Positions 1 through 39,617 of a stretch of DNA of 39,617 nt are shown piece by piece. Position 1 is the first letter of the stretch. Each line of letters begins with the position of its first letter. The stretch spans positions 1 to 39,617 of IMG/VR virus record IMGVR_UViG_3300033553_000826; one strand, 5' to 3'. The position numbers and the translations under genes were made by a program. Origin of the DNA: a virus. A model generated the notes under the pieces. That model was not told where the DNA came from. It made no database searches and saw only the letters and a list, made by a program, of their open reading frames with translations.

Positions 1-318
1 GGAGACGAAGGCGGCCTCGGCGGCGGCGTCAACGGCGGAGACGAAGGCGGCGTCGGCGGCGTCGGCGGCGGCAGCGGCGGCATCGGACCTGATATCGTCG
101 GCTGGCCCAACAGCCGCAACCGACGCTATCAACAGGCTGCGCAAGACCGGCAGAGCTGTCAAATCTTCTTCGTACGCCCAATCCAGCACCGCGTCCCACC
201 ACACGGGCAACAGCCGCGCCGCGGCGCGCGACGCGATCCAGACCGACACCTCGCGCGATTGATCCTCCAGCCACGCCCTCAGGCTGTCCTCATCCTTGAT
301 ATCCGCAATCTCGACCAT
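1..318 (-). CDS. Alanine-rich hypothetical protein, runs off left edge
   Basis: I do not recognise a named family. The minus frame is open from an ATG at 318 to base 1 without a stop, so the C-terminus is missing. The visible 106 residues begin MVEIADIKDEDSLRAWLED, continue with an aromatic-containing helical stretch (near residues 43-52), and then become a low-complexity run of Ala/Asp units (DAAAAAADAADAAF) encoded by GCC/GAC codons. It follows the DUF2484 gene on the same strand with a 39-bp gap. It belongs to the host side of the prophage junction. The repeat-rich end could vary in length between strains. Function unknown. Confidence 0.6.
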   Translation of the reverse strand, partial: MVEIADIKDEDSLRAWLEDQSREVSVWIASRAAARLLPVWWDAVLDWAYEEDLTALPVLRSLLIASVAAVGPADDIRSDAAAAAADAADAAFVSAVDAAAEAAFVS

Positions 319-357
319 TGCGTGCAGACTGCCCCGCGCGCGGGGCAAGGTAAAGCC

Positions 358-603
358 TCAGCGCACCCGCCGCCTGAGCCACCGGCCCAGGTAGACCACC
401 GGCCAGCGCAGCATCGACATGCCGCCCAGCATCACCAGCAGCCCCGCCCAGGGTCCGTGGGCATAGGTGACCAGCCCCAGGATCGGGATGCCGGCGCCGA
501 TCAGCCAATAGGCCCGGCGCCAGAGGTTGTCGCGCGACGGGATCAGCGCGGCCACGTTGGCGACCACCGCCCACAGGCAGGCCAGGATCAGCGATACGCT
601 CAT
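358..603 (-). CDS. DUF2484-type small membrane protein
   Basis: An 81-residue protein starting MSVSLILACLWAVVANVAAL, with two to three hydrophobic segments and a basic tail (LGRWLRRRVR). The IPSRDNLWRRAYWLIGAGIP segment and the LRWPVVYLGRW end match my recollection of DUF2484, a family largely confined to Rhodobacterales; its function is unknown. The ATG at 603 overlaps the TGA of the upstream permease (ATGA), so the two were probably translationally coupled. Because the permease is now cut by the prophage, this gene may have lost its native promoter. This gene is my main clue to the host clade. Confidence 0.75.
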   Translation of the reverse strand: MSVSLILACLWAVVANVAALIPSRDNLWRRAYWLIGAGIPILGLVTYAHGPWAGLLVMLGGMSMLRWPVVYLGRWLRRRVR

Positions 604-1407
604 CCGCCGCCCCACAGTTGCAGGGCCAGCGCGGCGGCCGAGGCCACGAGCCCCAGAACCGGCACCGTCATCGGCACCCGGAACGACGCCTGCGGCTGCT
701 CACGCTTCACCCCGATCAGGGCCGCGTTGACCAGCACGAATACCCCCAGCAGGATCGCCGAGGTCGCACCGGCCAGCGCCGCCACCGGCAGCGCCAGCGC
801 CCCCGCCAGCACCGCCGCGCCGACCAGCGCCGTGGCCAGCACCGGCGTGCCGAACCGGGGGTGGGCGTTGTGAAACACCCCAAGCGCGGCGCTGCGCCGG
901 CCCAGCCCGAACAGAACCCGGCTGGCCATGATGATCTGCGCCAGCACACCGTTGAGCGCCGCCGCCACCGCGATCAGCGCCAGCGGCGCCGCCGGCCCGC
1001 CGGTGGCGCGCGCCCATACCAGCGCCAGCGGCTGTTCGGACCCGGCCAGATCGTCCACCGGAACCGACCGCACGGCGGCCCAGGCCACCAGCCCATAGAG
1101 CGCAGCGGTGATGGCAAGCGACAGCAATATGGCGCGCGGCATGGTGCGTTCGGGGTGTTTGACCTCTTCGGCCATGTTGACCATGTCCTCGAACCCGATG
1201 AAGGCAAAGAAGGCCAGCGTCGCGCCGGCCCCGATGCCGGCCCAGGCGACGGCCTCGGGCATCTGCCAGTCGGCACTGGGCAGCGCCGTGCCGCCGGCCC
1301 AGATCACCAGCGCCAGGCCCGCCACCTCGATCACCGTGAACACCGCGGCGACGGCCAGGCTTTCCAGCACGCCGATCAGCGCCACGCCGATCAGCGCCAG
1401 TGTAGCG
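600..1407 (-). pseudogene. APC-family permease, 5' part removed by prophage insertion
   Basis: The frame reads from the phage junction at 1407 to TGA at 600-602. It encodes the C-terminal two thirds of an amino acid/polyamine permease of the APC superfamily, with about eight hydrophobic segments. The family motif FFAFIGFEDMVNMAEEVKHP is present, followed by PERTMPRAIL. No start with a ribosome site is visible; the frame stays open up to the phage end, and the N-terminal transmembrane helices are missing. The simplest reading is that the prophage landed inside the gene and the 5' portion lies beyond the other phage end, outside this window. The exact substrate cannot be told from sequence. Confidence 0.8.
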
Positions 1408-1451
1408 TGACACGCAATTTTTCAGAGTTTGACACGCAATTTTTCAGCAAA
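1408..1451. repeat. Phage right end: two tandem MuA-type end sites
   Basis: The 18-mer TGACACGCAATTTTTCAG occurs twice, at 1408-1425 and 1430-1447, with a start-to-start spacing of 22 bp. Mu right-end transposase sites R1 and R2 are also adjacent 22-bp sites, and Mu ends begin with TG. The permease reading frame is continuous up to 1407, which places the junction at 1407/1408. If the integration is Mu-like, the 5 bp 1403-1407 (TAGCG) should be duplicated at the far end. The duplication itself cannot be verified here. Confidence 0.85.
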
Positions 1452-1495
1452 CGACTTTTATTCGGGCGAGCGCTCAACACCCCTTTAAGGGCCGC

Positions 1496-2479
1496 TTAAT
1501 CGCCCTCTTCATCCTCGCCGCGCTCGACGTCAACCCGGCTGCGCAGGCCGGCGCCGAGCTCGTGCTCCACGCGCCGGATGTGCCACTCCCCGGACAGCTC
1601 TGCCCGGATGTCCGGAAGGTCGACCAGTCCGCCCGCGAATAGCCCGGCGTCGAAGCCGCCGAGTTCGAGCGTGCCCTTGCCCAGCCCCCGGCGCGCCCGG
1701 TTGAGGGCGGCATCGGCCGCGCGCTTGGCAGCCTCCTCCGAGCCGTAGACTTCGCGCAGCTCGAGAATGGGCTCGCCCTCGCCCGCCTCGACCACGCGCA
1801 CCTGGCCGGCGCCGATCTCCGCCCATTCGGCCTTCACGGTCTTGTAGACCTCGCGCCCGGACAGGTCGAAGTTCCAGCGCGCCAACCGCGAGAGCGGCAG
1901 GGGCACGGGCGGGATATCCCCACCCTCGGCCGTCTTCTTCGACCCCCGGCGCACGACGACGAGACGCCCGGCCGAGGGCTTGGCCGTCGCGTCCAGCGCC
2001 TCCGCCAGGCGGGTGAGGAGGTGCAGGTCGCTTTCCGCCGTCTGCGCGACCATGTCGTAATGTGTGGTGGCGATGTCCTCGCCGACCACCGGCTCGAGCC
2101 CCGCTTCGCCAGCGATCTTCTTCACGATGTCGCCCAGGGTCACGTCCTCCCAGGCGCGCGTCTTCGGCGCGCGGATGCGCCCGGTCATGTCGGCCGCCTG
2201 GGCGCGGATCGTGATCTTCTGGACGGGCCCCTCCACCGACACCGCGTCGACCACGTAGAGCCCCATGGGCGAAAGGCCGGTCTCCCGGTAGCCCAGGCGC
2301 AGCTTCAGCTCCGCCTCCCTGGCGGGCAGTGCCACCCGGCTGTCGCGATCGTCGATCGTCATCACCAGCCGGTCGGCCTCGAAGCCCTGCTCGTCGACCA
2401 GGCGCAGCGACACCAGCCTGTCGCGCACCAGCGGCGTGATGTCCGAGCCGTCAGCCTCGATCAGGAAGTCCGGCGTCAC
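1496..2479 (-). CDS. Tail protein D-like baseplate hub (late control D family)
   Basis: A 327-residue protein of the P2 gpD / Mu gp44 hub family, which forms the central baseplate ring that carries the spike. It starts MTPDFLIEADGSDITPLVRD and has the hallmark SLRLVDEQGFEADRLVMTID stretch, followed by an LKLRLGYRE segment. It is the last gene before the phage right end, with about 45 bp between its TAA and the end sites. Its start overlaps the stop of the tail X gene by 4 bp. Length and position (U, X, D) match P2-type tails. Confidence 0.85.
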   Translation of the reverse strand: MTPDFLIEADGSDITPLVRDRLVSLRLVDEQGFEADRLVMTIDDRDSRVALPAREAELKLRLGYRETGLSPMGLYVVDAVSVEGPVQKITIRAQAADMTGRIRAPKTRAWEDVTLGDIVKKIAGEAGLEPVVGEDIATTHYDMVAQTAESDLHLLTRLAEALDATAKPSAGRLVVVRRGSKKTAEGGDIPPVPLPLSRLARWNFDLSGREVYKTVKAEWAEIGAGQVRVVEAGEGEPILELREVYGSEEAAKRAADAALNRARRGLGKGTLELGGFDAGLFAGGLVDLPDIRAELSGEWHIRRVEHELGAGLRSRVDVERGEDEEGD

Positions 2480-2688
2480 GCTTCTTTCCCCCAGAGCCGG
2501 ATTTGCGACACCGCGGGCGCCGTGACGCTATCGGGCAGGCGCACCTCGACACCGGCGGGCAGGATCGGGCCGCGACCCGCGAGCCCTGGGTTGGCGCGCA
2601 AGAGGTCGAGCGTGTAGCCGTCATCGCCGTACTCGGCCCAGGCGATGGCATCGACGGTGTCGCCTTGCTGCGTGGTGTAGGTGGTCAT
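2476..2688 (-). CDS. Tail protein X, LysM-like
   Basis: A 70-residue protein beginning MTTYTTQQGDTVDAIAWAEY, the typical start of P2 gpX family proteins, which carry a LysM-like fold. The later LLRANPGLAGRGPILPAGVE stretch fits the 'N-P-G-L-..-I-L-P-A-G' signature. Four-base overlaps with the U gene upstream and the D gene downstream show a tightly coupled tail operon. It is thought to help assemble the tail or baseplate. Confidence 0.88.
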   Translation of the reverse strand: MTTYTTQQGDTVDAIAWAEYGDDGYTLDLLRANPGLAGRGPILPAGVEVRLPDSVTAPAVSQIRLWGKEA

Positions 2689-3089
2689 AGCAGGTCCGCC
2701 CCGTAAGCGCGCAGGGTCACCGTGAACTCGATCTTGCGCGGCGCGCCATCGCGCATGAAGTAGCTCTTACGCTCCTCGACGCCGACGATCACCCACTGCT
2801 CCCAGATCCAGCCGAGCCCGTCGACCAGCATCATAGGCCGCCCCTGATCGGCCGTGGCGCGCATCAACTCGACCTGTCGCAAGCCCCCCTTGAAGTGCGG
2901 GTAAATCACCCCTTCAAGCACCAGATCGTGGGCGTCCGGTCCGAGGTATTGAAGGGCCGGCGCGCGGCCGACACGGTCGAGCTTTTCCCACCGCCATGCC
3001 GCCTGCCGCGTGAGCGACTGGTAGGCAGCATGGTTGACGCCGAAGCGGAACGCGCCGAGCGCCATCATCACCAAGCTAGTCCCGATCAT
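2685..3089 (-). CDS. Tail protein U-like terminator
   Basis: 134 residues, of the P2 gpU family that caps the tail tube. I chose the ATG at 3089 (MIGTSLVMMALGAFRFGVN), which is preceded by CGGAGGGCAGT in the coding strand; a longer ORF upstream lies inside the tape measure gene. The RFGVNHAAYQSLTRQAAWRW and IYPHFKGG segments are characteristic of this family. The start overlaps the end of the tape measure gene by 14 bp. Confidence 0.85.
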   Translation of the reverse strand: MIGTSLVMMALGAFRFGVNHAAYQSLTRQAAWRWEKLDRVGRAPALQYLGPDAHDLVLEGVIYPHFKGGLRQVELMRATADQGRPMMLVDGLGWIWEQWVIVGVEERKSYFMRDGAPRKIEFTVTLRAYGADLL

Positions 3090-6000
3090 ACTGCCCTCCG
3101 TCGTGCAGGCCGTTTTCCGCGCCGCTCTCGCGCCCGATGCGCTCGATCTCACGCCGCACCTCGGCCGCGATGTCCTGCGGGCTCATACCGGGCGCTGCGT
3201 GGATGTGAATATCGCCGACCGTTACGCCACCGACCTGGCGCCCGCCCCCGGTACCCACCAGGCTGGGGCTGTGGTCGATGTTCGGCATCTCGGCCGCGAT
3301 GGTCGCCGGATTGAACGACGCCAGCGCGGGCATGTCGACCGCCCCGGCCGCCGCGACCGCCGGCACCCCCGCCATGGAGGCGGCCATGATCATGCGCGCC
3401 GCCCGCGCCGGGATCACCCGGCCGGCGACATCCGGCACGAAGATTTCTTCGCCCTGCTCGTTGATGCGATAGCCGAAGCCCGGCCGCACCGAGCCGCCCA
3501 GCGCCCGCGCGCCGACCGGGCGCGGCTCGCCGCTGGTGGTGCCTGTCGGCGCCGCCCCGTTGGCCGTGCCGCCGGGAAGGGTGCGCAGCGCGCCCGACAG
3601 CTCGCGCACACGCTCAAGGGCGCGCTCGATCGACGTGATGTTGACATCCGGCGCCGCCTCGGTGTCGGACAGAAGCGCGAGCGCGGCCTCCAGCTGATCC
3701 GACTGCGTCTCGGCCTCGGCGATCTGCTCGACCAGCGCCTGCAGCGCCGCCTGGGCCCGCCCAAGCAGCTGCCGGCGCAAGCCCGACGCCATCATGTCGC
3801 CCGGCCCCATCGGGCCGGTGAGTTGATCCTCCAGCGCGGCGATCTCGGCGCGCGTGACTTCCGCCTCCTCTCGAAGCTCCGCGATGCGCTGCGCCGGCAG
3901 GGCGCTACGCCCCGCCGCCGCCTGCACCGTTTCGGCAGCTTGCCGCACCTCGGGCGTGAGCCGGTCGAAGCCGGGCATGTCCGCCGCCACCGGCGCCTCG
4001 ACGATCGGGCTGTCGTCGCGCCCCATCAGCCAGAGCAGCCAGGCGGGCGGCTCGGGCCATGTGATCAGGTCGCCGAAGTCGATCCTGCCGATGAAGCTCC
4101 AACTCCAGTCGGGCAGGAAGTCGCTCCATTCGAACCCGAAAATCCGCTCCATCAGGGCGGTGAACGGGGCTATCGGCAGCCACGTCACCCAGGAAATCAC
4201 CTCCAGCAGGTTTTCCCAGGTGAACCACTCCTTGATGTCCTCGATGTATCCGCTGAGCGCATCGAGGCTGAGGTACTCATCCCAGCCGAGGGGCTTGATG
4301 AGCAAGTGCCAGAGAAGCTCGCCCGCCAGCGCGGCCCAGCCAATCACGGGAATGAAGCGCAACGCGCCGCGCCCGATCCATGCGAGGGGCGTAATCAGCG
4401 AGCGCCAGCTCAGACGGCCGGCCAGCGACGCCCAGCCGATCGCCGGGATCAACCTGGAGACCCATCTGAGCGGCGTGACCAGCGCCGAGGCGGCCAGACG
4501 CGCGCCGCCCGCCGCCAGCGCGCGGAACCGCAGCGGCGACAGACGAGGGATGAGTGCCGCCGTCCATGTCAAGGGCGCGACCAAAGCAGAAACGGCAAGC
4601 CTGCTGCCCACAGCCAGCGCGACCCACGCCGCACTGGCCAGGCGAGGAATAAGGGCTGCCGTCCACACCAGCGGACGGATCAGTCCAACCACAAGGAGAC
4701 GCCGACCGCCGGTCGCGAGGGCGCGAAACAGCGCAACAGTGAGGCGCGGAATTAGCGCTGCCCCCCACGTGAGTGGCCTCACAAGTCGCGAGAGCCGCAG
4801 CGCGCGCAGCCCCGACAGCCGCGCCAACGTCCCGACCACACCGCCGAGCAGGCGCCCGGCCAGCCGCAGCGGCAGGGCCACCACGCGAAGCGCCAGGCGC
4901 AGCCCCATGACGCCGGCAGTAACCAGCGCGACGCCCTTGGCGACGGCGGGGGATGCCTCGATCCACTCGATCAGCTGGGCGACTACGCCGCCGAGCCAGC
5001 TCCCGGCCGTCTCGCCCCATTCGGCCCACGCCTCGGCACTCGCATCCAGTGGCGCCACCAGGGCGCCGACCCATTCGGCCAGCGCCCGCGCCCGATCCAC
5101 CAGCCAGTCAAGCAGGGGCGCCGCCGGCCCAAGCGCGGCGCGCAGCCCCACGCCGAAGCCCCGGAAGAAGACCAGCAGCCCCTCCCAGTTGTTCCAGATC
5201 CAGAGACCCGCAAGCGCAATGCCCGCGACGATCGCGCCGATCCCGCTGGCCAGCAGCGCCACGCGCAGGGCGATCATCGCCCCGCGCACCAGCGCGAAGG
5301 GGTTGAGCAGGGCCAGCAGTGCGCGCCCCAGAACCGGCAGGAAGGCCACCAGCCGCCCCCCCGCACCGATCAGGCGCAGCACCGGCACGGCCGCCGTGAG
5401 GGCGGCAAAGCGCAGCGCGAGCGAGGCCAGCCGCATCGCGAAGAGCCCCGCCGTGGCGATGCCGATCTGGCGGATCAGCTCGGGGTTTTCCGCGACCCAG
5501 TCGCGGAAGATGCCCACCACCGGCATGACACCTTCGAGCAAGGCATTGAGTTCGGGCAGCAGGACGGAGCCGAAGGTCGTCGAGAGCGCGGTGATGAAGC
5601 CGCGCAGCCGCGCCACCGCGTTCGCCGTGGTCGATGCCTGCTGCTCGTACTCCTCCAGCATCGCCCCGGCAAAGTCCGACGGGTCGGCGACCAGGTCGAA
5701 GCTCTCGCGCAGCAGGTTGAGGTTGTTGAGCAGTGGGGCGATGGCCCCCATGCTTTCCTCACCGAAGAGCTGCGAGAGCGCCGCGCCGCGCCGCGCGTCC
5801 GGCAGCTCGGAGAGCGCGGTCATCACGTCGGTGATTGCGCCTCGCGCATCGACCTGCATGCGCTCGGCCATCTCGGTGGCATCAAAACCCAGCCCTTCCA
5901 TGACACTGCGCTGACGCGCCGTCATGGCCTCCCCGCGCGTGAGCGCGCCGGTGAAGTTCTTCAGGGCGGTGGCCGCGATCTCCGGACTGGCCCCGCCCGC

Positions 6001-6720
6001 CAGGAACGCCGCGGACAGGGCGGCGACCTCCGTTTCGGCCAGGCCGGCGGTCATCGCCACGGCGCCTTGCCGCCGGATCACCTGGACCAGGTCCGGCGCG
6101 GACGCGTTCATGCTGTTCGAGATGTGGTTGACCGCATCGCCAAGCCCGAGGGCCCGCTCCTGGGTGAGCCCGAGCGCGCCGCGCCACTGCGCCATGGCCT
6201 CGCCGGCCTGGGCGGCAGACATATCGAACGCGACACCCATCTGCGCCGCATCGCGGGCGAAGGCGATCAGCTGCGCGCGCCGCTCGTCGTCGGGCAGGGC
6301 ATCGTCGATGATCCCGGCCTGCCCGGCCGCCTCGATGATCGAGGCCACGCCCTCGGCCGCCATCGGCAACCCCCCCGAAGAGGTCAGCGCAAGGATGTCG
6401 TCGCCGAGCCGTTCAATGGCGGTTTCATCGTCGAAGGTTACGACCCGCCGCACGCCCGCCATCGCGCTTTCGAACTCGATGGCGGGCTGCATCGCGCGGT
6501 AAAGGCCGTAGCCGATCGCGGCGGTTTCCAGCGCGGAGCCGCGCATCGCAGCCCGCTGCGCGTCAAGCGCCGCAACGTTCCGGTCGGCGAAGGCGGTGGC
6601 GCGGTTGCCGGCCTGCGTCGCGCTGTCAGCGATGCCGCCGAGCGCCCCGCGGACCTTCCGCGCCGGGGCGCTGACCCGATCGACCAGTCTCAGGATCATG
6701 GCGATGTTGAGATCGCTCAT
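3076..6720 (-). CDS. Tape measure protein, TP901 type
   Basis: A 1214-residue protein that sets tail length by spanning the tail tube during assembly. The first 400 residues carry the TP901-type core (IEFESAMAGVRRVVTFDDET, GVASIIEAAGQAG). The middle is hydrophobic, with several possible membrane segments, and residues about 648-808 hold a five-copy repeat of roughly 33 residues. The C-terminal part has a coiled-coil-like stretch and a small conserved segment containing GGSVRPGFGYRINEQGEE. The start overlaps the stop of the E' frame (ATGA). Length predicts a tail in the range of about 180 nm if the usual 1.5 Å per residue holds. Confidence 0.92.
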   Translation of the reverse strand: MSDLNIAMILRLVDRVSAPARKVRGALGGIADSATQAGNRATAFADRNVAALDAQRAAMRGSALETAAIGYGLYRAMQPAIEFESAMAGVRRVVTFDDETAIERLGDDILALTSSGGLPMAAEGVASIIEAAGQAGIIDDALPDDERRAQLIAFARDAAQMGVAFDMSAAQAGEAMAQWRGALGLTQERALGLGDAVNHISNSMNASAPDLVQVIRRQGAVAMTAGLAETEVAALSAAFLAGGASPEIAATALKNFTGALTRGEAMTARQRSVMEGLGFDATEMAERMQVDARGAITDVMTALSELPDARRGAALSQLFGEESMGAIAPLLNNLNLLRESFDLVADPSDFAGAMLEEYEQQASTTANAVARLRGFITALSTTFGSVLLPELNALLEGVMPVVGIFRDWVAENPELIRQIGIATAGLFAMRLASLALRFAALTAAVPVLRLIGAGGRLVAFLPVLGRALLALLNPFALVRGAMIALRVALLASGIGAIVAGIALAGLWIWNNWEGLLVFFRGFGVGLRAALGPAAPLLDWLVDRARALAEWVGALVAPLDASAEAWAEWGETAGSWLGGVVAQLIEWIEASPAVAKGVALVTAGVMGLRLALRVVALPLRLAGRLLGGVVGTLARLSGLRALRLSRLVRPLTWGAALIPRLTVALFRALATGGRRLLVVGLIRPLVWTAALIPRLASAAWVALAVGSRLAVSALVAPLTWTAALIPRLSPLRFRALAAGGARLAASALVTPLRWVSRLIPAIGWASLAGRLSWRSLITPLAWIGRGALRFIPVIGWAALAGELLWHLLIKPLGWDEYLSLDALSGYIEDIKEWFTWENLLEVISWVTWLPIAPFTALMERIFGFEWSDFLPDWSWSFIGRIDFGDLITWPEPPAWLLWLMGRDDSPIVEAPVAADMPGFDRLTPEVRQAAETVQAAAGRSALPAQRIAELREEAEVTRAEIAALEDQLTGPMGPGDMMASGLRRQLLGRAQAALQALVEQIAEAETQSDQLEAALALLSDTEAAPDVNITSIERALERVRELSGALRTLPGGTANGAAPTGTTSGEPRPVGARALGGSVRPGFGYRINEQGEEIFVPDVAGRVIPARAARMIMAASMAGVPAVAAAGAVDMPALASFNPATIAAEMPNIDHSPSLVGTGGGRQVGGVTVGDIHIHAAPGMSPQDIAAEVRREIERIGRESGAENGLHDGGQYDRD
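4297..4779 (-). repeat. Five-copy ~33-residue repeat within tape measure
   Basis: The coded units begin RPLTWGAALIPRL, RPLVWTAALIPRL, APLTWTAALIPRL, TPLRWVSRLIPAI and TPLAWIGRGALRF, and the array is closed by KPLGW. The first three are about 33-34 residues apart and most alike; the last two are more diverged. Repeats in tape measure proteins can lengthen or shorten the tail by recombination. The DNA is diverged enough that these are old duplications. Confidence 0.75.
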
Positions 6721-7189
6721 CGTCTCGGGCCCCCGTTCGCGCGCGCCTCCGCTTCCCTGCGCTCGCGCGCCATGGCGAGCCAGCGCGCAAGCTCTTCGAT
6801 TTCCATGGCCAGCATTTCAGACGGCTGGACATTCAAGACCATGGCCACATCGGCCATGGCCTCTTCCACGTCATCGGGGAGCTTCAGGCGCTCCCCTGTG
6901 GCGCCAGCCCCTCCAGCTGCTCGGCCCGCGCGAAAAAAAGCAGAAGCTTTCCGGACAGGTCGGTGAAGTCGGCCGGGTCCAGCGCGGCCACCTGGTCGGG
7001 CGCGAGCGCGGGCTGCGTCACGCGCGGCAGGAGCGTCATCAGGGCGGTGACATCCATCTGCAGCACGTCGGTCATTTTCAGGCCGCGCAGCGCGCCGACC
7101 GAGGGCTTGGTGACCTCGACCTCGTGGATCTCCTTGTTGCCGACCTTGATGGGGTGGCTCAGCCGTGTCGTCTTGGTCTTGTCACTCAT
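6717..7189 (-). CDS. Tail assembly chaperone E+E' made by -1 frameshift
   Basis: The E frame (6884-7189) is followed by an open -1 frame that ends at TGA 6717-6719, overlapping the tape measure ATG. Slippage at the T-run near 6932-6938 would join residue ~90 of E to an E' segment containing LKLPDDVEEAMADVAMVLNV and MEIEELARWLAMARE, which resembles the P2 E' helical region. In P2 and lambda such long and short chaperones bind the tape measure before the tube polymerises. No separate start exists for the E' segment, supporting fusion by frameshifting. Confidence 0.85.
6884..7189 (-). CDS. Tail assembly chaperone E (short form)
   Basis: 101 residues when translated without frameshifting. It starts MSDKTKTTRLSHPIKVGNKE and contains EVTKPSVGALRGLKMTDVLQ, the typical P2 E / Mu gp41 family pattern of beta strands followed by a helix. 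It sits between the tail tube and tape measure genes, exactly where P2 E is found. The last 11 residues are replaced in the frameshifted form. Confidence 0.88.
   Translation of the reverse strand: MSDKTKTTRLSHPIKVGNKEIHEVEVTKPSVGALRGLKMTDVLQMDVTALMTLLPRVTQPALAPDQVAALDPADFTDLSGKLLLFFARAEQLEGLAPQGSA
6932..6938 (-). promoter_or_regulatory. -1 ribosomal slippery heptamer T TTT TTC
   Basis: In the E reading frame the codons are CTT TTT TTC, giving T TTT TTC, a canonical X XXY YYZ slippery heptamer. Both P- and A-site tRNAs can re-pair in the -1 frame. The -1 frame is open for about 210 bp from there to the tape measure start. Confidence 0.85.
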
Positions 7190-7201
7190 GGCTCAACCCC
7201 C

Positions 7202-7699
7202 TCAGATGCCCATGGCGCGGCGCAGCTCGGCGAGCTGATCGACCCCGCCGATGACGCGCACGCCGTTTTCGATGTCGATCTCCCACAGCTCCTCGCCGTC
7301 CTTTTCGAGGCGGTAGTAGTCGACCTCCATGGTGATCTTCAGGGTCGACTTGTCGCCGGCCTTCAGATCCTCGGGGCCGTTGACGCTGATGCGCCCGCCC
7401 AGGGTGGCGATGTAGGTGTCGGCCGAGAAATCATCCTCGCCCATGGCGCCGGGGCGCATGACGAAGCGCGTGCGCCGGCCGAAGGACTTGAGCAGCGCGG
7501 GATCCCATTCGGCGAAGGTGATCTCGGACTGCATGCCCTCCATGCCCATGTCGATCGCGACGGGGCCATCCATGCCCGCGCCACGATGCGCCTCGGTGTT
7601 GAGGGTGACCGGAGGGAGTTTCGCCTCATCGACGCGGCCGAAATAGCTTGTGCCGTCGACGAAGGCGTTGAAGTTGCGGATAGTACGAGGATATGCCAT
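7202..7699 (-). CDS. Major tail tube protein (P2 FII family)
   Basis: 165 residues, of the family that polymerises into the inner tube of contractile tails. It starts MAYPRTIRNFNAFVDGTSYF and has the family pattern of an IRNFNxFVDG start, LTLNTEAHRGAGMDGPV-like segment and a KSTLKITMEVDYYRL strand pair near the end. It lies directly after the sheath gene and before the chaperone, as in P2 (FI-FII-E). Confidence 0.92.
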   Translation of the reverse strand: MAYPRTIRNFNAFVDGTSYFGRVDEAKLPPVTLNTEAHRGAGMDGPVAIDMGMEGMQSEITFAEWDPALLKSFGRRTRFVMRPGAMGEDDFSADTYIATLGGRISVNGPEDLKAGDKSTLKITMEVDYYRLEKDGEELWEIDIENGVRVIGGVDQLAELRRAMGI

Positions 7700-7711
7700 T
7701 TGCCGGTCTCC

Positions 7712-9247
7712 TTAGCTGGCCTGGGCAACATCGGCGACGAGTTCTTCGTAGTACTCGCCGTTGCGATGCGCGCGGAAGGTGAGGTGCTCGAGCGGTGCGG
7801 GTGGCTCGATGTCGAAGTCGAGATAGAGCTTGCCGGCCTTGAGCTGGGCCTCGGTGTTGAGCTCGGGGTCGAGCCAGACGCGCCCGCCAAGGATCGCGCC
7901 GAGCGCCTTGAGATGGCGCAGGTAGGCATCGACACCGTCGCGGATGTCGTTGATCAGCTGCCCCGAGAAGGGGCGGTCCATGGCCCACAGGTGCGCCTGC
8001 TCGACGCTCTCGTAGATCATGTCCGCGGTGCGGCGCACGCTCAGGAAGGCCCAGAGCGGATCGGCCGTGGTCGAGCGGTTGCCCCAGAGGCGGTAGCCGT
8101 CCTTGCGCACGATCGTCGCCACCTCGTTCTCGTTGAGGATGTTCGCGCGCGAGTTCGGATCGGACAGGCCGAAGGACACGGCCCGGGCGGTGCCGGTGAT
8201 GCCGTTGATCAGCTTGTTCGAGGGCGACCACCAGAAGCCGTTGTCGGCGTCGGTGCGCGCGATCACGCCCGCCACCCGCGCCGAAACCGGGGCCACGACC
8301 TCTTTGGCGGCCACCGTGTCGAACACCGTCACCCAGGGGTCGACGATATAGAGCCGATCGGAGCCGAACTCGCCGCGATACTCGATCGCCTCGGTGTCGG
8401 TGGTGTTCGGCCCGTCGGCGATGATGACCGCGCGCAGCCGCCCGGCGATGCCGATCATCTCGCTGACCACGCCGGTGTTCTGGGTGAAGCCCGGGGCGAT
8501 CAGGATGCGCGGCGAGACATGCACGATGCTCTCGGCCGCGGCGAGGGCTTGCAGGCCCTCGTAGTCGCCGGTCACGCCGTCGACGCCGCCGATGATGTTG
8601 GCCTGCGTCTCCGCGTCGTCGGCGCCCTCCTCGACCCGCACGACCACCACGACGGCACCGGCCTGGTCGAAGATCGCGTCGAGCGCGGCGGGCAGCGTGC
8701 CCAGGCCCTGGTCGGTCGCGTCGAGCTTGGCCGCCTCGCGCCGGCTGCCCGCGATGAGCACCGGCGTGTTGAGCGGAAAGGGCTCGGCGGCGCCATCCGC
8801 CAGCTTGGTTGCCGCCTTGGCGCGCACGACACCGGAGCCGTCGCTGGTGCCGGCATGTGCGACCGCCACCAGGGCAGCGGCATCGACATCGCCCTCGATC
8901 GCCGTCTTGACGTCGGCCGCGGTCGAGGTGATCGCGCCTTCGAGGTCGGTCGCCAGCGCCACCGAGATGGCGTTGCCATCCACGGTCACCGCGATCGCGG
9001 CGCTGATCGTGCCGGGGTCGGTGAACGCGACGGAAATCAGGTTGCCGTCGAGGCCGGCGGTCTGGGCGGTGAAGGTGAGCGCGGTATCCAGCGCGGTCGA
9101 GCCCAGGGTCAGGGTTGCCGCTGTGGCGCCGGCGGCGTCGGGCGCGGTGCCCACCACCCCGATCACCGAGGAGCGGACGGTACGGATCGGGCGCAGGCCG
9201 TCGTCAATTTGAACGACCTCCACCCCGTGAAGAAACTGCTCAGACAT
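7712..9247 (-). CDS. Tail sheath protein (P2 FI family) with inserted domain
   Basis: A 511-residue contractile sheath subunit. The N-terminus (EQFLHGVEVVQIDDGLRPIR, SVIGVVGTAPDA) and the C-terminal half (RSTTADPLWAFLSVRRTADM, HLKALGAILGGRVWLDPELN) are typical of P2 FI. P2-type sheaths usually pass straight from VGTAPDA into FPLNTPVLI; here about 114 residues (39-152) are inserted between them. The ATG at 9247 follows AAAGGAGGC in the coding strand, a strong ribosome site that restarts translation after the DGR module. Confidence 0.93.
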   Translation of the reverse strand: MSEQFLHGVEVVQIDDGLRPIRTVRSSVIGVVGTAPDAAGATAATLTLGSTALDTALTFTAQTAGLDGNLISVAFTDPGTISAAIAVTVDGNAISVALATDLEGAITSTAADVKTAIEGDVDAAALVAVAHAGTSDGSGVVRAKAATKLADGAAEPFPLNTPVLIAGSRREAAKLDATDQGLGTLPAALDAIFDQAGAVVVVVRVEEGADDAETQANIIGGVDGVTGDYEGLQALAAAESIVHVSPRILIAPGFTQNTGVVSEMIGIAGRLRAVIIADGPNTTDTEAIEYRGEFGSDRLYIVDPWVTVFDTVAAKEVVAPVSARVAGVIARTDADNGFWWSPSNKLINGITGTARAVSFGLSDPNSRANILNENEVATIVRKDGYRLWGNRSTTADPLWAFLSVRRTADMIYESVEQAHLWAMDRPFSGQLINDIRDGVDAYLRHLKALGAILGGRVWLDPELNTEAQLKAGKLYLDFDIEPPAPLEHLTFRAHRNGEYYEELVADVAQAS

Positions 9248-9298
9248 TGAAGCCTCCTTTAAAGAGCGTGTTCAGGGTTCGTGAAATCAGGCGGGAGC

Positions 9299-10390
9299 TC
9301 ATGCGCACTGCCTCCTTTCGGGCTCGTGGGGTGCCACCTCGCGTGGCGGCGGGACGAAGACCTGCCCGCTGACCACTCGGCGGCGCAGCGTGTAGGTCTG
9401 GGCATGGGCGGCATGGCCGACCCAGCTGGCGACGACGCGTTGCACGCGATCCATGTCGATCTGGCCCGCGTGATACTGTTGCGCCATGCGCTTCATCTTC
9501 TTGCGCATCCGGCCGACGCTGTCCCGGCGCAGAAGCCGGTGCGTGGGCCATATCCTGTAGCCGAGGAAATCCAGTGACCGACCGCCGGGGCGGACGGGAA
9601 AGACCTGCGTCTTGCCGTTGAGGCGCAGCGCCAGGTGCGCGTAAAGAAACCCGTCGATCTCGCGGCGCAGCTCATGCAGCCGGGCCTTGTCGGGATCCAC
9701 GACCGCGAAGTCATCCATGTAGCGCAGGTACCGCTGCACGCGCAGGTCGTTCTTCACGAAGCCGTCGAGCTCGTGGAGATAGATGTTGGCGAAAAGCTGC
9801 GAGGTCAGGCTGCCGATCGGGATGCCGCGCGGCAGCGGATCGCCGGGCTCGGCGGTGCTGTCGATGATGTCGTCGATCAGGCGCAACGTCGGTGCGCAGG
9901 CGATGCGGCGGCGCAGGAGGCGCTTGAGCGCATCGTGCGACACCGACGGGAAGTACTTGGCGATGTCGGCCTTGAGCACGTAGATGCAGCCCGCCTCGCG
10001 CTGGACGGCGCGCAGCATGGCCTGCACCCGGTCAGCGCCGGCATGGGCGCCCTTGCCGGGCCGGCAGGCATAGCTGTCATGGATGAAGCGGCGCTCCCAG
10101 ATGGGCTCGATCACCTCGATCAGGGCGTGCTGGACGATCCGATCCTTCAGCGGCAGAGCCGAGATCGCACGTTCCTTGGGTTCGAACACCTTGAAGTTCC
10201 GGTAAGGTCCTGTGGTGTAGGTGCCCGCCAGCAGGCTTTCCTGCAGCGCGATCAGGTTGGGCTCGAGATCGCGCTCGAAGCGCAGTACGTCCGCCTGGGC
10301 GCGCCGGCCGCGGATCACGCGGCCCCAGGCGCGATGCAGCGCCTCGAAATCCGCGATCCGCTCGAAGAGGTTGTTGTAGGTGCAGGCCAT
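9299..10390 (-). CDS. DGR reverse transcriptase
   Basis: A 363-residue group-II-intron-like reverse transcriptase of the diversity-generating retroelement clade. I chose the ATG at 10390 (MACTYNNLFERIADF) because CGGAGG precedes it. Visible motifs: KADIAKYFPSVSHDAL (catalytic Asp near 142), the DGR-type IPIGSLTSQLFANIYLHELD (residues 191-209) and the catalytic YMDD at 224-227. It has no maturase/X-domain or endonuclease extension. It acts with Avd to make adenine-mutagenised cDNA from the TR RNA. It lies 167 bp downstream of TR and directly upstream of the sheath gene. Confidence 0.96.
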   Translation of the reverse strand: MACTYNNLFERIADFEALHRAWGRVIRGRRAQADVLRFERDLEPNLIALQESLLAGTYTTGPYRNFKVFEPKERAISALPLKDRIVQHALIEVIEPIWERRFIHDSYACRPGKGAHAGADRVQAMLRAVQREAGCIYVLKADIAKYFPSVSHDALKRLLRRRIACAPTLRLIDDIIDSTAEPGDPLPRGIPIGSLTSQLFANIYLHELDGFVKNDLRVQRYLRYMDDFAVVDPDKARLHELRREIDGFLYAHLALRLNGKTQVFPVRPGGRSLDFLGYRIWPTHRLLRRDSVGRMRKKMKRMAQQYHAGQIDMDRVQRVVASWVGHAAHAQTYTLRRRVVSGQVFVPPPREVAPHEPERRQCA

Positions 10391-10557
10391 CACGCGGCCT
10401 CCGAGAGATTGGGGCGGCCGGCGCGAAGGGTCGCGCATGCGCTACTGTCCCGCCCCGGCCTGTTCATTTTTTCCGGCGCTTGGCCGAGGGATACGGGGCC
10501 TTTCGAGGGTGCGCTGGACGGCGCCCCGTGAGGCACCGCCTTCCGGCATTCCACGAG
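10391..10557 (-). ncRNA. Non-coding spacer of the DGR template RNA
   Basis: The 167 bp between TR and the RT start contain no convincing gene; the one ORF crossing it is only the translated TR. In studied DGRs the RNA downstream of TR folds and primes cDNA synthesis. Here the coding strand is GC-rich with complementary segments (for example CGGGGC near 10527 against GCCCCG near 10493), so a structured RNA is plausible. Boundaries are not determinable by eye. Confidence 0.5.
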
Positions 10558-10674
10558 AGCGGGCCGGAACCCGATGTTCGAGTTCGCGTTCGAACGCGGG
10601 TTGTTCAGGTTGAGGGCGAACACGCCGGCATTCACGCCGTTGTTCCAGTTGCCCCCACGGATCGGCAGACGTTC
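10558..10674 (-). repeat. DGR template repeat (TR), 117 bp
   Basis: This 117-bp segment pairs with VR1 (offset 557 bp) and with VR2 (offset 26,831 bp). It contains 24 adenines on the coding strand. Translated in the VR frame it gives GGNWNNGVNAGVFALNLNNP with ten asparagines, nine encoded by AAC, the typical DGR codon for maximum diversity. All mismatches to both VRs fall on its adenines. Its 5' end overlaps the last bases of the Avd gene, and its 3' end carries the GC-rich block GGGTTCCGGCCCGCT shared with both VRs. Confidence 0.97.
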
Positions 10675-11029
10675 AAGCCACATTGCCCGCACCCCTTTGC
10701 TTGAGGCTCCGGAACCAGCCGCCCACCATGCGCCCGAGCTCGTCGAGGTGACGACTCCAGACCTCGTACTTGCGGAACGGCAGATACTGCAGCTCACGCG
10801 ACAGCCGCACCTGGCTGCGCAGCAAGTCGAGATCCCCGTCGAGGTCCTGCATGGTGGTCTTCTTGTGGTAGCGGCGATTGCAGATGATGATCAGCCGCAG
10901 CACCCGCCACATGGTCTGGCGGATTTCCTGGCTCAGGACGTGACGCTCCGCCTTCGGGAACTGCCGCAGCGCGACATAGCCGTAGGCAATCATCTCTTCG
11001 CATTTGCGCCTGATCTTCAGATCATCCAC
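10673..11029 (-). CDS. avd: DGR accessory variability determinant (Avd)
   Basis: 118 residues, helical and strongly basic, matching the Avd/four-helix-bundle family that forms a pentamer and binds the RT and template RNA. Characteristic stretches are FPKAERHVLSQEIRQTMWRV and RSQVRLSRELQYLPFRKYEV. The start is GTG at 11029 with an AAGGAAAAGG stretch upstream. It lies between VR1 and TR, the usual DGR order (target, avd, TR, RT). Its TGA overlaps the start of TR by two bases. Confidence 0.93.
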   Translation of the reverse strand: MDDLKIRRKCEEMIAYGYVALRQFPKAERHVLSQEIRQTMWRVLRLIIICNRRYHKKTTMQDLDGDLDLLRSQVRLSRELQYLPFRKYEVWSRHLDELGRMVGGWFRSLKQRGAGNVA

Positions 11030-11056
11030 TGGTTCGGGCCTTTTCCTTGGTGTTAT

Positions 11057-11080
11057 CCGGGCGGGTTTTCACCCGCCCGG
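11057..11080 (-). other. Stem-loop downstream of VR1 (10-bp stem, GAAA loop)
   Basis: A perfect inverted repeat: CCGGGCGGGT and ACCCGCCCGG around four bases that read GAAA on the coding strand. It lies 34 bp past the end of VR1 and 22 bp past the target stop codon. In the Bordetella phage DGR a hairpin or cruciform with a short stem and 4-nt loop just after the VR is needed for efficient retrohoming. It could also act as a weak terminator, but there is no U-tract. Confidence 0.8.
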
Positions 11081-11102
11081 GCAGATTTCAGGTGGGCGGA
11101 TT

Positions 11103-12182
11103 TCAGATCGCGAAAGCGGGCCGGAACCCGATGCGCGAGTACGCGTACGAACGCGGGTAGTGCAGGACGAGGGCGAACACGCCGGCACCCACGCCGTCGC
11201 TCCAGTAGCCCCCACGGACCGGCAGACGTTCCCCCTCGTTGTTCATGTAGAAGCGCGCGCGCGTCATATCGACTGCATGCGGGAAGAGGCCCAGAACCTT
11301 GGCGATCTCGGGCACCGTTACGCCGGCCTCGGCCGTCAGGTCCTTGTACATCGCCTGCGCATAGTTCGAGCCGTCGGACTGGCTGGTGACGCTGGTGTTG
11401 AGGATCGGATCGCCGGCGCCGGCAGCGCCGGTCGCGTCCCATTTCAGCGTGTCGGTCGTGCCGGGCGCGACCAGCGAGCCGTCCTGGAGGATCGCCTGCC
11501 AGAGCGTGCTGGTGTCCGAGTGATCGGCGTCGGTGGCGGCGGCGTTGTTGTCGGCGATGATCTGAATTTCACCGCCCACCAGGCGCAAGCCCCGGACCCA
11601 CTCATGGACATTGCCGGTGAGGTCGGCGATGCCGGCCGGGCTGTTGTCGTGATACCAGCTTGCCGGGCCCGACCCGGTAAGTGTCCGCGCCACGCCCGAG
11701 TTGTCGCCCGGATCGCCGCCATCCTGGCGCCGGCCGGTCTCGTAGGTCTGGTCGTAGTCGCGGCCGTAGTCGGTGTTGCCGCGCGGCATGAAGCCGTTCT
11801 TCCAGCACCAGAGTGCCACGGCCGACCATTCGGCATTCGTCATCATGTGCCAGCCCGGCCCCTTGTCGGCGCAGCGCTGGTCGGCCGTGTCGAAGTTGAT
11901 GCTCGTCGCCGGGTCCTGGCCGGGCAGGGACAGCGCGCGATCGTCGTGGATCGTCGCCTGGAACTTGCCGACCATGATCTCGGACTTCTGCGCGCCGTCG
12001 ATCGTGAAGGCCGGATGCACGCCGGCGCCCAGTGCGGGGTCGATGTCCTCGATATTGAAGCGGGGCACGACGCACATGATCGAGGGGTAACCGCGATCGT
12101 CGTAGAGCACCGTGTTGACGCCGCCCGAGGCGGCCTCGACCGACTGCCGGAAAGCATCGGGGGCGGAAATGATGATGGACAT
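11103..12182 (-). CDS. DGR target protein 1 (C-type lectin / FGE-like fold)
   Basis: A 359-residue protein with the formylglycine-generating-enzyme-like C-type lectin fold used by many DGR targets. Seen in sequence: GWHMMTNAEWSAVALWCWKN, LTGNVHEWV, and a C-terminal variable region from GERLPVRGGYWSDGVGAGVF to IGFRPAFAI. The last ~39 residues are VR1. It follows two tail fibre genes and a small gene, so it is probably displayed at the fibre tips and binds host receptors. Enzyme activity is not expected; the fold is used as a binding scaffold. Confidence 0.93.
   Translation of the reverse strand: MSIIISAPDAFRQSVEAASGGVNTVLYDDRGYPSIMCVVPRFNIEDIDPALGAGVHPAFTIDGAQKSEIMVGKFQATIHDDRALSLPGQDPATSINFDTADQRCADKGPGWHMMTNAEWSAVALWCWKNGFMPRGNTDYGRDYDQTYETGRRQDGGDPGDNSGVARTLTGSGPASWYHDNSPAGIADLTGNVHEWVRGLRLVGGEIQIIADNNAAATDADHSDTSTLWQAILQDGSLVAPGTTDTLKWDATGAAGAGDPILNTSVTSQSDGSNYAQAMYKDLTAEAGVTVPEIAKVLGLFPHAVDMTRARFYMNNEGERLPVRGGYWSDGVGAGVFALVLHYPRSYAYSRIGFRPAFAI
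11115..11231 (-). repeat. DGR variable repeat 1 (VR1), 117 bp
   Basis: VR1 matches TR at 103 of 117 positions. The 14 differences correspond to TR plus-strand positions 10577, 10578, 10584, 10590, 10602, 10605, 10610, 10611, 10631, 10632, 10641, 10643, 10650 and 10662. All are T on the plus strand of TR, that is A on the coding strand. None of the 93 non-A positions has changed. Nine of the ten TR asparagines plus the third are all replaced (Y, S, D, G, V, H, Y, Y, Y, R), so every Asn codon has been altered. Confidence 0.97.
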
Positions 12183-12188
12183 TGTGGT

Positions 12189-12539
12189 TTACTCCTCGGT
12201 TTCCGTGGGCAGGTCCGGCAGCCCGTAGAGCTGCAGCGTCACGGCCGCGAGATTGAGCGGCTGGGCGACACGGTCCTGGTAGGTGATGGTTTCGCCGTCG
12301 CTCTCCTCGGTGACTTCGCCCATCTCGTAGCGGCGCGGCGGGATGATGATCGTGGCGGCGTGCAGGTCGCCCTCGGGGTCGAGCCCGCCGGCGGCGTCGG
12401 CGCGCAGGCCGATCACGACCTCGGCGTCGCGCTCGCGCGCGGCCAGGTCGATGACCTGCGCCGGGGTGCCGATATGCAGCTCGGTGCCCTCAAGGTGGTG
12501 GTCGAGCACGCGGCCCTTCGTCATGTGTTGAACGTTCAT
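12189..12539 (-). CDS. Hypothetical protein between fibre and DGR target
   Basis: 116 residues with no family I recognise. It is acidic, predicted mostly beta with a short Ala/Arg helix, starts MNVQHMTKGRVLDHHLEG and ends LYGLPDLPTETEE. GTGAGGC lies upstream of the ATG. It sits 6 bp before the DGR target and 7 bp after the tail fibre gene. A role as an adaptor or chaperone joining the variable protein to the fibre would fit the context, but this is inference only. Confidence 0.7.
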   Translation of the reverse strand: MNVQHMTKGRVLDHHLEGTELHIGTPAQVIDLAARERDAEVVIGLRADAAGGLDPEGDLHAATIIIPPRRYEMGEVTEESDGETITYQDRVAQPLNLAAVTLQLYGLPDLPTETEE

Positions 12540-12546
12540 TTAAGCC

Positions 12547-13464
12547 TCACTGGTAGCGGGGGTTGAGAAGGGTCCAGCGGATGCGGATGTTGTCGGCCGA
12601 GCCGCTGGCCTTGATCTTGAAGCCGTTGCGCGCCTTGTCGTAGGCAGTCAGCGCGCCGACCCCGGCAAGATTGGTCGCGCCCTCGACCTCCAGCTCGACG
12701 CCGTAATCGGCCGCGGGCAGCGCCTCGGCGAAGGCGACGGAGACGAAGGGCGCAGCGTCGACCCACCATCCGCTTTGCGGGCGCACGACGCGCAGGTCGG
12801 TCAGCGTGACCGCCGACAGATCCCCGGCCGTGTCGTTCGCGGGCAGGTCGAGCCGGTAGAGCACCAGCCCGTCATCGGGCACCTGCTGGGCCACGCCGAC
12901 GCCGTAGCCGCCGGGGCCGTCATGCAGGAAGGCGTAGTAGGTCACCGCCTCGTCGGTCTCGTTGGTCGGCACCGAGACGTGGGTCGCCTCGTCTGCCAGC
13001 GTGATGGTCAGCCCGTCGATCCAGGCGCGCGACGATCCACTGCCCACAGTGCCGCTCTGCGACAAATCCAGCGCGCGGATCCCCGACTTGCTCAGCACCA
13101 TCCCCGAGATGACGTGCTTGTTCTTGAGCACCACCTCGCCCTGGGCGAGCACGCGGTTGCGGATCACGTCGATCTCGCGCGACAGGACGCCGGCCAGGCC
13201 GAGCGCCTCCTGCGTCGCGGCGATGATGGCCACCTGGTGCTCGGGCGCCAACGCCTGCAGCAGATCCAGCCGGGCGCCGAGCGACGCCTTGTCACCGCGT
13301 GCCTGCGCCACTTCGTCCGCGTACTGCTTGAGCCAGGCGGTCCGGTTGGCCAACTGTTTGGCCTGGACGTTATCAATCCCGTCCGGGCCGCCAACCACCG
13401 GGTCGGTGGTTTCGATCTGGTAGATGCCGCTCGGCCAGGAGGCGTTTTCGGGTAGGTTCGCCAT
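12547..13464 (-). CDS. Tail fibre protein
   Basis: 305 residues. The N-terminus (WPSGIYQIETTDPVVGGPDG, followed by AKQLANRTAWLKQYADE) is the tail fibre signature found in many Mu- and P2-like fibres, where it precedes a coiled-coil stem. A helical stretch (about residues 40-95) is followed by a beta-rich C-terminal part. It is short for a complete fibre, so the receptor-binding role is probably taken by the DGR target downstream. Confidence 0.8.
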   Translation of the reverse strand: MANLPENASWPSGIYQIETTDPVVGGPDGIDNVQAKQLANRTAWLKQYADEVAQARGDKASLGARLDLLQALAPEHQVAIIAATQEALGLAGVLSREIDVIRNRVLAQGEVVLKNKHVISGMVLSKSGIRALDLSQSGTVGSGSSRAWIDGLTITLADEATHVSVPTNETDEAVTYYAFLHDGPGGYGVGVAQQVPDDGLVLYRLDLPANDTAGDLSAVTLTDLRVVRPQSGWWVDAAPFVSVAFAEALPAADYGVELEVEGATNLAGVGALTAYDKARNGFKIKASGSADNIRIRWTLLNPRYQ

Positions 13465-13476
13465 GTTGTTTCCCCT

Positions 13477-13914
13477 CTAGAAGATGATGGTCCAGCTGCC
13501 GTCGAGACTGATGTCGTCGGCCTTCTCGATCGGTTGCCTGGTCTTGCGCGCAAACAGTGTGCCGTCGGCCGTGATCAGGCCGAACTCGCGGATCGCCAGC
13601 CCGTTGGCCTCGGTGGTCTCGAGGCGCCAGTCGAAGCGCACCTCGCCGGCAGCCGGGTAGGCAAAGCCGCTCACCGGCTTGGTGAAGGCGCCGGTCAGCC
13701 CGGTATCGCCGGGCGCCGGGCCGTCGCCATTGGTGCCCACGCCGATCTCGGCGATATCCTTGCCCGCGCCGTCGCCCGCGATCAGCGCCGCCAGACCCAA
13801 GCGGGCGGCCTCGAGGATCATGTTGGGCATGGCGATCCGCTCGATGATCACGCCGCGCCTGCGCACGGTGATGTCGAGCGCGCCCCTCACTGTCAGCTTG
13901 TCGGTTGCCTGCAT
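13477..13914 (-). CDS. Tail-collar fibre-like protein
   Basis: 145 residues from the ATG at 13914, which has GAGGGG upstream; a GTG at 13926 would overlap gene I but lacks a ribosome site. The segment IAEIGVGTNGDGPAPGDTGL resembles the 'vGtG...p.p.dTgL' motif of phage collar fibre N-termini. The C-terminal part (REFGLITADGTLFARKTRQP) is also typical. It probably attaches the fibre to the baseplate. Confidence 0.75.
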   Translation of the reverse strand: MQATDKLTVRGALDITVRRRGVIIERIAMPNMILEAARLGLAALIAGDGAGKDIAEIGVGTNGDGPAPGDTGLTGAFTKPVSGFAYPAAGEVRFDWRLETTEANGLAIREFGLITADGTLFARKTRQPIEKADDISLDGSWTIIF

Positions 13915-13922
13915 TGTGCCCC

Positions 13923-14936
13923 TCACATTGCCGTCATCGCGGTGGTCTCTGCCCCGCTGTGGTAGATGCCCGCCCAGTGGGACTGGCTTGCGTCGAAGCT
14001 CAGCGCGCCATCATGGAGCGCGCCCGCATGCCGGTGCCGGCCGTCATGCAGCCGGTGGCGCGTGAGCCGGATCGGCATCGCCATGTCGGCCGCCGGCGGC
14101 TGGCCTGCGCCATGCGTGATCCCCGAGTGCCGGAACCGGCCGTCATGCCTGGGCGCGATCTCCATCCGGTCGGACTGGCCGAGGTCGATCCCGATCCGGG
14201 TCCGCGCGCGCACGGCGTCGTGGCGCCCCTCGATGTCGGTCCAGCCGGCATAGGCCACGGCCCCGCCGTGATCCTGCGCCCCGTCATGCGCCAGTCGCAC
14301 CGCGTCGTCGTGCTGCGTCGCGCCATCATGGCGCCGCCCCCAGGGCAGGACGTCGGACGCGGTATGCGCGACTTCAGTCTCGGCGCTCTCGGCCAGCTCG
14401 GCGGTGTCGGCCACGCCCACCCGGAAGGCGAGATCGGCGAGGTGCGAGCGCACGGGCTTGACCCGCCCGACCGCGTCGATGACACGGGCCACACCCTCGT
14501 CGCTCAGCCCGCGCCACTCGCCCAGGTCGAGCAGGAGCGTGAACATGGCCCAGCGGGTGCCGCCGCCATGGGTCTCGGCGCCAGCGTGGGTTTCAGTGCC
14601 GTCGTAGCGCGCGATCGGCAGTCCCTCGTCGATCTCGACATCCGCGAACCCGATCGCCTCCAGCGCATCGCGCAGCGCGGCCGGCGTGCCCTTGCGGCGA
14701 TGCACGGCCACCGAGCGGCGCAGCGTCTGGCGCTTGACCGCCTCGGGCCAGTCGGTCTCCCAGTTGTCGACCGAGAGCGCCCAGGCAAGCCAGGGAAGAT
14801 GCGCGGCCGGGCAGGTGTCGGGGTTCCACAGGTGGCGCACCGGCACAGCCATCTCGTCGAGCCGCAGCCCGGTGCGCTCGACGCCGCGCTCTGCGTCGGT
14901 GGCGCTGGGTGGCAGAAGAGCGGCAAACTCAGACAT
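13923..14936 (-). CDS. Tail protein I with long His/Gly-rich C-terminal extension
   Basis: The first ~190 residues are P2 gpI family (baseplate wedge; HLWNPDTCPAAHLPWLAWAL is diagnostic, then RRKGTPAALRDALEAIGFAD). P2 gpI is about 176 residues; this protein has 337. The extra C-terminal ~140 residues are built of imperfect units around HDG, HAG and HSG (for example LHDGRHRHAGALHDGA). The extension could be an additional fibre-binding or metal-binding segment. Overlaps J by 8 bp. Confidence 0.87.
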   Translation of the reverse strand: MSEFAALLPPSATDAERGVERTGLRLDEMAVPVRHLWNPDTCPAAHLPWLAWALSVDNWETDWPEAVKRQTLRRSVAVHRRKGTPAALRDALEAIGFADVEIDEGLPIARYDGTETHAGAETHGGGTRWAMFTLLLDLGEWRGLSDEGVARVIDAVGRVKPVRSHLADLAFRVGVADTAELAESAETEVAHTASDVLPWGRRHDGATQHDDAVRLAHDGAQDHGGAVAYAGWTDIEGRHDAVRARTRIGIDLGQSDRMEIAPRHDGRFRHSGITHGAGQPPAADMAMPIRLTRHRLHDGRHRHAGALHDGALSFDASQSHWAGIYHSGAETTAMTAM

Positions 14937-15831
14937 CGCGCCCCCCCACGCTTACGGAGATCGCGCCGCAATGGGCGGCCTGGGTGTCATCGACCACGAT
15001 GTCGGCCGCGGGCTGGATCAACTCGACGCGCTGGACGCCCTCGACATGCAACGCGGCAAAGAGACCCGAGCGCGTGATGTCGTGGCCGATCCGGTGATGA
15101 CGCGCAGCAAAGGTCTCGGCCGAGGCGCGCGCGGTGGTGGCGACCACATCGGCGTCGGGGCCATGATAGAGCGTGAGCTCGGCCTCGATCGTGTAGTCGA
15201 CCACCGCCGCGCTGGACACGGTGACATGATCGGTCAGCGGGCGCACATCCTCGGCCCCGACGGCCGCCTCGACCGCGTCCACCAGGTCCTGCGGCGCGGT
15301 GCCGTCGCCCGTCGATGCGAGCACGGTGACCAGCACCTCGCCGGCGCCGGGCGAAATCACGCTGGCGTCGCGGACGCGCTCGTCGGCCGCGCGAGCGTGG
15401 AAGAGATAAGCACCCTCGGGCCCGGCCACACTCTGTGCCTCGAGCGACAGCTGCACGCGCTGGCGCAGCGCGTCGTCGGTCTCCATCACCGCCGCGATGG
15501 GCGGGACGGCCTCCGGATCACCGGGCGAAATCGTGAGCCGCTCGACACCGAAGAGCGCCGCGAGGTTGTCGAGGTCCGAGCTCGTGGCGCGCGCCAGCAT
15601 CACCGCCTCGGCCGCGTCATTGACGCGCTGGCGCAGCAGCAGCTCGCGATAGGCGAATGCCTCGATCAGCTTGACCGCCGGCTCGCTTTCCAGCGCCAGC
15701 ACGTCGGCGAGCTCCGGCGCGGCCGCCTCGACGTCCGCCTTGATGGCCGCGACGATCGCCTCGTAGTCGAGGGTCTCGACGACATCGGGGGGCGTGAGCG
15801 CCGACAGGTCGATCTGGACGAAGCGGCTCAC
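14929..15831 (-). CDS. Baseplate protein J
   Basis: 300 residues of the P2 gpJ / Mu gp47 wedge family. I chose the GTG at 15831 (VSRFVQIDLSALTPPDVVET), which overlaps the W stop as GTGA; the longer ORF upstream is a shadow of W. LIEAFAYRELLLRQRVNDAA and ATSSDLDNLAALFGVERL are the family's strongest motifs. Position W-J-I matches P2. Confidence 0.93.
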   Translation of the reverse strand: MSRFVQIDLSALTPPDVVETLDYEAIVAAIKADVEAAAPELADVLALESEPAVKLIEAFAYRELLLRQRVNDAAEAVMLARATSSDLDNLAALFGVERLTISPGDPEAVPPIAAVMETDDALRQRVQLSLEAQSVAGPEGAYLFHARAADERVRDASVISPGAGEVLVTVLASTGDGTAPQDLVDAVEAAVGAEDVRPLTDHVTVSSAAVVDYTIEAELTLYHGPDADVVATTARASAETFAARHHRIGHDITRSGLFAALHVEGVQRVELIQPAADIVVDDTQAAHCGAISVSVGGRDV

Positions 15832-16169
15832 GCGCCACCTCCCAGGGCGGTGCGCACCACCCGGTTGACGCCGGCGACATCGCCCTCGACCACCAGGTCG
15901 AAGCGCCCGGCCTCGGCGCGCTCCACCTGGACGCGGCGCGCCCGGAAGCGCGGCTCCCACTCGGCGAGTGCCTCGGCGGTGGCAAGGAAGATATCGACGA
16001 CCGTTTCGCCGTTCATCGGCTGGTCGACGATCTCCGCCAGCCGCGATCCGTAATCGCGCCGCATGACGCGGCTGCCCACCGGCGTCATCAGGATATCGCC
16101 GATCGACTGCTCCAGGTGCTCAATGTCACCGATCCGGCGAAGGGATGTGGTCGCGAGCCCGGCCATCAC
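15828..16169 (-). CDS. Baseplate wedge protein W (gp25-like)
   Basis: 113 residues of the GPW/gp25 family. The motif EQSIGDILMTPVGSRVMRRD followed by YGSRL is diagnostic (the T4 gp25 EPR-type core). The C-terminus is a beta segment (FDLVVEGDVAGVNRVVRTAL). It initiates sheath assembly in related phages. Start and stop overlap V and J by 4 bp. Confidence 0.93.
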   Translation of the reverse strand: MMAGLATTSLRRIGDIEHLEQSIGDILMTPVGSRVMRRDYGSRLAEIVDQPMNGETVVDIFLATAEALAEWEPRFRARRVQVERAEAGRFDLVVEGDVAGVNRVVRTALGGGA

Positions 16170-16615
16170 TGCGGCTTCCCTGTGACCGAGCCGACGCTCT
16201 CGGGGTGGGTGTGATTGACCAGGCTGATGCCGTTGGCGATCACGTCCTGGGTGACCGTGACGGTGCCGTCGATCTTGATGTCGCCGATGATCGACAGGAT
16301 CGAGCCGCCAAGATCGATGGTCGGGGTGGCCGCGTCGGGTGCCACCGCGCCCCCGTCAACGGGGATTGAAGGGCCGATGAAAGCCCGCTCCATGTCGCCG
16401 CGCGGGGCATAGACCACGACCTGTTCGCCGGGCGAGGGCATCCACTGGAACCGGACGGTCCCCGAGCGCAGCTGCGTGACGGGCAGCGGCTGGGTGTCGA
16501 GCCCGCCGATGCGCACACGCGCGCGGTTGGTGCCGGTCTCGATCGCGGTGACCGCGCCGACCTGGACGATGTTGGTGGCCCGGCGATCGGCCTCGGCGTG
16601 CTGGAACCCGGCCAT
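16166..16615 (-). CDS. Baseplate spike protein V
   Basis: 149 residues, P2 gpV/Mu gp45 family: an OB-fold followed by a beta helix that forms the membrane-piercing tip. ATG at 16615 (MAGFQHAEADRRATNIVQVG). The OB-fold shows QWMPSPGEQVVVYAPRGD. The C-terminus contains NHTHPES, the His-x-His iron-binding apex motif known from P2 gpV. The start overlaps the stop of the upstream gene by one base. Confidence 0.92.
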   Translation of the reverse strand: MAGFQHAEADRRATNIVQVGAVTAIETGTNRARVRIGGLDTQPLPVTQLRSGTVRFQWMPSPGEQVVVYAPRGDMERAFIGPSIPVDGGAVAPDAATPTIDLGGSILSIIGDIKIDGTVTVTQDVIANGISLVNHTHPESVGSVTGKPQ

Positions 16616-17172
16616 CAGTTCGCCCCTCCGATCTCGGTGTAGTCGCCCTCGTGTCCGGCCCCGACCTCCGGCGCCTGGCCGAGATAGAGCTCGATCGCCA
16701 GCGGCTCGGGCGTCGTGTAGCCCTGCACCACGGCCGGCTGCGACCAGGTGACCGCCCAGAGGCTCGTCGCCGCGTCGCGCGTCTCCGGGGTGACAAGCGA
16801 TTGCAGGCGCACGGCCCGGGCCTGCCCAAGTGCGCTCTCGCCCCAGTTGTTGTCGGGGATCATGCTCAGCAGCACCTGCCCGATATTGGCCGCCGCCGCA
16901 TCGCGGGGCAGGCCGAGCCGGTCCTTGGTGATGACGAAGGCGGCCATGTCGAGCAGGAAGCCGTGATGCGGCCCGGTCCAGTCCTGCTCCTGGCGCGCGC
17001 CGAGATGGGCGACCAGGACGGCCGGATGGCGGATCGACTGCTTGCGCAGCTCGCCCACGGAAAACCGCCCCGCGATGCCGCGGCACTCGGCGAGATCGGG
17101 GATCCGCGTGGCCACCTGCGTGGCGACCACATCGGGCAGCGTGGCGAGGAGATCGTCGCGCACTTCGCTCAT
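16615..17172 (-). CDS. Mu gp37-like (DUF1834) protein
   Basis: 185 residues resembling the Mu gp37/DUF1834 family, thought to act at the head-tail interface or tail completion. Visible features: a helical N-terminus (DDLLATLPDVVATQVATRIP), a central block around HHGFLLDMAAFVITKDRLGL, and a C-terminal TPEPLAIELYLGQAPE strand. It sits between the virion morphogenesis gene and V. Function assignment rests mainly on gene order and similarity by eye. Confidence 0.7.
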   Translation of the reverse strand: MSEVRDDLLATLPDVVATQVATRIPDLAECRGIAGRFSVGELRKQSIRHPAVLVAHLGARQEQDWTGPHHGFLLDMAAFVITKDRLGLPRDAAAANIGQVLLSMIPDNNWGESALGQARAVRLQSLVTPETRDAATSLWAVTWSQPAVVQGYTTPEPLAIELYLGQAPEVGAGHEGDYTEIGGAN

Positions 17173-17648
17173 TGCAGCAGCCCCCCCAGCCGATCGGAGA
17201 CGAAGGTCTCGATCTCCTGGCGATCATCGTCCGACAGCCCCAGATAGGGGCGCGCCGGAATATCGCCGAAGGGGATGGGACTGCCGCGCGATGTGTTGCC
17301 GAACGCGCCCTGGGCTGCGCCGAACTGGTGCACCGCGGCGTAGACCATGTTGCTGCCGACCTCGACTTCGGTCGGGGTGGCGTAGCGCTGGATGCTTTCC
17401 AGCAGGCCCGGGTTGCCCGAGGCCACGAGTAGCGAGTGCTGGGCGCGCCGGGTGGCGGCGTAGCCTGCCGACCAGTCGGCCCAGGGCGTGCCGTCCGGCG
17501 CGGTCTTCTCGTCGGCGACGCGCACCTTCGTGCTGTCCTCGACGATCGCGCCGACCTCGTCGAGGATCTGCGCGGCGTCGAAGCCCGCCAGGCGTTGCAG
17601 CCCGTCGAGCGCGGCCTCCATGCCTTCGGTGGTCAGGGTGACAGCCAT
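17169..17648 (-). CDS. Virion morphogenesis protein (Mu gpG / P2 gpS family)
   Basis: 159 residues. The pattern FDAAQILDEVGAIVEDSTKV, then APDGTPWADWSAGYAATRRA, LLESIQRYATPTEVEVGSNM, YAAVHQFGAAQ and IPARPYLGLS is the complete signature of this tail-completion family. In Mu the homologue (gpG) is encoded beside the protease; here it lies after gp36, closer to the P2 arrangement. Overlaps its neighbours by 1-4 bp. Confidence 0.9.
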   Translation of the reverse strand: MAVTLTTEGMEAALDGLQRLAGFDAAQILDEVGAIVEDSTKVRVADEKTAPDGTPWADWSAGYAATRRAQHSLLVASGNPGLLESIQRYATPTEVEVGSNMVYAAVHQFGAAQGAFGNTSRGSPIPFGDIPARPYLGLSDDDRQEIETFVSDRLGGLLQ

Positions 17649-18088
17649 CAGAAGTCCCGCATCTTGTCGCGCGAGAACAGCCGCTCGGGGCCGTGGCGCA
17701 CGACGGGCGTGGGCCCGTCGCCCTCGCCATCGCCGTCGGGGTCGGCCTCGAGCGAAGGCATGTGCAGCGCGGCCCGGCCATCGGCGATCCGCTTGAGGTG
17801 GTCGCGGCCGTCTTCGTAGCGCCGGCGATGTTCATCCGAGAGCACGTCGCGCGAAAGCGCCAGCCGGTAGAGCGCGAAGTCGACAGCGATCTGGCGCAGG
17901 ATGCCCGGCACCTCGGGAAGCGGCAGGCGGTAGCGCACGGCGAGGTAGCTGTCGATCTCGTCGCTGGCCTGCTCGAGCGCCCGGGCCACCGCGTCAGTCT
18001 CGACCGTGCCGTCGCCGTCGCGATCGGCCACGTAGAGCGCGTCGGCGCTGTAGAGGTCGGTGATGTCGCTCTGCGTGGCATAGGCCAT
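17648..18088 (-). CDS. Mu gp36-like (DUF1320) head-tail protein
   Basis: 146 residues of the Mu gp36 / DUF1320 family. The N-terminus MAYATQSDITDLYSADALYV and RALEQASDEIDSYLAVRYRL followed by PLPEVPGILRQIAVDFALYR are typical. The RDGDGT segment looks like a calcium-type loop. It probably serves as a head-tail connector component. It is separated by about 108 bp from the upstream gene, an unusually large gap in this otherwise overlapping cluster. Confidence 0.88.
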   Translation of the reverse strand: MAYATQSDITDLYSADALYVADRDGDGTVETDAVARALEQASDEIDSYLAVRYRLPLPEVPGILRQIAVDFALYRLALSRDVLSDEHRRRYEDGRDHLKRIADGRAALHMPSLEADPDGDGEGDGPTPVVRHGPERLFSRDKMRDF

Positions 18089-18118
18089 GTGTGAAACCTC
18101 TTCAAAACGGGCCTTTTA

Positions 18119-18175
18119 AGGTCCTGCCCAGGACCCGCCTTTCACTGCGGGGGGGGGGGTCGGCGACGCCCCCCC
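18119..18175. other. Intergenic structured region with G11 tract
   Basis: The gap before the gp36-like gene contains a run of 11 G (18149-18159), a C7 run (18169-18175) able to pair with it, and an inverted repeat GGTCCT/AGGACC at 18119-18134. No gene is seen. The G-run could vary in length. It could affect expression of the gene at 18088 or form a transcript hairpin; the lack of a T-tract argues against a simple terminator. Confidence 0.55.
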
Positions 18176-18196
18176 TCTCGGGTATTTCCTCGGCCG

Positions 18197-18616
18197 TCAG
18201 CCGGTCTCGCCGGGCGGCCGGAAGCCGCTCTGCGCCAGCCGGCGCATCGCTTCGTCGCGGGCCTCGTCGGTGATGAGCGCGTCGTCCATGCCTGGCAGGG
18301 CCGCACGCAGCGCCCGCATGCGCGGCTGGCCGTCCTGGGTGAAGTCCCCGGGCTCGAGCCCCGGGATCACCCGCACGAGCTCGTCGACCGGGCCGGGCGC
18401 CTCGTCCTCGACGAGGGTGTTCTCCTCGGCCTCGGCCACATCCTCGGGCGCCGCCTCGTCCAGCGGCTCGACCTTGACGGCCGGGTCGGCGCGCAGCCGC
18501 GCCCACTCGCGGGCGGTGAAGGCGCCGCGCTCGAACACCGCGCCCTTGTCGGTCAGCCGGACGCCGCAGCGCCAGATGTGCCCCGTGACGCCGGGGGCCG
18601 ATACACGCGCCGCCAT
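18197..18616 (-). CDS. Mu gp35 / FluMu-N-type protein, copy 2
   Basis: 139 residues from the ATG at 18616, which has GGAGGGAG upstream; an in-frame GTG at 18622 is an alternative. The N-terminal VRLTDKGAVFERGAFTAREW, followed by ARLRADPAVKVEP, matches the Mu-like 'FluMu N-terminal' domain. The middle is acidic and helix-poor, and the C-terminus (RRLAQSGFRPP) resembles that of its neighbour at 18619. The pair looks like an old tandem duplication. Its role may be a minor head or completion protein. Confidence 0.8.
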   Translation of the reverse strand: MAARVSAPGVTGHIWRCGVRLTDKGAVFERGAFTAREWARLRADPAVKVEPLDEAAPEDVAEAEENTLVEDEAPGPVDELVRVIPGLEPGDFTQDGQPRMRALRAALPGMDDALITDEARDEAMRRLAQSGFRPPGETG

Positions 18617-18618
18617 GA

Positions 18619-18990
18619 TCACGCTCCCTCCGGCGGCTCGAAGCCCTCGGCCTGCATGGCCTGGAAGACCTCGTCGCGGATCGCGGCGGTGATCAGAACA
18701 TCGTCCGCAAGGACGTCACGCAGCGCGGCGACCTTCGGCTTTCCGTCCTGCTGGTAGGCGGACGCGTCGAGGTCGGCGATGGCCTCCGCGATCGCGGCGC
18801 GCGCCTCCGCGTCCGCCCCCGGCGTGTCGTCCGGGGCCGGCGCGATCTTCAGGGAGGGCTCGGCGTGCAGCCGGGCCCATTGCGCCTCCGAAAAGGCGTT
18901 CGCGGCAACGCGGCGTCCCTCGCGCGGAAAGAAGGTCCCGCAGCGAAAGAAGCCGTCCGGCCGGGTGGAGCTGATCAGGTACATGCTCAT
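18619..18990 (-). CDS. Mu gp35 / FluMu-N-type protein, copy 1
   Basis: 123 residues. FRCGTFFPREGRRVAANAFS plus QWARLHAEPSLKI give the same domain as the gene at 18197, and the ends (VFQAMQAEGFEPPEGA versus MRRLAQSGFRPPGETG) align too. It directly follows the major head gene, which is where Mu gp35 lies. AAGGGGA precedes the ATG. Confidence 0.8.
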   Translation of the reverse strand: MSMYLISSTRPDGFFRCGTFFPREGRRVAANAFSEAQWARLHAEPSLKIAPAPDDTPGADAEARAAIAEAIADLDASAYQQDGKPKVAALRDVLADDVLITAAIRDEVFQAMQAEGFEPPEGA

Positions 18991-19001
18991 CGGCTATCCC
19001 C

Positions 19002-19928
19002 TTATGCTGCCAGCCAGGGGATGACCTTGACATCGACGGCCTTGTAGTTGGGGTTCGAGGCCCCGCCGTCGCCGAGCATCACCTCGACGGTCTTGTTCGC
19101 GGCCGAGCGCAGCGCGGGCGGCACGACCAGCAGGTTCGGCATGATGCCCAGCGGACGCCCGCCATCGGCGGTGAACTCCATCATCGCCTGCATTGCGGCG
19201 TCGAGGTTGTCGGAGTTCAGCGGCTGCCGCGAGGCATAGGCGCACTGCCAGAAGCCGTAGCCCACGTTGTGCCGCGCATAAACGCCGTACTGGAACTGGT
19301 TCGAGGTGAAGACCGCGTCCGAGGTGCGCGGGTCGGTCTTGGCCTCGAACTCGGGCCGCTTGCGCTCCTGGAAGATGAACGGCTTGAGCGGGCGCGAGGT
19401 GTCCAGCAAATACCAGGTGGTTCCGGGGCTGGTGCCCGGAACATCGTAATTCGAGACCGTCGCCGCGGTGCCCGTGCCGTCGTGGTTCGGGTAAACCGGG
19501 TGGTCGGTGTCGAAGAAGTACTGCCCGTCGTAGCACTCGTTGGCGTTGCCGTTCTTGATCAGCTCGGCGATCAGGATGTCGGGGTGGCGCGCCGCGGATT
19601 GCCCCATGGACTGGACCATCGGCGTGTAGATGCCGAGATTGTCGTCCTCGATCTGCGGGCGCTTCACGCCGACCGTGCTCTCCCATTCCTTGTTGAGGAC
19701 CTGGTAGCCGCTTTCCTTCATGTCCTTGATGACACGATCGCCGACCCACTCGCGCAGATCCGGGAAGTCCCCGAGCCAGCCATAGGTCTCGGAAGCGGTG
19801 GTGGACGGCACGATCGTCGCGACGTCGGTGTAGAAGGTCGTTGCCTTCATCGAGGCGTAGGCGTCCTCGAAGGTCTTCTTGAAGCCCGTGCGCAGGGCCT
19901 CCAGAAGCGATGCGGTGATGATGGCCAT
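19002..19928 (-). CDS. Major head subunit (Mu gpT family)
   Basis: 308 residues, the capsid shell protein of Mu-type heads. It starts MAIITASLLEALRTGFKKTF, and has ASETYGWLGDFPDLREWVGD, YDGQYFFDTDHPVYPNHDGT and the closing VVPPALRSAANKTVEVMLGD, all characteristic of gpT. It follows the protease/scaffold gene with a 3-bp gap. HK97-type fold is expected from family knowledge. Confidence 0.95.
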   Translation of the reverse strand: MAIITASLLEALRTGFKKTFEDAYASMKATTFYTDVATIVPSTTASETYGWLGDFPDLREWVGDRVIKDMKESGYQVLNKEWESTVGVKRPQIEDDNLGIYTPMVQSMGQSAARHPDILIAELIKNGNANECYDGQYFFDTDHPVYPNHDGTGTAATVSNYDVPGTSPGTTWYLLDTSRPLKPFIFQERKRPEFEAKTDPRTSDAVFTSNQFQYGVYARHNVGYGFWQCAYASRQPLNSDNLDAAMQAMMEFTADGGRPLGIMPNLLVVPPALRSAANKTVEVMLGDGGASNPNYKAVDVKVIPWLAA

Positions 19929-19931
19929 CGG

Positions 19932-20423
19932 TTACTGCTCCTCGCTTGCCTTCGCCTCGGCGAAGGTTTTCTGATCGATCCCCAGCTGGCGGCAGATGGC
20001 GATCTCTTCCTGGGTGAGTGTTCCGGCCTTGGTGCCCGGCGTCTTGTCGTCCAGGCCCGAGTTGCGCGCGATCACGGGCGCGGCCTCGATCATCTTCTCG
20101 AAGCGCTCCAGTCCGCCCTCGGCTTTGCAGGCCGCGAGGTGGAAGTCGCGGCTGGAGGGGGCGATCTTGCCGACCTCGATCGCCGCGTCGACTGCGGCGT
20201 TGATGGCCTCGTCGGTCCGCTCGGCTTCCACTTGCTCGAGCTCGCGGACGCGGTTCATGGCCAGGTCGTAGTCGCCCTTGGGCACGAACTTCTCGGGGTC
20301 CGGCGACTGCGCCCGGTTCAGCGCGGTCGTCTCGCGCTCCTTCAGCGCGTTGATCGCAACCACCGCATCGGCAGTCGTCGCGTCGGAATTGAGGCCCAGG
20401 GCCTCCAGGACAGCCTTGTCCAT
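19932..20423 (-). CDS. Internal scaffold protein (Mu gpZ-like) from in-frame start
   Basis: Inside the protease gene the codons before Met160 read AGAAGAGGAGACGACA then ATG, giving an AGAGGAG ribosome site 8 bases from an in-frame ATG at 20423. The product would be 163 residues starting MDKAVLEALGLNSDATTADA, rich in helix, Ala and Glu as expected for a scaffold. In Mu, gene Z is likewise nested in frame in the 3' half of gene I. Expression from this start is inferred, not proven. Confidence 0.72.
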   Translation of the reverse strand: MDKAVLEALGLNSDATTADAVVAINALKERETTALNRAQSPDPEKFVPKGDYDLAMNRVRELEQVEAERTDEAINAAVDAAIEVGKIAPSSRDFHLAACKAEGGLERFEKMIEAAPVIARNSGLDDKTPGTKAGTLTQEEIAICRQLGIDQKTFAEAKASEEQ

Positions 20424-20900
20424 TGTCGTCTCCTCTTCTTCGCGCACGCTGTTGAGTGCGGCAAGCTGCAAGTTCGGGCTGTTGGTGAGTGCGGCCGAGA
20501 CCATCTTCACGATCTCGCCCGCGGGCTTGGTGAATGCGAAGACGGGGCTGATGTAGCGATACCCGCGCGAGCTCAGCAGCGCGGCGCCGTCTTCCGTCCA
20601 GGTGACGCGCCCCCAGAGCGCGCCGTCGCGTGCCTCCATGTCGGAGATCCAGCCGACGGCTGGCGCGGGTTCGCCCTTCGCGCCCTTGATCTGGGTGGCG
20701 TGCTCGATATCGACGGGCAGCTCCGCGCCGTGCCGCTGGAAGGCCGCGACGACCTCCTCGGGACTGGGCAGCGTCCAGCGCCGACCGTCGCGCCCCTGGA
20801 TATCGGGGCCGGCCGGCGTGAGCTGTATCCACTCCGGGGCCGCGGCCCCTTCGAGGTTCAGCGCCACCGCCTGAATTTGTGTGTAATGCGTCCTTGCCAT
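19932..20900 (-). CDS. Head maturation protease (Mu gpI family)
   Basis: 322 residues, start at ATG 20900 (MARTHYTQIQAVALNLEGAA); a GTG at 20918 is possible. It processes the scaffold and head precursor in Mu-type heads. Family blocks are APEWIQLTPAGPDIQGRDGR, ELPVDIEHATQ (His 67) and LLSSRGYRYISPVFAFTK. The C-terminal half is helical and charged and doubles as the scaffold, see the internal start at 20423. A predicted activator box lies 31 bp upstream. Confidence 0.93.
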   Translation of the reverse strand: MARTHYTQIQAVALNLEGAAAPEWIQLTPAGPDIQGRDGRRWTLPSPEEVVAAFQRHGAELPVDIEHATQIKGAKGEPAPAVGWISDMEARDGALWGRVTWTEDGAALLSSRGYRYISPVFAFTKPAGEIVKMVSAALTNSPNLQLAALNSVREEEETTMDKAVLEALGLNSDATTADAVVAINALKERETTALNRAQSPDPEKFVPKGDYDLAMNRVRELEQVEAERTDEAINAAVDAAIEVGKIAPSSRDFHLAACKAEGGLERFEKMIEAAPVIARNSGLDDKTPGTKAGTLTQEEIAICRQLGIDQKTFAEAKASEEQ

Positions 20901-20931
20901 GCGGCCACATTCGCGCACGGAGCGGGGCGTA

Positions 20932-20954
20932 TCAGCCTTGAAGGAATTCAGGGG
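20932..20954 (-). promoter_or_regulatory. Activator box upstream of protease gene (PI-like)
   Basis: The plus strand reads TCAGCCTTGAAGG then AATTCAGGGG. It matches the box at 29046-29068 at 20 of 23 positions. The core is near-palindromic (CTTGAA...ATTCAG). It sits 31 bp before the protease ATG, the position of the Mu late promoter PI. Binding by the Mor/C-type activator is inferred. Confidence 0.65.
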
Positions 20955-21112
20955 CAGGAAATCGTGCCGGGGCCGGTTGCGTCAGAGCCGCTCAGCGCGC
21001 CGAGGAGCGCGGCCTTTCTCCTGAGGGTAGATGCTCCGGGAAAACCCGGCAAGGGTATTAAATGGGTATTTAACGGCGCGCTGCGGCGGTGCTGGGCGCC
21101 CCGGCCGCCAGA
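20955..21112. other. Intergenic region between gpF-like gene and protease
   Basis: The gap between the gpF-like gene and protease (212 bp in all) has no convincing gene. Besides the activator box it contains two close repeats, GGGTATTAAATGGGTATTTAA (split: GGGTATTAAAT at 21053-21063 and GGGTATTTAA at 21064-21073), an AT-rich island in otherwise high-GC DNA that may belong to a promoter. A small inverted repeat CCGGG/CCCGG flanks AAAA at about 21036-21049. Confidence 0.5.
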
Positions 21113-22012
21113 TCACTCCGCCCCGCCCCCGAAAATCCGCCTCAGGGCGTCCAGAAACGGCAGGTCGTCGCGCCACTCCGGATGCTGGCGCGCGCGCTCG
21201 GCCATCCAGCCGCCGCGCAGGTCGCGCTCGGCCACGCGGGCCACCTCCGGAGGGGCGCCGCGCAGGCGGCCATCCAGGAAGTCGATCGCCGCGCGCACCC
21301 GCTGGGCGCCGGGGTTGCGCTCCCAGCCCGGATCGATGCCGCGGGGCACATCGCGCACCTCGCCGGTGCGGCGATTGACCACCCGGCGCACCGGCACCTC
21401 GGGGCTTTCACTGACGCCCAGGCGCTCACCCTCCTCGCGGCTGACCTGGCGGACCCAGCATTTGCAGTTCCAGCCGTTGGGCGGCATCCAGCGATCCCAG
21501 AACGGATCGTCCACCGGCAGGACGAGCCCGGCCTTGGCCGCGTGCTCGGGCCGGTGGCGCTCGCTGGGGCCGAGCCGGTAGACCAGGTAGGGCCGCGTCT
21601 GCTTGGTGCGCTCGATGCGATCCCACTGCCCGGCGGCGCGAGCCGCGCGCAGGTTGGCGCGGTAGATCGTGCGCAGCCGGCGCGGCGAGCCGAGCTGGAC
21701 GGTCTCGGTCAGGCCGGTGGCGGGATCAACCATCTCCCGGCGCCCCCACCAGCCATGTTTCTCCAGGCGCGGGCGCAGGGTGCGCTGGAACTCCTCGAAG
21801 GGCACGCCCTCGTCGATCGCGCGCTGCACCTCCTCGCGGATATCCGAGAGCACGTCGACCTGCATCGCCTTGGCCACGGTGAAGGACACGGCGTGTTCTT
21901 CCGGCTCTACGTCGCGCCAGGAGAAGGCCGGCTTCCACCCCTTGTTGGCGAGATAGCGCGATGCCTCGGGGGGCGGCCCCGACCTGAAGCTGTAGCCCGG
22001 CCGGTCAGTCAT
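21113..22012 (-). CDS. Head morphogenesis protein (Mu gpF / SPP1 gp7 family)
   Basis: 299 residues. The family blocks are visible: GVPFEEFQRTLRPRLEKHGW, RLRTIYRANLRAARAAGQWD, YLVYRLGPSERHRPEHAAKA and the terminal DRWMPPNGWNCKCWVRQVSR (the C-x-C pair of gpF proteins). It is a minor head protein that probably enters the capsid with the DNA. Its start overlaps the portal stop by 8 bp, the Mu gp29-gp30 order. Confidence 0.93.
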   Translation of the reverse strand: MTDRPGYSFRSGPPPEASRYLANKGWKPAFSWRDVEPEEHAVSFTVAKAMQVDVLSDIREEVQRAIDEGVPFEEFQRTLRPRLEKHGWWGRREMVDPATGLTETVQLGSPRRLRTIYRANLRAARAAGQWDRIERTKQTRPYLVYRLGPSERHRPEHAAKAGLVLPVDDPFWDRWMPPNGWNCKCWVRQVSREEGERLGVSESPEVPVRRVVNRRTGEVRDVPRGIDPGWERNPGAQRVRAAIDFLDGRLRGAPPEVARVAERDLRGGWMAERARQHPEWRDDLPFLDALRRIFGGGAE

Positions 22013-23537
22013 CGGTCACGTCACCCTGGGCGCGCGCCTTGAACATGCCCTTCACGAGGGTGTCGATGATGCGGCTCGCGGGCAGGCCGTCGAGCCCGGC
22101 CAGCCGCTCCATCACGTCTTCGTAGCTGCCGGCGCCGTCGATGATCTCCTCGATCGGATCGAGGGTTTCGCCCATCACCTCCTGCCAGTCCTCCAACATC
22201 TCTGCCTCGAGCTCGTCGAGCTCGTCCGTCGGCCCGGGCGCTTCGCGGTTCATCGCGGTGCCGGAGCCGGGCCGCTTGGGCTCGGGCGGGCCGCCCACCA
22301 CGTCGTCGCCGGGCTCGGGGTCGGAGAAGCCCAGGCGCTGGCGCACTTCGGACTGGTTGAACCGCACGCCCGCGACGGCCAGCCGGGTGACGTTGCGGAT
22401 GATCATGTCCGTATCTTCGGGCTCGGCGATCGGGATGGTGATGCGCGGGTACTGCTTCGGCACACCGAAGTTCAGATCGACGTAAGGCTTGACCAGGTCG
22501 CGGTTGAGCGTGCCGGCCACGGCGCGCGCATCGGCCGAGGCGATGTCGTGGCGCACGTTGTCGTGCACTTCCGCCTGGGCGCGCGACGAGCCGTTGTCGG
22601 ACGTCATGGTCTGGCCCAGAACCGCCTTCGAGGTCTGCTCGTCGACATAGCGCGCGAGGCTCTCAAATATCCGGTCGCCGTTGACAGAGCCGGTCTCCTG
22701 GAACTCGATCTCCATACCCCGGGGCAGGACGGCCGCCGCGTCGGTGCCGATATTGGCGACGGCCGAGAACAGCTTCTCGATGTCCTGCGCCGAGTGCTCG
22801 CCGCCGTAGCGGCCGAGGCGCAGCGGCAGGCCGTAGGTCTCGATGAAGGCGACCCAGTCCTTGAGCGTGTACGCCTTGCACATCCAGCCGAAGGCCACGA
22901 GCCGGGCAAGCCCGCCGCGCGCGGGCAGCCCCGACTTCAGCCGGGTGCGGTGCTCGATCCACTTGAACGGCTCCAGCGGAATGCCCTCGGCCGGATCCTG
23001 CTCGTCGATGAGCCGCAGCTCGCGCCCGGTGGCGCGATCGAACCGGAAATACCGTTGGTCGCGATGGATATAGGCGCGCGGTGTCCAGCGCTGCGCGCCG
23101 CGCTTCCAGTCAATCTCGATTGCGGAGAACCCCTTGCCGAGCGCGTCGAGCATGTCCTCAATCAGGTCGGGGAAGGCATCGCTCATGGCGATGGTCTCGC
23201 GCACGTCCTCGGCGATCTCCTGGTCGCGCGGATCCTCGGAGGCGGGCTCGACGACGGGCTCCACGCCGGAGACCGCGCGCTTGCGCACGCCCAGCACCGA
23301 GGCGTAGTGCGGGTCGCGCTCCTCCATTTCCTCGGCCAGCACCAGGTAGTCGTGGGTGTTGCCGTCGTCGCAGGCGCGCAGGATCGCGGCGAGCCGCTGG
23401 GGTGTCAGCCCCGGCGCCACGCTGGGGCCGAACGCCTGGCGCACGCCGGTCAGGCCGGGCTCGGCCTGCATCTTCGTCAGCTCGGCACGGCGCACCGGGC
23501 GGCCGTAAGGGTCGAGAAGTGTTGGGGTTCGGGCCAT
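22005..23537 (-). CDS. Portal protein (Mu gp29 / DUF935 family)
   Basis: 510 residues forming the dodecameric DNA entry channel. Conserved stretches: ILRACDDGNTHDYLVLAEEM, DMLDALGKGFSAIEIDWKRG, LARLVAFGWMCKAYTLKDWV and AFIETYGLPLRLGRYGG, all typical of DUF935 portals. It starts 9 bp after the methyltransferase stop. Confidence 0.95.
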   Translation of the reverse strand: MARTPTLLDPYGRPVRRAELTKMQAEPGLTGVRQAFGPSVAPGLTPQRLAAILRACDDGNTHDYLVLAEEMEERDPHYASVLGVRKRAVSGVEPVVEPASEDPRDQEIAEDVRETIAMSDAFPDLIEDMLDALGKGFSAIEIDWKRGAQRWTPRAYIHRDQRYFRFDRATGRELRLIDEQDPAEGIPLEPFKWIEHRTRLKSGLPARGGLARLVAFGWMCKAYTLKDWVAFIETYGLPLRLGRYGGEHSAQDIEKLFSAVANIGTDAAAVLPRGMEIEFQETGSVNGDRIFESLARYVDEQTSKAVLGQTMTSDNGSSRAQAEVHDNVRHDIASADARAVAGTLNRDLVKPYVDLNFGVPKQYPRITIPIAEPEDTDMIIRNVTRLAVAGVRFNQSEVRQRLGFSDPEPGDDVVGGPPEPKRPGSGTAMNREAPGPTDELDELEAEMLEDWQEVMGETLDPIEEIIDGAGSYEDVMERLAGLDGLPASRIIDTLVKGMFKARAQGDVTDD

Positions 23538-23545
23538 GGTCTCTC

Positions 23546-24242
23546 CTACCTATCGCCGGCCGGGTCGGGCGGCACGTCCAGCGCCGCGGCAATCCGGTCG
23601 CAGGCCGCCTTGAAATACGCCCGATCGCGCTCGATGCCGATGAAGCGCCGCCCCTCCAGCGCGCAGGCCACGCCGGTCGAGCCGACGCCCATGAAGGGGT
23701 CGCAGATCACTTCCGCCTCGGGGAGTTGCTCCAGGCACCACCGCATCAGGTCCACCGGCTTCTGGGTCGGGTGCTGGCGCGTGCCGTCGCGGTTCGAGTG
23801 CCGCCCGTGATAGCACAACGAGAAAGCGTCCAGGCGCGCGCCCTTCAGGCTCGTGATCGCCAGCTCGCCCTTGGAATAGGACGGCATGCCCTGCCGCTTG
23901 TCCCAGTAGAGCCAGCGCCCACCCTGGGGCAGATGGTGTGCGAAGTACTGCCCGCCCCATATGATCCATGCCGGCGCGAGCTGCGCGCACATCTGCAAAA
24001 CGATAGGGGGGGGGGGCAACGTCCCAGCTGCCCCGGGCATAGCGGCGCGCCGTGCGCGGCACCTTCTTGCCGTTCTTGCGTCGGGAATACCCGCCGCCGC
24101 GATGCCCGTAGCCCTGGCCGATGCCGTAGGGCGGGTCGGTCACGACGGCGTCGACCCCTTCAAGGAAGGGCATGATCCGCGCGCAGTCGCCGCGATAGAG
24201 CGTGGCGGTGCCGATCTGCCGCTTTTCCACGTAGCGCTCCAT
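23546..24242 (-). pseudogene. DNA methyltransferase split by a C11 homopolymer (possible phase switch)
   Basis: ATG at 24242 with an AGGAG site; it overlaps the terminase stop. Frame 1 gives MERYVEKRQIGTATLYRGDC and the catalytic motif DPPYGIG (motif IV), then reads into an 11-C tract. Downstream another frame carries HPTQKPVDLMRWCLEQLP and the SAM-binding CDPFMGVGSTG (motif I). Motif order IV before I fits beta-class N6-adenine or N4-cytosine enzymes. With 10 C (or 13) the two halves join to a complete 231-residue enzyme; with 11 the C-terminal half is out of frame. It may be a switchable gene, a true mutant or a sequencing error. Confidence 0.88.
24006..24016. repeat. G11/C11 homopolymer in methyltransferase gene
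   Basis: Eleven consecutive G on the plus strand (C on the coding strand) at the exact point where the methyltransferase reading frame breaks. Counting codons, 10 or 13 C restores the frame. Tracts of this type mediate slipped-strand phase variation of methyltransferases in Neisseria and Haemophilus. Confidence 0.9.
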
Positions 24243-25624
24243 CACCAAACTCCTCTGCCTGCGCCGAACCCGGCCGTGGCGCGCACCGGCCGGTCGGTAT
24301 CCCGCGCCCCGCGCGTGACGGGTCGATAGTCGAAGGGCTGATAGTCGATCTGCGCCGAGGCCACCGCCAGCGCGCCGGCCCAGAAGCGGTCGGCGTGCCC
24401 GTCGGTCTCGCCATCGGCCACCAGGCGGCGGATACCCGTCGCGCCGACCTGGCTCTTGATCGCGTGCAGGTCCGCGCGCAGGCGCGGATCGCCGGCGGGA
24501 ATGCGGATCCTGCGATCCTGCATCCGGTCCTTGAGCCCGGTGGCCATGTCGAGCTTCGCGGCCGAGGTGAACATCACACCGTCGACGCGGCTTTCGCCGT
24601 GGGTGCGCTTGGCGTCCTCGACGGGCTTTTCGCCCATGCCGGTCTGGTCCATGGCGCAGCGCACTACGCGGTAGCGCGCGAAGGCATCCGCCAGCAGGTG
24701 ATCCTGCTCGGCGAAGGTGGCCCGCCGCCGAACGATGATCTCGCGCGTCCAGAGCACGTCGCCAACCTGCTCGAGCACCCAGATCACGAACAGGTCGTTG
24801 CGCGCGGCGATATCCACGCCCACGAAGCAGGGGCCGCCCTGGTAATGGCCGGGCTCGCCCGCGGCCTCGCTCTCGCAGCCCGAGATGAGCTCGTAATCCA
24901 GCCAGCTCGATGCTTCGTCCATCCACTTGAGCTCGAACTCCTGAGCCCAGGCGTCCTCGTCCGCGATGCCCGCACGCAGCTCGTCGATGTCCACGTCGAG
25001 CCCCTCGGCGACAGCCTGGTAGATGTCGACCATGTGCTTCGACCAGGTGTCGTCCTCGGCCGTCATCAGCTCGTAGAACTTGTTGCCCTTGCCGTTGGGT
25101 GTGGAGATCACCCTGATCTTGTGCCCGCCGCGTGCAGCGACGGGAAAGGCCGAGGCCCAGATGCGGCGGCTGTCCTGGTGAAAGGCGAACTCGTCGAGCA
25201 GCAGGTTGCCGCCGAAGCCGCGCGCCGCGTCGGGGCTGGCCGAAAGCGCGGTGACACGGCTGCCGCCGGGGAAGCGCACCTCGTGCGTCTTGTAGCGGGC
25301 GTCGAGCTCCGGGGCGTAGAACTCGCCCTCGTCGAACTCCGGGGTGCCCTGCCGGGCGAGCTCGTTATAGACCGCGTAATACCCCCTTGTGATAGGCTTC
25401 AACGCATCTTCAAGGGCCTCTTTCGCGGTCGCCTCCGATCGCGACAGGATCGTCCAGCGCACCTTGCGCCGCTGCATCTCCGCCTGGATGCAATCGTCCA
25501 CGATCTCGCCGCAGGAGCCGAAGGTCTTGCCGCCGCGCCGGGTGAACATGCCGATCTTGAAGCGCGCGGCATCCGATATCCACGCCTTCTGGTAGGGCAG
25601 GAAGGTGATGACGGGCTGGGCCAT
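24242..25624 (-). CDS. Large terminase subunit (Mu gp28 family)
   Basis: 460 residues from ATG 25624 (MAQPVITFLPYQKAWISDAA). ATPase motifs: MFTRRGGKTFG (Walker A-like) and NLLLDEFAFHQD (Walker B). The C-terminal nuclease domain starts at FVGVDIAARNDLFVIWVLEQ and includes CAMDQTGMGEKPVEDA. It packages headful DNA into the prohead. It lies between a small DUF6527 gene and the methyltransferase with overlapping ends. Confidence 0.95.
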   Translation of the reverse strand: MAQPVITFLPYQKAWISDAARFKIGMFTRRGGKTFGSCGEIVDDCIQAEMQRRKVRWTILSRSEATAKEALEDALKPITRGYYAVYNELARQGTPEFDEGEFYAPELDARYKTHEVRFPGGSRVTALSASPDAARGFGGNLLLDEFAFHQDSRRIWASAFPVAARGGHKIRVISTPNGKGNKFYELMTAEDDTWSKHMVDIYQAVAEGLDVDIDELRAGIADEDAWAQEFELKWMDEASSWLDYELISGCESEAAGEPGHYQGGPCFVGVDIAARNDLFVIWVLEQVGDVLWTREIIVRRRATFAEQDHLLADAFARYRVVRCAMDQTGMGEKPVEDAKRTHGESRVDGVMFTSAAKLDMATGLKDRMQDRRIRIPAGDPRLRADLHAIKSQVGATGIRRLVADGETDGHADRFWAGALAVASAQIDYQPFDYRPVTRGARDTDRPVRATAGFGAGRGVW

Positions 25625-25923
25625 CAGGCTTCCTGCCAGTAGCCGTTGCGCAGCCAGCCGTGCCAACCGCAGTTCAGCTGACGCACCGAAGGCGCCAGCG
25701 TCGGCTCGGTAAGCGATCCGTTCCACGCCCAGGACGGCTCATGCGCCGGCTTGGCCCCCTTCCGGATGGAAACGCGGCACGGCCCTTCGCAGCCACAGGG
25801 GCAGAAGAACCACATGCCGACCGACCCATCGGGCTCCACTCTTGTCAGGTCGATGTGGACGCTTCCCGGCAACGCCAAACGGCGATGTTCCGCGCGATCG
25901 GCGATATGAATGGCGCGGATCAT
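25624..25923 (-). CDS. DUF6527-like small zinc-binding protein
   Basis: 99 residues from ATG 25923 (MIRAIHIADRAEHRRLALPG). The Cys-rich MWFFCPCGCEGPCRVSI block and the closing PTLAPSVRQLNCGWHGWLRN are, to my recollection, the DUF6527 pattern; the cysteines probably bind zinc. Members occur both in phages and in bacterial ubiquitin-like operons. The function here is unknown. Its end overlaps the terminase start. Confidence 0.7.
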   Translation of the reverse strand: MIRAIHIADRAEHRRLALPGSVHIDLTRVEPDGSVGMWFFCPCGCEGPCRVSIRKGAKPAHEPSWAWNGSLTEPTLAPSVRQLNCGWHGWLRNGYWQEA

Positions 25924-26120
25924 TGGGCTGCCTCGCGCATGGAGATCAGATAGGGCTTTCCCTTGCGCCATGCGACCAGGCAGCGCATGCCCAGGTGCTC
26001 GAAGCGCTGGCGCCGCCCGAACAGGAAGGCGAGCGCGGCAGGCCTGAACGGCCCGCGCCGCCAGTTGTGATCGCCAACCAGGACGACTGCGCCACAGGCA
26101 AGATCGATTGCCGGCTCCAT
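25920..26120 (-). CDS. Hypothetical protein
   Basis: 66 residues from ATG 26120 (or GTG 26123). Contains ACGAVVLVGDHNWRRGPFRP and ends GKPYLISMREAAQ. No family recognised. Four-base overlaps on both sides (ATGA type) support that it is translated as part of the terminase operon. Confidence 0.6.
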   Translation of the reverse strand: MEPAIDLACGAVVLVGDHNWRRGPFRPAALAFLFGRRQRFEHLGMRCLVAWRKGKPYLISMREAAQ

Positions 26121-26308
26121 CACACCACCCCGACCAGCAGAGCGGCCACCAGGAGCCAGACACCGGCGGCACCGACGATCAGCAGCGGCACGTGCCGCCA
26201 GAACGTGCCCGCCCGATCCGCCGCCCAGATGCCCGCGATCAAAAACCCCGCCGCCGGCAGCAAGGCCAGCACCCCCGCTGCGATGATATGCAAAACCCAG
26301 TCCAGCAT
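26120..26308 (-). CDS. Small membrane protein
   Basis: 62 residues with two strong hydrophobic segments (LHIIAAGVLALLPAAGFLIA and HVPLLIVGAAGVWLLVAALL). It could be a second holin or antiholin, but it lies about 1.6 kb from the lysis cassette, between the gp27-like gene and the terminase block. No family recognised. Confidence 0.6.
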   Translation of the reverse strand: MLDWVLHIIAAGVLALLPAAGFLIAGIWAADRAGTFWRHVPLLIVGAAGVWLLVAALLVGVV

Positions 26309-26324
26309 GATATGCCTCCTCCTG

Positions 26325-26861
26325 TCAGCCGAAGCCCATGATTTCCCGCGCCTTGGTCGCGGCCGCCTCGTCGATCGCCCCGTCGGCCACGGCCTCGTCG
26401 AGCCGCGCCGACTGCGCCTCGCGCTCCGCCCTCAGGATGCCATCGCGCAGCGAGGTCGAGCGGATCAGGTTGTTGAGCGCCGTGGTCAGATCCTTCATGC
26501 CCCGCGGGTCGGGCATCGCGTCCGGATCGGCCATCATCATCTGCAACCGCCACTGGATCGTGGTGAGCTGCTGGAAGAGCGCCGAGGTCACGTCGACCTC
26601 CTCCTTGAGGCTCGCCTCCTCCAGGAAGGTGCGAATTTCCTCCTGCGCCTGATCCTGCATCCGCGCGTAGTCGCGGAACTCCTGGCCGTAGGCGTGCAGC
26701 GCGGACTTGCCGACGCGCAGCTCGAGCCCGGCCTCCTCGAGGCGGAAGTTCAGCGCCTCGGCCAACTCCTCGTAGCCGGCAAACCCGCGCGCGCGCAGCT
26801 CCTCCTGGAGCCACCCGCGCAGCTCCGGTGGCAGCAGGTCGATCTTGCGGGGTTGCGGCAT
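26325..26861 (-). CDS. Mu gp27-like (DUF3486) protein, likely small terminase role
   Basis: 178 residues starting MPQPRKIDLLPPELRGWLQE, with GYEELAEALNFRLEEAGLEL and VGKSALHAYGQEF. This is the DUF3486 family of Mu gp27 proteins, an HTH-like N-terminus plus a long helical C-terminus. Located before the large terminase, it probably serves as the small terminase/DNA recognition subunit. Confidence 0.9.
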   Translation of the reverse strand: MPQPRKIDLLPPELRGWLQEELRARGFAGYEELAEALNFRLEEAGLELRVGKSALHAYGQEFRDYARMQDQAQEEIRTFLEEASLKEEVDVTSALFQQLTTIQWRLQMMMADPDAMPDPRGMKDLTTALNNLIRSTSLRDGILRAEREAQSARLDEAVADGAIDEAAATKAREIMGFG

Positions 26862-26864
26862 GGA

Positions 26865-27164
26865 TCAGCTCCTCGGGCGAGGGCGCTGGATGTCGGGATG
26901 GCTCGACGCGCCGCGCGCGATCTCCACGCCGTCGCCGGTCGCGGTGACCACCACGAAATCGGCCCGATCGTCGTAATCGACGAAGCCGTTCTCGCGCAGC
27001 CAGGCGAGCTCGGTAATCACCTGGCTGCGCGTCGAGGTGACGCCGAGGCCGGCCAGGACATCCGTCAGGATCGCCGCGTTCGAGGTGTACTCGGCGCATT
27101 GCTCCAGGTGCCTCAGGATTGCGAGGCGGCGATGCCGCCGCAGGGTTTCGGAATAACTGCTCAT
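26865..27164 (-). CDS. Mu gp26-like winged-helix protein
   Basis: 99 residues, MSSYSETLRRHRRLAILRHL, then SNAAILTDVLAGLGVTSTRS and VITELAWLRENGFVDYDD. The helices and beta wing look like a winged HTH, as in the VpaChn25_0724/gp26 group that sits at this place in many Mu-like phages. Role unknown, perhaps in packaging or late regulation. Confidence 0.75.
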   Translation of the reverse strand: MSSYSETLRRHRRLAILRHLEQCAEYTSNAAILTDVLAGLGVTSTRSQVITELAWLRENGFVDYDDRADFVVVTATGDGVEIARGASSHPDIQRPRPRS

Positions 27165-27514
27165 CTGTTTCTACCCCCTTCGAGAAGGTGATCCTCGTGC
27201 CGCGTCACGACCCGCTCGAGCCGGGCGAGGATTTCATTCTGTCCGCTCATCGACGCCGACATGGCGCTCATCGACCCGGCCATCTCCGTGAGCCGCAGCT
27301 CCAGCCGGTGGGTCTCGTCGCGCCCCGGCATGTCGTGGACCGTCTGCTCGAGCCGGGCGATCCGCGCCTCCAGGCTGTCCATGCGCTTTGAGCCCTCGTG
27401 CAGCCGGCCGTCGACAGCCTTTCCGCGCGTACGCACCCAGGTGAAGACCACAGCCGCGATCGACAGAATGAAGCTCGCGGACTTCAGCCCGATATCGATC
27501 ACGTCCGCCATCAT
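27161..27514 (-). CDS. Mu gp25-like (DUF2730) protein
   Basis: 117 residues. One N-terminal membrane segment (LKSASFILSIAAVVFTWVRT) is followed by a long coiled coil (SLEARIARLEQTVHDMP and on). This is the architecture of DUF2730. Position beside gp26/gp27 agrees with Mu. The start at ATG 27514 overlaps the lipoprotein stop. Confidence 0.82.
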   Translation of the reverse strand: MMADVIDIGLKSASFILSIAAVVFTWVRTRGKAVDGRLHEGSKRMDSLEARIARLEQTVHDMPGRDETHRLELRLTEMAGSMSAMSASMSGQNEILARLERVVTRHEDHLLEGGRNR

Positions 27515-27729
27515 GCAGGCGCCTCGCACCCGGCCGCAAAACCGCGCAGAAGACGGGTCCCCGTCTCGATCGCCGCCGCGTCATCCGAGCTTGCCAGCGC
27601 CCGCGCATGGGCGCGGGCCAGCGACTCCAGCCCAGAGCAGATGGCTTCACCGCTTGGGCGCACCGCCGTCTCCGTATTGCTGCAGCCAGCTGCGATCATC
27701 ATCACCGCCATCAGTGCCGCTCGTCGCAT
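27511..27729 (-). CDS. Small lipoprotein, outer-membrane spanin-like (Rz1-type)
   Basis: 72 residues with a lipoprotein signal peptide: MRRAALMAVMMIAAGCSN, with lipobox IAAGC and Cys16 as the acylation site. The mature chain is short and helical. It starts 83 bp inside the gene at 27647 in another frame, as Rz1 genes overlap Rz. With the inner-membrane partner it would fuse inner and outer membranes at lysis. It lacks the proline-rich stretch typical of Rz1, so the call is by architecture. Confidence 0.68.
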   Translation of the reverse strand: MRRAALMAVMMIAAGCSNTETAVRPSGEAICSGLESLARAHARALASSDDAAAIETGTRLLRGFAAGCEAPA

Positions 27730-27889
27730 CGTCGATCCTTTCGCGTGTCTTCTGGTAGTCCTGCGCCGCCTGCGCCGCGACCTCCTGCTCGGTCTCGCGG
27801 CGCCCCTTGCGGCGCGAGCGGGCCATCAGCGCAAAGAGCGCCCCCACCGCGGCGGCGATGCCCAGCAGGATTTCGACAACGCCGCTCAT
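27647..27889 (-). CDS. Inner-membrane spanin-like protein (Rz-type)
   Basis: 80 residues from ATG 27889 (MSGVVEILLGIAAAVGALFA). One N-terminal membrane helix, then a basic stop-transfer (ARSRRKGRRE) and a coiled-coil-like periplasmic segment (TEQEVAAQAAQDYQKTRERI). The out-of-frame overlap with the lipoprotein gene and the neighbourhood of holin and amidase support a spanin role. The family was not recognised by sequence. Confidence 0.7.
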   Translation of the reverse strand: MSGVVEILLGIAAAVGALFALMARSRRKGRRETEQEVAAQAAQDYQKTRERIDDATSGTDGGDDDRSWLQQYGDGGAPKR

Positions 27890-28140
27890 GTCAGCACCCG
27901 CCGGAACACCAGCCGGAAGCGCGGCGCCCGGCGCTCCAGCCACGCCCAGAGCCCGAACAGCGCCGGCATGATCGCGACGACGAAGTCGAGCAGCTGGCGC
28001 TCGCCGGCAAAGCCGAGGCGCTCGATCCAGCCGGCAACGTCGATGCCCGCCGCCTGGGCGAGCACGGTGACGATCAGCAGGATCTGGGCGTAGAAGCTCC
28101 GCGCGTGCCAGGCAGGGAGTTCGGGGGCGGTCTCGCTCAT
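27886..28140 (-). CDS. Putative holin
   Basis: 84 residues with two hydrophobic segments (SFYAQILLIVTVLAQAAGI and LLDFVVAIMPALFGLWAWLE) and a basic C-terminus (ERRAPRFRLVFRRVLT). Its start overlaps the amidase stop and its stop overlaps the spanin start. Size, topology and position fit a class II holin. Confidence 0.75.
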   Translation of the reverse strand: MSETAPELPAWHARSFYAQILLIVTVLAQAAGIDVAGWIERLGFAGERQLLDFVVAIMPALFGLWAWLERRAPRFRLVFRRVLT

Positions 28141-28994
28141 TCCGGCGGCTCCTTGAGATAGTTCTCCACGACCCAGCCCTCGGCGCCGCCGAAGGCCACT
28201 TTCACCCAGCGGCGCCCGGAGAAGCTGCCCGCCTTGACAACCGGCACCAATGTGCCGTCGGGGATGCGATCGATGACGTTGGGGTTGAAGCTCGGCCAGC
28301 GGCGCATGTTGAGCGGGTCGCCGCGGGTGTCGACCTGCATCAGCTCGTCGCCGTCGATGTCATCCGCTGCGGCATCGGCCTGCCACTCGGCCGGCTCCTC
28401 GCGGCCGACGATGCGCGCGCGGACATGGCTCAGGGGGAAAAGCGGGTTGGTGTCGACCTTGCGGCCGGGCGAGATGTACCAGTGGGTGACGATATCCTCG
28501 AGTGCGTCGCACCCGTCGAACAGCGCCTCCAGCAGCCGCAGGACCGCCTCGATCTGCTCTTCGGGATAGGCCATCCAGAGACCGTGGCCATGCGCCTCGG
28601 TGCGCAGCTCCTGGATGCCGTAGGTGTTGATGTCGAACTCCTCGCCATACCAGGCCCGCGCAAAGCCGCCAGGCGCGGCCTCCATGCGGCCGGGATTGAC
28701 AATCTCGATGCCGACCGAGAAGGCGTTGACGTGATCGCGGCCGTGGTAGTGCGATCTTCCCGCATGGTTCGCCCGCACGCCCACCGGGACCTGCTGGACA
28801 ACCCGGCCGTCGCGCTCGATCACGAAATGCACCGACACCTTGCGCGCGTTGTCGGCCAGGTACCTGGCCGCGGCGCCCGGCGTCAGCCGGCTGGCGGTGT
28901 CGTGGAGCACCACGACGGTGGGGGTGATTTGTCCTCCGGTCCAGCGCGCCTCCGTAAAGGAAACACCCTCGACCCGGCCATCCTTGAGTTGCAT
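28137..28994 (-). CDS. Endolysin: N-acetylmuramoyl-L-alanine amidase with SH3 domain
   Basis: 285 residues. The N-terminal zinc amidase (Amidase_2) shows TVVVLHDTASRLTPGAAARY (first His ligand), AFSVGIEIVNPG and VTHWYISPGRKVDTNPLFPL (second His and the PG-R-K-x-D box). The C-terminal ~65 residues (NMRRWPSFNPNVIDRIPDG, FGGAEGWVVENYL) are an SH3b wall-binding domain. There is no signal peptide, so the holin is needed for release. A Mor-type activator box lies 51 bp upstream. Confidence 0.95.
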   Translation of the reverse strand: MQLKDGRVEGVSFTEARWTGGQITPTVVVLHDTASRLTPGAAARYLADNARKVSVHFVIERDGRVVQQVPVGVRANHAGRSHYHGRDHVNAFSVGIEIVNPGRMEAAPGGFARAWYGEEFDINTYGIQELRTEAHGHGLWMAYPEEQIEAVLRLLEALFDGCDALEDIVTHWYISPGRKVDTNPLFPLSHVRARIVGREEPAEWQADAAADDIDGDELMQVDTRGDPLNMRRWPSFNPNVIDRIPDGTLVPVVKAGSFSGRRWVKVAFGGAEGWVVENYLKEPPE

Positions 28995-29045
28995 GCGTGC
29001 CTCCGGGTTCTACGACCCGACAGTCGCATGCACCGGCACGGCAAT

Positions 29046-29068
29046 TCAGTCTTGAATGTATTCAGGGG
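29046..29068 (-). promoter_or_regulatory. Activator box upstream of lysis cluster (Plys-like)
   Basis: Plus strand TCAGTCTTGAATG then TATTCAGGGG; the core TGAATGTATTCA is a perfect palindrome. It matches 20932-20954 at 20 of 23 positions. It lies between the Mor-type activator gene and the lysis genes, as Mu Pm/Plys would. Mor binding is an inference. Confidence 0.68.
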
Positions 29069-29119
29069 GAACGGTGTTTTGCGCGGCGCAAGGTGCTTCG
29101 CAAGGTTGCAGGCGCCGGC

Positions 29120-29500
29120 TCAGCTGTCAAATGGCAGATCCATCTGGCCGCTGTCGCGGTCGATCTGCGCACGATAGTTGGACACGGTGCGAATATGGAG
29201 GTCGCACGCCAGCGCGACCTCCTGAAGCGAGTGGCCCTTGCGCAGCATACGCATGGCGCGCGCCCGCCGCGCGCCGACGCCGCGGGCGCCGGCCGTCGGT
29301 AGCGTGAGCTTGCCGGGCCCGAAGGTGTCGATCATCGCCTGCGCTTCCGCCTCACCCACGAGGCGCGCCAGCATGGACCCTGTTGCGCGCACCGGGATCG
29401 ATATCTGCGTACCGCCCCGCGCCCCCAGAAGGCGCAGGGCGGCGGCCTCGCCGATCACCTCGGCAATCTCGGCAGCGACCGCGGGAAGATAGTTACCCAT
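29120..29500 (-). CDS. mor: Mor-type transcription activator
   Basis: 126 residues from ATG 29500 (MGNYLPAVAAEIAEVIGEAA). Family features: ALRLLGARGGTQISIPVRAT (the GG-T-x-x-x-P strand of Mor/C proteins) and a C-terminal HTH (HSLQEVALACDLHIRTVSNY). In Mu, Mor dimers switch on the middle promoter and C the late ones; only one such gene is present here, so it may serve both. It is the last gene before the lysis operon. Confidence 0.9.
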   Translation of the reverse strand: MGNYLPAVAAEIAEVIGEAAALRLLGARGGTQISIPVRATGSMLARLVGEAEAQAMIDTFGPGKLTLPTAGARGVGARRARAMRMLRKGHSLQEVALACDLHIRTVSNYRAQIDRDSGQMDLPFDS

Positions 29501-29753
29501 CGCCCGCCCCCTTTGACCGGCGGCGCGGCCTCCGGTGGTTGGGCATGTGGCTGGGCACGACGGTGGTGACCACCTGGCCGCGCAGCTTGTAGGTGAAGCC
29601 GCCGACGCGCACGCCGCAGGCGCCCGGGTGCGCCATGGCGCGATCGACCTTACGCCCGACCTCGCGCCGATGCGTCTCGACATCGATGCGAAGGACGCGC
29701 TCCAGGTAGCGCAGCAGCGCGTGATCGGAGACTTCAGCGACCGGCTTTTTCAT
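29493..29753 (-). CDS. Hypothetical protein upstream of mor
   Basis: 86 residues from ATG 29753 (MKKPVAEVSDHALLRYLERV). The SDHALLRYLERVLRID and later GVRVGGFTYKLRGQVVTTVV parts recur in Mu-like phages at this position, to my recollection; the beta-rich second half is reminiscent of RelE-like folds but I cannot confirm that. Overlaps both neighbours. Confidence 0.65.
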   Translation of the reverse strand: MKKPVAEVSDHALLRYLERVLRIDVETHRREVGRKVDRAMAHPGACGVRVGGFTYKLRGQVVTTVVPSHMPNHRRPRRRSKGAGDG

Positions 29754-30205
29754 CTGCCGCGCTCCTGCTCGTCCACCTCGATGCCGGCGCGTTCGCACCA
29801 GTCCAGCAGCGCCTGGATGACCGTGTCGATCTTCTCCCAGTCGCGCAGCATGTCGATATCGGCCGGCATCGAGCCCCAGGCATCGCCGAAGCGGCGGCGG
29901 ATGAAGGCGTTAAGCCCGGCGCGTCCGGGCTGCTTGAGTTCGCCCGCGTCGCCCAGCAGGCGCCAGAGCACATGCACCAGGCGCAGGTCGGCGCGCGGCG
30001 CGCGCGGGTGGCGCACGCGCCCCGGCGTCGGATCGAAACCAGATGCCTTGAGGCGATCCACCACCAGTCGCAGATCGGCCTCGGTCATGTCCCGCATGCT
30101 GGCCTTGCCCGTCGTGGCGTGCTGCAGGTCGCGGCGCGCATCGGCGTCGAGGCCCAGCTCGCGACACCCGACATGGATCATCTTCTGAAGGTCGCGCGCG
30201 CCCAT
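29750..30205 (-). CDS. gemA: GemA-like regulatory protein (Mu gp16 / DUF1018)
   Basis: 151 residues. MGARDLQKMIHVGCRELGLD, RRDLQHATTGKASMRDMTEA and LRLVVDRLKASGF form the DUF1018 block of GemA. The C-terminal half continues LRLVHVLWRLLGDAGEL, also typical. In Mu GemA alters host gene expression and DNA supercoiling. Position just before mor agrees with Mu. Confidence 0.88.
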   Translation of the reverse strand: MGARDLQKMIHVGCRELGLDADARRDLQHATTGKASMRDMTEADLRLVVDRLKASGFDPTPGRVRHPRAPRADLRLVHVLWRLLGDAGELKQPGRAGLNAFIRRRFGDAWGSMPADIDMLRDWEKIDTVIQALLDWCERAGIEVDEQERGR

Positions 30206-30206
30206 G

Positions 30207-30419
30207 TCACACCTCCTCCACCGTGCCCGCCTGCTCCAGCGCCATCCGCGCCAGCGCCGCGCGGATCATCGCGTGCTGCAGCTCGTCCATGCCGATGACA
30301 AAGACCCGGTCGTCGATGCGCAGCTCCAGCCTTGCGTCGTCCACCAGCTTCACCTGCCCGGCCGCGCGGGGCCCCTTGTCGCGGACCGGCAGATCTATGA
30401 TCGCGATCTGATCTGCCAT
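30207..30419 (-). CDS. Hypothetical protein
   Basis: 70 residues, MADQIAIIDLPVRDKGPRAA, then VKLVDDARLELRIDDRVFVI. It has a small beta domain plus a C-terminal helix (ELQHAMIRAALARMALEQA). No family recognised. It sits 2-3 bp from its neighbours, consistent with co-transcription. Confidence 0.65.
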   Translation of the reverse strand: MADQIAIIDLPVRDKGPRAAGQVKLVDDARLELRIDDRVFVIGMDELQHAMIRAALARMALEQAGTVEEV

Positions 30420-30422
30420 GGA

Positions 30423-31073
30423 TCACACCCGTGCCAGGTCGAGCACGGCCGGCTCCCAGGCCGCCTCGGCGTGATCGCGCATGTAGCAGCGCACGTAGGT
30501 TTTCGAGCCGACCACCCGCATCGCGTCGCGGATCGCCCGCATGGCACGCTGCCAGCGCGCATCCTCGATATCCAGCCGCAGGAGCATGAAGATTTCCGAG
30601 CGGTTGATCTGGCCTTCCTTGTCGGTATTGAAGGCGCGGGTAACGATGGCGCGGATTTCCGGGCGGGCCTCAGCGGCCCACTCGTTGAGGCACTCGTCGA
30701 TCAGCGTCTTGGCGATCTGCAACTCAGGCCCGAAATCCACCCGGTCGGCCACGGCAATCTGAACTCTGAAGCAGCCGTCATAGGACATCAGCGTCTTGTT
30801 GCCCTTGGCGCCGCCCAGCGTCAGCTCGTACTCCTGGGCAAGCAGGGCCTCCAGATCACCGACATCCTCGAAGACATGGGTCTTGAACCGCCGCATCTGC
30901 TCGCTCAGCGCCCTGGCATACCCCACGATCTTGCGCACCGTTTCGTCCTGCAGCTGATCCTGTGGCTTGACCACCTCAACGGGCACGAGCGCACCCTTGG
31001 CGTCGCGCATGTATGTCTTGCCGTCCATCTCGATCTGACCCGAGTGGATCGGGGCGGGCGTGTGTTCGGTCAT
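30423..31073 (-). CDS. DUF3164 early phage protein
   Basis: 216 residues of the DUF3164 family that is a regular member of Mu-like early regions. Diagnostic: IEMDGKTYMRDAKGALVPVE at the N-terminus and the closing RWQRAMRAIRDAMRVVGSKT followed by YVRCYMRD. The role is unproven; the wide conservation beside the transposition genes suggests a replication-related function. Confidence 0.9.
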   Translation of the reverse strand: MTEHTPAPIHSGQIEMDGKTYMRDAKGALVPVEVVKPQDQLQDETVRKIVGYARALSEQMRRFKTHVFEDVGDLEALLAQEYELTLGGAKGNKTLMSYDGCFRVQIAVADRVDFGPELQIAKTLIDECLNEWAAEARPEIRAIVTRAFNTDKEGQINRSEIFMLLRLDIEDARWQRAMRAIRDAMRVVGSKTYVRCYMRDHAEAAWEPAVLDLARV

Positions 31074-31294
31074 TGGTCATCTCCTGTTGAAGAGGGGGTT
31101 GAAGAGGCGGTTTGCACCTCATCGTTTTGGTGCTCGGGTGGCACCAGCGCACCGGAGGCCACCAGCACGCCGGCCATCGCCTCAATCTCGTTCATAGTGC
31201 ACAGCGTGGTGCCGCGCGGACCGAGAATGTCGATCTTGTGGACCGCCTTTGCCGCCAGGCGCAGCATCTCGCTCTCCGCAAAGCGCTCAGTCAT
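31070..31294 (-). CDS. Hypothetical protein
   Basis: 74 residues from ATG 31294 (MTERFAESEMLRLAAKAVHK), with GTTLCTMNEIEAMAGVLVAS and a polar Ser/Thr-rich tail. No family recognised. Overlaps DUF3164 and the upstream HTH gene. Confidence 0.6.
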   Translation of the reverse strand: MTERFAESEMLRLAAKAVHKIDILGPRGTTLCTMNEIEAMAGVLVASGALVPPEHQNDEVQTASSTPSSTGDDQ

Positions 31295-31640
31295 CTTCAC
31301 CTCCATCGTCGAGGATCGCGTCGACCAGGTCGTCATGCGCCACCGCCGTTTGCAAAAGCGCACCGGCAAGCTCCGAAACGGTGATCCCGCGCGCCTCGGC
31401 ATGGGGGATGAGCGCATCGCGCAGCCCGTCGGGCGGATCGAGGATCACGAACCGCGTCCGACCGGCGGTGGGCCCTGTCTTGAAAAACGGGATGTCGGCG
31501 CCCTTGCGCCGCTCGCGGCTCAGTAAGTCCGAAACCGTTTTGCCACCCAATCCGAGCATTTCCGAGATTTCGCGCGGCGGATGCCCCTGCCGCGCAAGGT
31601 CGAGTATCCGGTCCCGGTGAGCTATCCGTGACTTACCCAT
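31287..31640 (-). CDS. HTH-containing hypothetical protein
   Basis: 117 residues. The N-terminal part (HRDRILDLARQGHPPREISE, MLGLGGKTVSDLLSRER) is a clear helix-turn-helix of the resolvase/Sigma70-r4 style. The C-terminal part (LIPHAEARGITVSELAGALL) is a ribbon-helix-helix-like stretch. It probably binds DNA. Target unknown. Confidence 0.7.
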   Translation of the reverse strand: MGKSRIAHRDRILDLARQGHPPREISEMLGLGGKTVSDLLSRERRKGADIPFFKTGPTAGRTRFVILDPPDGLRDALIPHAEARGITVSELAGALLQTAVAHDDLVDAILDDGGEDD

Positions 31641-32010
31641 CAGAGCCTCCCTTGTTGATCGGGCAGCGGTTGCAGGCCCGGAACATGGTCACGTTGCGGG
31701 TGTTGGCGTTCGACAGCTTGCGCGACTTGGCACGCCAGTGCCGGCACTGGTCCAGCGGCATCACCCCCATCGCCGGGCAGTCGACGGTCTGCGCCTCGAA
31801 GGCGCCGCGATAGAGATCCTCGACCCGCGCCATGTCGCCCGGGTACTTGCCCGCGATCACGTTCGAGATCATGGCAGCAGACACACCCATACGCTTGGCG
31901 ACGCGGTTCTGACTGGTCTCGGCGCAGGCCCGCGCCAGCCCCTCGACCCAGTCGGGGATGTCCGCGCCATAGGCCGCCCGCGCGCGCTCGATCGGTGTCA
32001 CCTGGCTCAT
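31633..32010 (-). CDS. HTH regulator with C-terminal Cys motif
   Basis: 125 residues from ATG 32010 (MSQVTPIERARAAYGADIPD). HTH: NRVAKRMGVSAAMISNVIAG. The C-terminal part has conserved cysteines (TVDCPAMG, DQCRHW, FRACNRCPIN) that could bind zinc. This combination recurs in Rhodobacterales Mu-like phages as far as I recall. It is part of the early operon. Confidence 0.75.
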   Translation of the reverse strand: MSQVTPIERARAAYGADIPDWVEGLARACAETSQNRVAKRMGVSAAMISNVIAGKYPGDMARVEDLYRGAFEAQTVDCPAMGVMPLDQCRHWRAKSRKLSNANTRNVTMFRACNRCPINKGGSDG

Positions 32011-32336
32011 GCGACACCTCCGGCGATGTAGGCGTATTCGCCGCGGTTGTCGTCCCAGACCGCGCGCACCCGCTTCTCGCGCGGCGGGCGGGGGCCGGTG
32101 TCGCGCACCAGGCGGTAGACCGCCAGCCGCCCCTTGGGGCGCGCCTTGCGCTCGACACGCAGATACCCGGCATTGGCCAGCATCCGGCAGTAGTCGCGCG
32201 CAGCCCCCTCGGAGACCGGCACGCTGCTTGTGTTGGCGTGCATCGCCACGTCGCGGTAGGTGAAGGCCCCCAGCCCGCGGATGGCGCGCCACATGTTGCC
32301 CTGCGGCGTGGCGACCCTGGCGCGGTTGCGCGTCAT
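32007..32336 (-). CDS. Winged-helix hypothetical protein
   Basis: 109 residues from ATG 32336 (MTRNRARVATPQGNMWRAIR). The order FTYRDVAMHA, EGAARDYCRMLANAGYLRVE, RLAVYRLVRDTGP looks like a winged helix (recognition helix then wing). It sits directly after the MuB-like gene with a 4-bp overlap. Confidence 0.7.
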   Translation of the reverse strand: MTRNRARVATPQGNMWRAIRGLGAFTYRDVAMHANTSSVPVSEGAARDYCRMLANAGYLRVERKARPKGRLAVYRLVRDTGPRPPREKRVRAVWDDNRGEYAYIAGGVA

Positions 32337-33076
32337 GCCGAGATCCTCCGCGCGTCGGGCGTGATGCCGGTGAAAAAGTCGCGCCGCCCCCAGTCCTCGA
32401 GCGTCAGTCGATCGAGGTTGCGGGTGGCGGCGATCTCGCGGGCCAACTCGAGGTTCTCCACGATCCGCCGCGCCGAGCCGCCCGACGCCGTGCGCATCTT
32501 GGCCAGCAGCGCCGCGTCGATCTCGACCTCGGGGCAGCGGATGCGCCGCAGGAGATCGAAGTCGTCGTCGTCCGCGGGCTCGGCTGCGACCCAGCTCAGG
32601 ATGCGGCCGTGCACCCGCTCCCACTTGCGCAGCTTCTGCGGCAGGAGCTCCTCGCCGATCAGGATGACCGGCACGAAGGAGCTCTCGTAGATGTCGCGCA
32701 CGATCTCGATCATGCCCTTCTTGACCAGGAAGTCGGCCTCGTCGATCAGCAGCGGCACGCCATCACGCGCCAGCACCTCCGCGATCTGGTCGACCATGTC
32801 GCCGATGACCTTCGCGGGATGCACACCCAACTCGGCGAGGATCGCCTGGCAGAGCTTCTTCTGGGTCCAGACCGACTTGACCTGGACGACGCATGCCTGC
32901 TCCTCGTTGGCGACGTAGACGCTGGCGGTCGTCTTGCCCAGGCCCGAGGGGCCGTAGAAGCACCCCATCCCCGGCAGCCCGTGGCCGCGGTTCTCCAGTC
33001 GGCGCATAAGCGTCAGGAACGCAGTCACGTTCCGCATCGGCGCCAGTGTATTGTATAAGGCTCTTGTCTCTGCCAT
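32333..33076 (-). CDS. Transposition ATPase (MuB-type, AAA+)
   Basis: 247 residues; ATG 33076 is preceded by GAGGT. Walker A GPSGLGKTT (residues 42-50) and Walker B VPLLIDEADF (107-116) are clear. It lacks the extra N-terminal HTH of Mu B and is closer to the shorter B proteins of D3112/B3-like phages. It selects target DNA and activates the transposase. It follows the A gene with a 61-bp gap. Confidence 0.93.
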   Translation of the reverse strand: MAETRALYNTLAPMRNVTAFLTLMRRLENRGHGLPGMGCFYGPSGLGKTTASVYVANEEQACVVQVKSVWTQKKLCQAILAELGVHPAKVIGDMVDQIAEVLARDGVPLLIDEADFLVKKGMIEIVRDIYESSFVPVILIGEELLPQKLRKWERVHGRILSWVAAEPADDDDFDLLRRIRCPEVEIDAALLAKMRTASGGSARRIVENLELAREIAATRNLDRLTLEDWGRRDFFTGITPDARRISA

Positions 33077-33137
33077 GTTTACCTCGCTTGTGTTAAGCAT
33101 CGGCGCGGACGGGCTGGCGGGCCCGCCGCGCCACCTT

Positions 33138-35282
33138 TCACCCCAGCATGTCGGGATGTTTCCTCAGCACATCGCGTTGCGCGATGTACTCGGCCGTGGA
33201 TTGGTAGCTCGCCAGCCACGCGGCCTGCTCGTCTCCGATCTCCTCTCCGCGCCCCAGGCGCGCCTCCAGCTCGATCGCCGCCCGGAAGCGTGACCGCTCG
33301 GTCTCGGCGCGCGGGCGGGTCGCCTCGGCCTGCCGCCGCTTCGCCTCGAAATCCGCCACCACTGCCTCGTGCGCGGCGTCCTCCTCGGGGCTGCGCTCGC
33401 GCGGCTTGAGGGCGTTCGCCGGCGCGGGCTTGCGCTCGAAGGTCGGGCGGACGACCTGCGCCTCGACGGCCGGCGCCTCGCCGGTCGGCCGGGTCGCGTC
33501 CAGGTAGCCGCCGATCTCCGCGGCGCGCATCCGTTGCAGCGCATCGGCCGCGGCACGCTCCTTCTTGACGAAGTGGCGCTTGGCGGCGGCGTGGTTGCGC
33601 GCATCCTCCAGGTCGAAGAAGCCGCCCTTCTCGATGCACTCGGCATGGCCGAGATAGGCGCTGTCGAGACCGTAGAGATGCAGCCCGGCATGCAGGTCGG
33701 CCGGATCGAACCGCGCGACGACGCGGCGCCCGGCTACCTGGTGCATCCAGGGCGCCCAGTACTTGTTCTCCATGAACTTGATCTCGCCGTTGCGGCTATG
33801 CGCGTGCATGCCCTCTGCGCCCATCAGCCAGAGCCGGCGCTGCTCATCGGTCGCCTTGCGGATCGGCGCGGTCGCGTAGCTCTCGTCGAAGGTCTCCAGC
33901 AGGCTCCGGCCCTGCGTGGTCTGGCCGCGCCGCCCGGGGCGCGCGTTGTGCTCCTCGATCCCCTCGGCCAACACCGCGAGAAACTCCTCCAGCGGGATCG
34001 CGCGGTTGCCGTAATTCTCCGGTTTTGCATCCGGCCGATTGCCCGTATAGGCGCCGGCGAGACGTGGATCTTTGGCGATGTCGTCGCAGAAATCGCGGAA
34101 GGCGCGCTCGATCGGCTTCGACTGTCCGCTGTAAGGGGTGGCCCAATGGACCTCGCAGCCCAGCGTCTTGAGGATGCCGGGAATGTCGTCGTCCTTGACC
34201 TTGAAGCGGTAGCGCGTCGGCACCTGGCCGGTGAGGAACTTGTTGGCGAACTCGCGGCCGTTATCGAGAAGGATGTGCTCGGGGATGCCGAAGCGCTCGA
34301 TCATGTCGCCCAGCGCGAGGCTCACGCCCACCTTGTTCGGCGTCCGGTCGACGCGCCAGCTCACGATGCGCCCCGAATAAATGTCCTGGAACGCGACCAG
34401 CTGGGGCCGGACGATCTCCTCGCCGCCCGCCAGCCCCTCCGAGGGCCAGCGCACGAAGACGTCGAAGCGATGATAGTCCGCGTTGACCGCCTCCATCGCG
34501 TGCAGCGCGGTGCGGTCCCTGATCTGCGACGGGTAGAGCCGCTTGAGCGCCTCGACGCCCTGGCGGCAGAGCACGATCGTGGTTTCGGGAACCTCCGCAT
34601 CCAGCCGGCGGCGCATCGTGCGCTCGGGCAGTGTGGTCCAGCCCTCGGATTTCGCGATGCGCGCCGCGCGACGATAGCACGCCGAGAAGCTCGGCTGTTC
34701 AAGGCGCAGGTAATCGGCCTTGAGCACATCCCAGAACTCCGGGCTGCAACCGGCCGATGTTTCGCCGCGCACGGCGGCGCCATGGCGCGGCGCAAGGTGG
34801 GGCAGCCGGTCGTCGCTGCGCACGCCCTCGATCCGCCCCAGCCAGTTCCAGACCGTGCGCGCGCTGCATCCGAACTGGCGCGCCACCTGGTGGCAGGCCA
34901 GATCGCGGGTCATCCCGCCGCGCTCCAGCGCCTCGACGGTCTGTACTGCCTCCAGGGCGCGGTGCGCCTTGCGCTTCGTGCGCTCCGCCAGTCGGTCGAA
35001 GCGCGCCCAGAGGGCCTCGCGATCCACCGGCGCGGGCGCACCCGGGGGTGGCGCGGCTTGCGCCAGCAGCGCCTGCTGCGCCCGGCTCGGCAGCAGCGTC
35101 CAGTGATACTCCCATCCGCCGCCGCGGCTCTTGCGCCGCCGTGCCGCGCCCGGCGCCTGCCGCCAACCTAGCCGCTTGACGGTCAGCTCGACCCCCTGCC
35201 GGCTGGCCGGAAGGTCCGGCAGCGCGGCCTCGGCCAGCTCGGCGGCGGTCCACCATTCGCGATCCGGGCGGCGCTCACTCAT
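33138..35282 (-). CDS. DDE transposase (MuA-type)
   Basis: 714 residues. The N-terminus (REWWTAAELAEAALPDLPAS) is the Mu-type end/enhancer-binding winged helix, followed by an HTH at ACHQVARQFGCSARTVWNWL. The catalytic core shows VNADYHRFDVFVRW (Asp 269), ILLDNGREFANKF (Asp 340) and SGQSKPIERAFRDF (Glu 392), close to the D269-D336-E392 triad of MuA. A C-terminal basic domain follows (residues about 500-714), including a long charged helix. It acts on the end sites such as those at 1408-1451. Confidence 0.95.
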   Translation of the reverse strand: MSERRPDREWWTAAELAEAALPDLPASRQGVELTVKRLGWRQAPGAARRRKSRGGGWEYHWTLLPSRAQQALLAQAAPPPGAPAPVDREALWARFDRLAERTKRKAHRALEAVQTVEALERGGMTRDLACHQVARQFGCSARTVWNWLGRIEGVRSDDRLPHLAPRHGAAVRGETSAGCSPEFWDVLKADYLRLEQPSFSACYRRAARIAKSEGWTTLPERTMRRRLDAEVPETTIVLCRQGVEALKRLYPSQIRDRTALHAMEAVNADYHRFDVFVRWPSEGLAGGEEIVRPQLVAFQDIYSGRIVSWRVDRTPNKVGVSLALGDMIERFGIPEHILLDNGREFANKFLTGQVPTRYRFKVKDDDIPGILKTLGCEVHWATPYSGQSKPIERAFRDFCDDIAKDPRLAGAYTGNRPDAKPENYGNRAIPLEEFLAVLAEGIEEHNARPGRRGQTTQGRSLLETFDESYATAPIRKATDEQRRLWLMGAEGMHAHSRNGEIKFMENKYWAPWMHQVAGRRVVARFDPADLHAGLHLYGLDSAYLGHAECIEKGGFFDLEDARNHAAAKRHFVKKERAAADALQRMRAAEIGGYLDATRPTGEAPAVEAQVVRPTFERKPAPANALKPRERSPEEDAAHEAVVADFEAKRRQAEATRPRAETERSRFRAAIELEARLGRGEEIGDEQAAWLASYQSTAEYIAQRDVLRKHPDMLG

Positions 35283-36102
35283 CGCGATCCCACCCCATCT
35301 GCTCGATGTCCTCGGACATGTGATCGAGAAACCGGCGCCGCGCCGCCATCGGCGCGCGCGTCCATGCCTTCATCAGCGCTTGAAACCCGTCTTCAACGGG
35401 GTCTTTGGGCGCGGGCTCGACGTCGCCCTGGCGGTACGCCTTGCGGGCGGCATTGACGGTCCCGGCCTCACCGTTCGAGAGCGCAATGCAGACCTTTGCG
35501 CGCTCGGCGTCATCTGTGATCTTCGAGATAGCCTGAAGGTCAGACATGGTGGGCGGTTTGGGCGCTGCGCGAAGCCACCGCGCCTGATCGGAAGACAGGG
35601 CCGCCCCCGCCGCCACGATCCGCTGGATTTGTCGCGTCGACAAGCCGAGAAGATCGCCCACGAAATCTGCAAACGACAAATTTGTCAGTTGCAGACCGTG
35701 CCTGGCGAGCGCACCGGCCGTGCCGCGTGCTGTCTCCGGGTGCAGAGCCTCATACATGTCCTTGCGCGCTGCCAGGCTCAACGCGAGGTCGAGTGGCTGC
35801 ATATGTGTGAATGACACGTTCGCGTCAGCCTCCATCAGCCGCGCCTGGTCGAGCGTGCACTCCCAGACCTTGGCTGAGATGGTCTCATGACCGAGCTGGC
35901 GCGCCGCCTCCAGGCGGTGCCGACCGTCGATCAACTGGTATCCATCCTTGGCCTTCCTGACATGGATCGGATCCCGGATCGCACCGACCTCCTCGACGGA
36001 CGCCTTGATGATCTCCACTGCCTTGTCGTGCAGGGGCGTCACGCGCACGCGGCTCGTGTCGATCTCATCTACAGGCAGGTCGATCAGCTTGGCGTCACGC
36101 AT
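35275..36102 (-). CDS. ParB/Srx-domain protein
   Basis: 275 residues. The N-terminal ParB-type domain includes VEEVGAIRDPIHVRKAKDGY and QLIDGRHRLEAARQLG (the GxRRxxA-like box is GRHRLEAA). An HTH-like region follows (SFADFVGDLLGLSTRQIQRI). It is located just upstream of the transposase with an 8-bp overlap, as in several alphaproteobacterial Mu-like phages. It may modulate transposition or partition; CTPase-related activity of the domain is known in the family but unproven here. Confidence 0.88.
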   Translation of the reverse strand: MRDAKLIDLPVDEIDTSRVRVTPLHDKAVEIIKASVEEVGAIRDPIHVRKAKDGYQLIDGRHRLEAARQLGHETISAKVWECTLDQARLMEADANVSFTHMQPLDLALSLAARKDMYEALHPETARGTAGALARHGLQLTNLSFADFVGDLLGLSTRQIQRIVAAGAALSSDQARWLRAAPKPPTMSDLQAISKITDDAERAKVCIALSNGEAGTVNAARKAYRQGDVEPAPKDPVEDGFQALMKAWTRAPMAARRRFLDHMSEDIEQMGWDRDE

Positions 36103-36325
36103 CCCTCGGTCCTTTCGTCATCGTGTATCGACAGATCAGCCGGTCCTTGCGGCGCTCCCGCGTGCAGGCGATCTCGGCGCCGTTCTGGCGCAGCTCGGCG
36201 ATGCAGCTGTTCACCGCGCACACCCCGGCCGCGCGAACGATCTGACGCGTCGTGTGCGGGCGCCCGTCCTTCAGGACGGCCAGCACGCGCTGCAGGCGCG
36301 GGGAGGTGAGCGGCGCGGCATGCAT
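36095..36325 (-). CDS. Small winged-helix protein
   Basis: 76 residues from ATG 36325 (MHAAPLTSPRLQRVLAVLKD). The core GRPHTTRQIVRAAGVCAVNS plus CIAELRQNGAEIACTRERR looks like a winged helix. The start overlaps the stop of the zinc protein by one base. Likely DNA-binding, role unknown. Confidence 0.7.
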   Translation of the reverse strand: MHAAPLTSPRLQRVLAVLKDGRPHTTRQIVRAAGVCAVNSCIAELRQNGAEIACTRERRKDRLICRYTMTKGPRDA

Positions 36326-36573
36326 CACGGCACCATCTGCGGATCGACACCGCCCGCCACCGCGCGGCAGTGGTTGCACATGCGATGCCCCGGCCCGGTC
36401 GAGACAAATTCCGCCTCGCAGCGCAGGCAGTTGCGTGGCCGGCGCTGGCGCTCGATCGCGATCCGGTCGCGCCTATTCTCGGCCAGGTGTTTTTGGGACA
36501 ACTCCGGTGTGACGGGCTTGCCGCCCTCGAACACCGCCCAGCCATACCCGTATTTGCGCACATCAAGGCTCAT
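36325..36573 (-). CDS. Small zinc-finger-like protein
   Basis: 82 residues. Two Cys pairs, NCLRCEAEF and HRMCNHCRA, form a treble-clef-like zinc site. The N-terminus MSLDVRKYGYGWAVFEGGKP resembles no family I can name. Overlap with the next gene supports translation. Confidence 0.7.
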   Translation of the reverse strand: MSLDVRKYGYGWAVFEGGKPVTPELSQKHLAENRRDRIAIERQRRPRNCLRCEAEFVSTGPGHRMCNHCRAVAGGVDPQMVP

Positions 36574-36779
36574 GGCAGCACCTCCGGCAGCCAGAGACCC
36601 GCGAACAGAAGGATGAAAAGCGCCGCCACCCCGAGCGCAGCGCCCAGCAGGCTGTTGTCGAGATACCAGGCCACGCGCCGGAATAAGCCGCCGCGGCCGC
36701 GGGGCTCCGTGAGTGGTGGCGTGCGGCCGGGGCGTTCCCTACCATCGGAAGCGCCAACAACCAGATGGAGGAAACTCAT
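36570..36779 (-). CDS. Possible small membrane protein
   Basis: 69 residues if started at ATG 36779; a GTG at 36674 is an alternative. A basic linker is followed by one strong hydrophobic helix (SLLGAALGVAALFILLFAGL). It overlaps the zinc protein start by 4 bp. No good ribosome site is visible, and the ATG lies directly opposite the start of the plus-strand gene, so the N-terminus is uncertain. Confidence 0.4.
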   Translation of the reverse strand: MSFLHLVVGASDGRERPGRTPPLTEPRGRGGLFRRVAWYLDNSLLGAALGVAALFILLFAGLWLPEVLP

Positions 36780-36987
36780 GGATAAAGAAAACGAAGACCT
36801 GAAGGCTCGCGTAAGGGCGTTGGAGATCATGATCCTATCCCTCGCCGCTCTGAGCGATGGCGACCTCGCATCGCGCCTCGCCGATATGATCAAAGGTCAG
36901 GCCGCTGCAGCCGAGCGGCAGGGTGACCTTCGTGCTCACTACCGTCTGCATTCGCTCAAGGACGAGCTCGAGCAGATCCTCGGTTGA
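36778..36987 (+). CDS. Plus-strand small coiled-coil protein (moron-like)
   Basis: 69 residues beginning MDKENEDLKARVRALEIMIL and ending HSLKDELEQILG. It has a heptad-like pattern and GGAGG five bases before the ATG. It is the only plus-strand gene inside the phage besides the repressor. By my count only about 46 of 68 codons end in G or C, lower than the surrounding genes, which suggests a separate origin. It overlaps, in antisense, the minus ORF at 36835-37077. Not recognised as a family. Confidence 0.65.
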   Translation: MDKENEDLKARVRALEIMILSLAALSDGDLASRLADMIKGQAAAAERQGDLRAHYRLHSLKDELEQILG

Positions 36988-37077
36988 AATCAGGCCAAGC
37001 TGCTGATCCAGCCGGGCCAGCCTGTGCCGCCGCACGTCCTGTCGCGCGACGCCGGCGTCGAAAAAACCAGTCATCAT
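36835..37077 (-). CDS. Hypothetical protein, antisense-overlapped
   Basis: 80 residues starting MMTGFFDAGVARQDVRRHRL at ATG 37077, coupled by an ATGATGA overlap with the gene at 37074. The first ~35 residues look like a real helical protein (STEDLLELVLERMQT). The remainder lies opposite the plus-strand gene at 36778-36987. Either the tail of this ORF has been replaced by an insertion, or one of the two is not translated. Confidence 0.4.
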   Translation of the reverse strand: MMTGFFDAGVARQDVRRHRLARLDQQLGLISTEDLLELVLERMQTVVSTKVTLPLGCSGLTFDHIGEARCEVAIAQSGEG

Positions 37078-37295
37078 CCGCACTCCTGTTCGAATTGGCA
37101 GCGCAGGATGCGGCTGCTGGCGGCCGTGGCTTCCTCGGCCAGCCGGCTCAGCGCGCCGATGCAGCGCCCATCCTCCACGTCGCGCACCAGCAGGATCGCC
37201 AGCTTGACGCGGTCGGCCTGCGGAATGCGCGCGATGTCCTGGGCCACGCCGGGCGCATCCAGCGCCCCGGGCAGTCCGCGTTTGGGGTGGGTCAT
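37074..37295 (-). CDS. Hypothetical protein
   Basis: 73 residues from ATG 37295 (MTHPKRGLPGALDAPGVAQD) with GGAGG upstream. Helical, ending RILRCQFEQECG. No family recognised. It is the first gene after the VR2 target in the early operon, 81 bp from its stop codon. Confidence 0.6.
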   Translation of the reverse strand: MTHPKRGLPGALDAPGVAQDIARIPQADRVKLAILLVRDVEDGRCIGALSRLAEEATAASSRILRCQFEQECG

Positions 37296-37339
37296 TTGAT
37301 GTCCTCCGGGTTGGCGATTCGTTGGTGGTGATCGACCCG

Positions 37340-37359
37340 CCTGCCGGCGGACCGGCAGG
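37340..37359 (-). other. Stem-loop downstream of VR2 (8-bp stem, 4-nt loop)
   Basis: CCTGCCGG and CCGGCAGG around four bases (TCCG on the coding strand). It lies 29 bp past the end of VR2 and 17 bp after the target stop. Same placement as the hairpin after VR1, but with a different stem and loop sequence, so the structure rather than the sequence is shared. Confidence 0.78.
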
Positions 37360-37376
37360 GCGCAGGGGTGCGGATT

Positions 37377-38534
37377 TCAGAATGCGAAAGCGGGCCGGAA
37401 CCCGATGATCGAGAGCGCGACCGAACGCGGGTTGTTCAGGCTGAGGGCGAACACGCCGGCATTCACGCCGTGGAGCCAGTGGCCCCCACTCAGGGCGATG
37501 GTGACGCGCCCCGACCAGTGCCCCCAGGCCCGATCAGGGATGACCGCGGCCTCCTTGTCCGCCACAACCTCCGAGGGCAGGAAGAGCGGCGACAGATCGA
37601 AGCCGGAGCCGCGCTCGTCGTGGAAGTCGACCGGATAGCCGTCCTTCTCGCCGGGGCCGTAATGCACGCCGGTCGCGACCCAGTCGTCGCCGCCCGGCAC
37701 GTCGGCGCTCCACAACACGATCTCGCCATCCTCGGCCAGCTGCAGCCCGTCGACGAACTGCCAGACATTGCCCCACAGATCGTGGATGCCGCGCCAGACG
37801 GCCGAGGTCTCGCCGGTGGGCTTGACCCCGCCGCCGTCGACATTGCCGCGCCCCAGCGCGCCCTGCATGTCCGTCCCGCCGATCTCGATCAGCATCAGAA
37901 GCTGGATTGCCGCCAGGTCGTAGATCGAATAGAGCCGCCAGCCCTGACCCAGCGCCGCGCAGTGCTCGCGCGCGTCACCGATCGTTACCCCGGTCCAGGG
38001 CTTGTTGCCCGCCTCGCCGACGATGCGACCCTCACGCTCCGAAGCCGGATACTTGCCGACGCGCAGCGCTGCGCAGGCAGTTCCATCGGGGCGCAGGAAG
38101 GCCGGGTGCAGGCGGTAGCCGGGGCGCGCGCAGGGCGAGACCAGCCAGAGCCGCTCGTCGCCGCGCCGCTCGCTGCGCACCCAGAAGCGCGGGATTTCCA
38201 CGGTGACCACGTCCACATTTGTCGGCACGTCGCGGATGCCCGCCCAGACCGGGTGCGTGTCGAAATACGTCCGCTCATGGTGAAGCGTGCGGCCCGCCGC
38301 ATCCACGCGCCGCCAGGCGCCGTTCTTGTGCAGGGCAATGCCGACGACATCACCCTCCGCGCCGATCGTGCCGCGGTATTCCACCGCCTCGATCGCGCCA
38401 TCGGAGCCGTACGGCCCCTGCACGAAATCCCACAACGCGCGCGCCTGCCCCAGCGCCTCGGCTGGCTGCAGTCCGGCGTCGAGGGCGCGATTGACCAGGT
38501 ATAGCCGGGTCTCCATTGCGTCATTCATCTGCAT
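37377..38534 (-). CDS. DGR target protein 2 (C-type lectin / FGE-like fold), early region
   Basis: 385 residues from ATG 38534; AAGGAG lies 6 bases upstream, so I prefer it to ATG 38570. The N-terminal ~50 residues are helical (NRALDAGLQPAEALGQARAL), with no signal peptide. The rest is an FGE-like C-type lectin fold: GWRLYSIYDLAAIQLLMLIE, GIHDLWGNVWQFVDG, and the variable end from ALSGGHWLHGVNAGVFALSL to IGFRPAFAF. The last ~37 residues are VR2. It lies just after the Ner-like gene, away from all virion genes. Whether it is virion-associated or acts in the cell is open. Confidence 0.92.
   Translation of the reverse strand: MQMNDAMETRLYLVNRALDAGLQPAEALGQARALWDFVQGPYGSDGAIEAVEYRGTIGAEGDVVGIALHKNGAWRRVDAAGRTLHHERTYFDTHPVWAGIRDVPTNVDVVTVEIPRFWVRSERRGDERLWLVSPCARPGYRLHPAFLRPDGTACAALRVGKYPASEREGRIVGEAGNKPWTGVTIGDAREHCAALGQGWRLYSIYDLAAIQLLMLIEIGGTDMQGALGRGNVDGGGVKPTGETSAVWRGIHDLWGNVWQFVDGLQLAEDGEIVLWSADVPGGDDWVATGVHYGPGEKDGYPVDFHDERGSGFDLSPLFLPSEVVADKEAAVIPDRAWGHWSGRVTIALSGGHWLHGVNAGVFALSLNNPRSVALSIIGFRPAFAF
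37389..37489 (-). repeat. DGR variable repeat 2 (VR2), 101 bp
   Basis: VR2 matches TR over 101 bp (TR 10558-10658) with 10 mismatches, at TR positions 10577, 10583, 10584, 10589, 10590, 10610, 10641, 10643, 10644 and 10650. Each is an adenine in the TR coding strand. The other 80 non-A positions are unchanged. Beyond 37489 the similarity stops abruptly, 16 bp short of the VR1 end. About 20 bp after its 3' end are also shared with VR1 (GCGGATTTCAGA and GCGAAA). Confidence 0.96.
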
Positions 38535-38566
38535 GAAGGTCTCCTTGCGGGTTGGGGTGAGGTGGA

Positions 38567-38812
38567 TCATGCGGCGTCCTCCGATTTGCCGGAGGGGCGC
38601 GGTATGTCGGCGGGCCACTCAAGATCGCAGGGCCAATTGCTCGAGAACCAATGAAGCGCGCGCTGGTATGTTTTGACGGTGCACCCCTTGCCGGAGCGCA
38701 GCCGACTGAACAGCCGCGCGTGTCCAGCGATATGGTTGGAGATCGTCGCCTCACTGCGCCGAACGTGTGAGCCGTAAGCCTCCGCCAAGGCTATGAGGTG
38801 TAGGTTGTCCAT
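38567..38812 (-). CDS. Ner-like early regulator
   Basis: 81 residues, MDNLHLIALAEAYGSHVRRS. The stretch EATISNHIAGHARLFSRLRS and KTYQRALHWFSSNWP reads like an HTH with the pattern of small phage regulators. It is the first gene transcribed away from the repressor, the place of Mu ner, which shuts off early transcription. Sequence similarity to Mu Ner itself is not evident; the call rests on position and HTH. Confidence 0.7.
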   Translation of the reverse strand: MDNLHLIALAEAYGSHVRRSEATISNHIAGHARLFSRLRSGKGCTVKTYQRALHWFSSNWPCDLEWPADIPRPSGKSEDAA

Positions 38813-38826
38813 GCCATTGTGGTAGT

Positions 38827-38918
38827 AAATTTACACTGCATGAGCAAGGCAAAATTACACTCATTTGGAAACAGCGTGTTTTCTTGCATCTTGGGCGGGT
38901 CTAGTGCATTTTTACACC
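38827..38918. promoter_or_regulatory. Repressor operator region with three TTACAC repeats
   Basis: The 106-bp gap between the divergent early gene and the repressor contains AAATTTACACTG (38827-38838), AAAATTACACTC (38851-38862) and ATTTTTACACC (38908-38918). The first two are 24 bp apart. The AT-rich, same-direction TTACAC cores are good candidates for repressor and/or Ner-like protein sites controlling the early and repressor promoters. Confidence 0.68.
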
Positions 38919-39617
38919 GTGAATGTCAGAGAGCAGATATACACGCTCTTCGAGGGGCGCCGGAAAGCGCTCGGTTTCTCGCAAGCCGAGCTTTGCCGTC
39001 GTGCGCTCGGCACGCCCAGCACCTCCGCGATATAAAACATTCGACGAGGCGCATCACCTTCGGTCGAGACAGTCAAGAAGCTGGCCGACGCACTCGATCT
39101 CGAGTTCTACGTTGGCCCGCCGCGCGAAGAGGGTCACATCTACACCACCGAGATCGCCGGCGAGGAGTTTTCCCCGATCCCGCGCTACGACGCGCAGCTG
39201 GCCGCCGGCGGCGGCGCTTTCAATGGCGAGGGCGACCCGATATCAACCCTCGCCTTCCGGCGCGAATGGCTGGCACGAAGCGGCATCTCGCCCGCCTCGG
39301 CCTGTATTCTGTCGGTTCGCGGCGACAGTATGCGGCCAACCCTGCACGACACCGACCTGGTGATGATCGACACGCGGCGAAAGCAGATCCGAAACCGGCG
39401 CATCTACGCCTTCGTCGATCGGGATGGCGAGGCCCGCGTCAAGCGCCTCGAGGCGATACCGGGGCGCATGATCCTTCTGCTTTCCGACAACCCTGACCAC
39501 GAGACCGAGTTGCGCGAAGGCCCCGACATGGATAGCCTACAGATGCTTGGCGAGGTCGTGTGGTCTGCCCATACCTGGCTGGACCAGGTCCACATAAAGG
39601 TGCCGGAGGCATTATGA
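38919..39617 (+). pseudogene. LexA/S24-type phage repressor with in-frame stop in HTH
   Basis: From GTG 38919 (or GTG 38904) to TGA 39615-39617 the frame encodes a 232-residue repressor, except for a TAA at 39033-39035 (codon 39). Before the stop: GRRKALGFSQAELCRRALGT; after it: VETVKKLADALDLEFYVGPP, i.e. two halves of one HTH domain. The C-terminal S24 domain is intact: AAGGGAF (cleavage site), VRGDSMRPTL (catalytic Ser) and RVKRLE (catalytic Lys). The stop replaces a residue where TAT/TAC (Tyr) would fit. No in-frame ATG follows until 39330. Confidence 0.85.

Follow-up and report, generated by a model that had tools for sequence, protein, structure and literature searches.

The window, by which we mean the whole 39,617-nucleotide stretch analysed here (IMG/VR virus record IMGVR_UViG_3300033553_000826), contains a diversity-generating retroelement (DGR) whose target, Avd accessory protein, template repeat (TR) and reverse transcriptase (RT) all lie on the minus strand between a tail-fibre gene and a tail sheath gene (Table 1). 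A first-pass annotation had claimed these four components as a complete DGR, and all four were found. The Avd protein scores above the DivGenRetAVD cut-off. The earlier account depended on an unbroken RT, and the RT frame is open with its IGSLTSQ and YMDD motifs in place and 41–51% identity to the RTs of BPP-1 and of VHML-type and Mu-like phages with DGRs; judged from its sequence, it is an intact DGR-type enzyme. Comparison of TR with VR1 over 117 bp revealed changes at 14 of the 24 TR adenines and at none of the 93 other positions (Fisher p = 4e-12), exactly as had been counted before. Seven of the changed adenines are replaced by G, five by T and two by C, and the previously reported alteration of every TR Asn codon in VR1 holds for 10 of 10. 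Cross-talk with a second DGR in the host genome was considered and rejected, since every VR matches its own TR and 18 non-A positions distinguish the two TRs.

Table 1. Features of the DGR, its two targets and the surrounding prophage (window positions)
Feature	Position	Strand	Details
5-bp target duplication GCCAG	1396..1400	.	second copy C79:40532-40536
Tail sheath gene, downstream of DGR	7712..9247	-	Phage_sheath_1 E 2e-23
DGR reverse transcriptase, 379 aa	9299..10438	-	RVT_1 E 4e-19; IGSLTSQ and YMDD
TR, 117 bp	10558..10674	-	position 118 at 10557, C/T difference versus VRs
Avd accessory protein, 118 aa	10673..11029	-	Pfam bAvd E 1e-28; NCBIfam DivGenRetAVD E 1e-35
VR1-downstream hairpin, 10-bp GC stem, GAAA loop	11057..11080	-	
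Target 1 (C-type-lectin variable protein, 359 aa)	11103..12182	-	phrog_2889 E 1e-146; TaqVP 5VF4 E 1e-104, full length
VR1, 117 bp	11115..11231	-	14 A changes, 0 non-A versus TR
Tail-fibre gene, upstream of DGR	12547..13464	-	phrog_3100 tail fiber E 3e-22, N-terminus covered
MuB-like ATPase	32333..33100	-	AAA_22 E 4e-14 and position beside MuA
MuA transposase	33138..35282	-	DDE_2 E 3e-48; 49-52% identity to Rhodobacteraceae Mu-like phages
VR2-downstream hairpin, 8-bp GC stem, TCCG loop	37340..37359	-	
Target 2 (early-operon C-type-lectin variable protein, 385 aa)	37377..38534	-	ATG at 38534 after AAGGAG
VR2, matching TR positions 17-117	37389..37489	-	10/21 A changed, 0/80 non-A
Small first early gene (81 aa), upstream of target 2	38567..38812	-	phrog_7669, unknown function

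The host genome is a draft of 98 contigs that is 88% complete, in which the prophage extends from window position 1401 to C79:40531, 912 bp beyond the window, for a length of 39,129 bp. Its ends are of the TG/CA type (TGTA...CACA), and joining its flanks restores an intact 396-aa amino-acid permease ORF across the empty site. Based on the target duplication, these ends and the permease ORF, the DGR is placed inside a complete-length Mu-type prophage. Mu head genes are present (portal, F and I protease) together with a P2-like tail module in the order baseplate, fibre, sheath FI, tube FII, tape measure and GPD hub, which bears out by gene content and order the setting proposed for this DGR in the earlier annotation. 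Among named phages, Rhodobacteraceae phages have the MuA proteins nearest to that of the window (49–52%), and Antarctobacter heliothermus harbours a closely related prophage.

An adenine-tolerant scan of the window detected another VR, VR2, which forms the 3' end of the gene for target 2 and lies 26 kb from the DGR cassette. Between TR positions 17–117 and VR2, 10 of 21 adenines are changed and 0 of 80 other bases (p = 2e-8); VR2 has no homology to the first 16 bases of TR. The earlier account was therefore right for the TR/VR1 pair, but its picture of a single target was incomplete. The early operon has target 2 as its second gene, placed between repressor and MuA, and the protein is a distant homologue of target 1 (~30% over the lectin part). 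The repressor frame adjoining target 2 contains an in-frame stop. By genome count the element is rare in the host family: with one genome sampled per genus, this was the only one of 198 to have hits to the RT (at E <= 1e-60) or to target 2 (at E <= 1e-20).

GC hairpins follow both VR1 and VR2, whereas none of this kind follows TR; perfect stems of at least 8 bp occur in ~2.8% of 110-nt stretches of the window. In BPP-1 a hairpin and the IMH together direct homing (Guo et al., PMC3240598), and our hairpins were compared with the consensus for phage DGRs given there, a GC stem with a 4-nt GRNA loop located 4–34 bp downstream of the VR. The VR1 hairpin, with its GAAA loop, agrees with this consensus. 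The VR2 hairpin of the window fits it in stem and loop size but not in its TCCG loop sequence; in record G006 the loop of the VR2 hairpin is GAGA. The 3' end is conserved in the VRs of this phage group, and just past the 117 bp, at position 118, TR has C where VR1 and VR2 both have T, the sole non-A difference. Of the related TR/VR pairs that were compared, all share this C118T difference apart from that of the DGR on contig C98. A distinction between IMH* and IMH is known from BPP-1, and C118T looks like its counterpart here.

The trio of TR, VR1 and VR2 is kept in seven phages: that of the window, a metagenome phage (3300039191, comprising two contigs with 127 identical overlapping bases), those in Antarctobacter heliothermus DSM 11445 and Pseudoruegeria aquimaris CECT 7680, IMG/VR 3300010220_000129, and those of an Actibacterium MAG and of 3300038336, for both of which VR2 and the cassette are on separate contigs of one assembly and their linkage is inferred. 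The VRs of the Pseudoruegeria phage are identical to those of IMG/VR record 2890612611, and its RT contains an internal stop. Changes to VR1 over nine phages affected 110 of 210 adenines versus 7 of 843 other bases, and changes to VR2 over the seven phages 79 of 150 versus 2 of 557. At 16 non-A sites where TR differs between phages, VR2 always has the base of its own TR, as does VR1 in all but one case. This pattern indicates that TR keeps overwriting both VRs. A full-length target 2 did not show up in G005 or G018, two further records that combine MuA with an RT of this type, and in G005 VR1 was seen with no second VR.

The Antarctobacter prophage and the 3300039191 phage are 99.8% identical, differing at 63 of 27,149 aligned positions, and have identical TRs. 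The two VRs, 0.8% of the aligned length, hold 26 of those 63 differences (14 in VR1 and 12 in VR2), a divergence of 11.9% compared with 0.14% elsewhere (p = 2e-38), and 24 of the 26 fall on TR adenines. In VR2 the 12 differences are at A sites and none at non-A sites, and the 300 bp upstream are identical. Both phages carry an identical TCCG hairpin. Since phages that are nearly identical concentrate their differences in the two VRs, both targets appear to have been rewritten in nature, and the comparison indicates that the DGR has recently been active in its phage family. It also provides a natural counterpart to the population sequencing that the first-pass annotation had proposed, with nearly all the variation at the expected adenines. 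Taken together, the window very probably carries a complete DGR with two targets that has been active recently in this phage family, as part of a complete-length Mu-type prophage whose tail is P2-like.

Three arrangements of target 2 were identified, two in DGR phages and one without the RT, all in the early operon and none beside tail genes. The neighbours of target 2 in the window, Antarctobacter and 3300039191 phages are the first early gene on one side and a ParB-like gene with MuA on the other. In G004-type phages the gene comes downstream of both MuA and MuB and is flanked by DUF3164 and GemA. A homologue with 48% identity sits between MuB and GemA in two Neomegalonema prophages, and the Neomegalonema genome yielded no match to this RT. 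Because the early position holds in all three arrangements, target 2 is best described, from gene content and order, as belonging to an early-operon gene family of transposable phages that is under DGR control in some of them. A structural model built from four sequences was useless (pLDDT 34), whereas 68 sequences gave a pLDDT of 85 and a pTM of 0.81. In the predicted structure a helical hairpin (residues 4–39) is joined, by a linker that is itself poorly predicted, to a lectin body whose nearest fold is TaqVP, followed by TvpA and Mtd, with many phage fibre ends also similar. A lectin fold is thus indicated for both targets, by homology to TaqVP for target 1 and by the model for target 2. 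No Pfam family matched the N-terminus of target 2, and no signal peptide was seen in the protein when judged by eye.

By analogy with BPP-1, the RT and Avd would make cDNA from TR RNA, introducing errors where the template has adenines, and this cDNA would replace VRs that bear an IMH and a downstream hairpin. VR1 is part of the tail-tip protein encoded beside the cassette, which presumably binds the receptor as in BPP-1, and the same TR would rewrite VR2 in the second C-type-lectin protein, encoded 26 kb away in the early operon. Because target 2 is an early-operon gene in three arrangements, has no signal peptide that we could see, and has a parallel in a remote early-region VR2 of the unrelated Faecalibacterium phage Lagaffe, we tentatively favour for it a role inside the cell, where it would act early and bind variable host factors, over one as a second receptor-binding protein of the virion, a reading that is plausible yet short of probable. 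More speculative, and in our view rather unlikely in this full form, is the broader proposal that in transposable phages one DGR diversifies both a receptor-binding tip and an early intracellular lectin-fold binder of host factors (e.g., defence proteins), in which case a second target in the early region would have emerged in two or more phage groups that are unrelated.

Target 2 might instead be a second receptor-binding protein of the virion, such as an alternative tail tip, that by chance is encoded early. Its match to phrog_5302 'tail protein' (E 2e-34), the resemblance of its predicted fold to TaqVP, TvpA, Mtd and many phage fibre ends, and the existence of two-target DGRs with presumed receptor-binding roles (PMC10743442) are all consistent with such a function. 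However, the PHROG match is confined to the lectin part (residues 110–380), the N-terminal helical hairpin is no recognised virion-attachment domain, and the gene never adjoins tail genes in any of the three early-operon arrangements, so that we consider a virion role doubtful, while giving it serious weight. A function in the lysogen, through superinfection exclusion or as a surface-displayed conversion protein, is improbable. The phage is temperate, and the ability of cells to display variable lectins, as with TvpA of Treponema, supports such a function, but the apparent lack of a signal peptide argues against it, as does the location of target 2 in an early operon downstream of the repressor and first early gene that would be expected to be off in a lysogen.

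It is very unlikely that VR2 is a relic, once targeted, whose diversification has since ended. The non-GRNA loop of the VR2 hairpin in the window and the missing homology to the start of TR would suit a relic, but the near-identical phages with the same TCCG hairpin differ in VR2 at adenines alone, and VR2 follows its own TR in 7 of 7 phages, which contradicts this reading at the level of the family. The distant homology between the two targets could also prompt the suggestion of an ordinary tandem or dispersed gene duplication. Simple duplication would not have spared all the non-A sites (in the window by itself, p = 4e-12 for VR1 and 2e-8 for VR2), and recurrence of the arrangement in independent genomes speaks against a chance repeat or an assembly chimera, leaving these explanations with next to no probability.

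Phage DGRs are usually seen as tools for receptor switching. That a remote target stays in the early operon, draws on the same TR and has a similarly placed counterpart in the unrelated phage Lagaffe suggests a further use of DGRs, the diversification of something required at the start of infection. Remote targets may be widely overlooked because the largest DGR survey, that of Roux et al., states that such targets would escape its detection (PMC8144416). The named isolates with the trio, A. heliothermus DSM 11445 and P. aquimaris CECT 7680, open the question to direct test.

Comparison with known systems corrects the earlier implication that the setting of this DGR is unprecedented. DGRs have been described in Mu-type phages in the available accounts of the hankyphage (PMC6199706), YPCBV-1 (PMC9769972) and Mushu (PMC11792537), and DGRs are likewise present in the records of BalMu-1 and ZX4290. 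According to the available portion of its description, the hankyphage is a Bacteroides phage with Mu-like transposition and 5-bp repeats whose DGR has 117-bp repeats with 14 adenine differences; that portion describes one adjacent repeat pair, by which, rather than by sequence, we set it apart. YPCBV-1, BalMu-1 and vB-Vv-ZX4290 combine MuA, MuB and a DGR within one phage, but their DGR is late in the genome, after baseplate or tail-tip genes. The phage VHML (NC_004456) has a P2-like tail with fibre, target, TR and RT followed by sheath FI and tube FII, the same order as in the window, but it is a non-transposable, plasmid-like telomere phage. These named phages were scanned for TR/VR pairs with the adenine-tolerant search, as self-BLAST gave none, and a single VR was found in each of ZX4290, YPCBV-1, BalMu-1 and VHML. 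ACA1 and ACA2 add another P2-like example (PMC10612066).

DGRs with two targets are also known from phages (PMC10743442 and, in its available part, PMC11792537). In the Tentaclin phages nd4 and nd12 one TR serves two lectin-fold targets, but both are within the DGR cassette and one is a lectin plus Ig protein (PMC10743442). Lagaffe and its relatives have one TR and two VRs, as reported in the accessible text of PMC11792537, which does not discuss the position of VR2; we located it 9.6 kb from TR, within an FGE-domain gene that belongs to the early/replication region. Lagaffe differs from our phage in not being Mu-type, in having VR2 inside a gene with a C-terminal extension and in its RT, which is only 37% identical. 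TaqVP, from a Thermus aquaticus prophage (PDB 5VF4, PMC6328139), is a full-length homologue of target 1, whereas its sequence match to target 2 is mainly in the VR part, and the available description covers one target. Neither a DGR in a Mu-type phage nor its place between fibre and sheath genes is therefore new, and it is the remote second target in the early operon that is the unusual part of this system.

The host genome (G000) holds a further complete DGR on contig C98, with an Avd, TR and VR of its own and an RT 64% identical to that of the window. All 11 mismatches between its TR and VR fall at A, and the element lies next to genes for a DarB-like antirestriction protein, an endolysin and a minor tail protein. 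Since the host genome has only one MuA, the carrier of this DGR is a different kind of prophage from the Mu-type one in the window.

The Antarctobacter heliothermus prophage has no counterpart of the genes for head, packaging and lysis that occupy window 17971-30009, but retains the tail, the DGR and both targets; it is possibly a tail-only, tailocin-like remnant. The DGR RT of Pseudoruegeria aquimaris contains one internal TGA, because of which the VRs of this phage may be frozen; those of IMG/VR record 2890612611 are identical to them.

Coordinates of the features
Feature	Location	Strand	Remarks
Second DGR	L005 (G000 C98:20000-39000), about 9267-12068	-	RT, Avd, TR, VR
Antarctobacter heliothermus prophage	L161/L162, C66 near 59500		
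Pseudoruegeria aquimaris DGR RT	L163, C14:1348-2448	-	
S24-type repressor	window, about 38920-39617	+	adjoins target 2
FGE-domain gene containing VR2	L174 (phage Lagaffe MG711461), 31798-33060		

The window repressor carries an in-frame TAA near 39033, past its HTH part, which is either a genuine lesion or an assembly error; unlike this copy, its homologue in L066 (1705-1031) has an open frame.

One Neomegalonema MAG (L089 and L170) holds two Mu-like prophages, both with a target-2 homologue in the early operon, and no match to the window-type DGR RT was found in that genome. The unrelated phage Lagaffe has a second DGR target of its own in the early region, with VR2 inside an FGE-domain gene that adjoins exonuclease, Gam, ERF and SSB genes.
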